From the NCBI RefSeq assembly GCF_900187385.1, contig NZ_FYEY01000001.1:3844001-3908000 (forward strand): 64,000 nt of DNA. Direction: 5' to 3'. How positions within the stretch are numbered: the stretch's first letter is position 1; each line of letters starts with the position of its first letter. Both the position numbers and the translations under genes were made by a program. The notes under the pieces were generated by a model, which was not told the DNA's origin, searched no databases, and worked only from the letters and a program-made list of their open reading frames with translations. Shown piece by piece: positions 1 through 64,000 of the stretch. The DNA is from Streptomyces sp. 2114.4 (lineage in GTDB: Bacteria; Actinomycetota; Actinomycetes; Streptomycetales; Streptomycetaceae).

Positions 1-1125
1 CGGGGCGCACCGCACCCAGTACCCCACCGCCCCCAGACCCACCAGCATCCCGGCCAGCCGCGCGGCCGTCATCGCACCGGCCGCGGTGCCCCACCCCAGC
101 CCCCGCGCGGCCCACCCCAGCAGATGGCCCGCATCCGTGCTCAGGGACAGCAGGGTGTGGACCTCGGCGGGCGTACGGAGGGTCCACAGCCACCCCCACC
201 CCTGGCCGCACCCGGCCACCCCCGCCACCAGGGCGGTCGCGGCCACCGCGGCGATCCCCGCCGTCCGCCGCACCCGCCGCCACCCGCCGTCGCAGCCCGC
301 CACGCTCACCGCCGCCGCGCACAGCAGGGCCACCACGGCGGGAGCCTTCACCAGCACCGCCGCGGTCAGTACGACGGTCCCCACGCCCCAGCGCCCCCGG
401 CGGAACGCCAGCAGCCCGGCCGCCATCAGCCCCAGCATCAGCGCTTCGTTGTGCGCCCCGCCGACCAGGTGCAGCAGCACCAGCGGGTTGAGCGCGCCGG
501 CCCACAGCGCCCCGGCCGCACCGGAGCCCGCCGCCTGTGCCAGCCGTCGCAGGGCCCACACCAGGAGGGCCAGCCCCGCCACCGCCAGCAGCCGCAGCCC
601 CAGGGCCGCGGCCACCACATGCTGCTCGCCGGTGACCGCCACCACGGCCCGCGCCGCGGCGACGGCCAGCGGCCCGTACGGGGCCGGGGCGTCGTGCCAC
701 ATCCCGGGGACGTTCGCCGCCAGCGGCCCGCCCAGCGCCGCCGGGCCCAGTGCGTACACATCGCGTCCGCGGCCCGCCAGCGCGCCCTGGGCGAGGTAGC
801 TGTAGGCGTCGCTGCTGCCCAGCAACGGGCCCGGCACCAGCGGCAGCACCCAGCACCACAGCGCCCTGCGCAGCGGCCGCCACCCGCCGGCCGTGCCGTC
901 CGCGACCCGCCGCCCCAGCCGCCACCACGCGGCGAGCAGCAGCACCAGCCCGGCGTACGACACGGCGACACCCACGCACTGCAGCGGCACGCCGGGCCGC
1001 CCCCACACCCCGTCAGGAACGCCCCGCGGCAGCGCCCCGGACCCCCATCCGCCGACGCCCAGCAGCACGGACCCCAGCGTGCCCAGGAGCACTTCTGCCC
1101 GGACGGTGCTCCCTGCCGCGCTCAT
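1..1125 (-). CDS. MptB-like polyprenol-phosphomannose mannosyltransferase, C-terminus off the edge
   Basis: Integral-membrane GT-C-type glycosyltransferase, most like the polyprenol-phosphomannose-dependent alpha-1,6-mannosyltransferases (MptB-like) of actinobacteria, which extend mannan or lipoglycan at the outer membrane face. The ATG is at 1125 and the frame stays open to base 1, so 375 residues are visible and the C-terminus lies outside. Many Leu/Ala/Val helices are present, and an acidic loop SDAYSYLAQG sits near residue 105, where this family has its conserved acidic residue, followed by YALGP. The substrate is inferred from family resemblance only. Confidence 0.72.
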   Translation of the reverse strand, partial: MSAAGSTVRAEVLLGTLGSVLLGVGGWGSGALPRGVPDGVWGRPGVPLQCVGVAVSYAGLVLLLAAWWRLGRRVADGTAGGWRPLRRALWCWVLPLVPGPLLGSSDAYSYLAQGALAGRGRDVYALGPAALGGPLAANVPGMWHDAPAPYGPLAVAAARAVVAVTGEQHVVAAALGLRLLAVAGLALLVWALRRLAQAAGSGAAGALWAGALNPLVLLHLVGGAHNEALMLGLMAAGLLAFRRGRWGVGTVVLTAAVLVKAPAVVALLCAAAVSVAGCDGGWRRVRRTAGIAAVAATALVAGVAGCGQGWGWLWTLRTPAEVHTLLSLSTDAGHLLGWAARGLGWGTAAGAMTAARLAGMLVGLGAVGYWVRCAP

Positions 1126-1256
1126 CCGGCCAACCTAGACGCGGCACCGCCCCGCACGGCGCACGCCGGCAGCCATGTCGCCCGTCCGCGCCAGGAGATG
1201 TCTCTCCGGGGCTTCCCGGGGGTGTCTCCGCGAGGGCCCGCCGCCCCGGCACCGGC

Positions 1257-2807
1257 TCAGTCGGCGCAGTACGCGTCCCGCTCCGGCCGCCGCCCCGTCG
1301 TCAGGAAGGCGGTGACCGCCCGGTCCCCGCAGGCGGTGCCGTTGCCCAGGTAGGCCTCGTGGCCGCCGTGGTCCAGGGTGACCAGACGGGCCCGGTCACC
1401 GAGGGCCTGACGCAACTTCAGGGCACCGGCGTACGGGCTGTAGGGGTCCCGGCGGTTCTGGAGCATCAGGATGTTGGACGGGCCGTCGGCGGTGATCCGC
1501 GTGGGCTTCTGTACCGGCGCGTCCTTCCAGAAGGCGCAGGGCGTGATGTTCGCCGGCATCCCGGCCGTGAGCGGGTGCCGGGCGCGGTCGACGGCCGCGG
1601 CGCGCCGGTATGCGGCGACCGACGCCGGCCAGCGCACGTCGTTGCAGACGGTGGCCGTCATCGCCGCGGCCTGCTCGTCCGGCAGCGGCCCGGCGAGGGC
1701 ATCGGGCAGCACCGGCCGGGCGCCCGGGTCCTGGGCCTGCCGGACGAGCCGCGCGAACGAGGGGAAGCGGTCATCGCTCTGCAGGGCGCTGTGCAGCGCC
1801 TGGCGCAGCAGGTTGCCGGTCAGCCGGACGCCCTTCGTGCCGGACTCCTTCGGCGTCCGGTCCAGCTTCGCCGCCAGCCCGAGGAACAACGGCCGGACGT
1901 CCTGGGGGCGTTCGGCCAGCCGCAGCCCCTCGTCCTCCCGGGCGGGGTCGGCCGCCCAGGCCGCGAAGTCGGGGAACCGGTCGTCCGCGCCCACGGCCAT
2001 GTTCGCCAGCCAGCCCCGCCCCACCCGGGCCGGGTCGGGGTCGTCATTGCTGTCCAGCACCCAGCGGTCGGTGTGCTGCGGGTACTTCTGCGCGTACACC
2101 GCCCCGACGTAGGTCCCGTACGAGGCGGCCCAGGCCGACAGTTTCTCCTCGCCCAGAGCCCGGCGGAGGCGGTCGATGTCGCGCACCTCGTTCCCGGTGG
2201 ACATGCTGCGCAGCACGGCACCGCCGTGCCGGGCGCACGCCTCGGCGACCCGCCGGGACCGGGCGGTGTTCTCCGTGATGCCGCCGTCCGGCGCGGGCCA
2301 GGACCGCAGGGTGACCAGCTGCCGGTCGTCGGCGTCGAGTCCGCAGCCCGCCTTCGTACTGCCGCCCGTCCCCCGCGGATCGAAGCTGACGAGGTCGTAG
2401 GCCCCGGCCATCTCCTTCCCCAGCGCCTTCCCCTTCGCCACCAGCCGCGCCACCCCGGATCCGCCGGGACCGCCGGGGATCACCAGCAGCGTGCCCCGGC
2501 GGGCCGCGGGCCGGTCGCTGCGCACCCGGGACACGGCGAGGGTGAGCTGCGGCCCGTCCGGGTCGCGGTAGTCGAGCGGTACGGGCAGCTCGGCACACTC
2601 CTGTCCGGGAAGGCCGGGCCCGGCGCACGGCCCCCAGGCGAGGGCGGGCCCCGAGGCACCGGGGGCGCGGACCGCGGCGCCGGGGACCTGGGCGCGGGCC
2701 GCCGGGGAGAGCGCGCCCAGGGTGCCGGCGACGGCCGCGGCGGAGAGCGTGAGCACAAGGGTGCGGCGGGCGTGGGCCGTCAGGTGGGCCGTCCGGTGAG
2801 TCGTCAT
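1257..2807 (-). CDS. Secreted alpha/beta-hydrolase, TAP-like tripeptidyl aminopeptidase
   Basis: Exported serine peptidase of the S33 / tripeptidyl-aminopeptidase-like family (SlpD/SlpE type), expected to trim short N-terminal peptides outside the cell. The N-terminus has a basic stretch, a hydrophobic core and an ARA-Q cleavage site near residue 39. An oxyanion motif GGPGGSG lies near residue 113 and the nucleophile motif ASYG near residue 229. The C-terminal TAP-like segment carries the acid in RRDPYSPY and the histidine in DHGGHE. I chose the ATG at 2807 because it gives a good signal peptide; the frame extends 12 codons further to 2843. It is about 516 residues, normal for the family. Confidence 0.88.
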   Translation of the reverse strand: MTTHRTAHLTAHARRTLVLTLSAAAVAGTLGALSPAARAQVPGAAVRAPGASGPALAWGPCAGPGLPGQECAELPVPLDYRDPDGPQLTLAVSRVRSDRPAARRGTLLVIPGGPGGSGVARLVAKGKALGKEMAGAYDLVSFDPRGTGGSTKAGCGLDADDRQLVTLRSWPAPDGGITENTARSRRVAEACARHGGAVLRSMSTGNEVRDIDRLRRALGEEKLSAWAASYGTYVGAVYAQKYPQHTDRWVLDSNDDPDPARVGRGWLANMAVGADDRFPDFAAWAADPAREDEGLRLAERPQDVRPLFLGLAAKLDRTPKESGTKGVRLTGNLLRQALHSALQSDDRFPSFARLVRQAQDPGARPVLPDALAGPLPDEQAAAMTATVCNDVRWPASVAAYRRAAAVDRARHPLTAGMPANITPCAFWKDAPVQKPTRITADGPSNILMLQNRRDPYSPYAGALKLRQALGDRARLVTLDHGGHEAYLGNGTACGDRAVTAFLTTGRRPERDAYCAD

Positions 2808-2945
2808 GGGGGAACTGTTGTTGAGCGGCGGCCCGCCGCCCATCCGGCTGCCGGGAGAACCGTGCTGGGGTTATCCGGAGAGGCGGTCCCCGCCGTACCT
2901 CCCTCGGCCGGGTCCCGCCGTACGCCCCTCGGCCGGGGCCCCGCC

Positions 2946-3686
2946 TCACTCCCCGACGGTGATCAGCGCCAGCGTGATGTTGTCGGGCCCGCCCGCCTCG
3001 ATGGCGGCCTTCCACAGCTCGAAGACGGCCCGGCCGCCGGAGTGGAGCCGCAGCAGACCGCCGACGTCCTCCTCCGGGACGGGATCGGTCAGCCCGTCGC
3101 TGCACACCAGGTAGCGGTCACCCACGGACAGCGGCGCGGTCGTGAGGTGCGGGACGACGGCGCCGAACTCCCGGGCGCCGCCGAGCGCCTGGGTGAGGAG
3201 CGAGGTGGTGCGCCGCCCCGGCCACAGCGGTGGGCTGTCGTCCACGCTCACCTGGCGCAGGCCGTCGCCGGCCGCCGCGAAGACCCGGCTGTCACCGACG
3301 TTGAAGACCAGTACGGACTTCTCCCGGACGACCGCGCCGGCGACCGTGGTGCCCATGGTGGTCAGCTCCGGGTCCCGCTCGGCCGCCGCGTACACCGCAC
3401 GGTTGCAGAGGTCCAGGGCCTCCCGCACCGCCTCCTCGCCCTCCAGCGAAGGGCCCAGCGCGGCCAGCTCCCGGACGACCAGTGCGCTGGCCACCTCCCC
3501 GCCCGGCTGTCCGCCGATCCCGTCGGCGACCGCGACGACCAGCGGGGTGCCGAGCGGGAACACCAGCGTCTGCGGGTTCTCGGTCACCGTGCCGCAGAGC
3601 GTCCAGGGGCCGGCCACCAGGCTGTCCTCGTTGTGCTCGCGGATCAGCCCGGTGTGGCTCAGGGCGGTCACGGTGAGGTAGGGCAT
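2946..3686 (-). CDS. PP2C-type protein serine/threonine phosphatase
   Basis: Stand-alone PPM/PP2C phosphatase domain of 246 residues, soluble, reversing Ser/Thr kinase phosphorylation. The metal-binding motifs are readable in order: EHNED near residue 18, VADGIGG near residue 53, GDSR in the middle, CSDGLTD, and GGPDNIT near the C-terminus. No sensor or membrane segment is attached. It is on the same strand as the peptidase downstream but separated by about 140 bases. No partner kinase is visible in the window. Confidence 0.9.
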   Translation of the reverse strand: MPYLTVTALSHTGLIREHNEDSLVAGPWTLCGTVTENPQTLVFPLGTPLVVAVADGIGGQPGGEVASALVVRELAALGPSLEGEEAVREALDLCNRAVYAAAERDPELTTMGTTVAGAVVREKSVLVFNVGDSRVFAAAGDGLRQVSVDDSPPLWPGRRTTSLLTQALGGAREFGAVVPHLTTAPLSVGDRYLVCSDGLTDPVPEEDVGGLLRLHSGGRAVFELWKAAIEAGGPDNITLALITVGE

Positions 3687-3853
3687 GGGCCGGCTCCGGT
3701 GCTCCGGTGCTCCGCTGCGGCGGGCCGTCCTCCCCCGTGGCCTGCCGTACGTCCATTGTGGCCACCCGGCACCCTCGGGCGCCCGTTGGGGACCTCGACG
3801 GCGGGCGGGGCCGTCCGGTCAGCCCGGCCTGTCGCCGCTGTGTCAGTCGTTGG

Positions 3854-5032
3854 TCAGCCCGTCTGTCCGCCCGTCTGTCCGCCCGTCTGTCCGCCGTTCT
3901 GTCCGCCCGTCCGCCTGCCGCTCAGGGTCGTGCGCTGCATCATCCGGGCGATGTCCTTCCCGGTGACGATCCCCACCAGGTGCCCGGCGTCCACGACGAG
4001 GAGGCGCGCCCCGGTACGCAGGCTGATCTTGTCGAGCGCGTCACCGAGCAGATCGTCCGGAGCGGCGACCGCGCACTGGGACAGCGGGGTCGCCGCCTCG
4101 CGTACCCGCACCGTCTCCCGGCTCGGTCCCGGCACCGCCGCGAGCCGGCGGATCTGCACGATGCCGCTGGGGCGGCCGTCGAAGTCGAGCAGCGGCAGCG
4201 CGGAGTGGCGGGAGTGCACGACCACCTCGTCGATGAAGCGCTGAACGGTCAGCCAGTCGGCGCCGGTCGCCACCGGGCTGGTCATGGCCTCGGCGACCCG
4301 TACCCCGCGCAGCGCGGTGTGCAGGGCGGCACGGCGCCGCTCCGCCCCGGCCACGACCATGACGAAGAGGCCGATGAAGACGATCCACAGCCCGCCCGGT
4401 GCGCCGCGCAGCACGGAGATCCAGCCGGCGGCCACCAGCAGCACCCCCATGATCTGGCCGCCCCGGGACGCCGCCAGATCCGCCCGGTCCCGGTCCCCGG
4501 TGCGCCACCACAGCACCGCCTGCACCACCCGCCCGCCGTCCAGCGGCACCGCGGGCAGCAGGTTGAACACGCCCAGGAAGAGGTTCGCCCAGCCCAGCCA
4601 CGCCAGGACGACGGAGGGCACCGCCCAGCCGGACAGCCCGTGCAGCCCGAACCCGGCCCCGAGCGCGATGCCGCCGATGACCAGGCTGGTGAGCGGCCCG
4701 CTGACGGCCACCGCGAAGGCCGCGCGGGCGGACTGCGGCCGCCCCATCCGGGTCGTACCGCCCAGCGCCCACAGCGTCACGTCCTGGACGGAGATCTTCT
4801 TCCGCAGCGCGGTCGCCGCATGGGCCGTCTCGTGCAGCAGCAGGCTGCCCATGAGCAGCACGGCCCCGATGACACCGGCCAGGGCGTAGACGGCATCCGA
4901 GCGGCCCGGCGTCCAGACGGGAAGGCCTTGGTGGCCGAGTCCGTACGCGAACAGGCCCACCAGCAGCGGCACGCTCCAGTGCATGCGCAGCGGCACCCCG
5001 ACCACCTGTCCGACACGGACCGAGCCGTTCAT
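3854..5032 (-). CDS. Site-2-protease (M50) membrane metalloprotease with CBS domains
   Basis: Zinc intramembrane protease of the M50 family, about 392 residues, with a C-terminal CBS pair that usually binds adenine nucleotides. The zinc motif HETAH lies in the second hydrophobic segment, and the third ligand motif NLLPAVPLDGGRV follows about 120 residues later. The ATG at 5032 is preceded by GGAGA at a normal distance; the open frame upstream of it looks non-coding. The last residues are GGQTG repeats encoded by a 12-bp tandem repeat (about 3859-3905), probably dispensable. The substrate is unknown. Confidence 0.88.
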   Translation of the reverse strand: MNGSVRVGQVVGVPLRMHWSVPLLVGLFAYGLGHQGLPVWTPGRSDAVYALAGVIGAVLLMGSLLLHETAHAATALRKKISVQDVTLWALGGTTRMGRPQSARAAFAVAVSGPLTSLVIGGIALGAGFGLHGLSGWAVPSVVLAWLGWANLFLGVFNLLPAVPLDGGRVVQAVLWWRTGDRDRADLAASRGGQIMGVLLVAAGWISVLRGAPGGLWIVFIGLFVMVVAGAERRRAALHTALRGVRVAEAMTSPVATGADWLTVQRFIDEVVVHSRHSALPLLDFDGRPSGIVQIRRLAAVPGPSRETVRVREAATPLSQCAVAAPDDLLGDALDKISLRTGARLLVVDAGHLVGIVTGKDIARMMQRTTLSGRRTGGQNGGQTGGQTGGQTG

Positions 5033-5229
5033 CGTCGTCTCCTGCCGGCCCGGCGCCCGCTCCCCGGGAGCAGGCCGTGACGACCCGCACTCCGTGAACC
5101 GGCCGATCCGGCGCCCACCCCCATTGTCGCGCGCACCACCCGCGCGGGAGGTGCGCGCGAGGCACGAAAGGACTGCCGGTCGCGGGGGTGGCACGCTGGT
5201 GGTACGGACCGATTCGCCGGAGGTGCGTC

Positions 5230-5517
5230 ATGGGACACCGCCACCACTTCCACCTGGACCAGGGTGATCACTCGATCACCGTGAATGTCGGGCCCGGCCG
5301 GACCGGGGAGATCGAGCTGCTGGTCGACGGCAAGGTGGTCGCGTACCGGAAGGAACACCGCGCCGGTACGAACGTGCTGACCGGCGAACTCCCCGAAGAG
5401 CCCGCCCACCCCTTCCGGGTCCTGCTGCGCCAGCCGCACCTGGTCCCCTCCATGCCCCGCTGCACCCTGGAGCTGGACGGTGTGGAGCAGCCCATGCCGG
5501 AGCGGCTGGTGCTGTAG
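5230..5517 (+). CDS. Small conserved beta-rich protein, function unknown
   Basis: A 95-residue soluble protein starting MGHRHHFHLDQGDHSITV, with GGAGG seven bases before the ATG, so the start is well supported. It has alternating hydrophobic residues and VDGKVVAYRKE / ELDGVEQ strands that suggest a small beta sandwich, and no membrane segment or recognised catalytic motif. It is divergent from the M50 protease with about 200 bases between. I do not recognise a family and assign no function. Confidence 0.72.
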   Translation: MGHRHHFHLDQGDHSITVNVGPGRTGEIELLVDGKVVAYRKEHRAGTNVLTGELPEEPAHPFRVLLRQPHLVPSMPRCTLELDGVEQPMPERLVL

Positions 5518-5712
5518 GAGGCCGTGGGCGCGTCCGTCGCCGGCATGCCCGCGCACACGTCTTCACCTCCCCGGAAACGCTCGCGAATTGTTGGGCCACC
5601 CGGCTGATTGTGGCCGACGAGCGTTTTGCTCTCCGCGGGTTGAACGAGGCTGCGGGACGGCAACGGCAGCACGATACGTCTGCATCAGAAGGACGAATCG
5701 GCGAGGAGCGAC

Positions 5713-6123
5713 GTGAGAAGAATCGTGCAGGCGGGAAGTATCGTCGGGGCGTGCGGGCTGGTGCTGTTCGGCAGCGGGATGGCCCGTGCGCAGACCGTTC
5801 CGGGTGAGTCCCTGCTCTCGGCCGTGGCAGGCGCCGATCTCGGCACCGTGACCGGCATGGTCTCCGGGGTGGTCTGCAACAACCGCCTCGCGGACTTCAA
5901 CTACAAGTCCCCGGTGTTCAAGTCCCCGCACCCCTGCATCAACGGGCCGGTACACAGCGGCAACAGCCTCAACAGCGGCAACTTCCTCAACCACGGCAAC
6001 CCCAACAACAGCGGCAATATCGCCAACACCAACGGGTCCACCAACAGCGCGAACTCCGCCACCGGAGCCTCGGCGGGCAGCAGCAACAACATCCAGCGCA
6101 TCCTCGGAGGCTTCCTGCACTGA
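5713..6123 (+). CDS. Secreted Asn/Ser/Gly-repeat protein, copy A
   Basis: A 136-residue exported protein. It starts at GTG 5713 with GAGGAG just upstream, and has a signal peptide ending ARA-Q near residue 27. The mature part has one Cys pair (VVCNN and HPCINGP), then an SGN/NSGN low-complexity region with repeating Asn-Ser-Gly triplets, and ends in NNIQRILGG. The same plan, CINGP then SGN repeats then N-IQ-I, occurs in the convergent gene at 6356-6733, so the two are paralogues. It is small and wall- or surface-directed with a disulfide loop, as in Streptomyces surface proteins, but I cannot name a family. Confidence 0.75.
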   Translation: MRRIVQAGSIVGACGLVLFGSGMARAQTVPGESLLSAVAGADLGTVTGMVSGVVCNNRLADFNYKSPVFKSPHPCINGPVHSGNSLNSGNFLNHGNPNNSGNIANTNGSTNSANSATGASAGSSNNIQRILGGFLH

Positions 6124-6194
6124 GCGGGCCCTCACTGAGCGAGCGAGCCATGACCTCCTGAGGACGACCGCGGCCACGGCCCGCGCACCTCCAC

Positions 6195-6227
6195 CGATCG
6201 CCCGGCGGACCGTCCGCCGGGCGATCG
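6195..6227. terminator. Perfect 16-bp inverted repeat, bidirectional terminator
   Basis: Arms 6195-6210 and 6212-6227 are exact complements with a single base between them (a tri- or tetraloop in practice). It lies between two convergent genes, 70 bases after the stop at 6123. GC-rich, with no U tract, as is usual in Streptomyces. Confidence 0.8.
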
Positions 6228-6294
6228 TCATGTCCGGGCACGGCGGCCCGGGAAGGGAACGCCGCCGCACCCGCCTCCGTACCCTCGCCGGACA

Positions 6295-6329
6295 CCCCTC
6301 CGGCCCCGGACGAGCCGGGGCCGGAGGGG
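6295..6329. terminator. 15-bp stem, 5-base loop terminator
   Basis: Arms 6295-6309 and 6315-6329 pair perfectly around the loop ACGAG. It lies just beyond the stop (6356) of the minus-strand Asn-rich gene, so it most likely ends that transcript. With the hairpin at 6195 it insulates the convergent pair. Confidence 0.82.
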
Positions 6330-6355
6330 CGGATCAGGGACCGATCAGGCCCGGG

Positions 6356-6733
6356 TCACAGCTGCTGCTTTCCGCCGCGGCCGATGTGCTGGATGTCGTT
6401 GCTGGTCTTGTTCTCGGCTCCGGTGGTGCCGCCGGCGTCGTCGTTGGTGTTGCCGTTGACGTTGGTCGGGCTGCCGCTGTTGCTGTTGTTGCCGGACAGG
6501 TGGACGTTCTGCGAGTTGCTGACGTTTCCGCTGTTCAGCGGGCCGTTGATGCAGATCCTCGCCCGGTTGCGGCAGCTGAAGCCGGCGTGGAAGCTCGCCA
6601 CGGTGTCGCTGTTCCACACCCCGTCGAGGCCGTACGGCCCCCCGTCCCATGCCTGGGCGGGCGACGCCCCGGCCGCCAGGAGCAGGCCGCAAGCTCCTGC
6701 GATCACAAAATTGACGCGTGCCATGTTCTTCAC
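6356..6733 (-). CDS. Secreted Asn/Ser/Gly-repeat protein, copy B
   Basis: A 125-residue exported paralogue of the gene at 5713. I start it at GTG 6733, which has GGAG six bases upstream; an ATG lies three codons later at 6724. The signal peptide ends AQA-W near residue 27. The mature region has two close cysteines in SCRNRARICINGP, then SGN/NSQN/NSGS repeats, then TSNDIQHIG, matching the layout of copy A. A 9-bp inverted repeat (6752-6760 with 6789-6797) lies in its upstream region. Function unknown. Confidence 0.75.
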   Translation of the reverse strand: MKNMARVNFVIAGACGLLLAAGASPAQAWDGGPYGLDGVWNSDTVASFHAGFSCRNRARICINGPLNSGNVSNSQNVHLSGNNSNSGSPTNVNGNTNDDAGGTTGAENKTSNDIQHIGRGGKQQL

Positions 6734-6913
6734 TGTGTGCTCCTGCACCTCGCGGATGGGTACCCGCGGACTTGCTATCGGCCCTTCTCCCATCCGCCAA
6801 GCCTGAGCAACGGCCCGTCCCACGCTTTCACTCTGACCGCGCAGTGGATTCACCGTGACGGCTCTGCCCTCACCGCCGTGACGGGCTTCGCCGGTGCGCC
6901 CGCGGCCCCGCGC

Positions 6914-7904
<991 letters not shown>

Positions 7905-8687
7905 TTACATGACCGAATAGGCGAAAGACGGGGTGAGGGCGAGGGGTTCCGGGGTGGCGACGGCGAACTCGTAGGAGTCCGAGAAGGTGAAGTTGCGTAC
8001 CAGGACGGGGACTTCGAGGCCCTGCGGCCCGGGGACGAGGACCGTACCGCGGTCGCCGGGGAAACCGGCCTCGATGCGTTCGGGGGCGAGGGACAGACCG
8101 CCGCCGACGGCCTGCACCGCGGCATCCTTGCGGACCCAGAAACGGGTGACGAGGCGTTCCCGTTCGACGGCCGGGCTCCCTGCCACGGTGCGGGACTCCC
8201 GGTCCGTCAGCACCTCGTACGGGGTGTGCGGCAACGACGCTCCGGGGCGCACGGACTCCACCGAGAAGCCCATCTGGCGCGCGTCCTCACCGCAGGCCAC
8301 GATCAGCAGGCCGCGGGTTCCGTACAACTCCCAGTGGCCGGCGGCGGCCATCGCGGTGCTCACGCGGTCGGGGAGGCGGGCCAGCAGCCGGCTGCGGGAC
8401 GCGGTGTCGAGAGTGGCCCGGCAGTGGCCGTTGAGGCCCGGGCAGCTGTCGGGGGACAGCCCCGTTCCCGATCCGTGGGAAGGGGTGGATCCTACGGGGA
8501 CGACAAACAGCGGGACGGGTGTGGACAGGATGTCCGGGTGATCGTGAGCAGGTGCGGGTGCGGCCGCGAGCGGTGCCGGGCGGGCCCGGCCGGGGTACTG
8601 CCAGGGGTCAGGAACGCCCAGGTCAAGGGGCTCCGGACAGAGTTGGAGAAGAGCGGCGTTCGTTTCCACGTACTTTCCGTCCTCCAC
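7905..8687 (-). CDS. Degenerate 4'-phosphopantetheinyl-transferase-like protein
   Basis: A 260-residue soluble protein that resembles the Sfp-type phosphopantetheinyl transferase superfamily in its second half: FWVRKDAAVQAVGGGL stands where the family has W-x-R-K-E-A-x-x-K-A-x-G. The upstream metal motif is MGFSVESV instead of G-V/I-D-V/I-E, so the first Mg-binding Asp is Ser and the later Glu of WxxKE is Asp. It may be inactive, altered or remote. A second, differently degenerate relative lies at 29968. The N-terminal 100 residues are not recognisable. It lies co-directional with and upstream of rpf. Confidence 0.6.
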   Translation of the reverse strand: MEDGKYVETNAALLQLCPEPLDLGVPDPWQYPGRARPAPLAAAPAPAHDHPDILSTPVPLFVVPVGSTPSHGSGTGLSPDSCPGLNGHCRATLDTASRSRLLARLPDRVSTAMAAAGHWELYGTRGLLIVACGEDARQMGFSVESVRPGASLPHTPYEVLTDRESRTVAGSPAVERERLVTRFWVRKDAAVQAVGGGLSLAPERIEAGFPGDRGTVLVPGPQGLEVPVLVRNFTFSDSYEFAVATPEPLALTPSFAYSVM

Positions 8688-9093
8688 AGTTGAGCGGTGC
8701 TTGGGCCGTACTGGGTGAGTGGCGGCCCGTCGTACAGTTCTTCGCTCCCCCTTTTTCGCCTACATCGATCGATACAGACAGCCCAAGGTTTGCAGATCCT
8801 CCGGAACCTTCGAGTCATCCCTCTTGCTGATGTACGGCTACATACTTCGATGTACGGGAGGGGTACCCAAATTCGGGCGCCAGGGCCAGGAGAACGGGCA
8901 GCGCACGGAAGTACTGTCCTCGTGTGTGGTTACGTCTTTTCACCAGTACGCACGCGCGCCACCGCCCCGTCCCGCTCCGTGACCTCAGATTGGCGGTGGG
9001 TTTCTTTGCCGGCTGTCTGATTCTGTATGTCGTGGGCGGATCGCAGGTGATGGGGGCGATATCCCCGCTTGGCAGGCCGTCCTGCCCGTCCTC

Positions 9094-10191
9094 GTGCTGT
9101 GCGCCGCGACCGCCCTGCGCAGTGCCCGGCCGGCGGCCGCCGTCGCCGTCGGCACGCTCACCGTCACCGTGGAGACGATGTCCAGCGGTGGCCTGGGCCC
9201 GGTCCTCATCTACACCGATCTGCTCTATGCGGCCGCGCTGTACGGCGCCCCCTGGCTGTGCCGGCTGCTGCAGACCGGGAGCGTCACGGCCACCCTCGCC
9301 ACCACCGTGGTCCTCGTCCTCACCGGCGACCGCTCGGAGGGGGTGACGACCGGGGTCATCGTCGCGCTGCTGCTCATCTCCCCGGTGTGGACCGGGGTGT
9401 TGATACGCAACCACAAGGAGCGGGCGGACACCGAACGGCAGCGTGCCGCGCAGATCAACCGGCTGGCGGAGCTGGACCGCAAGACCGTGCTGCAGACCGA
9501 GCGCACCCGGATGGCCCGTGAGCTGCACGATCTGGTGGCCAACCACCTCAGCGCCATCGCCATCCACTCCAGCGCCGTGCTCTCGCTGGCCGGGCCGAAG
9601 GGGGAGAAGGACGGCGCCGCCGAGGAGGGCGCCGAGGAGGATCCGGTGCTGCGGGCGCTCGCGGTGATCCGCGAGAACAGTGTGCAGGGGCTGGCCGAAA
9701 TGCGGCGGATGGTGGTGTTGTTGCGCTCCGACCGGGGCGTGGACGACGACTGGGACCGGCCCCAGCTCAGCGCGCTGGGGTCGCTCGTCGAACAGGCCAG
9801 GCCGGCCGCGGACGCGGCCGGCCTGGCCCTGCACACCGAGTTCCCCGAGCACTTCCCCGAAGTGTCCTCGGTGATCGAGGTGACGGCGTACCGCATCGTG
9901 CAGGAGGCACTGACCAATGTCCTCAAGCACGCCTCGGCGGGGCGGGTGCACATCCGCTGCGAGACCGGCGCCGGGCAGCTGACCCTCTCGGTCGACAGCC
10001 CGCTGACCCGCCCCGACGGCCGGGTCCGGCCGCGCCCCGTGGCGCAGTTGACCACCGGAGCGGGCGCCGGCCTCACCGGCATGTCCGAACGGGCCGCACT
10101 GGTCGGCGGCATCTTCGACGCGGGACCCGACCGCACCGCCCCCGAACGCTGGCGGGTGCGGGCCGTGCTCCCGCTGACACAGAACTCCTAG
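9094..10191 (+). CDS. NarL-family sensor histidine kinase (N-terminus probably frameshifted)
   Basis: Membrane sensor kinase with hydrophobic helices, then a HisKA_3 dimerisation box ARELHDLVANHLSAIA (phospho-acceptor His) and a HATPase domain ending in GAGLTGMSERAALVGG. The intact frame starts at GTG 9094 and lacks the first helix. The frame from GTG 8924 encodes that missing part (basic start, then VGFFAGCLILYVVGG) and runs into this one at a C run near 9063-9066, with a one-base shift. The original gene was probably 8924-10191. It pairs with the response regulator 13 bases downstream. Confidence 0.82.
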   Translation: MLCAATALRSARPAAAVAVGTLTVTVETMSSGGLGPVLIYTDLLYAAALYGAPWLCRLLQTGSVTATLATTVVLVLTGDRSEGVTTGVIVALLLISPVWTGVLIRNHKERADTERQRAAQINRLAELDRKTVLQTERTRMARELHDLVANHLSAIAIHSSAVLSLAGPKGEKDGAAEEGAEEDPVLRALAVIRENSVQGLAEMRRMVVLLRSDRGVDDDWDRPQLSALGSLVEQARPAADAAGLALHTEFPEHFPEVSSVIEVTAYRIVQEALTNVLKHASAGRVHIRCETGAGQLTLSVDSPLTRPDGRVRPRPVAQLTTGAGAGLTGMSERAALVGGIFDAGPDRTAPERWRVRAVLPLTQNS

Positions 10192-10204
10192 CGGACGAGA
10201 AAAG

Positions 10205-11035
10205 GTGGAACAGCCAGTGGAGCAGGCGACGGAGGAGTCGGTGGAGGGGTTAGTGGAGGGGCTGGTGAACGGGCCGGCGGAGGAGTCAGCGGCGGACGGA
10301 CGGAGGGGCGGGCCGGCGGGTGCGCCGGACCATTCCCCGGCGGACGGGCCCGAGGACATACGGCCCGAGGGCATACGGGTGCTGGTGGCCGATGACCAGG
10401 CCGCGGTGCGCTCGGGACTGGTGCTGGTGCTCCAGACCGACCCGGGCATCACGGTGGTCGGCGAGGCCGGCGACGGGGCTGCGGCGGTCCGGATGGCCGC
10501 CGAACTACGGCCCGATGTGGTCCTGATGGACGTACAGATGCCGCAGCTCAACGGGGTCGCCGCCACCCGCAGGATCGTGGAGCGCGGGCTGGCCGAGGTG
10601 CTGGTGCTGACCACCTTCGACCTCAACGAGTACATCTTCGGGGCGCTACGGGCCGGCGCCGGCGGCTTCATCCTCAAGAACGCGGAGCCGGCCGTACTGG
10701 TCAGCGCGGTACGCGAGGTGGCACACGGGGACGGCTTCCTCACCCCGGCCATCGCCCGACGGCTGATCACCGAGTTCGCCGGCCGCCCGCCGGTGGCCGG
10801 CCCCACCCTCCCTGCAGGCGCCGCACAGGCCCTCGACACCCTCACCAAACGGGAGTTGGAGGTGCTGGCCTGCATCGCCCGCGGCCTGGCCAACAGCGCC
10901 ATCGCCGAAACCCTCCACCTCGCGGAGGGCACCGTGAAAACCCACACCAGCCGCATCCTGTCAAAACTCAACCTGCGCAGCCGCGTCCAGGCCGCGATCC
11001 TGGCCCAACAGCACGGGATCGCCTTGCGGGGGTGA
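10205..11035 (+). CDS. NarL/LuxR-type response regulator
   Basis: DNA-binding response regulator of 276 residues, paired with the kinase just upstream. The receiver domain begins near residue 58 (IRVLVADDQAAVRSGL) with the phospho-acceptor Asp in VVLMDVQMP. The LuxR-type helix-turn-helix is at the C-terminus (LTKRELEVLACIARGLANSA, then EGTVKTHTSRIL). The first 57 residues are an unusual acidic Glu/Gly/Pro-rich extension with VEGLVEGLV repeats. Translation could instead start near 10360, but GTG 10205 fits the spacing after the kinase. Confidence 0.9.
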   Translation: MEQPVEQATEESVEGLVEGLVNGPAEESAADGRRGGPAGAPDHSPADGPEDIRPEGIRVLVADDQAAVRSGLVLVLQTDPGITVVGEAGDGAAAVRMAAELRPDVVLMDVQMPQLNGVAATRRIVERGLAEVLVLTTFDLNEYIFGALRAGAGGFILKNAEPAVLVSAVREVAHGDGFLTPAIARRLITEFAGRPPVAGPTLPAGAAQALDTLTKRELEVLACIARGLANSAIAETLHLAEGTVKTHTSRILSKLNLRSRVQAAILAQQHGIALRG

Positions 11036-11140
11036 GGTGCGAGGCCGGGCGGGGTGGCCCCCGGCCCCTTTCCCGGCCTACATCACGTGCGTCGCACTGC
11101 CCGTCGGCTGCTCGGGGCCTGCGTAGCTCCGGTACCTGCT

Positions 11141-11521
11141 TCACGCGCCCGGATCATCCGAACACCTCCGCCGGCAGCGTCGGAAGCTGTCGGCCACCAC
11201 CGTCATCCGGAGCGCCGTCCGTCCCGGGTCGCCATCGTCCCGCGCGGGCACCCGCGCCCCCCTGCTCTCAGCCACCCGATGCACACGGGTGAGCGCCGCG
11301 GTCAATTCGACGGCCAGCAGGTGAAGTTCTCCGGGTGTCCACATCTGGGCGGCAAGGACGCGGCACGCTTCCTCAATGAGTTCGGCGGCCTCGTCGAGCT
11401 GCGCATCCTCCATCTCGTCGGCGAGACGGGACACGTACCCGGTCCCGTCACCTGCGAGGAAGCACGGCTTCCCGTCCGGGCTCAGCCATGGCAGGAGACG
11501 CACGGTGTCCTCGGGACCCAT
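11141..11521 (-). CDS. Small conserved Streptomyces protein, function unknown
   Basis: A 126-residue soluble acidic helical protein, starting MGPEDTVRLLPWLSPDGKPC and rich in Glu/Asp/Leu (RLADEMEDAQLDEAAELIEE), with a basic Arg/Cys tail. Its ATG at 11521 overlaps the stop of a 28-codon ORF (TGATG), so the two are probably translationally coupled. The pair diverges from the XRE regulator at 11869. I recall similar proteins beside regulators in streptomycetes but cannot assign a role. Confidence 0.6.
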   Translation of the reverse strand: MGPEDTVRLLPWLSPDGKPCFLAGDGTGYVSRLADEMEDAQLDEAAELIEEACRVLAAQMWTPGELHLLAVELTAALTRVHRVAESRGARVPARDDGDPGRTALRMTVVADSFRRCRRRCSDDPGA

Positions 11522-11607
11522 CAGCCCACCCCCTGTCCACCGTGGCACCGGCACGGCAATAACCGCCGCAGCAGCGGTTCAAAAGTCCTGGCGATACGCT
11601 TCGCCAT
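11521..11607 (-). CDS. 28-residue basic peptide coupled to the downstream gene
   Basis: Short ORF of 28 codons starting MAKRIARTFEPLLRRLLP, with a strong GGGAGG ribosome site nine bases before the ATG at 11607. It is amphipathic and strongly basic, with a CRCHG motif near the end. Its TGA is shared with the ATG of the next gene. The excellent ribosome site and overlap argue that it is translated, either as a peptide or as a coupling leader. Confidence 0.5.
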   Translation of the reverse strand: MAKRIARTFEPLLRRLLPCRCHGGQGVG

Positions 11608-11868
11608 GTCGTCAACCTCCCAGGGGTTGGTGGCCACGCCCCCGGACCGTTCACCCGGTCGCGGGGGTCGCTCGTGGTGTTTGCGCGGTGGTCTTTGATC
11701 GTTTGCCGTGTTGCCGTGGCGCCCCACCAGTTCAGCGCCTCGAAGGCATCCGTGGGCGATTGGCGACCGGACGTTCAGGCGGACGTTTTCACGGACGGTG
11801 CCCGGTCTGAGTCGTTACGGTGAACAGAGAATCCGCACGCACAAGGGGTCCGGCATGGTGGGAGAAAC

Positions 11869-13131
11869 GTGAACAGGCTCGCCTGGTTGCGTAAGGAAGC
11901 CGGTTACACGCAAGAGGCCTTCGTGGCTGCGTTCGCCCGCGAGGCCGCACGTCTGGGGATCGACTCTTCGGTGAGTGTCCGCCAGCTTCGACGGTGGGAG
12001 AACGAGTCGCCACCACCGCTACCGCACCCGGGCCAACAGGTGGTACTGGAAACAGTGTTCGGCCTCCCACTGAGCGAGATGGGGTTCGCGGTACCCGTGC
12101 ACAGACACGCCACTGTCCAGCGGATCGGTAACGATGGAGACGTGAAACGTCGAGCTTTCGTCGCTGGCACGGGGGCGCTCGCGGCAGCGGCCGTTCTCCC
12201 TGAGCGGCACTGTCCGCATATAGGCGCAAGTGACGTAGCGGCCTTTCGCGCCCGCCTGGCCGACCTGTACACGGTTGATCACGGATCCGGCGGAATCCCT
12301 GCCAAGGCTCGCGCAAAACAACTCGAACAGCACTTAACCCGGACGCTGAAGGAGTCCGTGTGTACAGCCAAGACCGGCCGTGCTCTCCAGGCGATGTTGT
12401 CCGAGCTGCACAGCAACCAAGCGTGGTACGGCTACGGCGGCGGACCCGTCGACGAGGCACGCACGGCTGCCATGGAAGCTCTCACCGCAGCCCAGCTCAT
12501 CGACGACGCGATGTTGCAGATTTCGGCTCTTGAAACGCTCGTACTGACCGACATCAAGGCAGACCGGGCATGGGAAGCCGCTTCTGCGGTCGAGGCCGCG
12601 TACGGTCTGGCCGGCAGGGCCGGCGCCGGGCCCACCGTTCACCTCGTGATTGCGCTCCGCGAAGCCAATGTCGCCACGCATGTCGGGGATACGGTCGCGG
12701 CCCGCCGCGCGCTCAGCCGCGCACTCTCGTACCAGAGCCGCGATGAGGACAGCAGTGAGGTTCCCCCTTGGGCGCGCTTCGCCGGCCCCGTGGAAATCGA
12801 CTACGCCACGGCGGAGATGTACGCGAGGGCGGGGAAGCCCCGGGGCGCCGTGTCGTTCTTGCGCGCTGCAGTGGACGGTCTCGGAGGCGGCTACGCCCGG
12901 AACACCGCGTGGTACAGGTCCAAGCTGGCCTGCGCGCTTCTCGACGCGGGGGAGGCGGAGGAGGCATGCGCCGAGATGGCAGGTGTACTCGACTCGTACG
13001 GAGAGATCTCCTCCAGCCGCCTCACCCACCGCCTCCGGGCGTTTCAGAAGACCATCAATGCCCTCGGCACCACGGCGGTCCGCGACACCTCGGACCGGAT
13101 CCACGACGCTTTGCGAGGAGGCTGCGCATGA
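11869..13131 (+). CDS. XRE-family helix-turn-helix regulator with TPR-like C-terminal region
   Basis: Cytoplasmic regulator of 420 residues. The N-terminal helix-turn-helix reads LAWLRKEAGYTQEAFVAAFA with the recognition part VSVRQLRRWENESPPP. A VKRRAFVAGTGALAAAAVLP segment near residue 95 resembles the short hydrophobic insert seen in this Streptomyces group. The rest is Ala-rich helical repeats of TPR type. The GTG start at 11869 has GGGAGA upstream. It overlaps the following acetyltransferase by ATGA, so they form an operon. The ligand is unknown. Confidence 0.8.
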   Translation: MNRLAWLRKEAGYTQEAFVAAFAREAARLGIDSSVSVRQLRRWENESPPPLPHPGQQVVLETVFGLPLSEMGFAVPVHRHATVQRIGNDGDVKRRAFVAGTGALAAAAVLPERHCPHIGASDVAAFRARLADLYTVDHGSGGIPAKARAKQLEQHLTRTLKESVCTAKTGRALQAMLSELHSNQAWYGYGGGPVDEARTAAMEALTAAQLIDDAMLQISALETLVLTDIKADRAWEAASAVEAAYGLAGRAGAGPTVHLVIALREANVATHVGDTVAARRALSRALSYQSRDEDSSEVPPWARFAGPVEIDYATAEMYARAGKPRGAVSFLRAAVDGLGGGYARNTAWYRSKLACALLDAGEAEEACAEMAGVLDSYGEISSSRLTHRLRAFQKTINALGTTAVRDTSDRIHDALRGGCA

Positions 13132-13682
13132 CCAGGCAGGAGACGATCGGTGTCGAGCTTTTGGACGGCCCGGCCGCCGCGCGGTCCGAGCCCGCATTCC
13201 GGCTCGTCTACGCCGAGGTGTTTGCCGGGGAACCGTACGAGGAAACCCCGGAATCGATAGCGGCGGCCTTCCGTCGTTTCCGCTCTCAAGTCCGCAAATC
13301 CACCTTTCGCAGCGCCCTGGCCCGTACCACCGACGGTGAACCGGTGGGCATCGCCTACGGGTATCCGCTCAGCCCCACGACCGGCTGGTGGGATCACCTG
13401 ATCACGCCGGTTCCGGCCGACTTCCGGCGAGAGGACGGGCAACGTACGTTCGGGTTGATGGAGTTCGCAGTACGGGCTTCCTGGCGACGGCTCGGGGTCG
13501 GTCGGCGGCTGCACGAGGTGATCCTCGGAGGGGGCGACGAAGAACGCGTACTGCTCAATGCGCTGCCGGACGCCGAAGCAGCTCAGTCGGCCTACCGGTC
13601 GTGGGGGTACCGCAAGGTGGGTGAGGCGCGCCCGTGGGAAGGCGCGGCTCTCCATGACGTGCTGCTGCTCGACCTCCGGTGA
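13128..13682 (+). CDS. GNAT-family N-acetyltransferase
   Basis: A 184-residue acetyl-CoA-dependent N-acetyltransferase. The acetyl-CoA loop reads EFAVRASWRRLGVGRRLHE (R/Q-x-x-G-x-G/A) near residue 120, followed by LLNALPDAEAAQSAYRSWGYRKVGE, a typical GNAT C-terminal strand-helix-strand. The ATG overlaps the stop of the XRE regulator, so its expression probably follows that gene. The substrate cannot be deduced. Confidence 0.85.
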   Translation: MTRQETIGVELLDGPAAARSEPAFRLVYAEVFAGEPYEETPESIAAAFRRFRSQVRKSTFRSALARTTDGEPVGIAYGYPLSPTTGWWDHLITPVPADFRREDGQRTFGLMEFAVRASWRRLGVGRRLHEVILGGGDEERVLLNALPDAEAAQSAYRSWGYRKVGEARPWEGAALHDVLLLDLR

Positions 13683-13778
13683 GAACCGGCGAGCGCCTGT
13701 GAGAGAGGGCGGGAGCACTTGCTCGACGCTTGCGGCTCCGCCCGCCCCCGGTCTTTTGGGACAGTTGCTTCGCCGCTC

Positions 13779-15695
13779 TCACTCGCCGTCGGCGTCGGCG
13801 AGCAGGCCGCGGGCGATCGCGTCGTTCTGGCGGAAGTAGACGGCGTTGGTGTGCGGGCGGGGGAACTGGGCCGGTCCGGCGATGGTCCGGTCGCGGTGCA
13901 CGGCGCCGGTCGAGTCGACGGGGTGCAGGTCAGCGCCGGACAGCCGCAGCATGCCGGCCGCGCCGTCCTCGGCTGGCTCCTGGACCAGTTCGCCGCGGGA
14001 AAGCAGGGCGCGCAGCAGAGGATCGGTCACACGGTCGGGCTCGGGCGCCGCCAGCCGGGCGTCGAGGAGGATGTCCGCCTCGTACACGGTGCCGGGGAGG
14101 GCGGGGCTGGTCGCGCGGAAGACGGCGCGGCGCGGGGCACTGCCCACGGCCCCTTCTCCGGGCACGGCCCGGTGTCCCTGCGCGCCCCCGTCTCCGGGCA
14201 CGGCCCCGTCGCCAGGCAGGGCCCCGTCGCCAGGCACGGTCGCCACCCGCATCCCGGGGCCCACGAATGTCAGCACGCCCGCCTCGGCCAGCGCCAGCAG
14301 TTGCTCGGCGCGCAGGGGCGGCGGGCCCGAGCTCAGGTAGGTGCCGAGCGCGAAGTGGCGTAGCGCGTCCGACAGTTGGGCGGCGGCCAGCTCGCCGGAG
14401 CGCCACAGCTCCTCGATGACCGCACCGGACCGCTGCAAGCCGTCGACCAGGGCGGCGGCGAGACCGCTCGCGGGGCCCGTGCGGCGGCGCAGTTCCTCGG
14501 CGAGCAGACCGTGCAGCCGGCGCTGGAGGTCGTTGGCGCCGGCGAACCGCAGCCCGGCCAGCGGATCGGCCAGCCGGTCCAGGTCGAGGCGGTCGGCGGG
14601 GTCGGGCACCGCCTCGCGGGCGAGTTTGGCCAGCCGGTCGGCGTCGGGGTGCAGCAGGGCGTACTGGGCGTCGAAATCCGGCCAGCTCATGCGCGTACGG
14701 GCGGGCTGCCCGGCGAAGAGCGCACGGTAGTGGCACCAGCCCAGTTCGGCCACCACCAGGGGCCACACGTCGCCGCCGAAGGAGGCACCGGGCCGGGACA
14801 GCACGGCCCGGCAGGCGTCGACGGTGGCGAAGCGCGGGGCGGCGGGGGCCACCGAAGGGGCGGCCGGTGGCGCATACGCCGGTTTGGGCGGCAGGGGGAC
14901 GCCACGCCGGGAGCCCGCGTACAGCCGGGGCTCGCGGCCGGACGGCAGATAGCGCAGCGGGCCGCCGGGGGCGGGGCGGACGAAGCGGCCGCCGCGGCCC
15001 TCCGTCAGCAGCGCCAGGCAGTCGATGAAGACCAGGCCCAGGCCGCGGACCAGGACCCGCGCGCCGGGCGGGACGGCCGCCAGCGCGTCCGGATCGGCGG
15101 GCCCGGGGCCGATCCGGGTCAGGCCGTCCGGTGCGGGGGCGGCGAGGGTGTCCGTATGGCCCTGGGCGAACACCACCCGGTCGGCGAGGAAGGGCGGTTG
15201 GCCGGAGTCGAGGATCACCTGCTGGCGGCCCCGCCCGCCCGGTACCGCCCCGGCGGGCGTGCGCCGCAGATCGACCACTCGCGCCCGGTGGACGAAGAGC
15301 CGCACCGAGGCGGGCCGCTCGCGGGTGACGGTCTCGAAGAAGTGCCGCAGATAGCGGCCCTGGTCGCGGCGGGCGGCGTAGGCGCCGTCGTGCAGCGGGG
15401 CGTCGAGCCAGCCGGCGGTGGTGGGGCCGGGGCGCGGCGGCCCTGCGCACGCCACGCTCTCGTCGGGGTACATCGTGACCTGCTCGGCGGCGGAGTTCAT
15501 CCACAGCAGACCGGACTGGTCGGTGCGCCAGGTACGGCCCGCGCCGGGTGGGTACGGGTCGACGATGTGCAGGTCCAGGGGCCGGTCGCCGTACAGGGCG
15601 GGGACGTTGGCGAGGATCCGCTCGACGATCGAGGCGCCGCGCGGGCCGCAGCCGATGAGGCACAGGGAGCGGGCCGGGCCCACCTGGTCGTTCAC
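13779..15695 (-). CDS. FAD/NAD(P)-binding oxidoreductase of the lanthipeptide operon
   Basis: A 638-residue flavoprotein-like enzyme of the FAD-NAD(P)-binding family (NAD_binding_9 type). The N-terminal dinucleotide motif is CLIGCGPRGASIVERIL, and a second nucleotide-binding-like region is ARVLVRGLGLVFIDCLALL. I prefer GTG 15695 with GGAGG upstream; a TTG five codons earlier is possible. A PGDGA-type repeat near residue 500 is a low-complexity insert. It is the last gene of the operon with LanKC and the precursors and the only visible flavoenzyme there, so it is a candidate for oxidative tailoring, for example of the C-terminal Cys. The reaction is inferred from context only. Confidence 0.8.
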   Translation of the reverse strand: MNDQVGPARSLCLIGCGPRGASIVERILANVPALYGDRPLDLHIVDPYPPGAGRTWRTDQSGLLWMNSAAEQVTMYPDESVACAGPPRPGPTTAGWLDAPLHDGAYAARRDQGRYLRHFFETVTRERPASVRLFVHRARVVDLRRTPAGAVPGGRGRQQVILDSGQPPFLADRVVFAQGHTDTLAAPAPDGLTRIGPGPADPDALAAVPPGARVLVRGLGLVFIDCLALLTEGRGGRFVRPAPGGPLRYLPSGREPRLYAGSRRGVPLPPKPAYAPPAAPSVAPAAPRFATVDACRAVLSRPGASFGGDVWPLVVAELGWCHYRALFAGQPARTRMSWPDFDAQYALLHPDADRLAKLAREAVPDPADRLDLDRLADPLAGLRFAGANDLQRRLHGLLAEELRRRTGPASGLAAALVDGLQRSGAVIEELWRSGELAAAQLSDALRHFALGTYLSSGPPPLRAEQLLALAEAGVLTFVGPGMRVATVPGDGALPGDGAVPGDGGAQGHRAVPGEGAVGSAPRRAVFRATSPALPGTVYEADILLDARLAAPEPDRVTDPLLRALLSRGELVQEPAEDGAAGMLRLSGADLHPVDSTGAVHRDRTIAGPAQFPRPHTNAVYFRQNDAIARGLLADADGE

Positions 15696-15780
15696 CTGGC
15701 CTCCGTCCAACGGCCTTGTTCAGGGGGAGTGGTGGTGCGGGAGCGCTGTGACACCCGGGATGACCGTGAAGTGCCGACGC

Positions 15781-15814
15781 CCGTCACGCACAGGGGCCCG
15801 TCACGCACAGGGGC
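15781..15814. repeat. Two tandem copies of a 17-bp unit
   Basis: CCCGTCACGCACAGGGG occurs twice back to back (15781-15797, 15798-15814), directly beside the hairpin that follows the precursor genes. Confidence 0.85.
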
Positions 15815-15850
15815 CCGGCGGCCCGTGCCGTAGCAGGGGGCCGCCGGGCG
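15814..15850 (-). terminator. 12-bp hairpin between the precursor genes and the FAD gene
   Basis: Arms 15814-15825 and 15839-15850 pair perfectly with a 13-base loop, five bases after the stop of the last precursor in the direction of transcription. Such partial terminators after RiPP precursor genes keep precursor mRNA in excess over downstream enzymes. That role is inferred here. Confidence 0.65.
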
Positions 15851-15855
15851 CCGTG

Positions 15856-15942
15856 TCAGCAGCCGCCGCTGATCGTGGAGCCGAGGGCCTGGGCGTCACG
15901 CTCGCCCGGCACCTCCAGGCCCTGAAGGTCCATGATGGTCAT
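15856..15942 (-). CDS. Class III lanthipeptide precursor, third copy in transcription order
   Basis: 28-codon gene, too short for ordinary gene callers. The ATG at 15942 has GGGAGG upstream. The leader contains IMDLQGLE, matching the L-x-x-L-Q-type recognition motif of class III leaders. The last eight residues are GSTISGGC: Ser22, Ser25 and Cys28 give the S-x2-S-x2-C spacing needed for a labionin or avionin ring. The protein is identical to the copies at 16033 and 16247; the DNA differs at synonymous positions (GCC for Ala, ACG for Thr). It is the substrate of the LanKC encoded upstream. Confidence 0.93.
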   Translation of the reverse strand: MTIMDLQGLEVPGERDAQALGSTISGGC

Positions 15943-16032
15943 CTCGACACCTCCCTTCCGTGGATCGGTGGACATGTGTACGGTGAGATACACGGCGCGT
16001 GGTGGAGTACCCACACCGTGTGGTCGGCTGTG

Positions 16033-16119
16033 TCAGCAGCCGCCGCTGATGGTGGAGCCGAGCGCCTGGGCGTCACGCTCGCCCGGCACCTCCAGGCCCT
16101 GAAGGTCCATGATGGTCAT
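16033..16119 (-). CDS. Class III lanthipeptide precursor, second copy
   Basis: 28-codon gene encoding the same peptide as its neighbours: leader with DLQGLE, then core GSTISGGC ending in Cys. The ATG is at 16119, preceded by GGGAGGAGG. Gaps of about 90-130 bases on either side contain no gene. Conservation of all 28 residues while wobble bases vary shows selection on the peptide, so this is a coding repeat and not a recent DNA duplication alone. Confidence 0.93.
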   Translation of the reverse strand: MTIMDLQGLEVPGERDAQALGSTISGGC

Positions 16120-16246
16120 CTACGACACCTCCTCCCGGGGACTCGTCGTGGTGCGGAAACACGGTGGTGACGTACCAGGTGCCGTTGCGGGACACCTGGA
16201 GCCGGAGGACCGTGCATGACAGGCGCACGGTCCACCCGGCGACGCG

Positions 16247-16333
16247 TCAGCAGCCGCCGCTGATGGTCGAGCCGAGCGCCTGGGCGTCACGCTCGCCCGG
16301 CACCTCCAGGCCCTGAAGGTCCATGATGGTCAT
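16247..16333 (-). CDS. Class III lanthipeptide precursor, first copy, overlapping lanKC
   Basis: 28-codon gene, first of the three in transcription order. Its ATG at 16333 lies inside the 3' end of the synthetase gene (stop at 16287), in another frame, with GGGAGG upstream; the overlap of 47 bases suggests translational coupling. The product is identical to the other two copies: leader DLQGLE, core GSTISGGC with Ser22/Ser25/Cys28. Expected modification is dehydration of the serines by LanKC, then cyclisation through the Cys. Confidence 0.93.
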   Translation of the reverse strand: MTIMDLQGLEVPGERDAQALGSTISGGC

Positions 16334-19055
16334 CTGACGACACCTCCCTTCCGCGGTGCGCAGTGCCCGCTGCCCCGGCCGGGGCGGTGGGGGTGGCGGC
16401 GCCTCGGGCGCCGCCGGCGCGTCCCGGTGCGGCCGGCGAAACGGCCGCCGCGGGGCGCGAGTCGGTGAGGAACGGGAGCAGCGGGGTGCCCCGTTCGGTG
16501 GCGGAGAGCGCCAGCAGGACGCCGGCACCGCCGTCGGCCAGCCCCATGGAGATCCGGGCGCGGCCGTCGCAGGGGAAGACCGTCGCTCCGTTCCACGTCA
16601 TGGCGTGCTGGCCGAGCCGGGTCAGATGACGGCGCAGATACCGGTCGACGGCTGGGCCGCTCAGCGCGGGGCCGTCCGGCCGCTCCCCGGTGTCCGGGGA
16701 GAGCGGCACCCGGTCGCGGAGCACCGCCAGGGTGGCGAGCAGGCCCGCGCGTCCGCCCAGCAGCCCCGACTCGATGACGAAGTCGGCGGCGCAGGCGCGC
16801 AGCAGGGCGGGCAGCGCCGCGCGGATCCGGTCGTCGTCGCGCACCCGGAGCAGTTCGGCCGCCACCAGGGCGATACCGGCGCTGCCGTTGTCCAGGTAGG
16901 GCAGGAGCCGGAAGCCCTCGTCCACCTGAAGGGTGTGCTGCGGGCCCGGTGCGCACCGGTCGAGGTCGCGGTGGACGGCGTGGACCGCCTCGTCCAGCAA
17001 CGCGGTGTCTCCGGTGGCGCGGTGGGCGGCCAGGAGGAAGAGCGCGGCGCCCGACCAGCCGTACATCAGGCCGGCGGCGTCCTTCGAGCCGCGCCGGCGG
17101 CGGCGCTCGACGGGTTCGGTGCGGGCGGCGGTCAGCCGCTCGGTGACGCGGTCGGCGAGGCAAAGGGCCTGCCGGCGCAGGTCGGCGCTGTCGAGCGCGT
17201 CGGCGAAGTGCAGCAGGTTCAGGCCGACGCCGGACAGACCGCGGTAGAGGCTGGGGCAGTGGCGTACGGAGAGCTTGTCCGCCGCCCGGTTCAGGGCCCG
17301 CAGGGCCGCCTCGTCGTCGCCCAGCTGCCGTAGGACGTAGGCCATTCCGTGCAGGCCGTCGTAGAAGCCGATCCGCTCGGCGGGGACCCGGTCGACGGCG
17401 GCGCGCAGCCAGGCCACGCCCTCCTCGTCGCGTTCCCCGAGGGCGGTGTGCCGGGCCCACAGGACGCCGGCCGCGCCGTGTCCGAAGCCCGCGCCGCCTT
17501 CGACGAACTGCTCGAAGCCGCCGGGGTGGAGCCGGTCGAGGCGGTGCGGGGTGGCGCTGTCGCGCAGCCCGCGGGCGAGGGAGACCAGCACCTCGGTGGG
17601 TGGGAAGGTGCCCGGCGAGGAGCGGAGCGTGGAGGTCGTGTTGTCGTTGGGGGCCAGCTGCGGTGCCAGCCGGGCCACCAGCGCGTCCGGCAGCCCGAAC
17701 CGCTCGGCCGCGGTGGCCAGCAGGGCGGGCGCCTTGTCCGGGGCGAGCCCGCCGAGGGCGGCCAGCGGCAGGAAGAGCCACAGTCCGATGGCGGCGAGCG
17801 CATAGTGGTCGCCGTCCGCACCGGTCGCGTCGGCGCGGTGGAAACCGGGGGCGCCGAGGCTGCTGGGGGTGGCCCGGTCGAGCTCGTCGGCCACCTCGAA
17901 GTCGATGAGGACCGGATCGTCGCCGGGCCTGATGATGAGGTTGCCCGGGTGCAGGTCGCCGATCCGGATGCCGCGGCCGTGCACCGCGGCGACCAGCGCC
18001 TCGATCCGGCCGAACAGGGCCAGCGCGCGGTCGCGGTACTGCGCGACGGCCTGCTCGTCGGGGTCGGGGACGGTCAGCGGGTGGTGCGCGGCGAGCCAGG
18101 TCTGGAAGTCCTGTCCCGCGATGTCCTCCAGCACCAGGAAGAGGTGGTCGCGGACCTGGAGGGTGCCGAAGGTGCGCGGGATCCCTGGCATCCCCGCCAG
18201 CCGCTCCAGCATCCGGTGCTCGTGGGCGAGCCGGCTGACCGCGTCGCGGCCGACGCCGTCGGTGCCGGAGTAGGGCCGGCCCTCCTTGAGGACGACGCCT
18301 GCCTCGCCCGCGCCGAGGGCGTCGGGGCGGGTCGGGACGGCGCGGTAGACACCGCCGCCGTTGGAGAACTGCAGCGCCCCGGTGATCCGGTAGGGGAAGT
18401 CGTCCAGAGCCTGCCGGGCGGCCAGCGAGTCCTTGAGGATGTCCGGCACCTCGACCCAGTCGGGGGTGTGGAAGACCGGGGTGCGGCGGTCCGGCTCGGG
18501 GGTGCCGTCGGGGCGGTGGAAGGCGGTGACCAGCTCGCCGTCGGTGTCCTCCATGTAGTGGGTACGGAAGCCGCCGTAACGTACATGGAGCGGGCCCTGC
18601 CGGATGCGCAGGTCGGTGAGGACGTACGGGCCGGGACGGCCGCCGACGAGGGCGTCGAGTCCTTCGAGGGTGCGGGCGAACTCGGCGTCGTCCACCGGGT
18701 AGACGGTCAGCAGCTTGCCGGCCGAGGAGCGCTGCGCGTACTTGCGGCTCAGGGCGCGCAGGACGTTGGCGCTCTTGAGGTACTTGAAGGCGATGCCGTG
18801 CCGGGTGCAGTAGCGGGCGACATCGACGAGGGTGCGGGGGGCGTCGTCGGGGGCCGCGCTGACGTGGATCTTCCAGCCCTGGTCCGGGAGGCGGTCCTCG
18901 GGCGGGCGGCAGAAGGTCCAGGCCTCGTTGTCGTCGCGCCGCCAGCCGTCGGGCAGCGGCGGGGCGGGGAAGCGGGTGGCCTCCAGGTCCCAGTTGCCGG
19001 GCCAGTCGAAGAAGGTGCGGTCGGCCAGGGCGAAGCTCTCGGCGCCGTCTCTCAT
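16287..19055 (-). CDS. Class III lanthipeptide synthetase LanKC
   Basis: Trifunctional lyase-kinase-cyclase of 922 residues that phosphorylates Ser/Thr in the precursor core, eliminates phosphate and closes thioether rings. Residues about 1-220 form the lyase part. The kinase follows, with FSNGGGVYRA (glycine loop), VVLKEGRPY (Lys), IGDLHPGNL (catalytic loop) and VLIDFEVA (DFG position). The C-terminal LanC-like domain has MYGWSGAALFL and GNGSAGIAL-type helices but no zinc-binding Cys-His-Gly set, as expected for class III. A 60-residue Ala/Pro/Gly tail overlaps the first precursor gene. Its start overlaps the GNAT stop (ATGA). Confidence 0.95.
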   Translation of the reverse strand: MRDGAESFALADRTFFDWPGNWDLEATRFPAPPLPDGWRRDDNEAWTFCRPPEDRLPDQGWKIHVSAAPDDAPRTLVDVARYCTRHGIAFKYLKSANVLRALSRKYAQRSSAGKLLTVYPVDDAEFARTLEGLDALVGGRPGPYVLTDLRIRQGPLHVRYGGFRTHYMEDTDGELVTAFHRPDGTPEPDRRTPVFHTPDWVEVPDILKDSLAARQALDDFPYRITGALQFSNGGGVYRAVPTRPDALGAGEAGVVLKEGRPYSGTDGVGRDAVSRLAHEHRMLERLAGMPGIPRTFGTLQVRDHLFLVLEDIAGQDFQTWLAAHHPLTVPDPDEQAVAQYRDRALALFGRIEALVAAVHGRGIRIGDLHPGNLIIRPGDDPVLIDFEVADELDRATPSSLGAPGFHRADATGADGDHYALAAIGLWLFLPLAALGGLAPDKAPALLATAAERFGLPDALVARLAPQLAPNDNTTSTLRSSPGTFPPTEVLVSLARGLRDSATPHRLDRLHPGGFEQFVEGGAGFGHGAAGVLWARHTALGERDEEGVAWLRAAVDRVPAERIGFYDGLHGMAYVLRQLGDDEAALRALNRAADKLSVRHCPSLYRGLSGVGLNLLHFADALDSADLRRQALCLADRVTERLTAARTEPVERRRRRGSKDAAGLMYGWSGAALFLLAAHRATGDTALLDEAVHAVHRDLDRCAPGPQHTLQVDEGFRLLPYLDNGSAGIALVAAELLRVRDDDRIRAALPALLRACAADFVIESGLLGGRAGLLATLAVLRDRVPLSPDTGERPDGPALSGPAVDRYLRRHLTRLGQHAMTWNGATVFPCDGRARISMGLADGGAGVLLALSATERGTPLLPFLTDSRPAAAVSPAAPGRAGGARGAATPTAPAGAAGTAHRGREVSSDDHHGPSGPGGAGRA

Positions 19056-19870
19056 GCGGCACCCCGGGCGGGGGCGGGCGCGCCGGCCTCGGCGGCAGGC
19101 GGTGCGGCGAGCGGATCGGGCTCGGCTGTCCCGGCGGCCGGCGGCCCGGGGTGGGTCGTCCCGGCGGGCGCGCCGGCCTCGGCGGCGAGCGGTGCCGCGG
19201 GCCGTACGGGTTCGGGGGCCTCGTCCAGGTAGGCGTCGAGGGCGGTGCGGCGGCCGGTCGCCAGGTGCTCGGCGAGGACGGCGCGGGCCTGGGTCTTGTC
19301 GTCGTCGGAGAGGAAGTCGGCGAGGCCGACGGCCAGCACGCGGTTGTCCTCACTGGGCTTGAGCGAGGCGTAGTGCTCGTCGCGCAGCAGGCCCCAGACG
19401 ATCGCGTCGTGGTACCGGCCGTCGAGGTAGCAGTGGTCGCGCAGGATGCCCTCGACCACGAAGGGGGTCTTGGTCATCAGCCGGATGACACCCTTGTTGT
19501 AGCCCGCGGTGGTGACCTGCACGCGGTGCGCGTTGAGCTGGTGGAAGAGGTAGTCGACGAGCAGGACGACGGCCTCCGCGCCGTAGCCGCGGCGCCACAG
19601 TTCGGGCGAGCCGATCGCGCCCCCGACGGTGAAGCCGCCGATCCGGCCGGACCGCTGATAGCTGACGGTACCGATGCGCTCGCCGTCCTTGCTGCGGATC
19701 ACCAGGTGGTGGACCCGGCCGGAGCGGTTGGCCTGCTCGACCTCGGCAGCGCCCAGCAGCTCCCAGTCACCGCTGAGCACGGCGGCCGGTGAGCCGGGCC
19801 GCAGCCAGGAGGCGATCGCTGCCCAGTCGTCGTCGCCGGGCCATTCCAAGGTCACCAGTCGTCCCTGCAC
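19052..19870 (-). CDS. GNAT acyltransferase, candidate peptide N-acylation enzyme
   Basis: A 272-residue GNAT protein. It starts at GTG 19870 with GGAGGG upstream. The fold is visible as LVIRSKDGERIGTVSYQ, then GFTVGGAIGSPELWRRGYGAEAVVLLVDYLF (R-R-G-Y-G acyl-CoA loop), then QVTTAGYNKGVIRLMTKTPF. The last 65 residues are Ala/Pro/Gly-rich low complexity with a repeated AAEAGAPA. In goadvionin-type lipopeptides a GNAT enzyme joins a polyketide acyl chain to the class III peptide; position between ketosynthase and LanKC makes this the likely role. Plain acetylation cannot be excluded. Confidence 0.85.
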   Translation of the reverse strand: MQGRLVTLEWPGDDDWAAIASWLRPGSPAAVLSGDWELLGAAEVEQANRSGRVHHLVIRSKDGERIGTVSYQRSGRIGGFTVGGAIGSPELWRRGYGAEAVVLLVDYLFHQLNAHRVQVTTAGYNKGVIRLMTKTPFVVEGILRDHCYLDGRYHDAIVWGLLRDEHYASLKPSEDNRVLAVGLADFLSDDDKTQARAVLAEHLATGRRTALDAYLDEAPEPVRPAAPLAAEAGAPAGTTHPGPPAAGTAEPDPLAAPPAAEAGAPAPARGAA

Positions 19871-19965
19871 GGTGCGTTCCCTCCTCAGCGGGTGGTGGCG
19901 GATCGTCAGCGGGTGGAGCGGGTCGTCGGGCACGTGGCGCCCGTCATCGGTGCGTGTGCGCGTCG

Positions 19966-21225
19966 TCAGCGGGTGTAGCGGGTCAGTACGAGGACGGCGT
20001 TGTGGCCGCCGAAGCCGAAGGAATTGCTGAGCACCACGTCGCCGTCCCAGTCGCGGGCGCCCTTGAGGACCAGATCGAGGTCTTCTTCCTCGGGGTGATC
20101 GCAGTTGCGGATCGGCGGGATCTTGCGGTCCCGGAGGGACAGCACCGCGGCGGCGGCCTCGGCTGCCCCGGAGGCGCCGAGCATGTGCCCGGTCATGCTC
20201 TTGACGGCGGTCACCGGCGTACGGCTGAGCTGGTCGGGGCCGAGCACCTGGCGCAGCGCCGACGCCTCGATGCGGTCGTTCAGGAGGGTGCCGGTGCCGT
20301 GCGCGCTGACCTGGCCGACGTCCTCGGGTTCCAGGCCCGCGTCGGCGAGCGCGCCGCGTATCGCGCGGACGGCTCCGGCGCCGGTCGGGTCGGGGGCGGT
20401 GGCGTGGTGGGCGTCGGTGGTGGCGGCGTAACCGGCCACCTCGGCAAGGATCTCCGCTCCGCGGCGTTCGGCGTGGCCGGCCTCCTCCAGCGTGAGGACG
20501 GTGGCGCCGACGGCCATCACGAACCCGTCGCGGTCCCGGTCGAAGGGCCGGCTGGCGCCTTCGGGGTCGTCGTTGCGGCGGGAGAGCGCCTGGGCGTTGG
20601 CGGTGCCGGCCAGGTCGACGGCCGTGAGGGCGTCGTCGGTGCCGCCGGCCAGGGCGATATCGGCCCGGCCGCTGCGGACCAGCTCGGCCGCCTCGCCCAG
20701 GGCCACCGCGCCGGTGGCACAGGCCGCGGAGACCGCGCAACTGGGGCCTTTGATGCCGTACTTGATCGACAGCAGGCTCGCCGGGTGGTCGATGGCGGTG
20801 AGGACCGAGTGGTACGGGGAGACCCGGCGCGGGCCCTGCACCGTCAGGACGTCGTACTGCTGCTGGATCGCGTGGGCGGCGCCGTAGCCGGAGCCGATCA
20901 CCGCGGCGAAGCGGTACGGGTCCCGGCCGGCGGACTCTTCGAGGCCGGCGGCCCGCATCGCCTGCCCCGCGGCGACCGCCGCGTACTGCGTGAAGCGGTC
21001 GCAGCGCCGGGCTTCCTGCGGGGTGAGGTAACCGGTCGTGTCAAAACCGGTGACATCGCCGCCGATACGGACCGGAAGGCGGGAAACGTCGAAGCGGGTC
21101 AGGGGGCGGACGCCGCTACGGCCGGCGAGAAGAGCGGCCCAGAAGTCCGCGGTGGTGTTTCCCACGGGGGACACCACGCCGCAGCCGGTGACGACCACGC
21201 GTCGCCGATCCGTGCGCAACTCCAT
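19966..21225 (-). CDS. Beta-ketoacyl-ACP synthase II (FabF-like)
   Basis: Condensing enzyme of 419 residues that elongates an acyl-ACP with malonyl-ACP. The active-site Cys is in CAVSAACATGAVALGEA, with the two His motifs VSAHGTGTLLND and KSMTGHMLGASG and the terminal NSFGFGGHN. The ATG at 21225 has GGAGG eight bases upstream. It heads the operon that continues with GNAT, LanKC and precursors, which ties fatty-acyl or polyketide synthesis to the peptide. The partner ACP is at 31128. Confidence 0.95.
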   Translation of the reverse strand: MELRTDRRRVVVTGCGVVSPVGNTTADFWAALLAGRSGVRPLTRFDVSRLPVRIGGDVTGFDTTGYLTPQEARRCDRFTQYAAVAAGQAMRAAGLEESAGRDPYRFAAVIGSGYGAAHAIQQQYDVLTVQGPRRVSPYHSVLTAIDHPASLLSIKYGIKGPSCAVSAACATGAVALGEAAELVRSGRADIALAGGTDDALTAVDLAGTANAQALSRRNDDPEGASRPFDRDRDGFVMAVGATVLTLEEAGHAERRGAEILAEVAGYAATTDAHHATAPDPTGAGAVRAIRGALADAGLEPEDVGQVSAHGTGTLLNDRIEASALRQVLGPDQLSRTPVTAVKSMTGHMLGASGAAEAAAAVLSLRDRKIPPIRNCDHPEEEDLDLVLKGARDWDGDVVLSNSFGFGGHNAVLVLTRYTR

Positions 21226-21747
21226 GAAACCCGCCTCCTGATTTCCCGCCCCCGTTGTCACGCTCGGGGCGTTCTCATGACCAGAAACATGACAGGTGAG
21301 TCATTGCGCTGTCAACGGCTCGCGGAGAAGTCAGTCAGTCGACGCCCCGTCTCCTGGCGCATCGACAGGCCCCGCACCAGCGGGAACACCCCCAAGGGGA
21401 TGACTGAGAGAGTCACTAAAATTGACTGTGGTGGGCAACGGATCGGGGTGCGACGAGGTCCCGGCGCCCGCGCGGCGGAGGCGGAGGACCCGGCCGGGAC
21501 AGGGGCACCCCCGGGGCCTTCGCCCCACAACTTCCGCCGCCCACCCCATGCCTGACGCCTTCTCCGGCGCCCCTCGGCACACCGTCCGAGGCATCCTCGC
21601 CTCCCCCGGCAGGGCCGCGGAGTACATAGAAAGTGACAGACAGCGGGACGGAAAGTGCCTACCTGCGGATGATCCCAATGAGCCGGCCGGGCGGGACGCT
21701 GGTCCGTACAACGTGCTCCGACACATCACAGGGAACGAGGGGAACTC
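21226..21747. promoter_or_regulatory. Divergent promoter region of the ketosynthase operon
   Basis: This 522-base stretch has no gene. For the minus strand, TTGACA at 21317-21312 could be a -35 element. GAGTCATTG at 21298-21306 lies next to CATGACA (21288-21294); the same pair spaced identically recurs at 31569-31587. TGACT-N5-AGTCA occurs at 21401-21415. These are candidate operators for the two XRE/TPR regulators. Confidence 0.5.
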
Positions 21748-21927
21748 ATGAAGGGTATTGCCGTAGGCATTGTGCTGGCGATCGCAGGTCTGGTCCTGTG
21801 GCTGACCACAAAGGAAGTGGAGACCCCGATCGTCTCGCTTCACAAGGCCGGGCTGATCCTGGCGATCATCGGCGGCGCGGAGGCCTTGTTCGCACTTCTG
21901 GGATTGGGAAAGAAAGCTAATAAATAA
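21748..21927 (+). CDS. Small two-helix membrane protein (DUF5708-like)
   Basis: 59-residue membrane peptide: MKGIAVGIVLAIAGLVLWL, a short loop TTKEVETPIVSLHKAG, then a second helix LILAIIGGAEALFALLGLG and a Lys-rich tail. GAGGGGAA precedes the ATG at 21748. It resembles the DUF5708 group of Streptomyces small membrane proteins, from memory. It diverges from the ketosynthase operon; whether it belongs to the pathway (export, immunity) is open. Confidence 0.7.
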   Translation: MKGIAVGIVLAIAGLVLWLTTKEVETPIVSLHKAGLILAIIGGAEALFALLGLGKKANK

Positions 21928-21984
21928 ACGCGCATTGCGCGCAAGAGTGGCATTGCACCACAGCGGGACACGGCCCCGGTGCCG

Positions 21985-23232
21985 TCAGTCCCGTTTTTCG
22001 AGGAGAGCCGTCAGCCGTTCCCGGGCCCGCTCGGCGTGCCGGTACGCCTGGGCCCCGCGGAACAGTTCCGCGGAATACCGGAAGTGCCCGGCCGCCCTTT
22101 CCCGGTCCCCCACCCGCTCACATGCCGCCGCGATCTCACCGAGCGCGGCGGCCTTCTCGTGGCTGCGGCCGGTATCGGGCAGCGCGGCCAGCCGCTCGCC
22201 CAGCGCGAAGAGGCGGTCGGTGTCACCGGCCGCCTCCGCACGGACCGCGTCAGCGGTCGTGAGCCAGAGCGGGAACTCCGGTTCCTGCGCCACCGAGGCC
22301 ACCACCAGTCCGCGCTCGACGATGCTGTGGGCCTGCTCCGTCTCGCCCCGGTGCAGCAACAGCAGGGCGTAGCGGCCGTTGATCTTCTCCCACAGCGGGA
22401 AGCCGGCGGCCGGGGTCACCCGGCGCGCACACTCCCCCAGCAGGGCGTCGGCGCGCTCCAGCTCGCCCCGGTCGCACAGATCGAGCGCCCGGTGCAGAGC
22501 GATGGCGGCGCGCGGCCCGGGGAGCACGCCGTCCGCCGGGGGCCGGGGCTGATCGCCGCCGGGAGCCCAGTCCGGGCAGCCGCTCCAATACGCGCAGCGG
22601 GTGAGCACTTCGAGGACCAGCAGCGAGTGGAACCCGGTCTCGGGGCGCCGGCCTTCGCATTCGAGGTAGCCGGTGAGCGCGTGGCGCAGGCCGTCCTGGA
22701 CCCGGCCGGCCGATTCCAGCAGATCGGCCAGCGCGATCAGAGCCCGCAGCCGGGGCTCGGCGTACGGCAGGGGGGCCGGCGCCTGGAGCATCCGCAGCAG
22801 GACCTCCGCGCCCTCGTCGGCGCGGCCGAGCGTGCCCAGTATTTCGGCAATGGCGAGCTGCGCCTCGGTAAATACGTCGTCCTGCCGGCCGGCCGGTTCC
22901 CTCTCGGCCAGTGCCCGGAATTCGGACAGCGCGCCCTCGGCGTCACCGCCGTCCCATTGCCTGCGCGCCGCCACCAATCGCCCGACGAGGTCGAGCCTGC
23001 GGACCCGGCCGGTGGTTTCGGTCTGCCCGGCGGTACCGGATATTTCCTCCACGCCCACGCCGAGGCGTTCCGCCAGGATCTTGAGTGCCCGGCCGCTGGG
23101 AATACGCTTCCCGCGTTCCACCAGCGAGATGTAGCTGGAGGACATGTCGGGCCCGGCAAGGTCGTGCTGTGTCATACCTGCGCCGACCCGGAGCTCTTTG
23201 ATTCTCCTCCCGGTGTCCGCCAGCTCAGGCAT
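21985..23232 (-). CDS. XRE/TPR transcriptional regulator 1 of the hybrid cluster
   Basis: A 415-residue regulator. The N-terminal helix-turn-helix is IKELRVGAGMTQHDLAG followed by MSSSYISLVERGKRIPSGRAL. The rest is TPR-like helical repeats (for example GRADEGAEVLLRMLQ, RAAGHFRYSAELFRGA), as in peptide- or autoinducer-binding regulators. The ATG at 23232 has GGAGG nine bases upstream. A paralogue with the same N-terminal pattern is at 28668. Both flank pathway genes and share candidate operator half-sites, so they are likely pathway-specific. Confidence 0.82.
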   Translation of the reverse strand: MPELADTGRRIKELRVGAGMTQHDLAGPDMSSSYISLVERGKRIPSGRALKILAERLGVGVEEISGTAGQTETTGRVRRLDLVGRLVAARRQWDGGDAEGALSEFRALAEREPAGRQDDVFTEAQLAIAEILGTLGRADEGAEVLLRMLQAPAPLPYAEPRLRALIALADLLESAGRVQDGLRHALTGYLECEGRRPETGFHSLLVLEVLTRCAYWSGCPDWAPGGDQPRPPADGVLPGPRAAIALHRALDLCDRGELERADALLGECARRVTPAAGFPLWEKINGRYALLLLHRGETEQAHSIVERGLVVASVAQEPEFPLWLTTADAVRAEAAGDTDRLFALGERLAALPDTGRSHEKAAALGEIAAACERVGDRERAAGHFRYSAELFRGAQAYRHAERARERLTALLEKRD

Positions 23233-23603
23233 TCGACAAACCCTCCGGATTTCGGACGATGGATGATCCCGGCCGGCTGCATAAATCGCCGAGTCACAAT
23301 GAGTGGTCGGTACTTTACCAAGTAGTCAAGAAGAAGTCGACCGATATTCGGATTCCTCCGTCCGCCTTCCCCGGGCCCGTCGAGATCATTTCGAGGGCCG
23401 CGGTGCATTGCGCTCGGAGCAATGACGAGATATCGGTGGCCGGAGCGAAAAACCGGCTGCCCGGTACACCGAACTGTGTGCCCGCGACGGCGCGGGTCAA
23501 CCTTTCGATGTACTACCGCACGGCGATGCACACCGGGGAGGTGCCGTGGTCGGATGAGGCAGCAAGCGCCCCACCACCGCCGGACTCCGCGGAGGCACCA
23601 CCT
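23233..23603. promoter_or_regulatory. Divergent intergenic region with candidate operators
   Basis: 371 bases without a gene, noticeably AT-richer. It contains GAGTCACAATGAG near 23291 and an inverted repeat CATTGC-N7-GCAATG (23406-23424). The region separates regulator 1 from the DUF1707 gene and probably holds both promoters. An alternative in-frame start for the DUF1707 gene lies near 23527. Confidence 0.4.
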
Positions 23604-24257
23604 ATGACGCAGCCCGCACGGCCGAATCTGCAGAAGGATCCGGCGCCCCCTTCCTCCTCGTCGCCCACGGTGCTGGCCTCCGACGCCGAGCGCGAGAACA
23701 TGGTCGAACGGCTCAGAGAGGCCGCCGTGGAAGGCCGGTTAACCCTGGAGGAGCTGGCCGAACGCTCCGAGGCGGCCTATCTGGCCCGTACCCGCACGGA
23801 GTTGATGACCGTCGGCGAGGATCTGCCGGAGGTGACACCCCCGCCGCCGCCGGGCCCGTCGGGAGCGCGCACCTTCCGCGCCACCTTCGGCGACCTCGTC
23901 CACCGCAGCCCCGTCCTGGAACACGGCATCGAGGCGACCGCGGTCTTCGGGGATCTGACCCTGGACCTGTGCGCCTCCCCGGCACCGTCCACCGGCGAAC
24001 TGACCATCGCGGCCCGTGCGATCGTCGGCGATGTGCATCTGCTGCTCCCGGAGGGCGTCCGGGTCGAGATGAACTGCAGCCAGGTCCTCGGTGATGTGCG
24101 CGATCTGACCCGGGCGCACGCCGGACCCGAAGCCATCACCCCGCTCGTACGCATCACCGGCGCCGCCGTCCTCGGCGACATCATCGTCGCCCACCCCGAC
24201 AGTGACCGCCGTACGTACTGGCAGAAGTGGCTCGACGAGCGCCGCACCCGGGCCTGA
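23604..24257 (+). CDS. DUF1707 SHOCT-like / LiaF-like protein
   Basis: 217-residue soluble protein. Residues about 25-75 are a DUF1707 domain (ASDAERENMVERLREAAVEGRLTLEELAERSEAAY in part), and the C-terminal part resembles the LiaF/cell-wall-active-antibiotic-response domain (ATAVFGDLTLDL, IVGDVHLLLPEGVRVEM, VLGDIIVAHP). Such proteins are linked to envelope stress sensing. The ATG at 23604 has GGAGG at a normal distance. It is 14 bases upstream of an ABC-2 permease and probably co-transcribed. Confidence 0.78.
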   Translation: MTQPARPNLQKDPAPPSSSSPTVLASDAERENMVERLREAAVEGRLTLEELAERSEAAYLARTRTELMTVGEDLPEVTPPPPPGPSGARTFRATFGDLVHRSPVLEHGIEATAVFGDLTLDLCASPAPSTGELTIAARAIVGDVHLLLPEGVRVEMNCSQVLGDVRDLTRAHAGPEAITPLVRITGAAVLGDIIVAHPDSDRRTYWQKWLDERRTRA

Positions 24258-24271
24258 CCCAAGGAGCAGCC

Positions 24272-25108
24272 GTGGCATCCGCTCAGACCCTGCCCCGCTC
24301 CGCACCGTCCGCCCCCGTGTCCGACGAGGGCCGGACCGGGCTGCGGGCGAGCGCACGGCACACCGGCGCGCTGGTCCGCCGCAACCTCCTCCAGATCCGG
24401 CAGAACCCGACGGCGATGACCGACGCGCTGCTGATGCCGGTCGTGCTGACCGTGCTGTTCGTCTTCGTCCTGGGCGGCGCGGTCGACCCGGGCGGCGACC
24501 GGGTGCGGTACACCGCCTTCCTGGTCCCGGGGCTGATGGTGATCCTCGGCATGACCATCGCCATGGCCGTGGGCGTCGGCGTCAACGACGACTTCCGTAC
24601 GGGCGTGATGGACCGCTTCCGCGCGATGCCCATCGGCCGCTCCTCGGTGCTGGTGGCCAAGGTGGTGGTGGAGACCGGCCGGATGCTGGTGGCCATCGCC
24701 GTGCTGCTGATCGTCGGCGCGGTGCTCGGCTTCGACGTCGCCGCACACTGGCCGGGCCTGCTGGCCGCCACCGCCCTGACCGCCGCGTTCGGCACCTCGC
24801 TGGTGTGGACCTTCATGTTGCTGGGCCTGACCCTGCGCACCGCGCAGGCCATCCAGGGGCTGTCGGTCCTGGTGCTGACCCCGCTGGAGTTCGGCTCCTC
24901 GATCTTCGTGCCGCCCTCGACCATGCCGGACTGGCTGTCCGCCTTCACCCGCTTCAACCCCCTGACCCATATGGCCGATGCGGCCCGCGGACTCGCCCTG
25001 GGCGAGGGCCCGGTGGCCGGCCCGGTGCTCTGGACGCTGGTGTGGTCGGTGGGTCTGACCGCCCTCACCGCCCCGGTGGCCGTCGCCAAGTTCCGCGCCA
25101 AGACCTGA
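24272..25108 (+). CDS. ABC-2 type (DrrB-like) permease without adjacent ATPase
   Basis: 278-residue membrane subunit of an ABC-2 exporter. GTG start with AAGGAG upstream. About six hydrophobic helices, with the family signature around RFRAMPIGRSSVLVAKVV and the closing RFNPLTHMADAARGLALGE. No ATP-binding subunit is next to it; the nearest ATPase (35858) already has its own permease. It sits inside the lipopeptide locus and could export the product with a remote or shared ATPase. That link is inferred. Confidence 0.85.
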   Translation: MASAQTLPRSAPSAPVSDEGRTGLRASARHTGALVRRNLLQIRQNPTAMTDALLMPVVLTVLFVFVLGGAVDPGGDRVRYTAFLVPGLMVILGMTIAMAVGVGVNDDFRTGVMDRFRAMPIGRSSVLVAKVVVETGRMLVAIAVLLIVGAVLGFDVAAHWPGLLAATALTAAFGTSLVWTFMLLGLTLRTAQAIQGLSVLVLTPLEFGSSIFVPPSTMPDWLSAFTRFNPLTHMADAARGLALGEGPVAGPVLWTLVWSVGLTALTAPVAVAKFRAKT

Positions 25109-25184
25109 CAACACCGATCCGTACGGAGCCGAGCGCCTCCCCTGGCACGCCCCCCGGGCGTGGCTCCCTCCGTACGAAGAAGTC

Positions 25185-25230
25185 GTGCCCGGCTCCCTCC
25201 GGCACCCCCGGGCCGGAGGGAGCCGGGCAC
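25185..25230. terminator. 18-bp stem bidirectional terminator
   Basis: Arms 25185-25202 and 25213-25230 pair exactly with a 10-base loop. It separates the permease (stop 25108, plus) from the TPP enzyme (stop 25331, minus). Confidence 0.88.
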
Positions 25231-25330
25231 GCACACTCCCTGTCGGGGGGCGCGGCCGCGCCACACACTCCTCGCGCCGCGCCACCCCCATGGGCCACCG
25301 GACACCGGGCCAAGTGGCCCGGCTGGCGCC

Positions 25331-27046
25331 CTAATGCTCCTCCCGCTCCGGGAAGTCCCCCGCGGAGGCCGTCATCCCCGGCGGGGTGTCGGCGAGCGCG
25401 GTCGCCACCTCCACCACGGCGGTGGTCCCGGCCGCGACCTGCCGCCAGGCGTCCGCCAGTGCCCCGGGCAGCTCCTCGGCGTCCGTCACCCGGCGGTAGC
25501 CCAGGCCGTAGGCGCGGGCCAGGCCCTCGGTGCCGGTCGGGCGTGGCCGGGTGAAGGCGAAGCGCGAGCCGTCGGGGGAGACCCGGTCGAGGTTGGACTG
25601 CAGCCAGCCGTAACCGCCGTTGTCGAGGACGACATAGAGCACGGCGACGCCCGTGTCGGCGACGGTGGGCAGCTCACCGCGGAAGAGGTTGAAGGCACCG
25701 TCGCCGACCACCGCGACCACCGGCCGCCCGGCCGGTTCGGCCAGCCGTACGCCCACTGCGGCGGCCGCGCCGAAGCCGAGCGGGGTCTGCTCGCTGGGCA
25801 CGACGGAACCGCCGCCGGACCCCAGCGACCAGTGCGGGAAGAAGTACGACCACATGTCCTGCAGGCCGTTCTCCTGAACCAGGACGCGGTCGGCGGGGAG
25901 CGCGCGGTCGAGGGCGGCCAGCACCCGGGCGACCGGCACGGCTCCCTCGGCCACCGTCTTGGCGGCCTCCTCGGCACGGTCCGCCGCGCGCCGCTCCAGC
26001 GCGGCCCGCACCGTACGGACCCGCGCCGGCCAGGCGCCCGTGGGCCGGTGACCGGACAGCAGCTCCGCCCAGCCGTCGACGATCCGTCCGGCGTCCCCGA
26101 GCACATGGTCGCCGGGCCGCTCCATGGCCAGATTCTCCTCGCCCAGCACCGCCTGGATCACCGGGAGTTGCGCCGTCTCCTGTGGCCAGCCGAAGGTGGC
26201 GGTCTCCTCCAGGCGGCTGCCCAGCGCGATGACCAGGTCCGCCTCGCGCCACAGCGCGTCCATCGGGGCAACCGTGTAGAGGCCGCTGACGCCGCAGTGG
26301 AGCGGGTGATCCTCGGCGACCGTGCCGCGGCCGGAGGCGGTGCTGAAGAGACCGGCGCCGAGCAGTTCGGCGAAGCGCTCGATCCGGCGGCCGGTGTTGC
26401 GGTGCCGGGCACCGCCGCCGACCAGCAGCAACGGCCGCTCGGCGGCGGCGATCCGGGCGGCGGTGGCGGCCAGCGCCGCCGGGTCGGGGGCGGGCCGCTG
26501 AGGCGTGGCCGGGCGCCACGGCCCGTTGCGGGTGACCGGTTCGGCGGCGATCTGCTCGGCGAGCTCCAGGTAGACCGGGCCCGGGGCGCCGTTGACGGCG
26601 AGCGCGGCGGCCTTCTCCAGGGCCCCGGGCAGCCGCTCGGGGTGGTCGACGCGGGTCGCCCACTTCACGTACGGGCGGATCGCGGTCAGCTGGTCCAGTT
26701 CCTGGAAGGCGCCGGTACCGAGCCGGTCGAGCCGGGTGCCGTCGGCGATGAGGATCAGCGGCACGGCGGCGGAGCGCGCCTCCAGGACGCCGGTGAGCGC
26801 GTTGGTCAGCGCCGGGCCCTTGCCGATCACGCAGACGCCGGGGCGGCCGGCGGCGAGCGCGTAACCGGTCGCCATGAACAGGGCGTTGCGCTGATCGCGG
26901 CAGAGCACCACCTCGGCGGTGGACCGCTCCAGCTCGCCGAGCAGCGCCATGTCGTCGCCGGGCAGCCCGAACACCACCTCGGTGCCCAGGTGGTGGAGGT
27001 GGTCGGCGATCGCGGCCCAGGCGGTGGGGTGGACATGGGGTGTCAT
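25331..27046 (-). CDS. Thiamine-diphosphate-dependent decarboxylase/synthase-like enzyme
   Basis: 571-residue ThDP enzyme of the acetolactate synthase / 2-oxo-acid decarboxylase superfamily: Pyr domain, central domain (PLLLVGGGARHR) and PP domain with GDGAFNLFRGELPT and then LDNGGYGWLQ, the ThDP/Mg motif. At the position of the cofactor-activating Glu (usually R-H-E-Q-G-A) the sequence reads RDQRNALFMA, apparently with Gln, which is unusual. ATG overlaps the aldehyde dehydrogenase stop (ATGA). Together they could turn a 2-oxo acid into an aldehyde and then an acyl starter. That is inference. Confidence 0.82.
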   Translation of the reverse strand: MTPHVHPTAWAAIADHLHHLGTEVVFGLPGDDMALLGELERSTAEVVLCRDQRNALFMATGYALAAGRPGVCVIGKGPALTNALTGVLEARSAAVPLILIADGTRLDRLGTGAFQELDQLTAIRPYVKWATRVDHPERLPGALEKAAALAVNGAPGPVYLELAEQIAAEPVTRNGPWRPATPQRPAPDPAALAATAARIAAAERPLLLVGGGARHRNTGRRIERFAELLGAGLFSTASGRGTVAEDHPLHCGVSGLYTVAPMDALWREADLVIALGSRLEETATFGWPQETAQLPVIQAVLGEENLAMERPGDHVLGDAGRIVDGWAELLSGHRPTGAWPARVRTVRAALERRAADRAEEAAKTVAEGAVPVARVLAALDRALPADRVLVQENGLQDMWSYFFPHWSLGSGGGSVVPSEQTPLGFGAAAAVGVRLAEPAGRPVVAVVGDGAFNLFRGELPTVADTGVAVLYVVLDNGGYGWLQSNLDRVSPDGSRFAFTRPRPTGTEGLARAYGLGYRRVTDAEELPGALADAWRQVAAGTTAVVEVATALADTPPGMTASAGDFPEREEH

Positions 27047-28287
27047 CGGCGGGCTCCCGGGCGGTGGGTGGCGACGGCCTGGGAGATCAGGACGGGCTCG
27101 GCCCGTACGTCCTCGCCGTCGGCGATGTAGTTGGCCATCCGGCCGTAGCCGCCGAACGGGGCGTTGCCGTTGTCGATGGAGAGCAGGGTGGTGTCGAGGG
27201 TGACGGTGGTGCGTCGGCGCAGCGCCTCGACGAGGCCGGGGGCGTGGCCGTAGACGCTGGAGCCCAGGGCGCGTTCGGTGAACATGCCGGTGGTGAGGGT
27301 CCCGGCCAGCGCGTCCTGGTCGCGGTAGCCGGCGATGTTGAAGATCGGGGCGAAGAACTCCGGTACGTGGGTGCGCGGGGTGACCTCCGGGCCGACGACG
27401 ACGGTGGGATCGAGCCGCCGGCCGCGGAAGTCGACATGCCCGCCGTGCACGATGCCGCCGTGGTTGCGGGCGAGGAACTGTGCGCCGTCCTCCAGCGCGC
27501 TCTCGTAGAAGATCGGCCCGAAGTCGGCGTCCGGGTCGGAGTAGGGGCCGTAGCGCAGCCCCTTCAGCTCGCTGACCAGAGTGTCGACGAACGGGTCGAG
27601 CAGCGACTCGTGGACGCAGAACAGGTCGGGGCCCAGGCAGTCCTGACCAGTGTTGAGGACCCGGATGGCGATCGCGTCGCGGACCGCCTGCCCGACATCG
27701 GCGCCGGGGGCGACGACGAACGGGTTGACGCCGGAGCCGAGGAAGAGGAAGAGCTGCCCGGGCGAGAGCCGGGCGCGGATCTGTTCGGCGTTGGCGTAGG
27801 CGCCGGTGAAGACGACGACCTCGGCCGGGCGGACGTGCTCCTGCAGGAACTCCCGCTGGCTGGCGCCGCTGAGGGTGATCGGCAGGCCGTGCCGCTCGGC
27901 GAGCAGGGTGTGCAGCCGGCGCATCTGGTCCTTGACCCGGCTGGAGGGGCGGAAGACCAGCCGGTCGGTGTAGAGCGCCGGGACCAGGAGGTAGAGGGCG
28001 TAGGAGTAGAGGAGGACGTTCGACGGCATGAAGGCGGCCAGCCGGGGGACCCGGCCGGGCCGGTGGGCGGCCACCTCGTCCAGGGCCCCGTCGAGGGTGG
28101 CGATGGTCGACTCGATCTCGTAGCGCGCGGCGCGGTGGGTGGAGATCTCGCACAGCAGCTCGTGCACGGTACCGGCGTCGTTCACCAGGAAGTCCCGGAC
28201 CCGGTGCACGGCCGCCGCACGCCTGCTGTCGGTGCTGGTCTCCTCCGGCTCGGCGGCCACGGTCGGCCATGCGGGAGCGGAGCTCAT
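27043..28287 (-). CDS. Aldehyde dehydrogenase family protein, possibly acylating
   Basis: 414-residue ALDH-superfamily enzyme. The catalytic Cys is in VLNTGQDCLGPD. C-terminal motifs include FFAPIFNI and NGNAPFGGYGRM. Where NAD-dependent hydrolytic ALDHs have L-E-L-G-G, this one has LFLGSGVNPF, so the general-base Glu is missing, as in CoA-acylating aldehyde dehydrogenases. The ATG at 28287 has GGAGGG upstream. It is first in a two-gene operon with the ThDP enzyme. An acyl-thioester product for chain initiation is plausible but unproven. Confidence 0.82.
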   Translation of the reverse strand: MSSAPAWPTVAAEPEETSTDSRRAAAVHRVRDFLVNDAGTVHELLCEISTHRAARYEIESTIATLDGALDEVAAHRPGRVPRLAAFMPSNVLLYSYALYLLVPALYTDRLVFRPSSRVKDQMRRLHTLLAERHGLPITLSGASQREFLQEHVRPAEVVVFTGAYANAEQIRARLSPGQLFLFLGSGVNPFVVAPGADVGQAVRDAIAIRVLNTGQDCLGPDLFCVHESLLDPFVDTLVSELKGLRYGPYSDPDADFGPIFYESALEDGAQFLARNHGGIVHGGHVDFRGRRLDPTVVVGPEVTPRTHVPEFFAPIFNIAGYRDQDALAGTLTTGMFTERALGSSVYGHAPGLVEALRRRTTVTLDTTLLSIDNGNAPFGGYGRMANYIADGEDVRAEPVLISQAVATHRPGARR

Positions 28288-28667
28288 ATGTCCCTCCTCG
28301 GGGCGTAGTCCATGGAGGGTCAGCGTCAGCCACCTGTCATTTATTGTCAAGTAAAGTCATTGCACTCGACTGCATCATATGACAAGCGACCGCCCTTCCG
28401 GACGGTCCGTCAGCCCCCTCACCCCCCTGCTCACCCTGGCGCGAACCTCTCGTGGCCCGCTCATCTGTCGTAACGCTCCCACCGGGGCGCAGGAATACCT
28501 GGCTCCGGACGTGACAAGAAAATGACTCCCGACCGGGAGTCAGGTCGTTCACAAACGCCCCTGAGCAGGCCCGCGACGAGTAGACTCGCGGTCATTGCGT
28601 TCTCTCTGTCCGCAGCGTCCGCGCCCCGTCACCGTCCGTCCGCCCCACTCAACTGCGAGCGATTTTC
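28288..28667. promoter_or_regulatory. Divergent promoter region between the ALDH operon and regulator 2
   Basis: 380 bases without a gene. It holds AAGTCATTG at 28354-28362, TTGACA on the minus strand (28350-28345) and a long inverted repeat near 28523-28542. Repeated half-sites match those upstream of the ketosynthase and ACP genes. Confidence 0.5.
28523..28542. promoter_or_regulatory. Inverted repeat TGACTCCC-N4-GGGAGTCA, candidate operator
   Basis: Eight-base perfect arms (28523-28530 and 28535-28542) separated by GACC. The outer TGACT/AGTCA half-sites are the same as those in the other cluster promoters, spaced 10 bases rather than 5. It lies about 125 bases upstream of regulator 2. Confidence 0.5.
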
Positions 28668-29942
28668 TTGACGATTGAGCAGCCTGCTTTCGGTAAGCGA
28701 GTGCGGGAGGTCCGGCGCTCTCAGGGTCTGTCCCAGGGGGACCTCGCCGGGGACGATCTCTCCCCCAGCTATGTCTCGCTGGTCGAGAACGGCCGCAGAG
28801 TCCCCGGCGCCAAGATCGCCCGGACCCTCGCCCAGCGCCTCGGCACCACGATCGAGGCACTGTGCGCCACCGACGAGCCCGGCGACCGGCTGACCCGACG
28901 CCTCGGCCTGGTCGGCCAGTTGGTGGCCGCCCGGTCCAGCCAGCTGGCCGGTGACTGGCCGGCCGCCCGGCGGCAGCTGGAGTCCGTGGTGGAGCAGGCC
29001 GGCACCGGTCACGACGAGGTGCGCTGGGAGGCGCGCTGGGAACTGGCCACCGTCCTCGGGCGGCTCGACGACCCGGCCCGCCACGAAGCGGCGCTGCGCC
29101 ACCTCCTCGACGACCCGCTCACCCGCTCCGCGCCGGTGCTGCACGCCCGCGTCGCGGTCGAACTCGCCCAGCTGCTGCGCGCCGTGGGCCGTCTCTCGGA
29201 CGGGGTCCGCTTCGCCGAGGAGGCCGTCCGGGTCACCGGCGAGCTGGAGCCCGGCCGCCCGGAGCGGGCACAGGCCCGGATGGCGCTGCTGTCGCTGTCC
29301 GTCGACAGCGGAGAGTGGAGCCGCGCCACGCAGCTCGGGGCGGAGCTGCAGGCGGAGGTCGCCCCCCTCCCCGCCGGTGAACTGCGGGCGGGCGCGCTGT
29401 GGGCGGTCGCCGGTGCGCAGTATCTCGGCGGGCACCCGGAGCGGGCGCTGGAGCTGCTGGCCGAGGCGGAGCAGCTGCTCGCCGCGACGGACGGGGTGCG
29501 GCTGCGGCTGCAACTGGCCCGCGCCCGTACGCTGCTGGCCCTCGCCGCGGCCCCGGCGGACGAGGCCGACGCCCTGCTGGAGCGGGCCCGGCAGGCTACC
29601 GCGCTCATCGACACCCCGGCCGCCAGGACCTGGCTCGCCGTCCTGGAGACGGCCGCGGCGCTGCGACACCACCGGGCGGGGGCGGCCGCGGAGCACGCCG
29701 CGGCGATCGACCCCGACGCCGCCGGGCTGACGCCCCTCGACCGTGCCCGGGCGCTGCTCCACCTCGCCCGCGCCCATCGCGCGGACGGCGGCGCGGAGGC
29801 CGCGGAGGCCGACTTCAAGGAGGCCGCCGAGGGCTATGAGCACGCCGGCGCCTTCCGGCTCGCGCTGGAGAGCTGGCGCGAGCTGAGCGCCGGCGGCCGC
29901 ACGGACGAGGGGCCGGATCCCCATGCGGTGCTCATGCCGTAG
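28668..29942 (+). CDS. XRE/TPR transcriptional regulator 2 of the hybrid cluster
   Basis: 424-residue regulator with N-terminal helix-turn-helix VREVRRSQGLSQGDLAGDDL followed by SPSYVSLVENGRRVPGAKIA, very close in pattern to regulator 1 at 21985. The remainder is Ala/Leu-rich TPR-like helices. I use the TTG at 28668 (MTIEQPAFG); its ribosome site is weak, so the start is less sure. It diverges from the ALDH operon. Likely binds the TGACT/AGTCA sites nearby. Confidence 0.78.
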   Translation: MTIEQPAFGKRVREVRRSQGLSQGDLAGDDLSPSYVSLVENGRRVPGAKIARTLAQRLGTTIEALCATDEPGDRLTRRLGLVGQLVAARSSQLAGDWPAARRQLESVVEQAGTGHDEVRWEARWELATVLGRLDDPARHEAALRHLLDDPLTRSAPVLHARVAVELAQLLRAVGRLSDGVRFAEEAVRVTGELEPGRPERAQARMALLSLSVDSGEWSRATQLGAELQAEVAPLPAGELRAGALWAVAGAQYLGGHPERALELLAEAEQLLAATDGVRLRLQLARARTLLALAAAPADEADALLERARQATALIDTPAARTWLAVLETAAALRHHRAGAAAEHAAAIDPDAAGLTPLDRARALLHLARAHRADGGAEAAEADFKEAAEGYEHAGAFRLALESWRELSAGGRTDEGPDPHAVLMP

Positions 29943-29967
29943 CGGTGTCCGTGGACCGGGCGTCTCT

Positions 29968-30744
29968 TCAGGCGCTGCCCGCCCCGGCTGCCGCGTCGCC
30001 GTGGGTACCGACGGGCCCGTACGGCGCGTTCGCCCGCCAGATCCGGACCCCGGGCACCGGCGCCGGCGTCGCCGCACAGGCCACGGTCTGCGGGCCCGCG
30101 GGCAGCTCGCGGACGTACGCCGTGCCGCCGGGGCCCGCGGCGGAACCGGGGATCACGATCTTTCCCTCCCGCGCACCGCTCAGCGCGTCGATCGCATCGG
30201 CGGCGGCCAGCGCGCCGCGGCCGGTCAGCCGTAGTGCCGCTTCCTTACGGGTCCACAGCTCGGCCAGTCGCCGGCCCCGCTGTCCCGCCGGTGCCTCCTG
30301 GACGTAGCTGCGCTCCAACGGGGTGAAGGGGAGCAGCAGTTCGCCGACCGGCCCACGGGGCACGGTGTGCACGGACAGCGCCACCGGGAGGTCCGTGATC
30401 AGGGCCAGGAACCGCCGTCCCGTGTCCGCACCGGCGTCGAGGCAAAGGCGGGTGCCCGGTCGCCGGCCGACGGCGGCGGGCGACTCGGCGCACACCGGCC
30501 GTCCGAAGCCGTCCCGGGTCACCCGAATATCACCGGGAGAACAATGCAGCAGCCGGCCCAGAAATGCCGTTAAACAGTCGGGCTGTCGAATGTCAACGGG
30601 GACGTTCGAGAATATATGCAAAAGACCATCGGCTAATTCCGATGAGCGGGACGGATCCCAACACGTCTCGGCTTGGGGCACGTTGGCCGGTCCACCGTCA
30701 TGGTTGAGCGAATGCGCGCCACAGGAAGGCTGGTCCCCCCGCAT
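29968..30744 (-). CDS. 4'-phosphopantetheinyl-transferase-superfamily protein with altered metal site
   Basis: 258-residue Sfp-like protein, the natural candidate for activating the ACP of this locus. The CoA/Mg region ends in the typical ELWTRKEAALRLTGRGAL. The upstream G-V-D-V-E motif is replaced by VALSVHTVPRG, so both usual acidic residues there are absent while the Glu of WTRKEA is kept. Start chosen at ATG 30744 with GAGGGG upstream. Either metal binding is rearranged or the protein acts in another way. Compare the other degenerate relative at 7905. Confidence 0.75.
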   Translation of the reverse strand: MRGDQPSCGAHSLNHDGGPANVPQAETCWDPSRSSELADGLLHIFSNVPVDIRQPDCLTAFLGRLLHCSPGDIRVTRDGFGRPVCAESPAAVGRRPGTRLCLDAGADTGRRFLALITDLPVALSVHTVPRGPVGELLLPFTPLERSYVQEAPAGQRGRRLAELWTRKEAALRLTGRGALAAADAIDALSGAREGKIVIPGSAAGPGGTAYVRELPAGPQTVACAATPAPVPGVRIWRANAPYGPVGTHGDAAAGAGSA

Positions 30745-31127
30745 AGATCCCCTCGCACCATGTCTCCTTTCCGGACGGTCACATCCGAGAAAGCAGTGCA
30801 CTGAGTCGATTTGATTAAACTCCGGAGATCTTCAAGGTATCCCTGGTCTATGCCTGCGTCAACAAGCGACGACCGAAAATCAACTTCGGTTTACCCGGGG
30901 TCATTACGAGCTTTCGCCACCGTGCGGCCCGGCACGAGGCGGTGGACCCGGGTGACCGCAAGTCGGGGGCCGGTGGTTCTTCCGCAGTCACCGGCAGGCT
31001 GATCACTATTCATCCTCCTTGCACGGATGCCCTCTTGTACGGGCACCCGTACACGGTCGCCTCTTGTGCGGATGCGCTTCTGCCGGTACGGCACGGCGGC
31101 AGAAGCGCACGGACCGGCGGCCGCCCT
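30745..31127. other. Gene-free stretch between ACP and PPTase-like gene
   Basis: 383 bases with no convincing ORF. It is AT-richer near 30800-30900 and probably contains the promoter of the PPTase-like gene. The ACP terminator lies at its upper end (31074-31108). Confidence 0.4.
31074..31108 (-). terminator. 12-bp hairpin after the ACP gene
   Basis: Arms 31074-31085 and 31097-31108 pair exactly with an 11-base loop, 20 bases past the ACP stop in the direction of transcription. It makes the ACP a separate, probably abundant transcript. Confidence 0.8.
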
Positions 31128-31382
31128 TCAGGACGCCGCCTGCTTCTCCACCCGGATCACTATGTCCAAAACCGTGCGCAGGTCCTTCATCTCCTCTTCG
31201 GGCAGCTCGATCCCGAAGCGCTCCTCCGCCACGACGATGACCTCGGCCATCGCGAGCGAGTCCACATCCAACTCCTCGACCAGGTACTTCTCTTCGGTCA
31301 CCTCGGCCGGCAGCACGCCGGCCACCTCGTGCAGGATCTCGGCGAGCTGAGCAACGATTTCTTCGCGGGGCGGGACGGTCAT
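31128..31382 (-). CDS. Acyl carrier protein
   Basis: 84-residue acidic four-helix carrier. The phosphopantetheine Ser is in the motif VEELDVDSLAMAEVI near residue 42. The start ATG 31382 has AGAGGTG upstream. It is monocistronic and divergent from the fabI-dehydratase-ligase operon. It presumably carries the growing acyl chain used by the ketosynthase at 19966 and handed to the GNAT enzyme. Confidence 0.95.
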   Translation of the reverse strand: MTVPPREEIVAQLAEILHEVAGVLPAEVTEEKYLVEELDVDSLAMAEVIVVAEERFGIELPEEEMKDLRTVLDIVIRVEKQAAS

Positions 31383-31728
31383 GACGGTCACCTCTCTGTG
31401 GAGTGCGGGGTGGCGCAGGGCGGAGGGGCGGCCCAAAGGCCGTGCGGAGCGACTGCGGCCCGGCCGGCGGGATGCCGTCGGCCGGGGCCGGCGCCGACCG
31501 CCCGGCGCGGCATCCCGCACGGGGGCGGCACCGAGAAGTCCTGCGCGCCGACGCGACGTCCGCGCCTCCATGACACCAGAGTCATTGTTTTGACTACACT
31601 TGACTATTCCAGTCAACTGGAGGTCCGATAGGTTGTCAATGATGCCCTTTCAAGACCAAGCCAGGACACAGCTTCTGAGTTGACTTCAGTGACTCCGAAG
31701 TCCGGAATGAGTCAGACGGAGGAACCGC
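31383..31728. promoter_or_regulatory. Divergent ACP/FabI promoter region with operator-like repeats
   Basis: 346 bases without a gene. It contains CATGACA (31569-31575) plus GAGTCATTG (31579-31587), the palindrome TTGACT-N5-AGTCAA (31600-31616) and further TGACT copies near 31681-31715. This is the densest cluster of the half-site in the window. Confidence 0.55.
31600..31616. promoter_or_regulatory. Palindrome TTGACT-N5-AGTCAA, candidate XRE operator
   Basis: Perfect six-base arms around ATTCC. The same TGACT-N5-AGTCA layout occurs at 21401-21415 upstream of the ketosynthase operon, which suggests a shared regulator. Confidence 0.55.
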
Positions 31729-32499
31729 ATGAGCGGTCTGCTCGACGGAAAGCAGCTGGTCATCACGGGTGTGATCACGGAAAGCTCGATCGCCTACGCG
31801 GTGGCACGCCTCGCCCAGGAAGAGGGCGCCAAGATCGTCCTCACCGCCTACGGACGGCCGAGTCTGGTCGCCCGGCTCGCCCGACGGCTGCCGGAAAAGC
31901 CCCCCGTCGTGGAGCTGGACGTCACGGACGAAGAGCAGCTCAGCACCCTCGCCGACCGCGTCGGCGAGCACCTGGACGGCCTCGACGGCGTACTGCACTC
32001 CGTCGCCAACGCACCGGCGAACTGCCTGGACGGCGGCTTCCTGACCGCACCGTGGCGCGATGTGTCCGCCGCCCTGCACACCTCGACGTACTCCCTGGTG
32101 GCGCTGGCCATGGCCTGCCGGCCGCTGCTCCGCCCCGGGGCCGGTGTCGTCGGCGTCGACTTCGACGCCTCCCGTGCCTGGCCCGGCTACGACTGGATGG
32201 GCGTCGCCAAGGCGGGACTGGAGGCCTGCTCCCGCTATCTGGCGCGCGACCTCGGGGGCCAGGGCATCCGGGCCAACCTCGTCGCGGCCGGCCCCCTGCG
32301 CACCCTGGCCGCGCGCGGTATCGGCGGTGACGGCCCGTCCTTCGAGAAGAGCTGGGCGGCCCGCGCCCCGCTCGGCTGGGATCCGCAGGACGCCGAACCC
32401 GTCGCCCGTACGTGTGTGGCGCTGCTCTCGCACTGGCTGCCCGCCACCACCGGCGAGATCGTGCACGCGGACGGCGGTCACCACATGATCGGTGACTGA
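31729..32499 (+). CDS. Enoyl-ACP reductase (FabI-like)
   Basis: 256-residue NAD(P)H-dependent enoyl reductase of the short-chain dehydrogenase fold. The nucleotide-binding loop is VITGVITESSIAYAVA, and the catalytic Tyr/Lys pair is in YDWMGVAK (Tyr-x6-Lys), typical of FabI. It has GGAGG upstream of ATG 31729. It begins a three-gene operon with a dehydratase and an acyl ligase. It saturates the chain during acyl synthesis. Confidence 0.92.
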   Translation: MSGLLDGKQLVITGVITESSIAYAVARLAQEEGAKIVLTAYGRPSLVARLARRLPEKPPVVELDVTDEEQLSTLADRVGEHLDGLDGVLHSVANAPANCLDGGFLTAPWRDVSAALHTSTYSLVALAMACRPLLRPGAGVVGVDFDASRAWPGYDWMGVAKAGLEACSRYLARDLGGQGIRANLVAAGPLRTLAARGIGGDGPSFEKSWAARAPLGWDPQDAEPVARTCVALLSHWLPATTGEIVHADGGHHMIGD

Positions 32500-32505
32500 G
32501 CGGCG

Positions 32506-33012
32506 ATGACGGACAGCGGGGGGACGGCGGAGGGAGCGACGGCGCCCACCATCCTGTGCTGCGGGCCGTACCTCATCGAGCGGGTACGGATCTCCGCCTT
32601 CGCCGCCGCGCTCGGCGACCCCCACCCTGCCTACACGGACCCGGCCGCCGCCCGCGCCCTCGGCCACCCGGACATCATCGCGCCGCCCACCTATCTGGCC
32701 ACCCTCGCCGCCCACGCCGAAGACCAACTCCTCGGCCTGCAACCGGATTTCGCGTCCGTCGAGGGCACCGTGCACCGCGCGCAGACGCTGCGCCACGCCC
32801 GTCCCGCACACGCCGGCGACACCCTGCACGCGACCGTGTGCCTGGCCGCCACCACCACCCTCGCCGGCCGCCCGCTCCTCACCCTCGACTGCGAGTTCCG
32901 GGACGAGGGCGGCGCCTGGGTGGCCACCACCACCTCCTCACTGCTGTGCCCGGCCACCGCACCGTGGCCCGCCCGGCGCCCGCTCGACACCACGGAATCG
33001 GACCACCCATGA
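32506..33012 (+). CDS. MaoC/FAS1-like acyl dehydratase
   Basis: 168-residue hot-dog-fold protein of the MaoC N-terminal / FAS1-like dehydratase group. The hydratase-type motif AALGDPHPAYTDPAAARALG and the following DIIAPPTYLATLA are visible. It dehydrates beta-hydroxyacyl thioesters. It sits between FabI and the acyl ligase, overlapping the latter (ATGA). It may act alone or with a second subunit not seen here. Confidence 0.82.
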   Translation: MTDSGGTAEGATAPTILCCGPYLIERVRISAFAAALGDPHPAYTDPAAARALGHPDIIAPPTYLATLAAHAEDQLLGLQPDFASVEGTVHRAQTLRHARPAHAGDTLHATVCLAATTTLAGRPLLTLDCEFRDEGGAWVATTTSSLLCPATAPWPARRPLDTTESDHP

Positions 33013-34550
33013 CCGACACCATCGCCCCTCCCATCGCCGCCGCCCGCCTCGTCGACGGCACCGCGGCCCCGGCCGACGGCAGCGCGGCCCCGCTCGACGC
33101 CACCGGCCGCCTCGACGGCCCGACGCTCGGCCGCCGGATACGCACCACCGCACACGCCCTGCGGCAGCTCGGCCTCCGCACCGGCGACCGGGTCCTGGTA
33201 CAGGGCGACAACAGCATCGACTACGTCGTCACCCTGCTGGCCCTGATGCAGCTGGACACCTCGCTCATCCCGCTCGACCACCGGCTCTCCGCCGCCGACG
33301 CCGCCGCGGCCGGCCGCCAGGCCGGGGCCCGCTGGCTGGTCACCGCCGCCGACCATGCCACCGGCTTCCCCGGCATCCCCGACCGGCGCGTCATCCACTA
33401 CCCCCGGCCGGCCGCCGACGCCCCGCCGCCCCCGTCCGGCCCCGTCGGTCTGGAGGCCTGGTTCCGCCGCCCCGACGCCCTCGTTCTGTGGTCCTCGGGC
33501 ACCACGGGACGGCCCAAGGGCATCATCAAGCCCGGCCGGGCCGTCCTCGACAACTCGCTGCGCACCATCCAGGCCATGGGCTACCGGGAGGACGACGTCC
33601 TCGCGCCGCTGCTGCCCTTCTCGCACCAGTACGGTCTCTCCGTCATCCTGCTGTGGTGGCTGGCCCGTTGCACCCTGCTGGTCACCCCCTACCAGCGGCT
33701 CGACGCGGCCGTCGGCCAGGCCGCGGCCCACGGCGCCACCGCCGTGGACGCCGCCCCGTCCACGTACCACTCGCTCCTCGGCGTGGTCCGCCGCCGCCCG
33801 GAGGTACGCGCCGGACTCGCCGGCGTACGGCTCTGGGGCGTGGGCGGTGCACCGCTGCCCGCTCCGCTGGCCGAGGCCTTCCGCACGACGATGGGCCGCC
33901 CGCTCCTGGACGGCTACGGTCTGACGGAACTCGGCAATGTCGCGCTGGCCACCCCCGACGCACCGCACGGCTGCGGGCGCCCGTTGCCCGGCGTGCGGCT
34001 GCGCGTCATGCGCCCCGACGGCACCGCTGCCGGCCCCGGCGAGCTCGGCGGCATCGAGGTGCGCTCACCCGGGCTGATGGCCGGCTACCTCCAGGAGGAC
34101 GGCTCGCTCACGCCGGTCGACCCGGACGCGTGGTATCCGACGGCCGACCTGGGCAGTGTCGACGCCGACGGCACCGTACGGGTGATGGGCCGCAATCAGG
34201 CCGTGCACCGGCTGGGCTTCACGCTCTACCCCGAGAGCCTGGAACGCCGCGCCGAGGCCTGTGGCCGGCCGGTGAAAGTACTGGCGGTCGAGGACCAACG
34301 CCGTGGCAGTGCACTGCACTTCGTGGTCGCCGACCCCGACGGGGAGGCTCCGCTCACCTGGCGCCGACGGCTCGCCGAACACCTCGCGGAGTATGAACAG
34401 CCCAATGCGGTCCATGTCGTCGACCACTTCCCGCTCACGGCCAACGGAAAGCCCGACACGCGTGCGCTGCGTGCGGAGCTCGGGCTGGAGCTGGGAGGGG
34501 GTCCGGGGACCGGCGCCCCGCTCGGGGCTGAGCCGGACAACTCCGGGTGA
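33009..34550 (+). CDS. Acyl-adenylating ligase (fatty acyl-AMP/CoA ligase family)
   Basis: 513-residue ANL-family enzyme that activates a carboxylic acid with ATP. The AMP-binding P-loop is LWSSGTTGRPKGIIKPG. Further motifs are DGYGLTELGNVA, WYPTADLG and the C-terminal catalytic Lys in LTANGKPDTRALR. ATG overlaps the dehydratase stop. It could load a fatty acid on the ACP or activate a finished acyl chain. It is the last gene of the hybrid locus on this side. Confidence 0.9.
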   Translation: MTDTIAPPIAAARLVDGTAAPADGSAAPLDATGRLDGPTLGRRIRTTAHALRQLGLRTGDRVLVQGDNSIDYVVTLLALMQLDTSLIPLDHRLSAADAAAAGRQAGARWLVTAADHATGFPGIPDRRVIHYPRPAADAPPPPSGPVGLEAWFRRPDALVLWSSGTTGRPKGIIKPGRAVLDNSLRTIQAMGYREDDVLAPLLPFSHQYGLSVILLWWLARCTLLVTPYQRLDAAVGQAAAHGATAVDAAPSTYHSLLGVVRRRPEVRAGLAGVRLWGVGGAPLPAPLAEAFRTTMGRPLLDGYGLTELGNVALATPDAPHGCGRPLPGVRLRVMRPDGTAAGPGELGGIEVRSPGLMAGYLQEDGSLTPVDPDAWYPTADLGSVDADGTVRVMGRNQAVHRLGFTLYPESLERRAEACGRPVKVLAVEDQRRGSALHFVVADPDGEAPLTWRRRLAEHLAEYEQPNAVHVVDHFPLTANGKPDTRALRAELGLELGGGPGTGAPLGAEPDNSG

Positions 34551-34595
34551 AGGGCGGGTGGTTCAGGTCTACGGGATCCCCGGGAAGTCCGGGTG

Positions 34596-34697
34596 GTTCA
34601 TGTCTGCGGGTGGTTCACGTCTGCGGGTGGTGCACGTCCGTGGGTGGTGCACGTCCGTGGGTGGTGCACGTCCGTGAGTGGTTCACGTCCGTGGGTG
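34596..34697. repeat. 17-bp tandem repeat, six units
   Basis: Six contiguous units of the form GTTCACGTCCGTGGGTG (variants GTG/GTT, TCTGC/TCCGT). The TTCACGT part resembles half of the parS site that lies 55 bases downstream. Confidence 0.9.
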
Positions 34698-34751
34698 GCT
34701 GGTTCATGCCCGCGGAGGGGTCAAGCCTTCGGATGCGTCACGTCTGCCGTT

Positions 34752-34765
34752 GTTTCACGTGGAAC
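34752..34765. other. parS-like site, one mismatch
   Basis: GTTTCACGTGGAAC differs at one base from the Streptomyces ParB-binding consensus GTTTCACGTGAAAC. ParB nucleates here to segregate chromosomes during sporulation. A perfect copy is at 39735. Confidence 0.75.
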
Positions 34766-34960
34766 ATGTCGGTCTGCGCTGCGTCTACGACGCTCCTTCG
34801 CCGACGTCCGCGCCGGCGTGGGCTCCGTGTGAGCCTTCGCTCGGTGTGAGGTCCCTCGGCGTGAGCCTTCGCTCGGCGTGAGTGTCCGCCGGAGCTGTCA
34901 CGCGTCGTTGCGCCCTTTTCCCAGGGCCGGGTACCGGCTTCAGAACGGCTGCCGCCCGGT

Positions 34961-35491
34961 TCAGACGGCGCGAGCGGTGTGCGCATGGCGGCGGGCCGCC
35001 GGAATGGCCGCGGGGCGGGCGTCCGCCTCGGCGCAGGCGTCCGGCCCGGTACCGGCAGGGGCCGGGGCAGGGGCCGGGGCGGCGAACTCATCGGCCGTCG
35101 GCTCGGTGCGGGAACGAAGGCGGGTGCGCAGACCGGGCGAGGTGCCATGGGCCTCGGCGCTGATGCGCTGCTTGATCGTCGGCGGCAGCTCGGGCCGGGC
35201 GAACATCCGCCGGGCGGGGCCGGCTTGGCAGTACAGCGGCACGGCGCGCGGAGCGGGCACGGCAGGGGTTCCCGTCCCTGGACCGCGGTCCGGTGCGCCG
35301 CAGCTCACCTCCTCCGGGGCCTCGGCCTCAGGCGCGTCGGTGCCCGCCTTCTCGTTACCCAGGGTCCGCTCGTACAGTGCGGCATCCCGGCGCGCGGCCG
35401 AGGCCGTCGCGGAGACACCCAGTGCTGCCAGCAGCTTGCCCAGCACGGCAAGGCACACCGCCCAGAACTTCATGACCTTGGTCGCAGCCAT
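34961..35491 (-). CDS. Small Streptomyces protein, possibly DUF6344
   Basis: 176 residues: an N-terminal hydrophobic segment (MKFWAVCLAVLGKLLAALGV) that looks like a membrane anchor or signal, a Pro/Ala-rich middle and the conserved ARPELPPTIKQRISAEAHGTSP near residue 105. From memory this matches DUF6344 proteins. The ATG at 35491 is the first start. Function unknown. Confidence 0.65.
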   Translation of the reverse strand: MAATKVMKFWAVCLAVLGKLLAALGVSATASAARRDAALYERTLGNEKAGTDAPEAEAPEEVSCGAPDRGPGTGTPAVPAPRAVPLYCQAGPARRMFARPELPPTIKQRISAEAHGTSPGLRTRLRSRTEPTADEFAAPAPAPAPAGTGPDACAEADARPAAIPAARRHAHTARAV

Positions 35492-35857
35492 GGTCCCTCA
35501 CTTTCGGTCAGGATCTCCCCGAGAGATCCGTTGCGTCTGCTTCGTTGTGCTTCTTCAGTTGCTTCGCTTCAGGCGCTTCACTTCGGTTGCTTCGCTTCAG
35601 TTGCGCCGCTTCCGGTGCACTGCTTGGATGGCGTCGCTTCTGTTGCGTTTTCTTATGATGAGTACGCAATGGGAGGATTCATGGACCGACGCCCCCGGAT
35701 CGGCGTTCTTCCGATGAACACCACCCGTACGCAGTAGCCACAGCCGTCGGACGGCAGGCCGGCGACGGGTCGCAGCCTCCGGTCAACCGATCGGTTGATG
35801 CCGTTCCGAGCGGGTCGGGCGATGTGCCATCGGGTGCGCCGGGCGGATTCTCGGGTT
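35492..35857. other. Gene-free stretch with GCTTC repeats and a palindrome
   Basis: 366 bases, locally T-rich on the plus strand with repeated TTGCTTCGCTTCAG-like words (about 35535-35615). The operator-like palindrome at 35783 lies near the ABC ATPase start. I find no gene with supportive codon usage. Confidence 0.5.
35783..35798. promoter_or_regulatory. 16-bp perfect palindrome TCAACCGATCGGTTGA, operator candidate
   Basis: Exact palindrome about 60 bases before the ABC ATPase start. The form is typical of TetR-type operators, but no TetR gene is adjacent. The only regulator nearby is the NarL-type system of the same operon. Confidence 0.6.
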
Positions 35858-36796
35858 ATGGCAATCATCGAAGTCACCGGGCTGCGCAAGGTCTACGGGG
35901 GCCGGGCCGTGGTCGACGAGGTCTCCTTCGCCGTAGAGGAGGGAGAGATCTTCGGCGTCCTCGGCCCGAACGGCGCCGGCAAGACGACGACCGTCGAATG
36001 CATCGAGGGCCTTCGCGTCCCGGACGGCGGGACGGTGCGCGTGGGCGGGCTGGATCCGGTCGCCGACCACGACCGGGTCACCCAGATCCTGGGCTCCCAG
36101 CTCCAGGAGAGCGAGCTGCAGAACAAACTCACCGTGCAAGAGGCGCTGGAGCTCTACGCCGCCTGCTATCCCCGCCCGGCCGACTGGCGCCGGCTCGTCG
36201 AACGGCTCAGCCTCACCGACCGGCTCTCCGCACGCTTCGGCAAGCTCTCCGGCGGCCAGAAGCAGCGGCTGTTCATCGCGCTTGCGCTGATCGGCAATCC
36301 GCGGGTGGTGGTGCTCGACGAGCTGACCACCGGCCTCGATCCGCGGGCCCGCCGGGACACCTGGCAGCTGATCGAGGAGGTCCGTGCCTCCGGGGTGACG
36401 GTGCTGCTGGTCACGCACTTCATGGAGGAGGCCCAGCGGCTGTGCGACCGGATCGCGGTGATCGACCGCGGCCGGGTCGCCGCGCTGGACACCCCGGCGG
36501 GCCTGATCAGCAAGGCCTCGCGGTCCGTCGTCATCTCCTTCACTCCGTCGGCCCCGCTCGACCCGGCCGAGCTGGCGGCGCTGCCACAGCTCGGGTCCGT
36601 GGAACGGAGCGGCCGGACCGACGGACGGGGCGCGCCGGGGGCCGCCGGTGAGCGGCTGGTGATCCACGGCACGGACGCCACGGTCGACGCGGTGATCTCC
36701 CTGCTGGCCCGGCACCGCATCACCGCACGTCAACTACGGGTCGGCAACGCCACGCTCGACGACGCCTTTCTCGATCTGACCGCGCAGGAAGCCTGA
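35858..36796 (+). CDS. ABC exporter ATP-binding protein (DrrA-like)
   Basis: 312-residue ATPase subunit driving export. Walker A is GPNGAGKTTTVE near residue 40, the signature is LSGGQKQRLF, Walker B is VVVLDELTTGLDPRAR, and the H-loop is VTHFMEEAQ. The C-terminal domain resembles DrrA-type drug ATPases. Start ATG 35858 was chosen because homology begins there; the frame extends 21 codons upstream without support. It pairs with the permease downstream. Confidence 0.93.
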   Translation: MAIIEVTGLRKVYGGRAVVDEVSFAVEEGEIFGVLGPNGAGKTTTVECIEGLRVPDGGTVRVGGLDPVADHDRVTQILGSQLQESELQNKLTVQEALELYAACYPRPADWRRLVERLSLTDRLSARFGKLSGGQKQRLFIALALIGNPRVVVLDELTTGLDPRARRDTWQLIEEVRASGVTVLLVTHFMEEAQRLCDRIAVIDRGRVAALDTPAGLISKASRSVVISFTPSAPLDPAELAALPQLGSVERSGRTDGRGAPGAAGERLVIHGTDATVDAVISLLARHRITARQLRVGNATLDDAFLDLTAQEA

Positions 36797-36806
36797 GGTG
36801 CCCGCC

Positions 36807-37607
36807 ATGCCCGCCACGTCCACCACATCCGCCCCGGCACACCCGCCGGCCCCGCCGAAGACCCGGGCTGCCGCCTCGCGCGCCGTCCTGAAGACCGAGG
36901 CCCGGCTGTTCCTGCGCGACCCCGGGTCCCTGTTCTGGATCCTGGTCTTCCCGACCCTGCTGCTGACCATCCTCGGCCTGATCCCCTCCTTCCGGGAGGC
37001 CAATCCGTCACTGGGGGGCCAGCGGACCATCGACCTGTATGTTCCGGTGGCGCTGCTGCTCGCCGCGATCACCACCGGAATCCAGGTAATGCCCGCGGTG
37101 CTGACGGGCTATCGGGAGCGCGGCATCCTGCGCCGGATGTCGACGACCCCGGTGCGGCCCGTGGCGCTGCTCGGTGCGCAGATCGCGCTGCACGGTGGGG
37201 CCACCGTGGTCTCCATGGCGCTGGCGCTCACCGTCGGTCGGCTCGCCTTCGGAGTGGCGCTGCCCGGACAGCTTGCCGGCTATGTGCTGGCGGCCGTCCT
37301 GACCCTGTGCAGCGCGCTCGCCCTGGGCTGCCTGCTCTGCGCGCTCTCCCCGACCACCAAGGCGGCGAGTGTGGCCGGCTCGGCGGTGTTCTTCCCGATG
37401 ATGTTCGCCGCGGGAGTGTGGGCTCCGGTGCAGTCGATGTCGGACACGCTGCAGCAGATCGTCCAGTTGCTGCCGTTCGGTGCCGCCTCGCAGGCACTCG
37501 CCCAGGCCTCCTCCGGCCACTGGCCCACCTGGTCGCATCTCGCCGTGCTGGCGGTATGGACCCTCGTAGTGGGCACGGTCGCCAGGCATCGCTTCCGGTG
37601 GGAGTGA
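36807..37607 (+). CDS. ABC-2 exporter permease (DrrB-like)
   Basis: 266-residue membrane subunit with about six helices, including LFWILVFPTLLLTILGLIP and FFPMMFAAGVWAPVQSMSD. I prefer ATG 36807, six bases after GAGGTG; GTG 36798 is an alternative. It forms an exporter with the ATPase just upstream and is followed without a gap by the sensor kinase, so exporter and two-component system are one operon, a common arrangement for antibiotic or lipid efflux. Confidence 0.9.
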   Translation: MPATSTTSAPAHPPAPPKTRAAASRAVLKTEARLFLRDPGSLFWILVFPTLLLTILGLIPSFREANPSLGGQRTIDLYVPVALLLAAITTGIQVMPAVLTGYRERGILRRMSTTPVRPVALLGAQIALHGGATVVSMALALTVGRLAFGVALPGQLAGYVLAAVLTLCSALALGCLLCALSPTTKAASVAGSAVFFPMMFAAGVWAPVQSMSDTLQQIVQLLPFGAASQALAQASSGHWPTWSHLAVLAVWTLVVGTVARHRFRWE

Positions 37608-37660
37608 GGGTGGCAACCGGAGCCTGGGTCTCCGCACGCCGCCCGGGAGACACTGCCCGC

Positions 37661-38989
37661 ATGGCAAGCGTCGACAGCAAGGGCGGGACGGCGGGCCCCC
37701 TCGCCGGCCGACCGGTGCCGCCCACCCCTCCCGGCTTCGTGCAGCCCCGAAGCTCCGCGCAGCAGGCGTGGGACCGCAACTTCCGGCGGTGGGGCGGCTA
37801 CCCGATGCTCGGCCTCGGGGTCCTGACCTCGGCCGCGTCGGCTGATGAGCTGTTGCCGGGACAGGAGGCAGGTGCAGCGGGGGTACTGGTGGCGGCCGCG
37901 CTGGCACTCCAGGTGTGGTGGAGCCGGGCCGGCTACCGGTTGCCCGCGCAGGCACCTGCCGGGCAGGTCTACTACCTCGTCCGCTTTCTGCTGGCCTTCA
38001 CGCTGACCTGGCTGAACCCCTTCTTCGCGATCTACGCGATGCTCGGCAACTTCGATGCCGGGCACTTGCTGCGGCCGCGTTTCAGGCACGCAGGGCTGCT
38101 GGGCACCGCGGTGATCATGTCCGGCTCACAGTCCGGTGGGCTGCCCCCGACGAGTGCCGTGAACTGGGTGGCATTCGGGCTGCTGTTCCTCCTCAACGCC
38201 CCCCTGGTCCTGGTCTTCAGCCGGATCGCCGTCCAGGAGGCCGAGCACGCCGCGGCGAATGCCGCCACCATCGCCGAGCTGGCACGCACCAACGCCCGGC
38301 TGGAATCGGCGCTGGAGGAGAACGTCGGCCTCCACGCACAGCTGCTGGTCCAGGCGCGGGAAGCGGGCATCGCCGATGAACGCCGCCGGCTGGCCGCGGA
38401 GATCCATGACACTCTCGCGCAGGGCCTGGCCGGCATCATCACCCAGCTGGAGGCCGCCACCGAGAGCAGCGATCCGGCGGCCGCCCGCGGGCACGCCCGG
38501 CGCGCCATGGCGCTGGCCCGCGACAGCCTCGGCGAGGCCCGTCGCTCCGTGCACAACCTGGGCCCCGGCGTGCTGGAGCACGCCGCACTGCCGGATGCCC
38601 TGCGCAGTACCGTCGAGGAATGGTCGGCCGTGGCGGGCGTGCGCGCCGAGTTCACCGTCACCGGGACCGCCGAGCCGCTGCACGACGAGGTCGAGGCCAC
38701 CCTGCTGCGGATCGCTCAGGAGGGCCTGGCCAACGCCCGTCGGCACGCGGATGCTTCGCGGGTCGGCGTCACCCTTTCGTACATGGGGGACGAGGTGACA
38801 CTGGACATCCGCGACGACGGCCGGGGCTTTGACCCGGCGGCGCTGCCGCCCCGAGAGCGCACCGGCGGCTTCGGCCTCGGCGGGATGCGGGCACGTGCCG
38901 AACGGATCGCGGGCGCCGTCGGCATCGAGTCCGAACCGGGCCAGGGAACAGCCGTCTCCGCACGCGTACCGTTGGTCCGCCATGGCTGA
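37661..38989 (+). CDS. NarL-family sensor histidine kinase
   Basis: 442-residue membrane kinase. Four to six hydrophobic segments occupy residues 40-185, followed by a coiled coil (EAEHAAANAATIAELARTNA), then the phospho-acceptor box RRLAAEIHDTLAQGLAGI and a HATPase domain with DIRDDGRGFDPAAL and GGFGLGGMRARAERI. An upstream GTG at 37604 overlapping the permease stop is an alternative start. It overlaps the response regulator by eight bases. Confidence 0.9.
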   Translation: MASVDSKGGTAGPLAGRPVPPTPPGFVQPRSSAQQAWDRNFRRWGGYPMLGLGVLTSAASADELLPGQEAGAAGVLVAAALALQVWWSRAGYRLPAQAPAGQVYYLVRFLLAFTLTWLNPFFAIYAMLGNFDAGHLLRPRFRHAGLLGTAVIMSGSQSGGLPPTSAVNWVAFGLLFLLNAPLVLVFSRIAVQEAEHAAANAATIAELARTNARLESALEENVGLHAQLLVQAREAGIADERRRLAAEIHDTLAQGLAGIITQLEAATESSDPAAARGHARRAMALARDSLGEARRSVHNLGPGVLEHAALPDALRSTVEEWSAVAGVRAEFTVTGTAEPLHDEVEATLLRIAQEGLANARRHADASRVGVTLSYMGDEVTLDIRDDGRGFDPAALPPRERTGGFGLGGMRARAERIAGAVGIESEPGQGTAVSARVPLVRHG

Positions 38990-39674
38990 ACACACCGAGC
39001 GAACCGAGCGCGCCGAGCGGACCGAGCCCAGCGACCGCACCGGCCCGGCCGCCCCCGTCACCGTCCTGATCGTCGACGACCACCCCGTCGTCCGGGACGG
39101 TCTGCGCGGCATGTTCGCCTCCGCCGCCGGCTTCGAGGTGCTGGGTGAGGCCGGCGACGGCATCGAGGGGGTGGAACTCGCCACCCGCCTCGACCCCGAT
39201 GTGGTCCTGATGGATCTGCGGATGCCGGGTGGCGGCGGGGTCGCGGCTATCGTCGAGCTGGCGCGCCGGGCTCCGCGCTGCCGAGTGCTGGTGCTCACGA
39301 CCTACGACACCGACTCCGACACCCTCCCGGCGATCGAGGCCGGTGCCACCGGCTACCTCCTCAAGGACACCCCTCGCGAGGAACTGTTCACGGCCGTCCG
39401 TGCGGCGGCCGAAGGCCGTACGGTGCTCTCGCCCGCGGTCGCCTCCCGTCTGGTCTCACGGGTCAGGTCACCGGGCAACGAACCGCTCAGCGCCCGCGAG
39501 CGCGAGGTCCTGGCACTCGTCGCCAAGGGCACCTCGAACCGTGAGATCGCCGCCGTGCTGTTCATCAGCGAGGCAACGGTCAAAACCCATCTGACGCATA
39601 TCTACGGCAAGTTGGGCGCAAAGGACCGGGCCGCGGCGGTGGCGGTGGCGTACGACCGGGGGATTCTCGGCTAG
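38982..39674 (+). CDS. NarL/LuxR-type response regulator
   Basis: 230-residue regulator. The receiver domain starts near residue 26 (VTVLIVDDHPVVRDGLRG), with phospho-acceptor Asp in VVLMDLRMPG and Lys in GYLLKDTP. The LuxR helix-turn-helix is LSAREREVLALVAKGTSNRE then SEATVKTHLTHIY. The first 25 residues are a THR/Glu/Arg-rich spacer. It overlaps the kinase gene and probably controls the exporter operon. Confidence 0.93.
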   Translation: MAEHTERTERAERTEPSDRTGPAAPVTVLIVDDHPVVRDGLRGMFASAAGFEVLGEAGDGIEGVELATRLDPDVVLMDLRMPGGGGVAAIVELARRAPRCRVLVLTTYDTDSDTLPAIEAGATGYLLKDTPREELFTAVRAAAEGRTVLSPAVASRLVSRVRSPGNEPLSAREREVLALVAKGTSNREIAAVLFISEATVKTHLTHIYGKLGAKDRAAAVAVAYDRGILG

Positions 39675-39726
39675 CGACGCCCGGCGCGGCCGTGCCTTCG
39701 GGGCAGTGCGGCGTCGCCCTCGATCG

Positions 39727-39756
39727 GTGCGGCCGTTTCACGTGAAACGGCCGCAC
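39727..39756. other. Perfect parS in a 30-bp palindrome
   Basis: GTTTCACGTGAAAC at 39735-39748 is the exact Streptomyces ParB site. It is embedded in a perfect 30-base palindrome (arms begin GTGCGGCC). The position, 52 bases past the response regulator stop, would also allow it to act as a terminator. Confidence 0.9.
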
Positions 39757-39781
39757 GACTGCCCGTGGGCATGGGGCAGTC

Positions 39782-39817
39782 CACGCAGCCCATGCAGCCC
39801 ATGCAGCCCACGCAGCC
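39782..39817. repeat. 9-bp tandem repeat, four units
   Basis: Four copies of CAYGCAGCC in a row between the parS palindrome and the DUF5994 gene stop. Non-coding. Confidence 0.85.
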
Positions 39818-39836
39818 CCTTGACTGGTGGTCCCGC

Positions 39837-40274
39837 TCAGGCCGGTGTCAGCTCCCCCGTGCGGGCCATCTGCGCCATCATGCGCACGGCCTCCGGCTCC
39901 GGGGTGCTGGGCGGGATGATCAGCAGGTCCCAGCGGCCGTGACCGGGGGAGACCAGGCAGATGGTGTCGGGGCCGGGGCGGCCGGTGGTTCTGCGGAGGC
40001 GGACGACATGGCCTTCGACGAGGGTGTGGGCGGGGAGAGCGGACCAGGGAGCGCCGTTCACCGTGGCGTGGGTGATCCGGGGCCAGTCGAAGGGGAGCGC
40101 GGCCAGCAGCTCGGGGAGTTCGGCCAGCAGGTCGGCCGAGTGGGGCCACCAGACACCGTCGATGCACCGCACCGTATCGGTGTGCGGGGCGATGGTCAGC
40201 CGGGCGACGAGGGGTGGCGCGTGAGGGGCGTGGTGGCGGGGAGGGGCTGGATGGGGATCCCCGGCGGTGGTCAT
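39837..40274 (-). CDS. DUF5994-family protein
   Basis: 145-residue soluble protein with the DUF5994 pattern CIDGVWWPHSADLLAELPEL, then ITHATVNGAPWSALP and DLLIIPPSTPEPEA. The ATG at 40274 has GGAG six bases upstream and overlaps the desaturase stop. Function unknown. The operon context (desaturase) hints at membrane lipid homeostasis, but this family occurs elsewhere too. Confidence 0.8.
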   Translation of the reverse strand: MTTAGDPHPAPPRHHAPHAPPLVARLTIAPHTDTVRCIDGVWWPHSADLLAELPELLAALPFDWPRITHATVNGAPWSALPAHTLVEGHVVRLRRTTGRPGPDTICLVSPGHGRWDLLIIPPSTPEPEAVRMMAQMARTGELTPA

Positions 40275-41257
40275 GCGGTGCTCCTGATGCGGCGGTCCGC
40301 CACCCGTGCCGGGTCGGGCCACCGCACGTCCCAGACCCAGCCGAGACGTTCGAAGAGCCGGATGACGGCGGCGGACACATCGAGCTGACCGCGGTCGACG
40401 CCGTGCCGGGCGCAGGTCGGGTCGGCATGGTGCAGGTTGTGCCAGCTCTCCCCGAACGACAGCAGGGCCAGCGGCCACAGGTTGGTCGCCCGGTCGTGGC
40501 GCCGGGTGCGGAACGGCCGCTCCCCGATGACATGGCAGAGCGAGTTGACGCTCCAGGTGACGTGGTGCAGCAGCGCGATCCGGATGAATCCGGCCCACAG
40601 CAGGGCGGTCAGCGCGGTGACCCAGGAGCCGCCGAGCACCCAGCCCAGCCCGAACGGCAGGGCGAGGGTGAGCAGGCACAGCAGCGGGAACGCCCGGTCG
40701 ACCGCGCGGATCCCGGGGTCGGCGAGCAGATCGGGCGCGAAGCGCCGGTGCGAGGTGGGGTCGTTGCCGAACAGCCAGCCGATGTGCGAGTGCACCAGTC
40801 CGCGCAGCTGACCGCGCAGGCTGGTGCCGTAGCGATAGGGGGAGTGCGGATCGCCGGGCCGGTCGGTGTAGGCGTGGTGGCGGCGGTGGGTGGCGACCCA
40901 GTCGATGACATCGCCCTGGAAGCTGAGCGAGCCCGCGAGGGCGAGCGCGACACGCAGCGCGGGGGTGGCGGTGTAGCTGCCGTGGGTGAGGCCGCGGTGG
41001 AAGCCGATGGTGACGCCCAGGCCACTGATGACGTAGAAGACGGCCAGCAGAACGAGGTCGGTGAGGTGGACGACGCTGCCCCAGAGGAGGGGGATGGCGA
41101 CGGCCAGGCCGACGAAGGGGGCGATGACGATGACGGCGGTCACCGTGACGTACATCCGGCGGCCGGGGGTCGGCGGGTGCTCGGTGTCGCTGTCGGGGAA
41201 GGGGGAGGTCCCGTCGTAGTCCCGCGCCGACGGGGCGCCCCGGGCGGTGGACGTCAC
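40271..41257 (-). CDS. Membrane fatty acyl-CoA desaturase
   Basis: 328-residue di-iron membrane desaturase that introduces a double bond into acyl chains. The three histidine boxes are present: HRGLTH, HRRHHAYTD and HNLHHAD. Hydrophobic helices flank them. The GTG start at 41257 overlaps the stop of the small upstream gene. It lies in the middle of a three-gene operon and is normal in length. Confidence 0.93.
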   Translation of the reverse strand: MTSTARGAPSARDYDGTSPFPDSDTEHPPTPGRRMYVTVTAVIVIAPFVGLAVAIPLLWGSVVHLTDLVLLAVFYVISGLGVTIGFHRGLTHGSYTATPALRVALALAGSLSFQGDVIDWVATHRRHHAYTDRPGDPHSPYRYGTSLRGQLRGLVHSHIGWLFGNDPTSHRRFAPDLLADPGIRAVDRAFPLLCLLTLALPFGLGWVLGGSWVTALTALLWAGFIRIALLHHVTWSVNSLCHVIGERPFRTRRHDRATNLWPLALLSFGESWHNLHHADPTCARHGVDRGQLDVSAAVIRLFERLGWVWDVRWPDPARVADRRIRSTA

Positions 41258-41535
41258 GGGTCGCCACCTGCCTTGTCCGGTGGCGTCGGTGGGGCGGCCG
41301 TCGGTGGGGCGGCCGTCGGCGGCCCAGCTGCAGGCGGCCCGGCCGGCGGTGCTTCGGGGTGGGCATCGTCGTGCTCGTGCGGGGGCTTGTGCTTCCGGCC
41401 CCGCAGCGACTGCTTCCAGTCCGCGTAGCGATGGGGGGCCATCCGTCCGGCCCCCTGGGCATTGACCCGGGCGATGAACAGTGCCCCCAGCGCGACCAGC
41501 GCCAGCAGCACGACCACGGTCCAGAGAGTCTGCAT
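41254..41535 (-). CDS. Small single-pass membrane protein upstream of the desaturase
   Basis: 93-residue protein: one N-terminal helix (LWTVVVLLALVALGALFIARV), then a basic stretch WKQSLRGRKHKPPHEHDD and a Pro/Ala tail made of PPTAAPPTAA repeats. GAGGTGA precedes the ATG at 41535. It heads the desaturase operon and might help anchor or supply the enzyme. No family recognised. Confidence 0.65.
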   Translation of the reverse strand: MQTLWTVVVLLALVALGALFIARVNAQGAGRMAPHRYADWKQSLRGRKHKPPHEHDDAHPEAPPAGPPAAGPPTAAPPTAAPPTPPDKAGGDP

Positions 41536-41696
41536 GGTGCTCACCTCACCGAATACGCGCCTCCCCGGGCTCCCTGGGCGTCCCCAGGCGCCCTCGGCGC
41601 CCTCGGCATCCTTCGGCGTTCCGGTGTTTCCAAGGTACCCCGCGGGAGACCGGTACATCCCGTTGTGTGCGGTTATAGGCAGGAGGGGGCAAGACG

Positions 41697-41738
41697 ACGA
41701 GGGGGAGAGGGAGGGGGAGAGGGAGGGAGGGAGGTGAG
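41697..41738. repeat. G-rich purine tract
   Basis: A run of GAGGGGGAGAGGGAGGGGG-type sequence with several G-tracts. It could form G-quadruplex-type structures on this strand. Confidence 0.7.
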
Positions 41739-41772
41739 GCGGCGGGTGCGCCCGCTCCCGCACCCTCCCCCC

Positions 41773-41852
41773 ACACCGACACCAGCACCGGCACCGACAC
41801 CAGCACCAGCACCGGCACCGGCACCGGCACCGGCACCGGCACCGGCACCGGA
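41773..41852. repeat. Hexanucleotide microsatellite ACCGGC/ACCAGC/ACCGAC
   Basis: About 13 units, with an uninterrupted run of ACCGGC at the 3' half. Slippage-prone and non-coding. Confidence 0.88.
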
Positions 41853-41982
41853 GTCAGCGGCTCAGACGTTGGAGCGAAGCCGAGACCGGGGGACTTCGAC
41901 AGCGAGTCGTTGCCGCCCTTGGCCGGCGAGACCCCCGCGGCTTCCCTCCAGGTGTTGCCTGCATTCGGGGTGAGCCTCAAAA

Positions 41983-41998
41983 TCTACAGGAGTGTAGA
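41983..41998. promoter_or_regulatory. BlaI-type operator TCTACA-N4-TGTAGA
   Basis: Perfect six-base arms around GGAG, about 180 bases upstream of the BlaI-family repressor. An identical-arm copy is at 43157. BlaI/MecI family operators have TACA/TGTA cores. Confidence 0.75.
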
Positions 41999-42178
41999 AG
42001 TTAGCGGCCGGAATCCGTGGCGTCCGGCGACGGTACGAGCGGACCACCGTTCCGGATCCGGCCGCCCGGCGGTCCGCCCGGAGCCGGGGCACTCGACGAG
42101 CCGCCCGGATCAGGCCGCTCAGTAAGATGCCCCGACGTCCCGGCCAGTGGGACACCCGGAGCGACGGGAGGCGACGGC

Positions 42179-42745
42179 ATGGGCGGGAACGCCTTCGGGA
42201 ACTTCGGGGGCGCCGGACGGGAGCGCGCCCGCCGGCGGGGGCAGGGCCAGCTGGAGGCCCAGGTGCTGGCCGCGCTGCACCACGCGCCGGGGCCGGCCAC
42301 CGCCGCCTGGGTGCAGGAACGGCTCGGCGACGACCTCGCGTACACGACCGTGATGACGATCCTCTCCCGGCTGCACGCCAAACAGGCCGTCACCCGCGAG
42401 CGGTCCGGCCGCGCCTACCTCTGGACCCCGGCCGCCGACGAGGCCGGGCTCGCCGCACTGCGGATGCGCCGCGTCCTGGACGGCGAACCGGACCGGGACG
42501 CCGTACTGACCAGCTTCGTCTCCGCGCTCTCCCCCCACGACGAGCAATTGCTGCGCACCCTCCTCGACCGCGACGCGGCCGAGAACTCCACGGCCACCGA
42601 GCCCCCCACAGCTACCGAGAACCCCACGACGGCCGAGGCCCCCACGGCCACCGAGGCCCCCACGACGGCCGACGGCCCCACGACGGCCGGCACCCCCACA
42701 CCCCCCGGCCGGCACCACCCCTCGGGCGAAGCGCGCGGAGGCTGA
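42179..42745 (+). CDS. BlaI/MecI/CopY-family repressor
   Basis: 188-residue winged-helix repressor. The DNA-binding part reads QLEAQVLAALHHAPGPATAA then LAYTTVMTILSRLHAKQAV and AYLWTPAADEAGL. The C-terminal region is extended by Thr/Ala/Pro/Glu repeats (TATEPPTATE and similar). The ATG at 42179 has GGGAGG seven bases upstream. It normally pairs with an M56 membrane metallopeptidase, here reduced to a remnant three bases downstream. Confidence 0.9.
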   Translation: MGGNAFGNFGGAGRERARRRGQGQLEAQVLAALHHAPGPATAAWVQERLGDDLAYTTVMTILSRLHAKQAVTRERSGRAYLWTPAADEAGLAALRMRRVLDGEPDRDAVLTSFVSALSPHDEQLLRTLLDRDAAENSTATEPPTATENPTTAEAPTATEAPTTADGPTTAGTPTPPGRHHPSGEARGG

Positions 42746-42748
42746 CCG

Positions 42749-43082
42749 GTGGGTGTCTTCGTGTTCCTGCCGCTCGTCCTGCCGCTCACCGCCCTGCCGA
42801 TCGCCCGGCTCGCGGAGCAGCACCTCCACCCCCGCGCCACCACCCGCCTGCTGACCCTGCTCGCCGCGGTCCTCGGCCTGTGCAGCACGCTGTGCCTGGG
42901 CCTGCTGGTGGTCGGTGGCGCTGCTCGGGCCCGTGCCGCCGGCCCGCCACTGGCCGCCGGCGCTGACCCCGGCCGGTCTGGCGGCCCTGGTCGCCGCGGC
43001 GGGCACGGCCGCCTCCGCCGTCTCCGCGCTCAACGCCGCGGTAGCGCTGTTCGTTGTTCTGAAGGCAGCAACGCCCCTCTAG
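42749..43082 (+). pseudogene. M56-type membrane metallopeptidase remnant, internal deletion and frameshift
   Basis: The first about 53 codons (MGVFVFLPLVLPLTALPIAR to LGLLV) match the N-terminal helices of Streptomyces M56 partners of BlaI. Near 42905 the coding signature jumps to another frame, which reads WWSVALLGPVPPARHWPPAL and then a helix ALNAAVALFVVLKAATPL to TAG at 43082. In intact relatives these ends are separated by roughly 190 residues with the HExxH zinc motif, absent here. Annotating the first frame to 43093 gives an unnatural Arg/Gly tail. Confidence 0.72.
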
Positions 43083-43156
43083 GGGCACACTGACCCTTGA
43101 CCCTCACGGGGCACGCATGGCGCACCCGCGCTGTGCGTACGCGGTACCGGACAACT

Positions 43157-43172
43157 TCTACAGCACTGTAGA
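43157..43172. promoter_or_regulatory. Second BlaI-type operator TCTACA-N4-TGTAGA
   Basis: Perfect arms around GCAC, 53 bases upstream of the small gene at 43226, so that gene is probably in the same regulon as the repressor. Confidence 0.75.
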
Positions 43173-43225
43173 CCTTCCCGGTACAGTGGCGCGCACATGC
43201 GCAACAGGCGCGGCCGGAGGGGGAG

Positions 43226-43480
43226 ATGGCAACGAGGTGCGGACTCCTGACCTGGGACTGCCCGCCCCCAGAGGCGGAGGTGCGATGGGTTTATCAGCCG
43301 GTGGAGGTCCAATACCCGGACGGCAGATGGACGCTGGGCCGGATCAACGCCTGGTGGACGGACGGCGCGGGCGAGTTGTGGTGCCGGTTGCGCACCCTGC
43401 CCGGCAGCGCGAGCGCGTGTCCGCAGTGGCTGCGTTTCGACCCCGAGTCCATACGGCTGCTGCCCAGCACCGGCATCTGA
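43226..43480 (+). CDS. Small protein under the BlaI-type operator, function unknown
   Basis: 84-residue soluble protein with many Trp/Tyr residues (VRWVYQPVEVQYPDGRWTLG, INAWWTDGAGELWCRL), which suggests a small beta barrel, perhaps SH3- or Tudor-like. GGAGGGGGAG precedes the ATG. It follows the operator at 43157. Function not recognised. Confidence 0.7.
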   Translation: MATRCGLLTWDCPPPEAEVRWVYQPVEVQYPDGRWTLGRINAWWTDGAGELWCRLRTLPGSASACPQWLRFDPESIRLLPSTGI

Positions 43481-43627
43481 GCCGTCCTTCCCTACCGCCA
43501 CAGCAGACGCTGACGGCACAGCAGGCCCTGCCGCCACAGCCGACACCGTCGGCCGCCGCTGCCGCGCCCTCCCCTCTAGAGCACCGCTCGCCTCACCAGT
43601 ATCAGAAGGACCAGAAGGGCCATCGGC

Positions 43628-45136
43628 GTGCATGACAGGCAGACGCACCAGCGGACGGCCCGGCGGGGCACCGGCGGCGCATCCGGAACGTCCCGCACCC
43701 CCGGAGGGACGTCCCGCAGCACCAGCGGAACGTCGCGTACCACCGGCAGAAGGTCCCGTACCACCGGCGACGGCGCCGGTCCCGCGGCCGGTACGGGCAA
43801 GCTGCGGATGACCCGCCGCGGCCGCGTCCTCGCCTGGACCGGTGGCGTGCTCGGCGTGCTGCTGCTCGGCACGGCCGGTGTCGGGGCGTGGGTCTACCAG
43901 CACCTGGACGGCAACATCCACGGCGTGGACATCGGGGTCGACGGCCCCCGGCCGGTCAACCTCAGCCCCGGCTCCAAGAACATCCTGGTCGTCGGCTCCG
44001 ACAGCCGCGCGGGTGCCAACGCCAAGTACGGCAGGAACCTCACCACCATGCAGTCGGACACGCTGATGGTGCTGCACATCGCCGCCAACCGTAAGTGGGC
44101 CACCGCGCTGTCCTTCCCCCGGGACTCCTGGGTGCAGATCCCCGCCTGCACCCGGGGCAACGGCTCGAAGTCGTCCCCGCACCACTTCAAGATCAACGAG
44201 GCGTTCTCGATCGGCGGTGACTCCGGCGACATCCGCAAGGCCGCGGCCTGCACCATCAAGACCGTCGAGAAGAACACCGGACTGCGCATCGACCACTTCA
44301 CCTCGGTCGACTTCCAGGGCTTCAAGGGCATGGTCAACGCGCTGGGCGGCATAGAGGTCTGCCCCAAGCACGCCATCCACGACAAGAAGGCCCACCTCGA
44401 CATGGACGCGGGCTGCCAGAACGTCCGGGACGAGAAGGCGCTCGGCTACGTCCGCACCCGCTACAGCGTCGGCGACGGCTCCGACCTCGGCCGCATCGGC
44501 CGCCAGCAGGAATTCATGAAGGCCCTGGGCGCCAAGGCCCAGTCCAAGCTCACCAGCCCCGGCGAGCTCTACGACTTCCTGAACTCGGCCACCAAGTCCC
44601 TCACCACCGACAACGCCCTGGCCGGTATCAAGCCGCTCTACGACCTGGCCGCGACCGTCAAGGACATCCCCACCGACCGCCTCACCTTCCTGACGGTCCC
44701 CAACTACTACCGCGAGGCCGACGTCCCGACCGACAAGGCCAATGTCGTCTGGCAGTACCCGCAGGCCGGCCGGCTCTTCAGCGACCTGGCGCACGACCGC
44801 GAGATCGGCGCCGCCGGAAAGCAGAAGCTCGCCGAGGCCGCGAAGAACCCGGTGACCGCCCACGCCGTGCAGGTCCGCGTCCTCAACGGCACCGGCGTGC
44901 CCGGCCGGGCCGCCTCCGCCGCCGACCAGCTGCGGGGGCTCGGCTTCACCGTCGTCGGCACGGGCAACGCCCCGGCGACGGACAAGACCACCGTCAGCTA
45001 TCCGGCCGCGCTCAAGACCCAGAGCGAGGTGCTGTCCTCCCGCCTCCCCGGCATCAAGGCCACGGAGTCGGCCGGGGCGGCACCGGGCGCGGTGACGCTG
45101 ACGATCGGACCGGACTTCCCGACGGAAAGCCACTAG
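43628..45136 (+). CDS. LytR-CpsA-Psr (LCP) family cell-wall polymer ligase
   Basis: 502-residue membrane-anchored enzyme that attaches teichoic-acid-like or glycan polymers to peptidoglycan outside the cell. A cytoplasmic Thr/Ser/Gly/Arg-rich tail comes first, then one helix (VLAWTGGVLGVLLLGTAGVG) and the LCP domain with NILVVGSDSR, SDTLMVLHI, SFPRDSWVQIP and VRTRYSVGDGSDLGRIGRQQ. A LytR_C domain (VRVLNGTGVPGRAASAADQL) ends the protein. GTG start at 43628. Confidence 0.93.
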   Translation: MHDRQTHQRTARRGTGGASGTSRTPGGTSRSTSGTSRTTGRRSRTTGDGAGPAAGTGKLRMTRRGRVLAWTGGVLGVLLLGTAGVGAWVYQHLDGNIHGVDIGVDGPRPVNLSPGSKNILVVGSDSRAGANAKYGRNLTTMQSDTLMVLHIAANRKWATALSFPRDSWVQIPACTRGNGSKSSPHHFKINEAFSIGGDSGDIRKAAACTIKTVEKNTGLRIDHFTSVDFQGFKGMVNALGGIEVCPKHAIHDKKAHLDMDAGCQNVRDEKALGYVRTRYSVGDGSDLGRIGRQQEFMKALGAKAQSKLTSPGELYDFLNSATKSLTTDNALAGIKPLYDLAATVKDIPTDRLTFLTVPNYYREADVPTDKANVVWQYPQAGRLFSDLAHDREIGAAGKQKLAEAAKNPVTAHAVQVRVLNGTGVPGRAASAADQLRGLGFTVVGTGNAPATDKTTVSYPAALKTQSEVLSSRLPGIKATESAGAAPGAVTLTIGPDFPTESH

Positions 45137-45162
45137 GGATGCCGTCCGGGCCGGCGAGCGGC

Positions 45163-45217
45163 TGCCGGACTGCCGGACTGCCGGACTGCCGGACTGCCGG
45201 ACTGCCGGACTGCCGGA
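45163..45217. repeat. 8-bp microsatellite TGCCGGAC
   Basis: Six perfect units and a partial one, starting 27 bases past the LCP stop. Pairing between neighbouring units can make hairpins, so it may double as a terminator. Confidence 0.9.
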
Positions 45218-45271
45218 AAGGATCTCCGAAAAAACCTCAGGGCAAGACCTCTACGGCCCGCGGCCCGACGA

Positions 45272-45799
45272 CTACGGCCTAAGGCCCGGCGACCGGGACC
45301 GATGTCGCATCACCGCTTCGGTGTTCCCGCAGCGTGCCGTGCAGTACCGCCGCCGCCCGTTCCTGGACGTGTCCACATAGGCGCGGGCGCACTCGGCGCG
45401 CAGGCACCGTCCGAGCCGTGCGCCCCCTTCCCAGCACAGGACGAAGGCGAGGCCACCGGCGGTGACTGCCTTGACCCTGGACAACACGTCGGCCGCGTCC
45501 GGTACGAAGTGGAGGTGGGGCTGGAGGCCGTCATGGGTGGTCACCCAGGGGCGCAGGGTCGCCGCCACCAGCAGGGCGTTCACGGCCGAGCACTGCGCGT
45601 CGGCATCCGTGGAACCGAAAACGCGGGCCAGTTGATCCCGCCAGCCGCGGAAGCCGTCCACGTCGGCGTCGACGACTGCCGGGCGACGGATCCGGTGTGC
45701 CTCCAGCAGGCTCTGCACACTTGCCGCGCTCATCTCGGGCAGGTTGATCAGATCGGCGGACAGCACGGCCCCGAGACGGCCGTAGTCGTTCTGCTTCAC
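45272..45799 (-). CDS. CGNR zinc-finger (ABATE-type) protein
   Basis: 175-residue probable stress-linked regulator. The C-terminal CGNR-type zinc finger reads GRCLRAECARAYVDTSRNGR then RYCTARCGNTEA, with four cysteines in place. The N-terminal part resembles the ABATE domain (LINLPEMSAASVQSLLEAHR). I start at GTG 45799 with GAAGG upstream; the frame is open to 45829, which would overlap the upstream small gene. Confidence 0.85.
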   Translation of the reverse strand: MKQNDYGRLGAVLSADLINLPEMSAASVQSLLEAHRIRRPAVVDADVDGFRGWRDQLARVFGSTDADAQCSAVNALLVAATLRPWVTTHDGLQPHLHFVPDAADVLSRVKAVTAGGLAFVLCWEGGARLGRCLRAECARAYVDTSRNGRRRYCTARCGNTEAVMRHRSRSPGLRP

Positions 45800-45815
45800 G
45801 TGACCTTCTCGGGCG

Positions 45816-46070
45816 TTACGGAACCCCACCGTCCGCGGTGTGGCGCTCTTCCCCCGGGCTCACCCGGATCAGCTCGATGTCCGAGCGGGCGATGAGCCAT
45901 CCACCGGTGTGGCACCACAGGTACCGCACCATTCCCTCGGACGTGAGGTGTTCCGATATCGGTCGGCAGGATTCGGAGGAGAGGCCGCATACGGGACACC
46001 ACCACGGTTCACACTGCACATCTGGGAGTCGTGCCATGTCCGCCAGCGTGCGGTCATGGGTCAAATACAT
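45816..46070 (-). CDS. Small cysteine-rich protein, possible zinc ribbon
   Basis: 84 residues, starting MYLTHDRTLADMARLPDVQC and containing CEPWWCPVCGLSSESC, then YLWCHTGGWLIARSD. Paired cysteines suggest metal binding. ATG 46070 or 46037 could be the start. It lies just upstream of, and touching, the CGNR gene on the same strand, so the two may be an operon. Family not recognised. Confidence 0.55.
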   Translation of the reverse strand: MYLTHDRTLADMARLPDVQCEPWWCPVCGLSSESCRPISEHLTSEGMVRYLWCHTGGWLIARSDIELIRVSPGEERHTADGGVP

Positions 46071-46197
46071 TCAACCATTACATGACCGGCGGGCGGCGTG
46101 TGCCGGAAGCCACGTCCTCCCGGCATGCCGGGCAGGGCAGGCCACCGACGCCGCCGGGCGTATCTGCCGGGCGGCGTCCGGTGTGCCGACGGCCACC

Positions 46198-46470
46198 TCA
46201 GGCGCGCAGGCGCTCCACCGGCCGGGCCGTGTGCACTTCGATGTCGTGCGCGGCGCGCTGCACCAGCTGATGGCTCAGATCCGACATCGCGCGGGCCACC
46301 GCCAGCTCGTCCCCGATGGCCGGGACGTTCTCATCGGCGGGATTGCAACGGGCCTCCCCCTGGCCCACCATCTGCCCGTCCTCCTTGCCGCGCAGCCTGG
46401 CCTCGGCCCGGACCTCGCCCCCGGTCTCGGTGATGCTGATCTCGGCGTTCCATGTCTTCGTGGCAGTCAC
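46198..46470 (-). CDS. DUF1876-family protein
   Basis: 90-residue dsRBD-like DUF1876 protein: TWNAEISITETGGEVRAEAR, CNPADENVPAIGDELAVARA, then SDLSHQLVQRAAHDIEVHTA. The GTG at 46470 follows GGAGG. Streptomycetes carry several copies; the role is unknown. Confidence 0.88.
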   Translation of the reverse strand: MTATKTWNAEISITETGGEVRAEARLRGKEDGQMVGQGEARCNPADENVPAIGDELAVARAMSDLSHQLVQRAAHDIEVHTARPVERLRA

Positions 46471-46655
46471 CGGAAGCCTCCTCATTCCGCCCCGTGAGCA
46501 GCACAGGAACCACCCCCACGAAAAATCCTCGCACCGGCCCCGGCGGCCCGCACCTGGGGCTTGCCGCACCCGACCGCGGGGTTTGCCCCGTGGCCGGTGC
46601 CGGGCCCGCCGCCCTGGCCCGATGGCAGGGGCGTTCGCGTCCTCCGGATGACGAC

Positions 46656-46697
46656 GCGGCGGTCCCGGCGGCGCGGGTGCGCCACCGGGACCGCCGC
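46656..46697 (-). terminator. 13-bp hairpin after cobN
   Basis: Arms 46656-46668 and 46685-46697 pair exactly, with a 16-base loop, 27 bases past the cobN stop in the direction of transcription. Confidence 0.8.
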
Positions 46698-46723
46698 CAC
46701 CAAGACCGCCGGCCCGGCGACCG

Positions 46724-50326
<3,603 letters not shown>

Positions 50327-50669
50327 GCGAGCGCAGGCCTTCCTCGGGGTGTCCGCGCCCCGGGTGGTCGTAAGGACGGCGGGAGTTCCTGGCTCGCCCG
50401 GCAGCTGCCGGGTTCACAGTGGCGGGACCGCGCCGGATTCTCACCGGGCTTCCTCCCCGGGGCCGCAGCCCCTGCGCCGTCGCTGGCGTCCGGCGGGCCA
50501 GCCGACCCACCGACCTGAATGGTAAGGGGTGGGGGCGGGCTGGGTAAGCGGGCCTTGGGACAGGCTGCGGCAGGACGGGGAACGGGCGCGCGGCGGGCCG
50601 GGCAAAGAGCACGCGGCGGGCCGGCGGCCCGGCCGGATCCGGCCCGGATCGGCGCCCGCCCCCGTGGGT
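50327..50669. promoter_or_regulatory. Divergent cobN/cobG intergenic region
   Basis: 343 bases without a gene. It holds the cobalamin riboswitch for the minus strand and, toward 50520-50660, the presumed promoter of cobG. Confidence 0.7.
50370..50500 (-). ncRNA. Cobalamin riboswitch in the cobN leader
   Basis: The minus strand reads GGAAGCCCGGTGAGAATCC, then GGTCCCGCCACTGTGA and GAGCCAGGAACTCCCG, the core pattern of B12 riboswitches. About 45 bases separate it from the GAGGAAGG ribosome site, so control may be translational or transcriptional. Ends are approximate. Confidence 0.92.
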
Positions 50670-52109
50670 ATGCTCGCGGCCATGCCGCCCTCCCCCTCGA
50701 CACGGCCCCAGGCCGCCGCACCGCCGCTGCGCGACCGCGGTGACGCCTGCCCGGGAGCGCTGCGGCTGCATCAGGCCGCCGACGGCCACCTCGCCCGCAT
50801 CCGGCTGCCCGCCGGAGATTTGACGGTGCGTCAGGCAACTGCCCTGGCCGACGCCGCGGACCTGCTCGGTGACGGCCACCTCTCCCTCACCTCCCGCGGC
50901 AACGCCGAGCTCCGCGGCCTGGCGGAGGACTGCGGCGGCCGCCTCGCCGCGCTGCTGCGCGACGCCGGTCTGCTGCCCTCCGAACGCCATGAACGCATCC
51001 GCAACATCCTCGCCTCGCCGCTGGCGGGACTGGACCGGCACACCCCTTCTGACGTGCGACGGTGGGCCCGTGAGCTGGACGCGCTGCTCTGCGCGAGCGA
51101 GTCCGCGACCGCCCTCTCCGGCCGTTTCCTGTTCGTTCTGGACGACGGGCGGGGCGATGTGGCGGCGCTCGGCGGGGATGTGAGCTTGCTCGCAGAGCCG
51201 GCCGGGGACGGCGCCGGCCCGGCGGGCGGCGCCCTGCTGCGGGTCGGCGACGATCCGGCGGCGCTGCGGATCGCCGGCCCGGACGCACCGCGCGCCGCGC
51301 TCACCGCCGCCGAGGCCTTCCTGACCGCCGCCGCGGCGAGCGGCAGCGGCGCCTGGCGGGTCCGCGAACTCCCGGACGGGCACCGGCTGCGGGCCGTGGA
51401 CGTGGCCGACGCACTGCGGTCGGCGGGCATCGAGGCCGCGTACGTGGCCGAAGCGCCCGCATCCGCCACCCGTACCTCTCCTCCGTACGCCCCGTCCTTC
51501 GCCCCGCCGTACGCGGACTCCGCCGCCCCCGGCCTCGTCGAGGGCCCCGACGGCGACCGGGCGCTCTCGGTCCTGGCCCCGCTGGGCCGGCTCTCGGTGG
51601 CCCAGTGGCGGCTGCTGACCGCGATCGCCGGCGCCGACGGCTCCGGCGCACTGCGCCTCACCCCGTGGCGCGGCATCGTCCTGCCCGGACTGCCGGCCGC
51701 CACGGCACCGGACCGCCTGGCGGAGCTCACCACCGCCGGCCTGATCACCGACCCGGCCTCCCCCTGGCACCGCCTCGGCGCCTGTACGGGCCGCCCCGGC
51801 TGCGCCAAGTCCCGTACCGACGTACGCGCCGACGCCACGGCCGCCGTCGCCGCCGGCACGACCGTCCCGGACGAAGCACCCACCGGCTCCCCTCCCTTGG
51901 GCGTCCCCCTCTCTCCCGCGGGCGTCCCCGTCTACTGGTCCGGCTGCGAACGCCGCTGCGGCCACCCGCACGGCACCTGGGTCGACGTACTGGCCACGGC
52001 GGAGGGCTACCGGGTAGCACTGGTGGATCCGGACACCGCCGCGACCGGTACGCCGACCGGCGCCCCGCCCGCCGCACGCACCAAGGCGCCCCCGCCCCCG
52101 GCCCCATGA
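50670..52109 (+). CDS. cobG: Precorrin-3B synthase CobG
   Basis: 479-residue iron-sulfur monooxygenase of the sulfite/nitrite reductase fold, which hydroxylates precorrin-3A in an oxygen-dependent step. The 4Fe-4S/sirohaem-type cysteines are in [10 protein letters not shown] and [13 protein letters not shown] Pro/Ala-rich tail follows. ATG 50670 is preferred; GTG 50664 and ATG 50682 are alternatives. It overlaps cobH by ATGA. Confidence 0.9.
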
Positions 52110-52843
52110 GCCACCCCGAAGCCCCGGCACCACCCCGAAACCCCCATGATCTGCCCCGAAGACCCATGAACTGCCCGAGCCCGCCCGCACCCGACACCCC
52201 CGAGGCCCAAGTGACCGCGTTCGACTACGAGAAGGACGGGGCGACGATCTACCGCCAGTCCTTCGCCACCATCCGCGCCGAGGCTGACCTCGCCGGCCTG
52301 CCCGCCGACGTCAGCCAGGTCACGGTCCGCATGATCCACGCCTGCGGCATGGTCGACCTGGTACGCGATCTGGCCTTCACCCCCGAGGTGGTGGCCCGTG
52401 GCCGCGCGGCACTGCGCGCCGGTGCGCCGATCCTCTGCGACGCCAACATGGTCGCCAGCGGCGTCACCCGTAAGCGGCTCCCGGCGGACAACGACGTGCT
52501 GTGCACGCTCACCGACCCCGCGGTCCCCGAACTCGCCGCCCGGACCGGGACCACCCGCAGCGCCGCGGCCCTGGAACTGTGGCGGGACCGGATGGAAGGC
52601 GCCGTGGTCGCGTTCGGCAACGCCCCCACCGCCCTCTTCCGGTTCCTCGAAATGATCGAGGAAGGCGCGCCCCGCCCGGCCGCCGTCATCGGCATACCCG
52701 TGGGCTTCATCGGCGCCGCCGAGTCCAAGGACGCGCTGATCGCCCACCCGTCGAAGCTGGACCACCTCGTGGTGCGCGGGCGCCGTGGCGGCAGCGCCAT
52801 GGCCGCGGCCGCGATCAACGCCATGGCGAGCGAGGAAGAGTGA
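52106..52843 (+). CDS. cobH: Precorrin-8X methylmutase CobH
   Basis: 245-residue enzyme that moves a methyl group to form hydrogenobyrinate. The catalytic His is in [11 protein letters not shown], followed by [15 protein letters not shown] and [19 protein letters not shown]. The N-terminus has a Pro-rich stretch before the domain; it could start at a later ATG (52166). It overlaps cobG and cobIJ. Confidence 0.94.
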
Positions 52844-52845
52844 GC

Positions 52846-54417
52846 GTGAGCGAGCAGCAGGCAACCCGTGACGGCAGCGTCGCGGCGACGGCCGGCCCGG
52901 GCCACCTTTACGGGGTCGGCCTCGGCCCCGGCGACCCGTCCCTCATGACGGTCCGGGCGGTCGAGGTCATCGTCGGCGCCGATGTCATCGCGTACCACAG
53001 CGCCCGGCACGGACGCTCGATCGCGCGCTCCATCGCCGCCGCGCACCTGCGCCCCGACCACATCGAGGAGGCGCTGGTCTACCCGGTCACCACCGAGTCG
53101 ACCGACCACCCCGGCGGCTACCGGGGCGCGCTGGACGAGTTCTACGAGTCCGCGGCGGCCCGCCTCGCCGCCCACCTCGACGCCGGCCGCACCGTCGCCG
53201 TCATCTCCGAGGGCGACCCGCTCTTCTACGGCTCCTACCAGCACATGCACAAGCGGCTGGCGCACCGCTACCCGACCGAGGTCATCCCCGGCGTCACCTC
53301 CATCAGCGCCGCCGCGGCCCGCCTGGGCAAGCCGCTCGCCGAGGCCGACGAGGTCCTGACGATCCTCCCGGGCACGCTCCCGGAGGAGGAGTTGACCGCC
53401 CGCCTGGCCTCGACCGACACCGCCGTCGTCATGAAGCTGGGCCGCACCTTCCCCGCCGTGCGCCGCGCCATGGAACGCTCCGGCCGCCTCCCCGAGGCCC
53501 GGTACGTCGAGCGCGCCACGATGTCCGGCGAGCGCACCGGCACGCTCGCCGGCATCGACACCGACACCGTCCCCTACTTCTCCGTCGCGGTCGTCCCCAG
53601 CCGCGTCGCCGAGCAGTCCTCCAGCGCGCCCGGAGCGGAAACCGACGAGGCCGCCGCACCGTCCGGTCCCGGCGAGGTCCTGGTCGTCGGCACCGGCCCG
53701 GCCGGCCCCCTCTGGCTGACCCCCGAGTCCCGCGGCGCCCTCGCCGCCGCCGAAGACCTCGTCGGCTACACCACCTACCTGAACCGCGTCCCGCTGCGCC
53801 CCGGCCAGCGCCGCCACGCCTCCGACAACAAGGTCGAGTCCGAACGCGCCGAACTCGCCCTCGACCTGGCCCGGCGCGGCCGCCGGGTGGCCGTGGTCTC
53901 CGGCGGCGACCCCGGCGTCTTCGCCATGGCCACCGCCGTCCTGGAGGTCGCCTCCCAGGACCCGTACCGCGCGATCCCCGTACGCGTCCTCCCGGGCGTC
54001 ACCGCCGCCAACGCCGCAGCCGCCCGCGCCGGCGCCCCGCTCGGCCACGACTACGCGGTCATCTCCCTCTCCGACCGCCTCAAGCCCTGGGAAGTCATCG
54101 CCGAACGCCTGCACGCGGCGGCCTCCGCCGACCTGGCGCTCGCCCTCTACAACCCCGGCTCCCGCAGCCGCACCTGGCAGGTCGGCAAGGCCCGCGAACT
54201 CCTCCTGGAACACCGCGCCCCCGACACCCCGGTCATCCTCGCCCGCGACATCGGCGGCCCCGAGGAATCCGTCCGCACGGTGCGTCTGGCCGACCTCGAC
54301 CCGACCCAGGTCGACATGCGCACCCTCCTGATCGTCGGCTCATCGCAGACGCAGGCGGTACGGCGGGACGACGGCACGGAGGTCGTGTGGACGCCGCGGA
54401 GGTATCCGGAGGGGTGA
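52846..54417 (+). CDS. cobIJ: Fused precorrin-2 C20- and precorrin-3B C17-methyltransferase CobIJ
   Basis: 523-residue fusion of two SAM-dependent corrin methyltransferases. The first half (CobI) shows GVGLGPGDPSLMTVRAVEV and VISEGDPLFYGSYQHMHK; the second (CobJ), from about residue 275, shows VVGTGPAGPLWLTPESRGAL, VVSGGDPGVFAMATAV and LYNPGSRSRTWQ. GTG 52846 follows GAGGAAG; GTG 52840, overlapping the cobH stop, is also possible. A Ser/Ala/Glu linker joins the halves. Confidence 0.94.
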   Translation: MSEQQATRDGSVAATAGPGHLYGVGLGPGDPSLMTVRAVEVIVGADVIAYHSARHGRSIARSIAAAHLRPDHIEEALVYPVTTESTDHPGGYRGALDEFYESAAARLAAHLDAGRTVAVISEGDPLFYGSYQHMHKRLAHRYPTEVIPGVTSISAAAARLGKPLAEADEVLTILPGTLPEEELTARLASTDTAVVMKLGRTFPAVRRAMERSGRLPEARYVERATMSGERTGTLAGIDTDTVPYFSVAVVPSRVAEQSSSAPGAETDEAAAPSGPGEVLVVGTGPAGPLWLTPESRGALAAAEDLVGYTTYLNRVPLRPGQRRHASDNKVESERAELALDLARRGRRVAVVSGGDPGVFAMATAVLEVASQDPYRAIPVRVLPGVTAANAAAARAGAPLGHDYAVISLSDRLKPWEVIAERLHAAASADLALALYNPGSRSRTWQVGKARELLLEHRAPDTPVILARDIGGPEESVRTVRLADLDPTQVDMRTLLIVGSSQTQAVRRDDGTEVVWTPRRYPEG

Positions 54418-54451
54418 GCCGGACAGCCGGCATGGGGCTCCGGCTCACCCC
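54411..54451. terminator. 13-bp hairpin overlapping the cobIJ stop codon
   Basis: Arms 54411-54423 and 54439-54451 pair exactly. It separates cobIJ (plus) from the DUF397 operon (minus). Confidence 0.8.
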
Positions 54452-54479
54452 CCTGAGGGTGCCGGGGCCCCGGCGTCGC

Positions 54480-54830
54480 TCACCGGCTGCCGGTCACCTC
54501 GGCCAGACGCCGGTCGAGCTCACGGTCCACGTCCTGCTGCTGTGCCGCGGCCGGGGCGTATCCGTGCCACTTCTTCAGCGCCGTGAGCGCCTTCCCAGCG
54601 CGCTCTGCACGCTCAGCCGGGGACAGCAGACGGCCGTCCTTCACGGTGGCCATGAAGCCCGACCAGGCGGTGTCCGGAAAGAGCAGCACACCACCGGCCG
54701 GGTTCTTGCTGTCACGGACCGGGACGGCTCCGGGGAAACCGTCGGAGACCTCGACGCAGTTGGCGTCGCCGCCATTGCTGTAGCTGCTCTTACGCCACAC
54801 GAGGGCGGCCGGATTCGGGATCGTCTTCAC
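54480..54830 (-). CDS. DUF397 protein with C-terminal extension
   Basis: 116-residue small regulatory partner protein. The DUF397 domain is VWRKSSYSNGGDANCVEVSD then VPVRDSKNPAGGVLLF. A further 50 residues (ERAERAGKALTALKKWHGY) are unusual for the family. GTG 54830 with GGAG upstream. It is closely similar at DNA level to the next gene upstream, so it is a tandem duplicate. The locus is of the WhiJ type. Confidence 0.88.
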   Translation of the reverse strand: MKTIPNPAALVWRKSSYSNGGDANCVEVSDGFPGAVPVRDSKNPAGGVLLFPDTAWSGFMATVKDGRLLSPAERAERAGKALTALKKWHGYAPAAAQQQDVDRELDRRLAEVTGSR

Positions 54831-54853
54831 GGCTTGCTCCGTTCCCCTCGTCC

Positions 54854-55063
54854 TCAGCTCAGTTGGTCCGCCTTGACAGTGACTATGAACGCCGACCAAG
54901 CCTCAGCCGGAAAGAGCAGCACACCACCAGTCGGGTTCTTGCTGTCACGGACCGGGACGGCGCCGGGGAAGCCATCAGAGACCTCGACGCAGTTGTCCTC
55001 TCCTCCGTCGCTGTAGCTGCTCTTGCGCCATGCAACACCTGACAGGTTGGGGATCGTCTTCAT
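54854..55063 (-). CDS. DUF397 protein
   Basis: 69-residue DUF397 protein: VAWRKSSYSDGGEDNCVEVS, then VPVRDSKNPTGGVLLFPAEA. The ATG overlaps the stop of the XRE regulator (ATGA). It is the probable partner or antagonist of that regulator, as in WhiJ-like systems. A tandem paralogue lies just downstream. Confidence 0.92.
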   Translation of the reverse strand: MKTIPNLSGVAWRKSSYSDGGEDNCVEVSDGFPGAVPVRDSKNPTGGVLLFPAEAWSAFIVTVKADQLS

Positions 55064-55884
55064 GGCCTGCTGTCCTCCACCAACTGCTGGATGAATGTGG
55101 ATGAGGCACACGGCGGCAGTGCCGCGTCTCGCAGGCGATCGTAAGACAATCGGTATCGCTCGATTTCTGCTGGATCCTCGACCAACTCCCCTGACCTGTT
55201 GCCCTCCAGGTAGGCAACAGCACTGCCGTCCGCCATCCAGAGGAGCGAGAGTGGCCCGCCGGTGAGGCCCTGCACCCCGGCAGACAGCGGAAGCACCTGG
55301 ATCGTCATGGTCGGAGCTTCGGCAGCGCCCTCGATCCGGGCGAGCTGGTCATGCCAGACCTTGGGATCGGGTGCCGGGCGCCGCAGAACCGCCTCGTCGA
55401 GAATGATCCGGACGCTGGGCGGAGGGGTGCGGCGCAACAGTTCCTGCCTACCGATGCGAGCAGCGACGTCGTCTTCGAGCTCGTCCGGACTTTTCGAAGT
55501 TGGAGACGACGACAGCACGAACCGCGCGAAGCCCTCGGTCTGCAAGAGGCCAGGGACGACCACCGCGTACTTGTGAATAATCGTGGCCTTCGCCTCAAGC
55601 TTCATGAACTCCCGGTACTTGTCCTTGAAGGCATCCAGCCGCGCCAGCCCCCACAACCGCACCAGCAGCTCACCCGTCCCGTAGACCCGGTCCAGCGCCT
55701 CCATGACCGGGAGCTTCGAGAGTCGTTCGCCGGTCTCCAGGCGGTGGAGGTAGGTGCGGTCGTAGTTGGTCTCTTCGGCGAGCTGGGCCAGCGATTTGCC
55801 CGACGCCTCCCGTAACCGCTGGAGTTCGCAGGCGAGGACCCAGCGGGCCGAACCCTCGTACTCCTCGGAATTCTTTTCGACCAT
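55060..55884 (-). CDS. WhiJ-like XRE regulator with DUF5753
   Basis: 274-residue regulator. The helix-turn-helix is LQRLREASGKSLAQLAEETN then YDRTYLHRLETGERLSK. The DUF5753 C-terminal domain is seen in IHKYAVVVPGLLQTEGFAR and QVLPLSAGVQGLTGGPLSLL. Such proteins control development or specialised metabolism with DUF397 partners. It diverges from the small pair at 56023. Confidence 0.92.
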   Translation of the reverse strand: MVEKNSEEYEGSARWVLACELQRLREASGKSLAQLAEETNYDRTYLHRLETGERLSKLPVMEALDRVYGTGELLVRLWGLARLDAFKDKYREFMKLEAKATIIHKYAVVVPGLLQTEGFARFVLSSSPTSKSPDELEDDVAARIGRQELLRRTPPPSVRIILDEAVLRRPAPDPKVWHDQLARIEGAAEAPTMTIQVLPLSAGVQGLTGGPLSLLWMADGSAVAYLEGNRSGELVEDPAEIERYRLSYDRLRDAALPPCASSTFIQQLVEDSRP

Positions 55885-56022
55885 TCCCCGATACCCCTGT
55901 TGTCCTGTCCCTACGGCAACGCCAACTCCCTATCGGAAGCGGCCCGTTGTGACGACTCTAGGAGTGTGAAAGGGCTTTTGCAGCCCAGTCAGGACTCGAA
56001 CCCAGAAGAGGGAGAAGAAGAA

Positions 56023-56250
56023 ATGGGAATGGCGGAGCGCGGGCCGGCGGCCGGGAAGCGCAGGGACGCGGAGCAGGCGTGCGGCGAGCTGCGGACGGCG
56101 CTGAAGGGGGTGGGGATCACCCTGCCGTCGCTGGCCGTGGACCCGGTCTCGCTGGCGGATCACTTTCCGCAGCCGCTCGTGGAGCTGGGACGCTGCACCC
56201 CGGACGTCGCACGCCGGCTCGCGGAAGCGGTGCGGACGTGCGCCCCGTGA
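56023..56250 (+). CDS. Small conserved protein divergent from the WhiJ-like regulator
   Basis: 75-residue soluble protein (MGMAERGPAAGKRRDAEQAC, then LKGVGITLPSLAVDPVSLAD). GGGAGAAGAAG precedes the ATG; a second ATG is two codons later. It overlaps the next gene by GTGA. Similar small proteins are seen next to such loci in streptomycetes. No function is known to me. Confidence 0.65.
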   Translation: MGMAERGPAAGKRRDAEQACGELRTALKGVGITLPSLAVDPVSLADHFPQPLVELGRCTPDVARRLAEAVRTCAP

Positions 56251-56408
56251 GCGCCGAGACGGACGAATCCGCGAGTGCCCGCGAGCCCGGTCGTGAAAAT
56301 GTGAAGGCCGACCTCGATGACGAGCCTGCGGAATCGGCAAAGCGTCGCGACGAATTAGCAAAAAGGGTCCGCGAGGCCAATCACTTCAGCGTGCATTGGC
56401 CTCGCTGA
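56247..56408 (+). CDS. Small hydrophilic protein coupled to the previous gene
   Basis: 53-residue acidic/basic peptide (VSAETDESASAREPGRENVK, ending VREANHFSVHWPR). GTG 56247 overlaps the preceding stop, so translation is likely coupled. It ends overlapping the convergent cobK by 23 bases. Low complexity lowers confidence that it is functional. Confidence 0.5.
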   Translation: MSAETDESASAREPGRENVKADLDDEPAESAKRRDELAKRVREANHFSVHWPR

Positions 56409-57165
56409 AAAGGCCGCGGATCCATCGCACGGCCTCGTCCGGATCTACCGCCACCGGCACCCCCTCCGGCACGGGCGGCCGCCGGACGACCACCACCGGT
56501 ACGCCCGCCTCACGCGCCGCTGTCAGCTTGGCGGCGGTGGCGGCCGCGCCGCTGTCCTTAGTGACGACGACGTCGATGCGGTGGTCCCGGAGGAGAGCCC
56601 GTTCGCCGTCCAGGGTGAACGGGCCGCGGGCCAGGAGGGTCGTCATCCGGGGCGGGTGCGGCGGCTCGGGGGCGTCGACGGAGCGGACGAGGAACCAGAG
56701 GTCGGTGAGGTGGGCGAAGTGGGCCAGGCCCATGCGACCCGTGGTGAGGAAGATGCGGGTGCCGAGGGCGGGGAGGGCGGCGGCGGCCTCGTCCAGGGAG
56801 GTGACCTGGTGCCAGTCGTCGCCGGGTCCCGGTACCCAGCCGGGCCTGCGGAGGGCGAGCAGGGGAACATGGGCGGTGGCGGCGGCCAGGGCCGCGTGGT
56901 GACTGATCGTGTCGGCGAAAGGATGGGTGGCGTCAATGAGCGCGTCCACCGCATGCTCCCGCAGCCAGCGGGCTTGGCCCTCGGGGCCCCCGAACCCGCC
57001 GATGCGGACCTCCCCGGCGGGCAGCCGCGGCGCGGCGACCCGGCCCGCGAGCGAGGTCGTCACGCGCAGGGACGGCTCCGCTGCCAGAGTGGCGGCCAGG
57101 CGGCGGGCCTCCGTCGTACCGCCGAGGATCAGTACGTGGCGCGGCGGGCGGGCTGCGTCGGGCAT
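56386..57165 (-). CDS. cobK: Precorrin-6A reductase CobK
   Basis: 259-residue NADPH-dependent reductase of corrin synthesis. The nucleotide-binding motif is VLILGGTTEARRLA, then DALIDATHPFADTISHHA, and VVVTKDSGAAATAAKL near the C-terminus. Its ATG at 57165 is only five bases from the start of the divergent cbiD, so their promoters must overlap the coding regions. Confidence 0.93.
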   Translation of the reverse strand: MPDAARPPRHVLILGGTTEARRLAATLAAEPSLRVTTSLAGRVAAPRLPAGEVRIGGFGGPEGQARWLREHAVDALIDATHPFADTISHHAALAAATAHVPLLALRRPGWVPGPGDDWHQVTSLDEAAAALPALGTRIFLTTGRMGLAHFAHLTDLWFLVRSVDAPEPPHPPRMTTLLARGPFTLDGERALLRDHRIDVVVTKDSGAAATAAKLTAAREAGVPVVVVRRPPVPEGVPVAVDPDEAVRWIRGLFSEANAR

Positions 57166-57170
57166 GGGAT

Positions 57171-58469
57171 GTGGGTTCCTCCGTGGCTGAAGCGCAACCG
57201 CAGGGTACGGGGCGTACGGGTGAGGGCCGTACCGGGCCGCAGGGTACGGGCAAGGCCGCGGGCGGGCGCAGCGCGCAGCTCGCGCACACCGGACTGCGGC
57301 ACGGCTGGACGACCGGGGCCTGTGCGACGGCAGCCAGCACTGCCGCGTACACGGCGCTGCTGAGCGGCGAGTTTCCCGACCCGGTGACGATCACCCTGCC
57401 GAAGGGGCAAACGCCGTCCTTCGCGCTGGCGGTGGAGAAGCTGACGGTGGAGGAGCTGACGGTGGAGGAGCTGACAGGGGAGGGGCCGGCGCCGGGGCGT
57501 ACGGCGGCCATGGCCGGGGTGGTGAAGGACGCGGGCGACGATCCCGACGTGACCCACGGGGCGCTCGTCCGGGCCACCGTGCGGGCGCTGCCGCCCGGGT
57601 CGGGGGTCGTGTTCAAGGCCGGGCCCGGGGTCGGAACGGTGACCCGGCCCGGTCTGCCGCTGGACGTGGGCGAGCCGGCGGTCAATCCCGTACCGCGGCA
57701 GATGATGCGGGAGCATCTGGCCGAGGTCGCGGCCCAGTACGGCGGTCCGGGGGCGGCGGCCGACGTCGAGGTGGAGATCTCCGTCGATCACGGGGAGGAG
57801 ATCGCCCGGAGCACCTGGAACCCGCGGCTGGGGATTCTGGGCGGGCTGTCGATCCTGGGGACCACCGGGATCGTGGTGCCTTACTCCTGCTCGGCCTGGA
57901 TCGACTCCATCCGGCGCGGTGTGGACGTGGCGCGGGCGGCGGGGCGGCGGCATGTGGCCGGGTGTACGGGATCGACGTCGGAGAAGGCCGCCGTCGCCCT
58001 GCACCACCTGCCCGAGGACGCGCTGCTGGACATGGGGGACTTCGCGGGGGCGGTGCTGAAGTACATCCGGCGCCATCCCGTGGAGCGGCTGACCATCTGC
58101 GGCGGGTTCGCCAAGCTGTCCAAACTGGCGGCCGGGCATCTGGATCTGCACTCCGCGCGGTCCCAGGTCGACAAGGGGTTCCTGGCGGAACTCGCCCGGC
58201 GGGGCGGGGCGGACGAGGCGCTGGCACAGGCGGTGGCCGAGGCCAACACGGGCCTGGCGGCGCTGCAGTTGTGCGCCGCGGCGGACGTCCCGCTGGGGGA
58301 TCTGGTGGCGGCGACGGCGCGGGACGAGTCTCTGGCCGTGCTGCGGGGGGCGCCCGTCGCGGTCGATGTCATCTGCATCGACCGGGCGGGCATGGTGGTG
58401 GGGCGGGCGGAGCCGCGGGGGCCGGGGGAAGCCCGTCAGGGAGCCCGTCAGGGAGGGCCGGTCCGGTGA
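57171..58469 (+). CDS. cbiD: Cobalt-precorrin-5B C1-methyltransferase CbiD
   Basis: 432-residue methyltransferase of the cobalt-early pathway family: LRHGWTTGACATAASTAAYT, GVGTVTRPGLPLDVGEPAVN, GTTGIVVPYSCSAW and ICGGFAKLSKLAAGHLDLHS are diagnostic. GTG 57171 or GTG 57183 can start it. A short in-frame repeat LTVEELTVEELT lies near residue 100. It replaces CobF in this mixed pathway. Confidence 0.94.
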   Translation: MGSSVAEAQPQGTGRTGEGRTGPQGTGKAAGGRSAQLAHTGLRHGWTTGACATAASTAAYTALLSGEFPDPVTITLPKGQTPSFALAVEKLTVEELTVEELTGEGPAPGRTAAMAGVVKDAGDDPDVTHGALVRATVRALPPGSGVVFKAGPGVGTVTRPGLPLDVGEPAVNPVPRQMMREHLAEVAAQYGGPGAAADVEVEISVDHGEEIARSTWNPRLGILGGLSILGTTGIVVPYSCSAWIDSIRRGVDVARAAGRRHVAGCTGSTSEKAAVALHHLPEDALLDMGDFAGAVLKYIRRHPVERLTICGGFAKLSKLAAGHLDLHSARSQVDKGFLAELARRGGADEALAQAVAEANTGLAALQLCAAADVPLGDLVAATARDESLAVLRGAPVAVDVICIDRAGMVVGRAEPRGPGEARQGARQGGPVR

Positions 58470-58495
58470 AGGGCTCCCCCGCCTCCCCGCACCCG

Positions 58496-58861
58496 TCAGG
58501 TACGCAGCCCGTACCGGCTGGCCACGCAGTCGTTGCCGCGGCCGGTGAGCCTGCCCAGCGCCGTGCCGAGGGCACAGGAGGTCAGCTGCAGCGGGTTGTC
58601 GCGGAACCGCCCGTTGCGGTCGAAGCCGGCTTGCCCGCGGTCGTAGCGCCCTGCCGGACGGGTGTTCACCCGGAGCGGCCGGTCGTTCATCGTGGCCGGG
58701 CTGTCGTGCATCCACGGCGAGCTGTCGGGCGTCTGTGCCGGGGTGTCCGCCGCCGTCGCCTGCGTGGTGTGGTCCCTGCCGTCGGCACCGGCGACGTTGC
58801 CGCCGAAGAGCGTCAGCAGGACGGCGGCGCCGACCGCACCGGCGGCCAGTCTGGTACGCAT
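58496..58861 (-). CDS. Secreted protein of unknown function
   Basis: 121-residue exported protein. The signal peptide (MRTRLAAGAVGAAVLLTLFG) is followed by a polar region and a C-terminal part with two cysteines (LTSCALGTALGRLTGRGNDC) that may form a disulfide. ATG 58861 has GGAG upstream. Family not recognised. Confidence 0.72.
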   Translation of the reverse strand: MRTRLAAGAVGAAVLLTLFGGNVAGADGRDHTTQATAADTPAQTPDSSPWMHDSPATMNDRPLRVNTRPAGRYDRGQAGFDRNGRFRDNPLQLTSCALGTALGRLTGRGNDCVASRYGLRT

Positions 58862-59629
58862 CGTGGCGCACTCCTTTGCTCGGCCCCCCTTGGGCGTCGC
58901 AGCTTCCTTACCGGCCCCCGGGAGCCGAGTAACGGACATTCACCCCTATGCGGTCGTATGGTCAGCCGGACGGGCCCGGGGAAGTCGGGTCTGACGGGGC
59001 CGGGCTCAGGTCCGGGGGCAGGTCCGGGGCAGGTCCGGGGCAGGTCCGGGACAGGGCCGGGACAGGCAGTGGGCGGGCGGAGCGAGGGCACCAGGCGGGC
59101 GTCCGTAAACGGATGTGCCGCCTTTCAGTGCGGAACCTTCACCGAAAACCCATAAACCAAAGCCGGAAAGCGGAAACTGAAAGCGCGACTGCGACTGCCA
59201 TCGCGAGGGACGTGATGCCCCCCCGGCAACGCAAAGGGCATTTCAGGGCTTCGGCGTAAATTCATAATCCCTGCGACAACCAGCATGACAACCCGCGCCA
59301 CAACCCGCGTTACGCGGAAAATGCAGACATCTCACGTCATCCCACTCGGCGAAGAACCGGTGCGCCCCATCAGGCAAGAACCGGACAAAGATGCACGTCA
59401 GGGTGGTTGTGACGCCGTATTTCACGCCGATGGAAAACCGGCCGGCAAGTTGCCGCGAAACCCCTCGCCGTGATTGCATTTCATGAACACGCGGACGCCA
59501 TTACGTGCGTCATTCTCCCGGTGTCCGGTTTCCGGTGCCCGGTGCCAGGCGCCCGTGTTGCGGACGAATTGCTCCACAATTCGGCCTGCATTGGTTCAGA
59601 ATCCACAGCACTGACGAAAAGGGCACACC
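58862..59629. other. Gene-free stretch with 11-bp repeats, AT-richer half
   Basis: 768 bases. The first half has the CAGGTCCGGGG array; from 59110 GC drops visibly. Short frames exist on both strands (for example 59285-59473 plus, and a Cys-rich frame 59243-59479 minus) but lack clear codon bias and ribosome sites. It presumably includes the promoter of the peptide gene at 59630. Confidence 0.45.
59007..59062. repeat. 11-bp tandem repeat CAGGTCCGGGG, five units
   Basis: Five nearly identical units (the last two with GGGA endings), non-coding. Confidence 0.85.
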
Positions 59630-59857
59630 ATGCGCAACGACTTCATCGCCGCCACGGAGATCTCCGACAGCGAGCTCGAGAACATCTCCGGTGGTCTCGT
59701 CGCCGGCGGCGCCAACACGGGTGCCGAGATCGCCGGGCACGGCGTCTCCGCGAACGTCGGCGGCTTCCTCGGCGCCGGCGCGTCGGTCTCCCCCGAGGGT
59801 GCCGCTGCGCAGGTCTCCGGCTCCGTCATGGGCGCGGTGCACACCACCAGCCTCTGA
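59630..59857 (+). CDS. Double-glycine-leader peptide, possible bacteriocin precursor
   Basis: 75-residue peptide. The N-terminal leader (ATEISDSELENISGG) has the ELxxISGG double-glycine pattern cut by C39-type transporters. The core after GG is Gly/Ala/Val/Ser-rich (VGGFLGAGASVSPEG and so on), hydrophobic and nearly uncharged, without Cys, like class IIb-type bacteriocins or pheromones. No transporter or maturation enzyme is nearby. It lies in an AT-richer island within the cob cluster and is followed by a strong terminator. Confidence 0.7.
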   Translation: MRNDFIAATEISDSELENISGGLVAGGANTGAEIAGHGVSANVGGFLGAGASVSPEGAAAQVSGSVMGAVHTTSL

Positions 59858-59881
59858 GGCCGGCACGTCCGGCATCAGCAG

Positions 59882-59928
59882 GACGCACCGGAGCCCCGGG
59901 ACCTTCCGTCCCGGGGCTCCGGTGCGTC
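59882..59928. terminator. 20-bp stem terminator
   Basis: Arms 59882-59901 and 59909-59928 are exact complements with the 7-base loop CCTTCCG. It separates the peptide gene (plus) from cobM (minus) and is the strongest hairpin in the window. Confidence 0.93.
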
Positions 59929-59963
59929 TGCGTCCGCGTCTGCGTCTGCGTCTGCCCTGATGT

Positions 59964-60800
59964 TCAGGGAGTGTCGGCAGGAGCGGGCACGGAGTCCTGT
60001 GCACCGCCTTCGCCTCCGCCCCCACCTGCACCGGCCCCATCTGCCCCGCACCCGCCGTGCGGCCGCTCCCGGTCCGCCGAATAGAGGTGGCTGTCGCGGA
60101 ACTGCTCGGCGCCCAGCGTGCGGCCGACCATGATGACGGCCGTACGGACCACGCCCGCGGCCTTCACCTGTCCTGCGATGTCGGCGAGGGTGCCGCGCAG
60201 GACCAGTTCGTCGGGGCGGGAGGCCATGGCGACGACGGCGGCCGGGCAGTCGGCGCCGTAGTGCGGCAGGAGTTCGTCGACGACCCGGTCGACGTACATC
60301 GCGGCCAGGTGGAGGACCAGCAGCGCACCGCTGCGGCCGAGGGTGGCCAGGTCCTCGCCCTCGGGCATGGGGGTGGCGCGCTGGGCGACGCGGGTGAGGA
60401 TGACGGTCTGGCCGACGGTGGGGACGGTCAGCTCGCGCCCCAGGGCGGCGGCGGCCGCGGCGAACGCGGGCACGCCCGGCACCACGTCGTACGGCACCCC
60501 GGCCGCGTCCAGCCTGCGCATCTGCTCGGCGACCGCGCTGAAGACGGACGGGTCGCCGGAGTGCAGCCGGGCGACGTCGTGGCCCTCCTCGTGGGCGCGG
60601 ACCATCTCGGCGGTGATGGTGTCGAGGTCCAGCTGAGCGGTGTCGATGAGCCGGGCGCCGGGCGGGCACTCGGCAAGCAGCTCCCGCGGCACCAGGCTGC
60701 CCGCGTACAGGCAGACCCCGCAGGAGGCGAGCGTACGGGCGCCGCGCACGGTGATCAGGTCGGCGGCGCCGGGACCCGCGCCGATGAAGTGGACGGTCAT
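59964..60800 (-). CDS. cobM: Precorrin-4 C11-methyltransferase CobM
   Basis: 278-residue SAM-dependent corrin methyltransferase. FIGAGPGAADLITVRGARTL, CLYAGSLVPRELL and ARLHSGDPSVFSAVAEQMRR are typical. It overlaps cobL by ATGA. A Gly/Ala-rich tail of about 30 residues ends it. Confidence 0.94.
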   Translation of the reverse strand: MTVHFIGAGPGAADLITVRGARTLASCGVCLYAGSLVPRELLAECPPGARLIDTAQLDLDTITAEMVRAHEEGHDVARLHSGDPSVFSAVAEQMRRLDAAGVPYDVVPGVPAFAAAAAALGRELTVPTVGQTVILTRVAQRATPMPEGEDLATLGRSGALLVLHLAAMYVDRVVDELLPHYGADCPAAVVAMASRPDELVLRGTLADIAGQVKAAGVVRTAVIMVGRTLGAEQFRDSHLYSADRERPHGGCGADGAGAGGGGGEGGAQDSVPAPADTP

Positions 60801-62248
60801 GGTTGCTCGGTCTCCTGGGGGCGGGAGGACGGGGACGGGGAGGTGGCCGGGAAGGCGGCCGGCGGCTGCACGGCCGGCCGCGGCTTCACTGCCGACCACT
60901 GGGTGACCGGCATCGCCTGCCGCCAGCCCGTGAAGCCGCCGACCGGCACCGCATGGGCGACCGCGAGCCGGACCAGTTCGCCGCCGTACCGCCGGTGGCA
61001 GTCGGCGAGCTGTGCCTCGGACTCCAGCGTCACGGTGTTCGCGACGATCCGGCCGCCCGCGGGCAGCGCCTCCCAGCACGCGGCCAGCAGGCCGGGGGCG
61101 GTCAGCCCGCCACCGATGAACACCGCGTCCGGCGTCGGCAGTCCCTCCAGCGCGGCGGGCGCGGAACCGTGGACGACGCGTAGCGCGGGGACACCGAGCG
61201 AGCGGGCGTTGCGGCCGATCCGCTCGGCCCGTACGGCGTCCCGCTCGACGCCGATGGCGCGGCAGGTGCGGTGCGCGCGCAGCCACTCGATGGCGATGGA
61301 GCCGGAGCCGCCGCCGATGTCCCACAGGAGTTCGCCGGGGGCGGGCGCCAGCGCGGCGAGGGTGGCGGCGCGGACATGGCGCTTGGTGAGCTGGCCGTCG
61401 TGTTCGTAGGCGGCGTCGGGGAGGCCGGGGACAGTGGACAGCGGCGGGGTGCCGGGCGCGCGCCGGCAGTCGAGGGCGATGACGTTGAGGGGGTCGGCGG
61501 GCGGGGCCTCCCAGCCGTCGGCGGTGCCCTCGGCCGTGCGTTCGCGGGGACCGCCGAGTTGTTCCAGTACGCGCATCCGGGTCGGGCCGAAGCCGTGGGC
61601 GCGCAGCAGGGCGGCGACCTCGGCGGGGGTGCCGGCACCGGCGGACAGCACCAGCAGGCGGTGGCCGTCGTACAGCCCGCGGGCCAGATTCTCGGCGGGC
61701 CGCCCGACGAGCGTGATGACCTCGGTGTCCTCCAGCGGCCAGCCGAGGCGGGCGCAGGCGTAGGAGACGGAGGAGGGGTGCGGGAAGATCCGGAGCCGGG
61801 GCGGGTGGGGTGACTGGGGCTGCTGGGTCTGTTGGGTCTGTTGGGTCTGCTGGGGCTTTGGCGAGGTCGCCGCGGCCGCTGCCGCTTCCCCTTCCCGTCC
61901 CGGTGCCCCCTCCGCTTCCGCTTCCGATGCCGTTTCCGCCAGCACCTCGGTCAGGGTCCGCCCGATCCCGTAGAACATCGGATCACCGCTGGCCAGCACG
62001 CACACCCGGCGCCCGGCGTGCGTGGCGAGCAGTCCGGGGACGGCGGGGCGCAGGGGGGAGGGCCACGGGACGCGCTCGCCGGCGCACTCGCCGGGCAGCA
62101 GCGCGAGCTGGCGGGGGCCGCCGATCAGCACCTCGGCCCGTTGCAGGGCCTGCCGGGAGGCGGCGGGCAGTCCGTCCCAGCCATCGGCCCCGATGCCGAC
62201 GACGGACACGGGTTCAGGAGCGGCCGGGGCGGGTGGTGCGGGGCTCAC
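60797..62248 (-). CDS. cobL: Precorrin-6Y C5,15-methyltransferase (decarboxylating) CobL
   Basis: 483-residue fusion of CbiE and CbiT: the N-terminal methyltransferase (VVGIGADGWDGL, VCVLASGDPMFYGIGRTL) and the C-terminal decarboxylating methyltransferase (LLWDIGGGSGSIAIEWL). A Gln/Thr-rich insert (QQTQQTQQTQQ, plus an Ala/Glu run) of about 40 residues interrupts the N-terminal half near residue 135. GTG start at 62248. Confidence 0.94.
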   Translation of the reverse strand: MSPAPPAPAAPEPVSVVGIGADGWDGLPAASRQALQRAEVLIGGPRQLALLPGECAGERVPWPSPLRPAVPGLLATHAGRRVCVLASGDPMFYGIGRTLTEVLAETASEAEAEGAPGREGEAAAAAATSPKPQQTQQTQQTQQPQSPHPPRLRIFPHPSSVSYACARLGWPLEDTEVITLVGRPAENLARGLYDGHRLLVLSAGAGTPAEVAALLRAHGFGPTRMRVLEQLGGPRERTAEGTADGWEAPPADPLNVIALDCRRAPGTPPLSTVPGLPDAAYEHDGQLTKRHVRAATLAALAPAPGELLWDIGGGSGSIAIEWLRAHRTCRAIGVERDAVRAERIGRNARSLGVPALRVVHGSAPAALEGLPTPDAVFIGGGLTAPGLLAACWEALPAGGRIVANTVTLESEAQLADCHRRYGGELVRLAVAHAVPVGGFTGWRQAMPVTQWSAVKPRPAVQPPAAFPATSPSPSSRPQETEQP

Positions 62249-62384
62249 TGCCGAGTACCTCAGAGGTCGGGAGGGGCCGGAGCCGGGGAACCCGCCGACG
62301 GCGAAGACGACGAAGGGGCACCGGTCCGGGGGACGGGAGCCGAACTTTACTGACCGGTCGCCTCACGCGGTCCCGCTGCCCCCC

Positions 62385-62480
62385 GGTCAGCCCGCGCGGC
62401 GGCCCCATTTGCCCCGGTCAACCCGCGCGGCGCCCCCTGCCCCTGGTCAACCCGCGAGGCCCCTCGTCAACCCGCGAGGC
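62385..62480. repeat. Four imperfect copies of GGTCAACCCGCGCGGC
   Basis: Spaced copies at about 62385, 62417, 62444 and 62465 between cobL and the next minus-strand gene. Possibly a degenerate terminator cluster. Confidence 0.6.
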
Positions 62481-62492
62481 GGGCCCCTTCGC

Positions 62493-62762
62493 TCACCCCA
62501 GCACCACGAGCAGGAACTGCCAGGCGAACAGGAACGCCGCGCAGAAACCCACCCCCGCCGGCAGCCACTGCCAGATGCCACGAGGGGAGTCGAAGCAGAC
62601 CAGGTACCCGAGCACGGCGACCACGCCGGTCAGGGCCCCCAGCCAGAAGGGGAGGCCGTCGTGGTACCCGTACAGGATCGCGACGGCGGCCAGCAGGCCG
62701 AGCACCGCCAGGATCTGGCCCTTGCCGGGTGCGGGCCGCACGGTCTCGCCCGTAGCGCTCAT
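62493..62762 (-). CDS. Small three-helix membrane protein
   Basis: 89-residue membrane protein: ILAVLGLLAAVAILYGYHDG, LGALTGVVAVLGYLVCF and GVGFCAAFLFAWQFLLVVLG are helices. ATG 62762. It is divergent from the CDF exporter. No family recognised. Confidence 0.7.
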   Translation of the reverse strand: MSATGETVRPAPGKGQILAVLGLLAAVAILYGYHDGLPFWLGALTGVVAVLGYLVCFDSPRGIWQWLPAGVGFCAAFLFAWQFLLVVLG

Positions 62763-62988
62763 AGCGCCGGATGCTACCCGGGCGCACCGGCCCCGGCGGC
62801 TTCCCACGCCAGCCGGGAGCGGACATCCGAATTCCGTTTGCCGGCCCCGCTCCCCTTTCCGTCCGCACCGCTCTGACCAGTCACGACAGTCCGTTCGACG
62901 GTAATGACAACGGTCACCGATGCAGCCTTTGGATCTTTTGCTGAAGTGCGGTTTGCTTCGCAGCAGGGAGCCAGGAAGGAGCGCGCCC

Positions 62989-64000
62989 ATGACCGAGCAC
63001 GCCCACAGCCACGGGCACAGCCACAGCCACGCCCACGGGGTCGCACCGGACGCCGACCGGCGCTGGCTGCGCAGTGCGCTCGTGCTGCTCACCGCATACA
63101 TGGCGGTCGAGGTCGTCATCGGTGTCCTGGCGCAGTCCCTGGCACTGATCTCGGACGCCGCCCATATGCTCACCGACGCGGTCTCGATCGTGCTGGCCCT
63201 GGTCGCGATGCGGCTGGCGGCGCGGCCCGCGCGTGGCGGGTACACCTACGGCCTCAAGCGCGCCGAAATCCTCTCCGCACAGGCCAACGGCATCACCTTG
63301 CTGCTGCTGTCGGTCTGGCTGGGGTACGAGGCGGTCCAGCGGCTGATCTCGCCGCCCGCGGTGACCGGCGGGCTGGTGCTGGTCACCGCGCTGTCCGGGA
63401 TCGTGGTGAACCTGATCTGCACCTGGCTGCTGTCCCGCGCCAACCGCTCCAGCCTGAACGTCGAGGGCGCCTACCAGCACATCCTCACCGACCTGTTCGG
63501 CTTCGTCGCCACCGCGCTCGCCGGTCTGATCGTGCTGACGACGGGCTTCGAGCGGGCGGATGCGATCGCCTCGCTGGTGGTCGTCGCGCTGATGCTGCGG
63601 GCCGGTACGGGGCTGGTGCGCGAATCCGGGCGGATCTTCATGGAGGCCGCACCGGCCGGTGTGGACCCGGACGCGCTGGGCGAGCGTCTGGTCGCCACGG
63701 ACGAGGTCGTCGAGGTGCACGATCTGCACATCTGGCAGATCACCTCCGGGCAGCCGGCGCTCTCCGCGCACATCCTGGTGGCGCCGGGCGGCGACTGCCA
63801 CAAGGTCCGCCGCGGTCTGCAGGAGCTGCTGAGCGGCGAGTACGGCATCAGCCACGCCACCCTCCAGGTCGACCACGTCGGCGCACAGGGCTCGCCCGAT
63901 GACGTGCTGACACTGGGTCAGCGGCCCGGCGCCGACGCGCAGGAGGAGGCCGGCCATTGCGAGGACTCCCACGGCCCGGTGCACCGGTCGGGACCGCACC
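62989..64000 (+). CDS. CDF-family cation efflux protein, 3' end off the edge
   Basis: Proton-driven zinc/cobalt exporter. A His-rich N-terminus (HAHSHGHSHSHAHG) binds metal. Six helices include SLALISDAAHMLTDAVSIVL (the HxxxD site) and YQHILTDLFGFVATAL. A cytoplasmic domain ends the visible part with EVHDLHIWQITSGQPALSAH. ATG 62989 has GGAAGGAG upstream. The frame is open at base 64000, so a few C-terminal residues are missing. Cobalt export would fit the cob context, but metal specificity is unknown. Confidence 0.92.
   Translation, partial: MTEHAHSHGHSHSHAHGVAPDADRRWLRSALVLLTAYMAVEVVIGVLAQSLALISDAAHMLTDAVSIVLALVAMRLAARPARGGYTYGLKRAEILSAQANGITLLLLSVWLGYEAVQRLISPPAVTGGLVLVTALSGIVVNLICTWLLSRANRSSLNVEGAYQHILTDLFGFVATALAGLIVLTTGFERADAIASLVVVALMLRAGTGLVRESGRIFMEAAPAGVDPDALGERLVATDEVVEVHDLHIWQITSGQPALSAHILVAPGGDCHKVRRGLQELLSGEYGISHATLQVDHVGAQGSPDDVLTLGQRPGADAQEEAGHCEDSHGPVHRSGPH

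What the first reader, a model, noticed from the sequence alone, without database searches (positions are those of the whole stretch)
15856..16333. Three identical 28-residue precursor genes in tandem
Copies at 15856, 16033 and 16247 differ only at synonymous sites, each with its own strong ribosome site. The peptide is under purifying selection and is produced in triplicate, probably to feed the enzymes in excess. Intergenic spacers differ, which argues against a very recent triplication. The copies are shorter than typical class III precursors.
Basis: seen in the sequence. Interest (0 to 1): 0.8.

Follow-up and report, generated by a model that had tools for sequence, protein, structure and literature searches.

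The report
Triplicate precursors of a lipidated lanthipeptide
A soil bacterium (Streptomyces) carries three back-to-back genes for the same 28-residue peptide, which neighbouring genes are predicted to fold into a sulfur-bridged ring and join to a custom fatty acid; the same three-gene array is kept in 13 related genomes, and such clusters lack the decarboxylase used by the known antibiotics of this type.

Summary
Three 28-codon genes on the minus strand (16333-16247, 16119-16033, 15942-15856) encode the identical peptide MTIMDLQGLEVPGERDAQALGSTISGGC and differ at three synonymous sites. They directly follow a class III lanthionine synthetase. All 13 genomes of this clade that I compared carry exactly three tandem copies, and the spacers are conserved position by position, with hairpins that show compensatory changes. 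The triplication is therefore old. Full identity is not the rule: 9 of 13 genomes encode two slightly different cores (GST[IVL]S[GT]GC), so 'excess supply' is only part of the story.

The locus also encodes a GNAT acyltransferase, FabF-type ketosynthase, ACP, enoyl reductase, dehydratase, AMP-ligase, ThDP enzyme and an N-hydroxylase-like flavoenzyme. The core is S2-x2-S5-x2-C8, the lipolanthine (avionin) spacing. The most likely product is a fatty-acid/lanthipeptide hybrid. Unlike lipolanthines, no cysteine decarboxylase (PF02441) was found near the cluster here or in relatives, and some relatives' precursors continue past the Cys, so a labionin or lanthionine ring that keeps its carboxylate is more likely than avionin. 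Related clusters with 1-3 precursors occur in several actinobacterial families. A published mining pipeline discarded ORFs under 30 aa, which would hide most of this family.

The parts
16247..16333 (-). precursor gene A1 (28 aa; predicted leader 1-20, core GSTISGGC)
   Evidence: orthologues in 12 other genomes
16033..16119 (-). precursor gene A2, identical peptide
15856..15942 (-). precursor gene A3, identical peptide
   Evidence: ORF 15856-16014 is the longer GTG-start version
16200..16240 (-). spacer hairpin I between A1 and A2 (GCCGGGTGGACCGTGC...GCACGGTCCTCCGGC), approximate ends
   Evidence: 3 pairs with double changes across 10 sequences; absent in L014/L015
16175..16199 (-). spacer hairpin II CCAGGTGTCCCGCAACGGCACCTGG, 51-60 nt before A2 start in all 13 genomes
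   Evidence: single occurrence in own genome; compensatory CAGGTACC/GGTACCTG in L014
15974..16021 (-). hairpin between A2 and A3 (sequence differs by lineage), approximate ends
15808..15852 (-). strong stem-loop just after A3, probable terminator, approximate ends
   Evidence: 5 pairs with double changes across 12 sequences
16287..19055 (-). LanKC class III lanthionine synthetase; its frame runs 47 bp into A1 here, but stops (TAA) directly before the A1 ATG in most relatives
19052..19870 (-). GNAT acyltransferase, proposed to put the acyl chain on the peptide N-terminus
19966..21261 (-). FabF-type beta-ketoacyl-ACP synthase
13779..15710 (-). FAD/NAD(P) enzyme, homologue of L-aspartate N-hydroxylase (PDB 8cp2) with the Asp-site motif not conserved
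21985..23232 (-). HTH regulator, conserved in synteny
24227..25108 (+). ABC-2 transporter permease, conserved in synteny
25331..27097 (-). ThDP-dependent enzyme, possible starter-unit supply
27043..28350 (-). aldehyde-dehydrogenase-family protein
28668..29942 (+). HTH regulator
29968..30801 (-). probable phosphopantetheinyl transferase (weak Pfam match, 24.0 bits against a cut-off of 25)
31128..31391 (-). acyl carrier protein (read from sequence)
   Evidence: about 70% identical homologues beside LanKC in L047, L048, L070
31729..32499 (+). FabI-like enoyl-ACP reductase
32506..33012 (+). dehydratase (FAS1_DH type)
33009..34550 (+). AMP-dependent acyl ligase (read from sequence; homologues in related clusters)
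35795..37607 (+). ABC transporter ATPase (35795-36796) and permease (36798-37607), possible export/immunity
   Evidence: conservation beyond the 10-kb flanks not tested

Best explanation
The three genes are tandem structural genes of a lipidated class III lanthipeptide. Leader residues 1-20 (IMDLQGLE motif) bind LanKC, which phosphorylates and eliminates Ser22 and Ser25 of GSTISGGC and adds Cys28 to make one labionin (or lanthionine) ring of S-x2-S-x2-C spacing. After the leader is removed by a protease outside the cluster, the GNAT transfers an ACP-bound acyl chain to the new N-terminus. The chain is made by the cluster's own type II fatty-acid genes (AMP-ligase, KS, DH, ER, ACP, PPTase). With no cysteine decarboxylase, the C-terminal carboxylate is kept. 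Tandem copies with hairpin-bounded spacers raise or balance precursor supply, and in most relatives also give two core variants. Shown: anatomy, conservation, gene content, absence of PF02441 near the cluster. Inferred: ring type, cleavage site, acylation, chain structure, dosage role.
For: LanKC equivalog directly upstream; A1 start abuts the LanKC stop in most relatives. Three copies in 13 genomes, ring residues invariant. GNAT and KS are syntenic with LanKC in nine relatives, ThDP and ALDH in eight (the ninth is cut by its flank), and GNAT, KS, ENR, ligase, ThDP and ALDH recur around 37-48% identical LanKCs with similar short precursors in other actinobacteria. The core aligns without gaps with the eight-residue lipolanthine nocaviogua, ring residues at 2, 5 and 8 (PMC10435860). 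GNATs acylate known class III lipopeptides (PMC13060382). No PF02441 gene was found near the cluster in G000, nine named relatives or eleven further genomes; precursors of G479 and G929 continue past the Cys (CGQ, CQ, CG, CGG).
Against: No product, transcript or enzyme activity is shown. The PF02441 search had no positive control with MicD itself, and PF02441 proteins elsewhere (Dfp-sized and UbiX-like) exist in every genome and could act in trans. No clear ketoreductase or leader protease was found in the cluster. GNAT function rests on homology and gene neighbourhood; GdvG itself could not be compared. Some fatty-acid genes lie 10-18 kb from the array and their linkage was checked only in the distant relatives.
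Confidence: 0.7

Rival explanations
1. A true lipolanthine: the C-terminal Cys is decarboxylated by a PF02441 enzyme encoded elsewhere, giving avionin as in microvionin.
For: Core spacing identical to avionin lipolanthines; the genome has four PF02441 proteins outside the cluster.
Against: No cluster-linked decarboxylase in any of about 20 genomes; the most widely shared PF02441 members look like Dfp and a UbiX-like protein (not verified); related precursors end in CQ, CGQ, CG or CGG.
Confidence: 0.2
2. A non-lipidated class III lanthipeptide (SapB-like); the fatty-acid genes belong to a neighbouring, unrelated pathway.
For: The acyl genes are split over several operons and spread over about 18 kb; LanKC alone would suffice for a ring.
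Against: GNAT overlaps LanKC by 4 bp and KS lies just upstream; GNAT, KS, ENR and ligase recur beside LanKC in distant genomes in different order; a PKS+GNAT+LanKC version exists.
Confidence: 0.08
3. On copy number: the three copies serve diversification rather than dosage; tandem copies evolve two core variants and this window is a homogenised state.
For: 9 of 13 genomes encode two cores; within the core only positions 24 and 26 vary.
Against: 4 of 13 genomes, this one included, encode a single core in all copies; variants are conservative (I/V/L, G/T).
Confidence: 0.3
4. On copy number: the arrays persist mainly as recombination by-products with little functional role.
For: Copies are more alike within a genome (4.3 differences) than between genomes at the same position (6.5), as gene conversion gives.
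Against: Number and order are fixed at three in 13 genomes, with conserved, compensating hairpins between copies.
Confidence: 0.08

Closest known systems
Lipolanthines (microvionin, nocavionin, goadvionins, nocaviogua)
   Same: Class III LanKC, N-acylation with a PK/FA chain (GNAT), eight-residue core with ring residues at 2, 5 and 8
   Different: No linked cysteine decarboxylase; relatives' precursors may extend past Cys; type II FAS-like genes here; three precursor genes
Lipoavitides (RiPP/fatty-acid hybrids with non-modular FAS)
   Same: RiPP acylated at the N-terminus with a chain from discrete fatty-acid enzymes (cited in PMC13060382; detail from memory)
   Different: From memory these carry a decarboxylated Avi-type C-terminus and use a KSIII; here a FabF-type KS, an AMP-ligase and no decarboxylase
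SapB/labyrinthopeptin-type class III lanthipeptides
   Same: LanKC and LQ-type leader motif
   Different: Usually two ring motifs in about 40-aa precursors, no GNAT or fatty-acid genes
Multi-copy class III precursors in Bacillus (13 identical in B. cereus, PMC7268733; ThurA1-A7, PMC10604976)
   Same: Tandem identical or near-identical LanA genes with one LanKC
   Different: Firmicutes; in the Thur cluster a methyltransferase rather than acylation

Membership tests
Class III lanthipeptide precursor/synthetase pair | LanKC with lyase, kinase and cyclase domains | tested here: met
   NF038151 896 bits (cut-off 575); RamC_N, LANC_like, weak Pkinase
Class III lanthipeptide precursor/synthetase pair | LxLQ-type leader motif and Ser/Cys core | tested here: met
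   IMDLQGLE leader, SxxSxxC core in all copies
Lipolanthine | Core with Ser2-x2-Ser5-x2-Cys8 ring residues | tested here: met
   GSTISGGC against nocaviogua residues 1-8
Lipolanthine | GNAT plus fatty-acid or polyketide genes | tested here: met
Lipolanthine | Flavin-dependent Cys decarboxylase (LanD/MicD) acting with LanKC, giving avionin | tested here: not met
   No PF02441 near the cluster in the window genome or relatives; no MicD positive control was available, and action in trans is not excluded
Lipolanthine | Avionin residue and N-acyl chain in the product | not testable with these tools
   needs chemistry
L-aspartate N-hydroxylase (CreE/FzmM) for 13779-15710 | Substrate-site residues R409/R412/N413/R416 of 8cp2 | tested here: not met
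   Overall homology E 2e-71, but the LRDLRNELR segment is not conserved in the phmmer alignment

The most novel reading that the evidence does not exclude
A decarboxylase-free branch of lipolanthine-like lipopeptides, spread over several actinobacterial families: 27-32-residue precursors in one to three tandem copies, one S-x2-S-x2-C ring kept as carboxylated labionin, N-acylated with a chain from dedicated fatty-acid (or PKS) genes, possibly with an arginine-derived starter and an N-oxidised group.
Probability: 0.5. Interest if true: 0.65.

Novelty: new variant of a known kind. Interest (0 to 1): 0.52.

Why it matters
Lipolanthines are few and some are strong anti-staphylococcal agents, and what decides between lanthionine, labionin and avionin is described as not understood (PMC9415263). 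A natural lineage with the avionin spacing but no decarboxylase is a direct comparison case. The family also shows a likely blind spot: a survey of over 100,000 genomes discarded precursor ORFs under 30 aa (PMC7268733). The conserved three-gene array with hairpin spacers is a tractable system for asking why RiPP clusters repeat their precursor genes.

Tried and rejected
Rfam scan of 15600-16500: nothing near a gathering score. Promoter/terminator consensus scan: no promoter in 15700-21700, and the A3 stem-loop is not listed, presumably for lack of a T-run. The L-aspartate N-hydroxylase assignment of the FAD/NAD(P) enzyme was rejected because the substrate-site motif is not conserved. An arginine-derived (guanidino) acyl starter is only a lead: the ThDP enzyme matches many ThDP families, including 5-guanidino-2-oxopentanoate decarboxylase, all far below cut-offs, and an arginase-family gene sits in the related L048 cluster. 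LanKC tree: the three-copy clade is solid (100/100), but monophyly of all GNAT-linked LanKCs is weak (73/61), so one origin is not claimed. Two GNAT-like hits (L090, L091) have no LanKC nearby and were set aside. The Wiebach 2020 and lipoavitide papers are not in the library, so GdvG, MicA and MicD could not be compared. Alignment A3 had a wrong coordinate for the window row and was not used.

Full report
OBSERVATION. The three ORFs exist exactly as stated, on the minus strand: 16333-16247 (A1), 16119-16033 (A2) and 15942-15856 (A3). All translate to MTIMDLQGLEVPGERDAQALGSTISGGC; the only nucleotide differences are synonymous (codons 19, 22, 23). No other copy at this level exists in the 8.07-Mb genome; a weak hit 180 kb away belongs to a different class III cluster. 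Each copy has a strong Shine-Dalgarno sequence.

CONSERVATION OF THE ARRAY. A genome-contig scan with LanKC returned nine Streptomyces loci at 77-88% identity (and one distant one); each of the nine carries exactly three tandem copies after LanKC. Whole-genome searches added more, giving 13 non-redundant genomes with this one. In 39 copies change is confined to positions 2, 3, 9, 13, 16, 24 and 26; all other positions, including S22, T23, S25, G27 and C28, are invariant. Pooled dN/dS is 0.22 within and 0.34 between genomes. Nine of 13 genomes encode two core variants. Copies are more alike within a genome (4.3 differences) than at the same position between genomes (6.5), and the L014/L015 pair has changed residues 9 and 13 in all three copies, which points to gene conversion on top of selection. 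Leu6 CTT (1.8% of Leu codons in window genes) and Arg15 CGT (5.9% of Arg codons) are nearly or fully frozen, so there is some nucleotide-level constraint too.

SPACERS. The spacers are not arbitrary. After A1 all genomes keep a 25-nt hairpin CCAGGTGTCCCGCAACGGCACCTGG, 51-60 nt before A2, found once in the genome; a second hairpin precedes it in 11 of 13, with double changes at three pairs. The A2-A3 spacer holds a lineage-specific hairpin in most genomes. A3 is followed by a strong stem-loop with double changes at five of 18 pairs. These pair counts come from few, related sequences. In most relatives the LanKC stop codon TAA directly precedes the A1 ATG; here and in L022 that TAA is lost, and here the LanKC frame runs 47 bp into A1. 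The picture is a LanKC-A1-A2-A3 operon with hairpin-bounded precursor genes ending in a probable terminator; transcription data are lacking.

NEIGHBOURHOOD. Upstream are LanKC, a GNAT overlapping it by 4 bp, a FabF-type ketosynthase and an HTH regulator; further out are ThDP, ALDH-family, HTH, PPTase-like, ACP, FabI-like, dehydratase and AMP-ligase genes and ABC transporters. Downstream is a flavoenzyme related to L-aspartate N-hydroxylase (PDB 8cp2, E 2e-71) whose substrate-site segment is not conserved. The order ALDH-ThDP-ABC-HTH-KS-GNAT-KC-A-A-A-flavoenzyme is kept in the relatives as far as their contigs or flanks reach.

WIDER FAMILY. Profiles of the precursor found short precursors beside LanKC elsewhere: two copies ..GSTISNSC (G370), one copy ..SSTVSSHC (G045, G057) and ..ASTASNHC (G051), three copies ..STVSNGC / STVSNACGQ / STVSNNCQ (G479), two in G824, three ..LSGISSDC / LSSVSVDC in G745. 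Between them these loci share GNAT, KS, ENR, AMP-ligase, ThDP, ALDH, ACP and in part the flavoenzyme; not every locus shows every gene in the 20 kb read. A GNAT profile found a PKS-based version in G929, with two precursors ending ..CG and ..CGG.

WHAT IT IS. The core GSTISGGC matches the eight-residue nocaviogua core in the place of its three ring residues (PMC10435860). GNAT acylation of class III peptides is reported for microvionin-type compounds, goadvionins and lipoavitides (PMC13060382). Avionin is the decarboxylated analogue of labionin, and its formation in microvionin involves MicKC with MicD (PMC10373908, PMC9415263). No PF02441 gene was found near the cluster in the window genome or in about 20 relatives, and several related precursors run past the Cys. 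I therefore do not file it as a lipolanthine but say that it works like one, probably with a labionin/lanthionine ring that keeps its carboxylate. Ring type, acylation and chain are inferences.

WHY THREE COPIES. Tandem identical LanA genes are known in Bacillus class III clusters (13 in B. cereus, PMC7268733; ThurA1-A7, PMC10604976), so repetition alone is not new. What is notable is the fixed number, the hairpin spacers and the small core variation. Dosage, with limited diversification, is the best reading; a deletion series would test it.

LIMITS. No expression or chemistry. No MicD/GdvG sequences for direct comparison. Linkage of the outer fatty-acid genes was not checked in all close relatives. 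The literature library covers open-licence papers only, so an earlier description of this branch may exist.

Noticed in passing
window 5713-6123 (+) and 6356-6853 (-): Two small apparently secreted proteins with Asn/Ser/Gly-rich repeats (NSGN...), encoded in opposite orientation.
   Followed up: no
window 11869-13682: An NsdA-family regulator and a second GNAT sit between the two-component system and the flavoenzyme; in several relatives the two are adjacent, so this looks like an insertion.
   Followed up: partly
L045 (G000:C1:4036001-4046000): A second class III cluster of the same genome with two longer precursors (MNPMVLDLQGLELPEGDEMAPMSGVSNQCSNSSYIFC; MALLDLQGLELPDTSAQPLGSSNSATCSSHSWVFC).
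   Followed up: partly
window 15856-16333 and orthologues: Rare leader codons CTT (Leu6) and CGT (Arg15) are frozen in 37/39 and 39/39 copies across 13 genomes.
   Followed up: partly
L048 3186-18000: Related one-copy cluster also carries an arginase-family gene, a P450, a di-iron (RNR/AurF-like) protein and a glycosyltransferase, hinting at an arginine-derived acyl starter and further tailoring.
   Followed up: partly
L092 4259-19468: Type I PKS + GNAT + LanKC + AMP-binding/condensation protein with two precursors ending SxxSxxC-G and SxxSxxC-GG; the genome's only PF02441 hit is a Dfp-sized protein 1.5 Mb away.
   Followed up: partly
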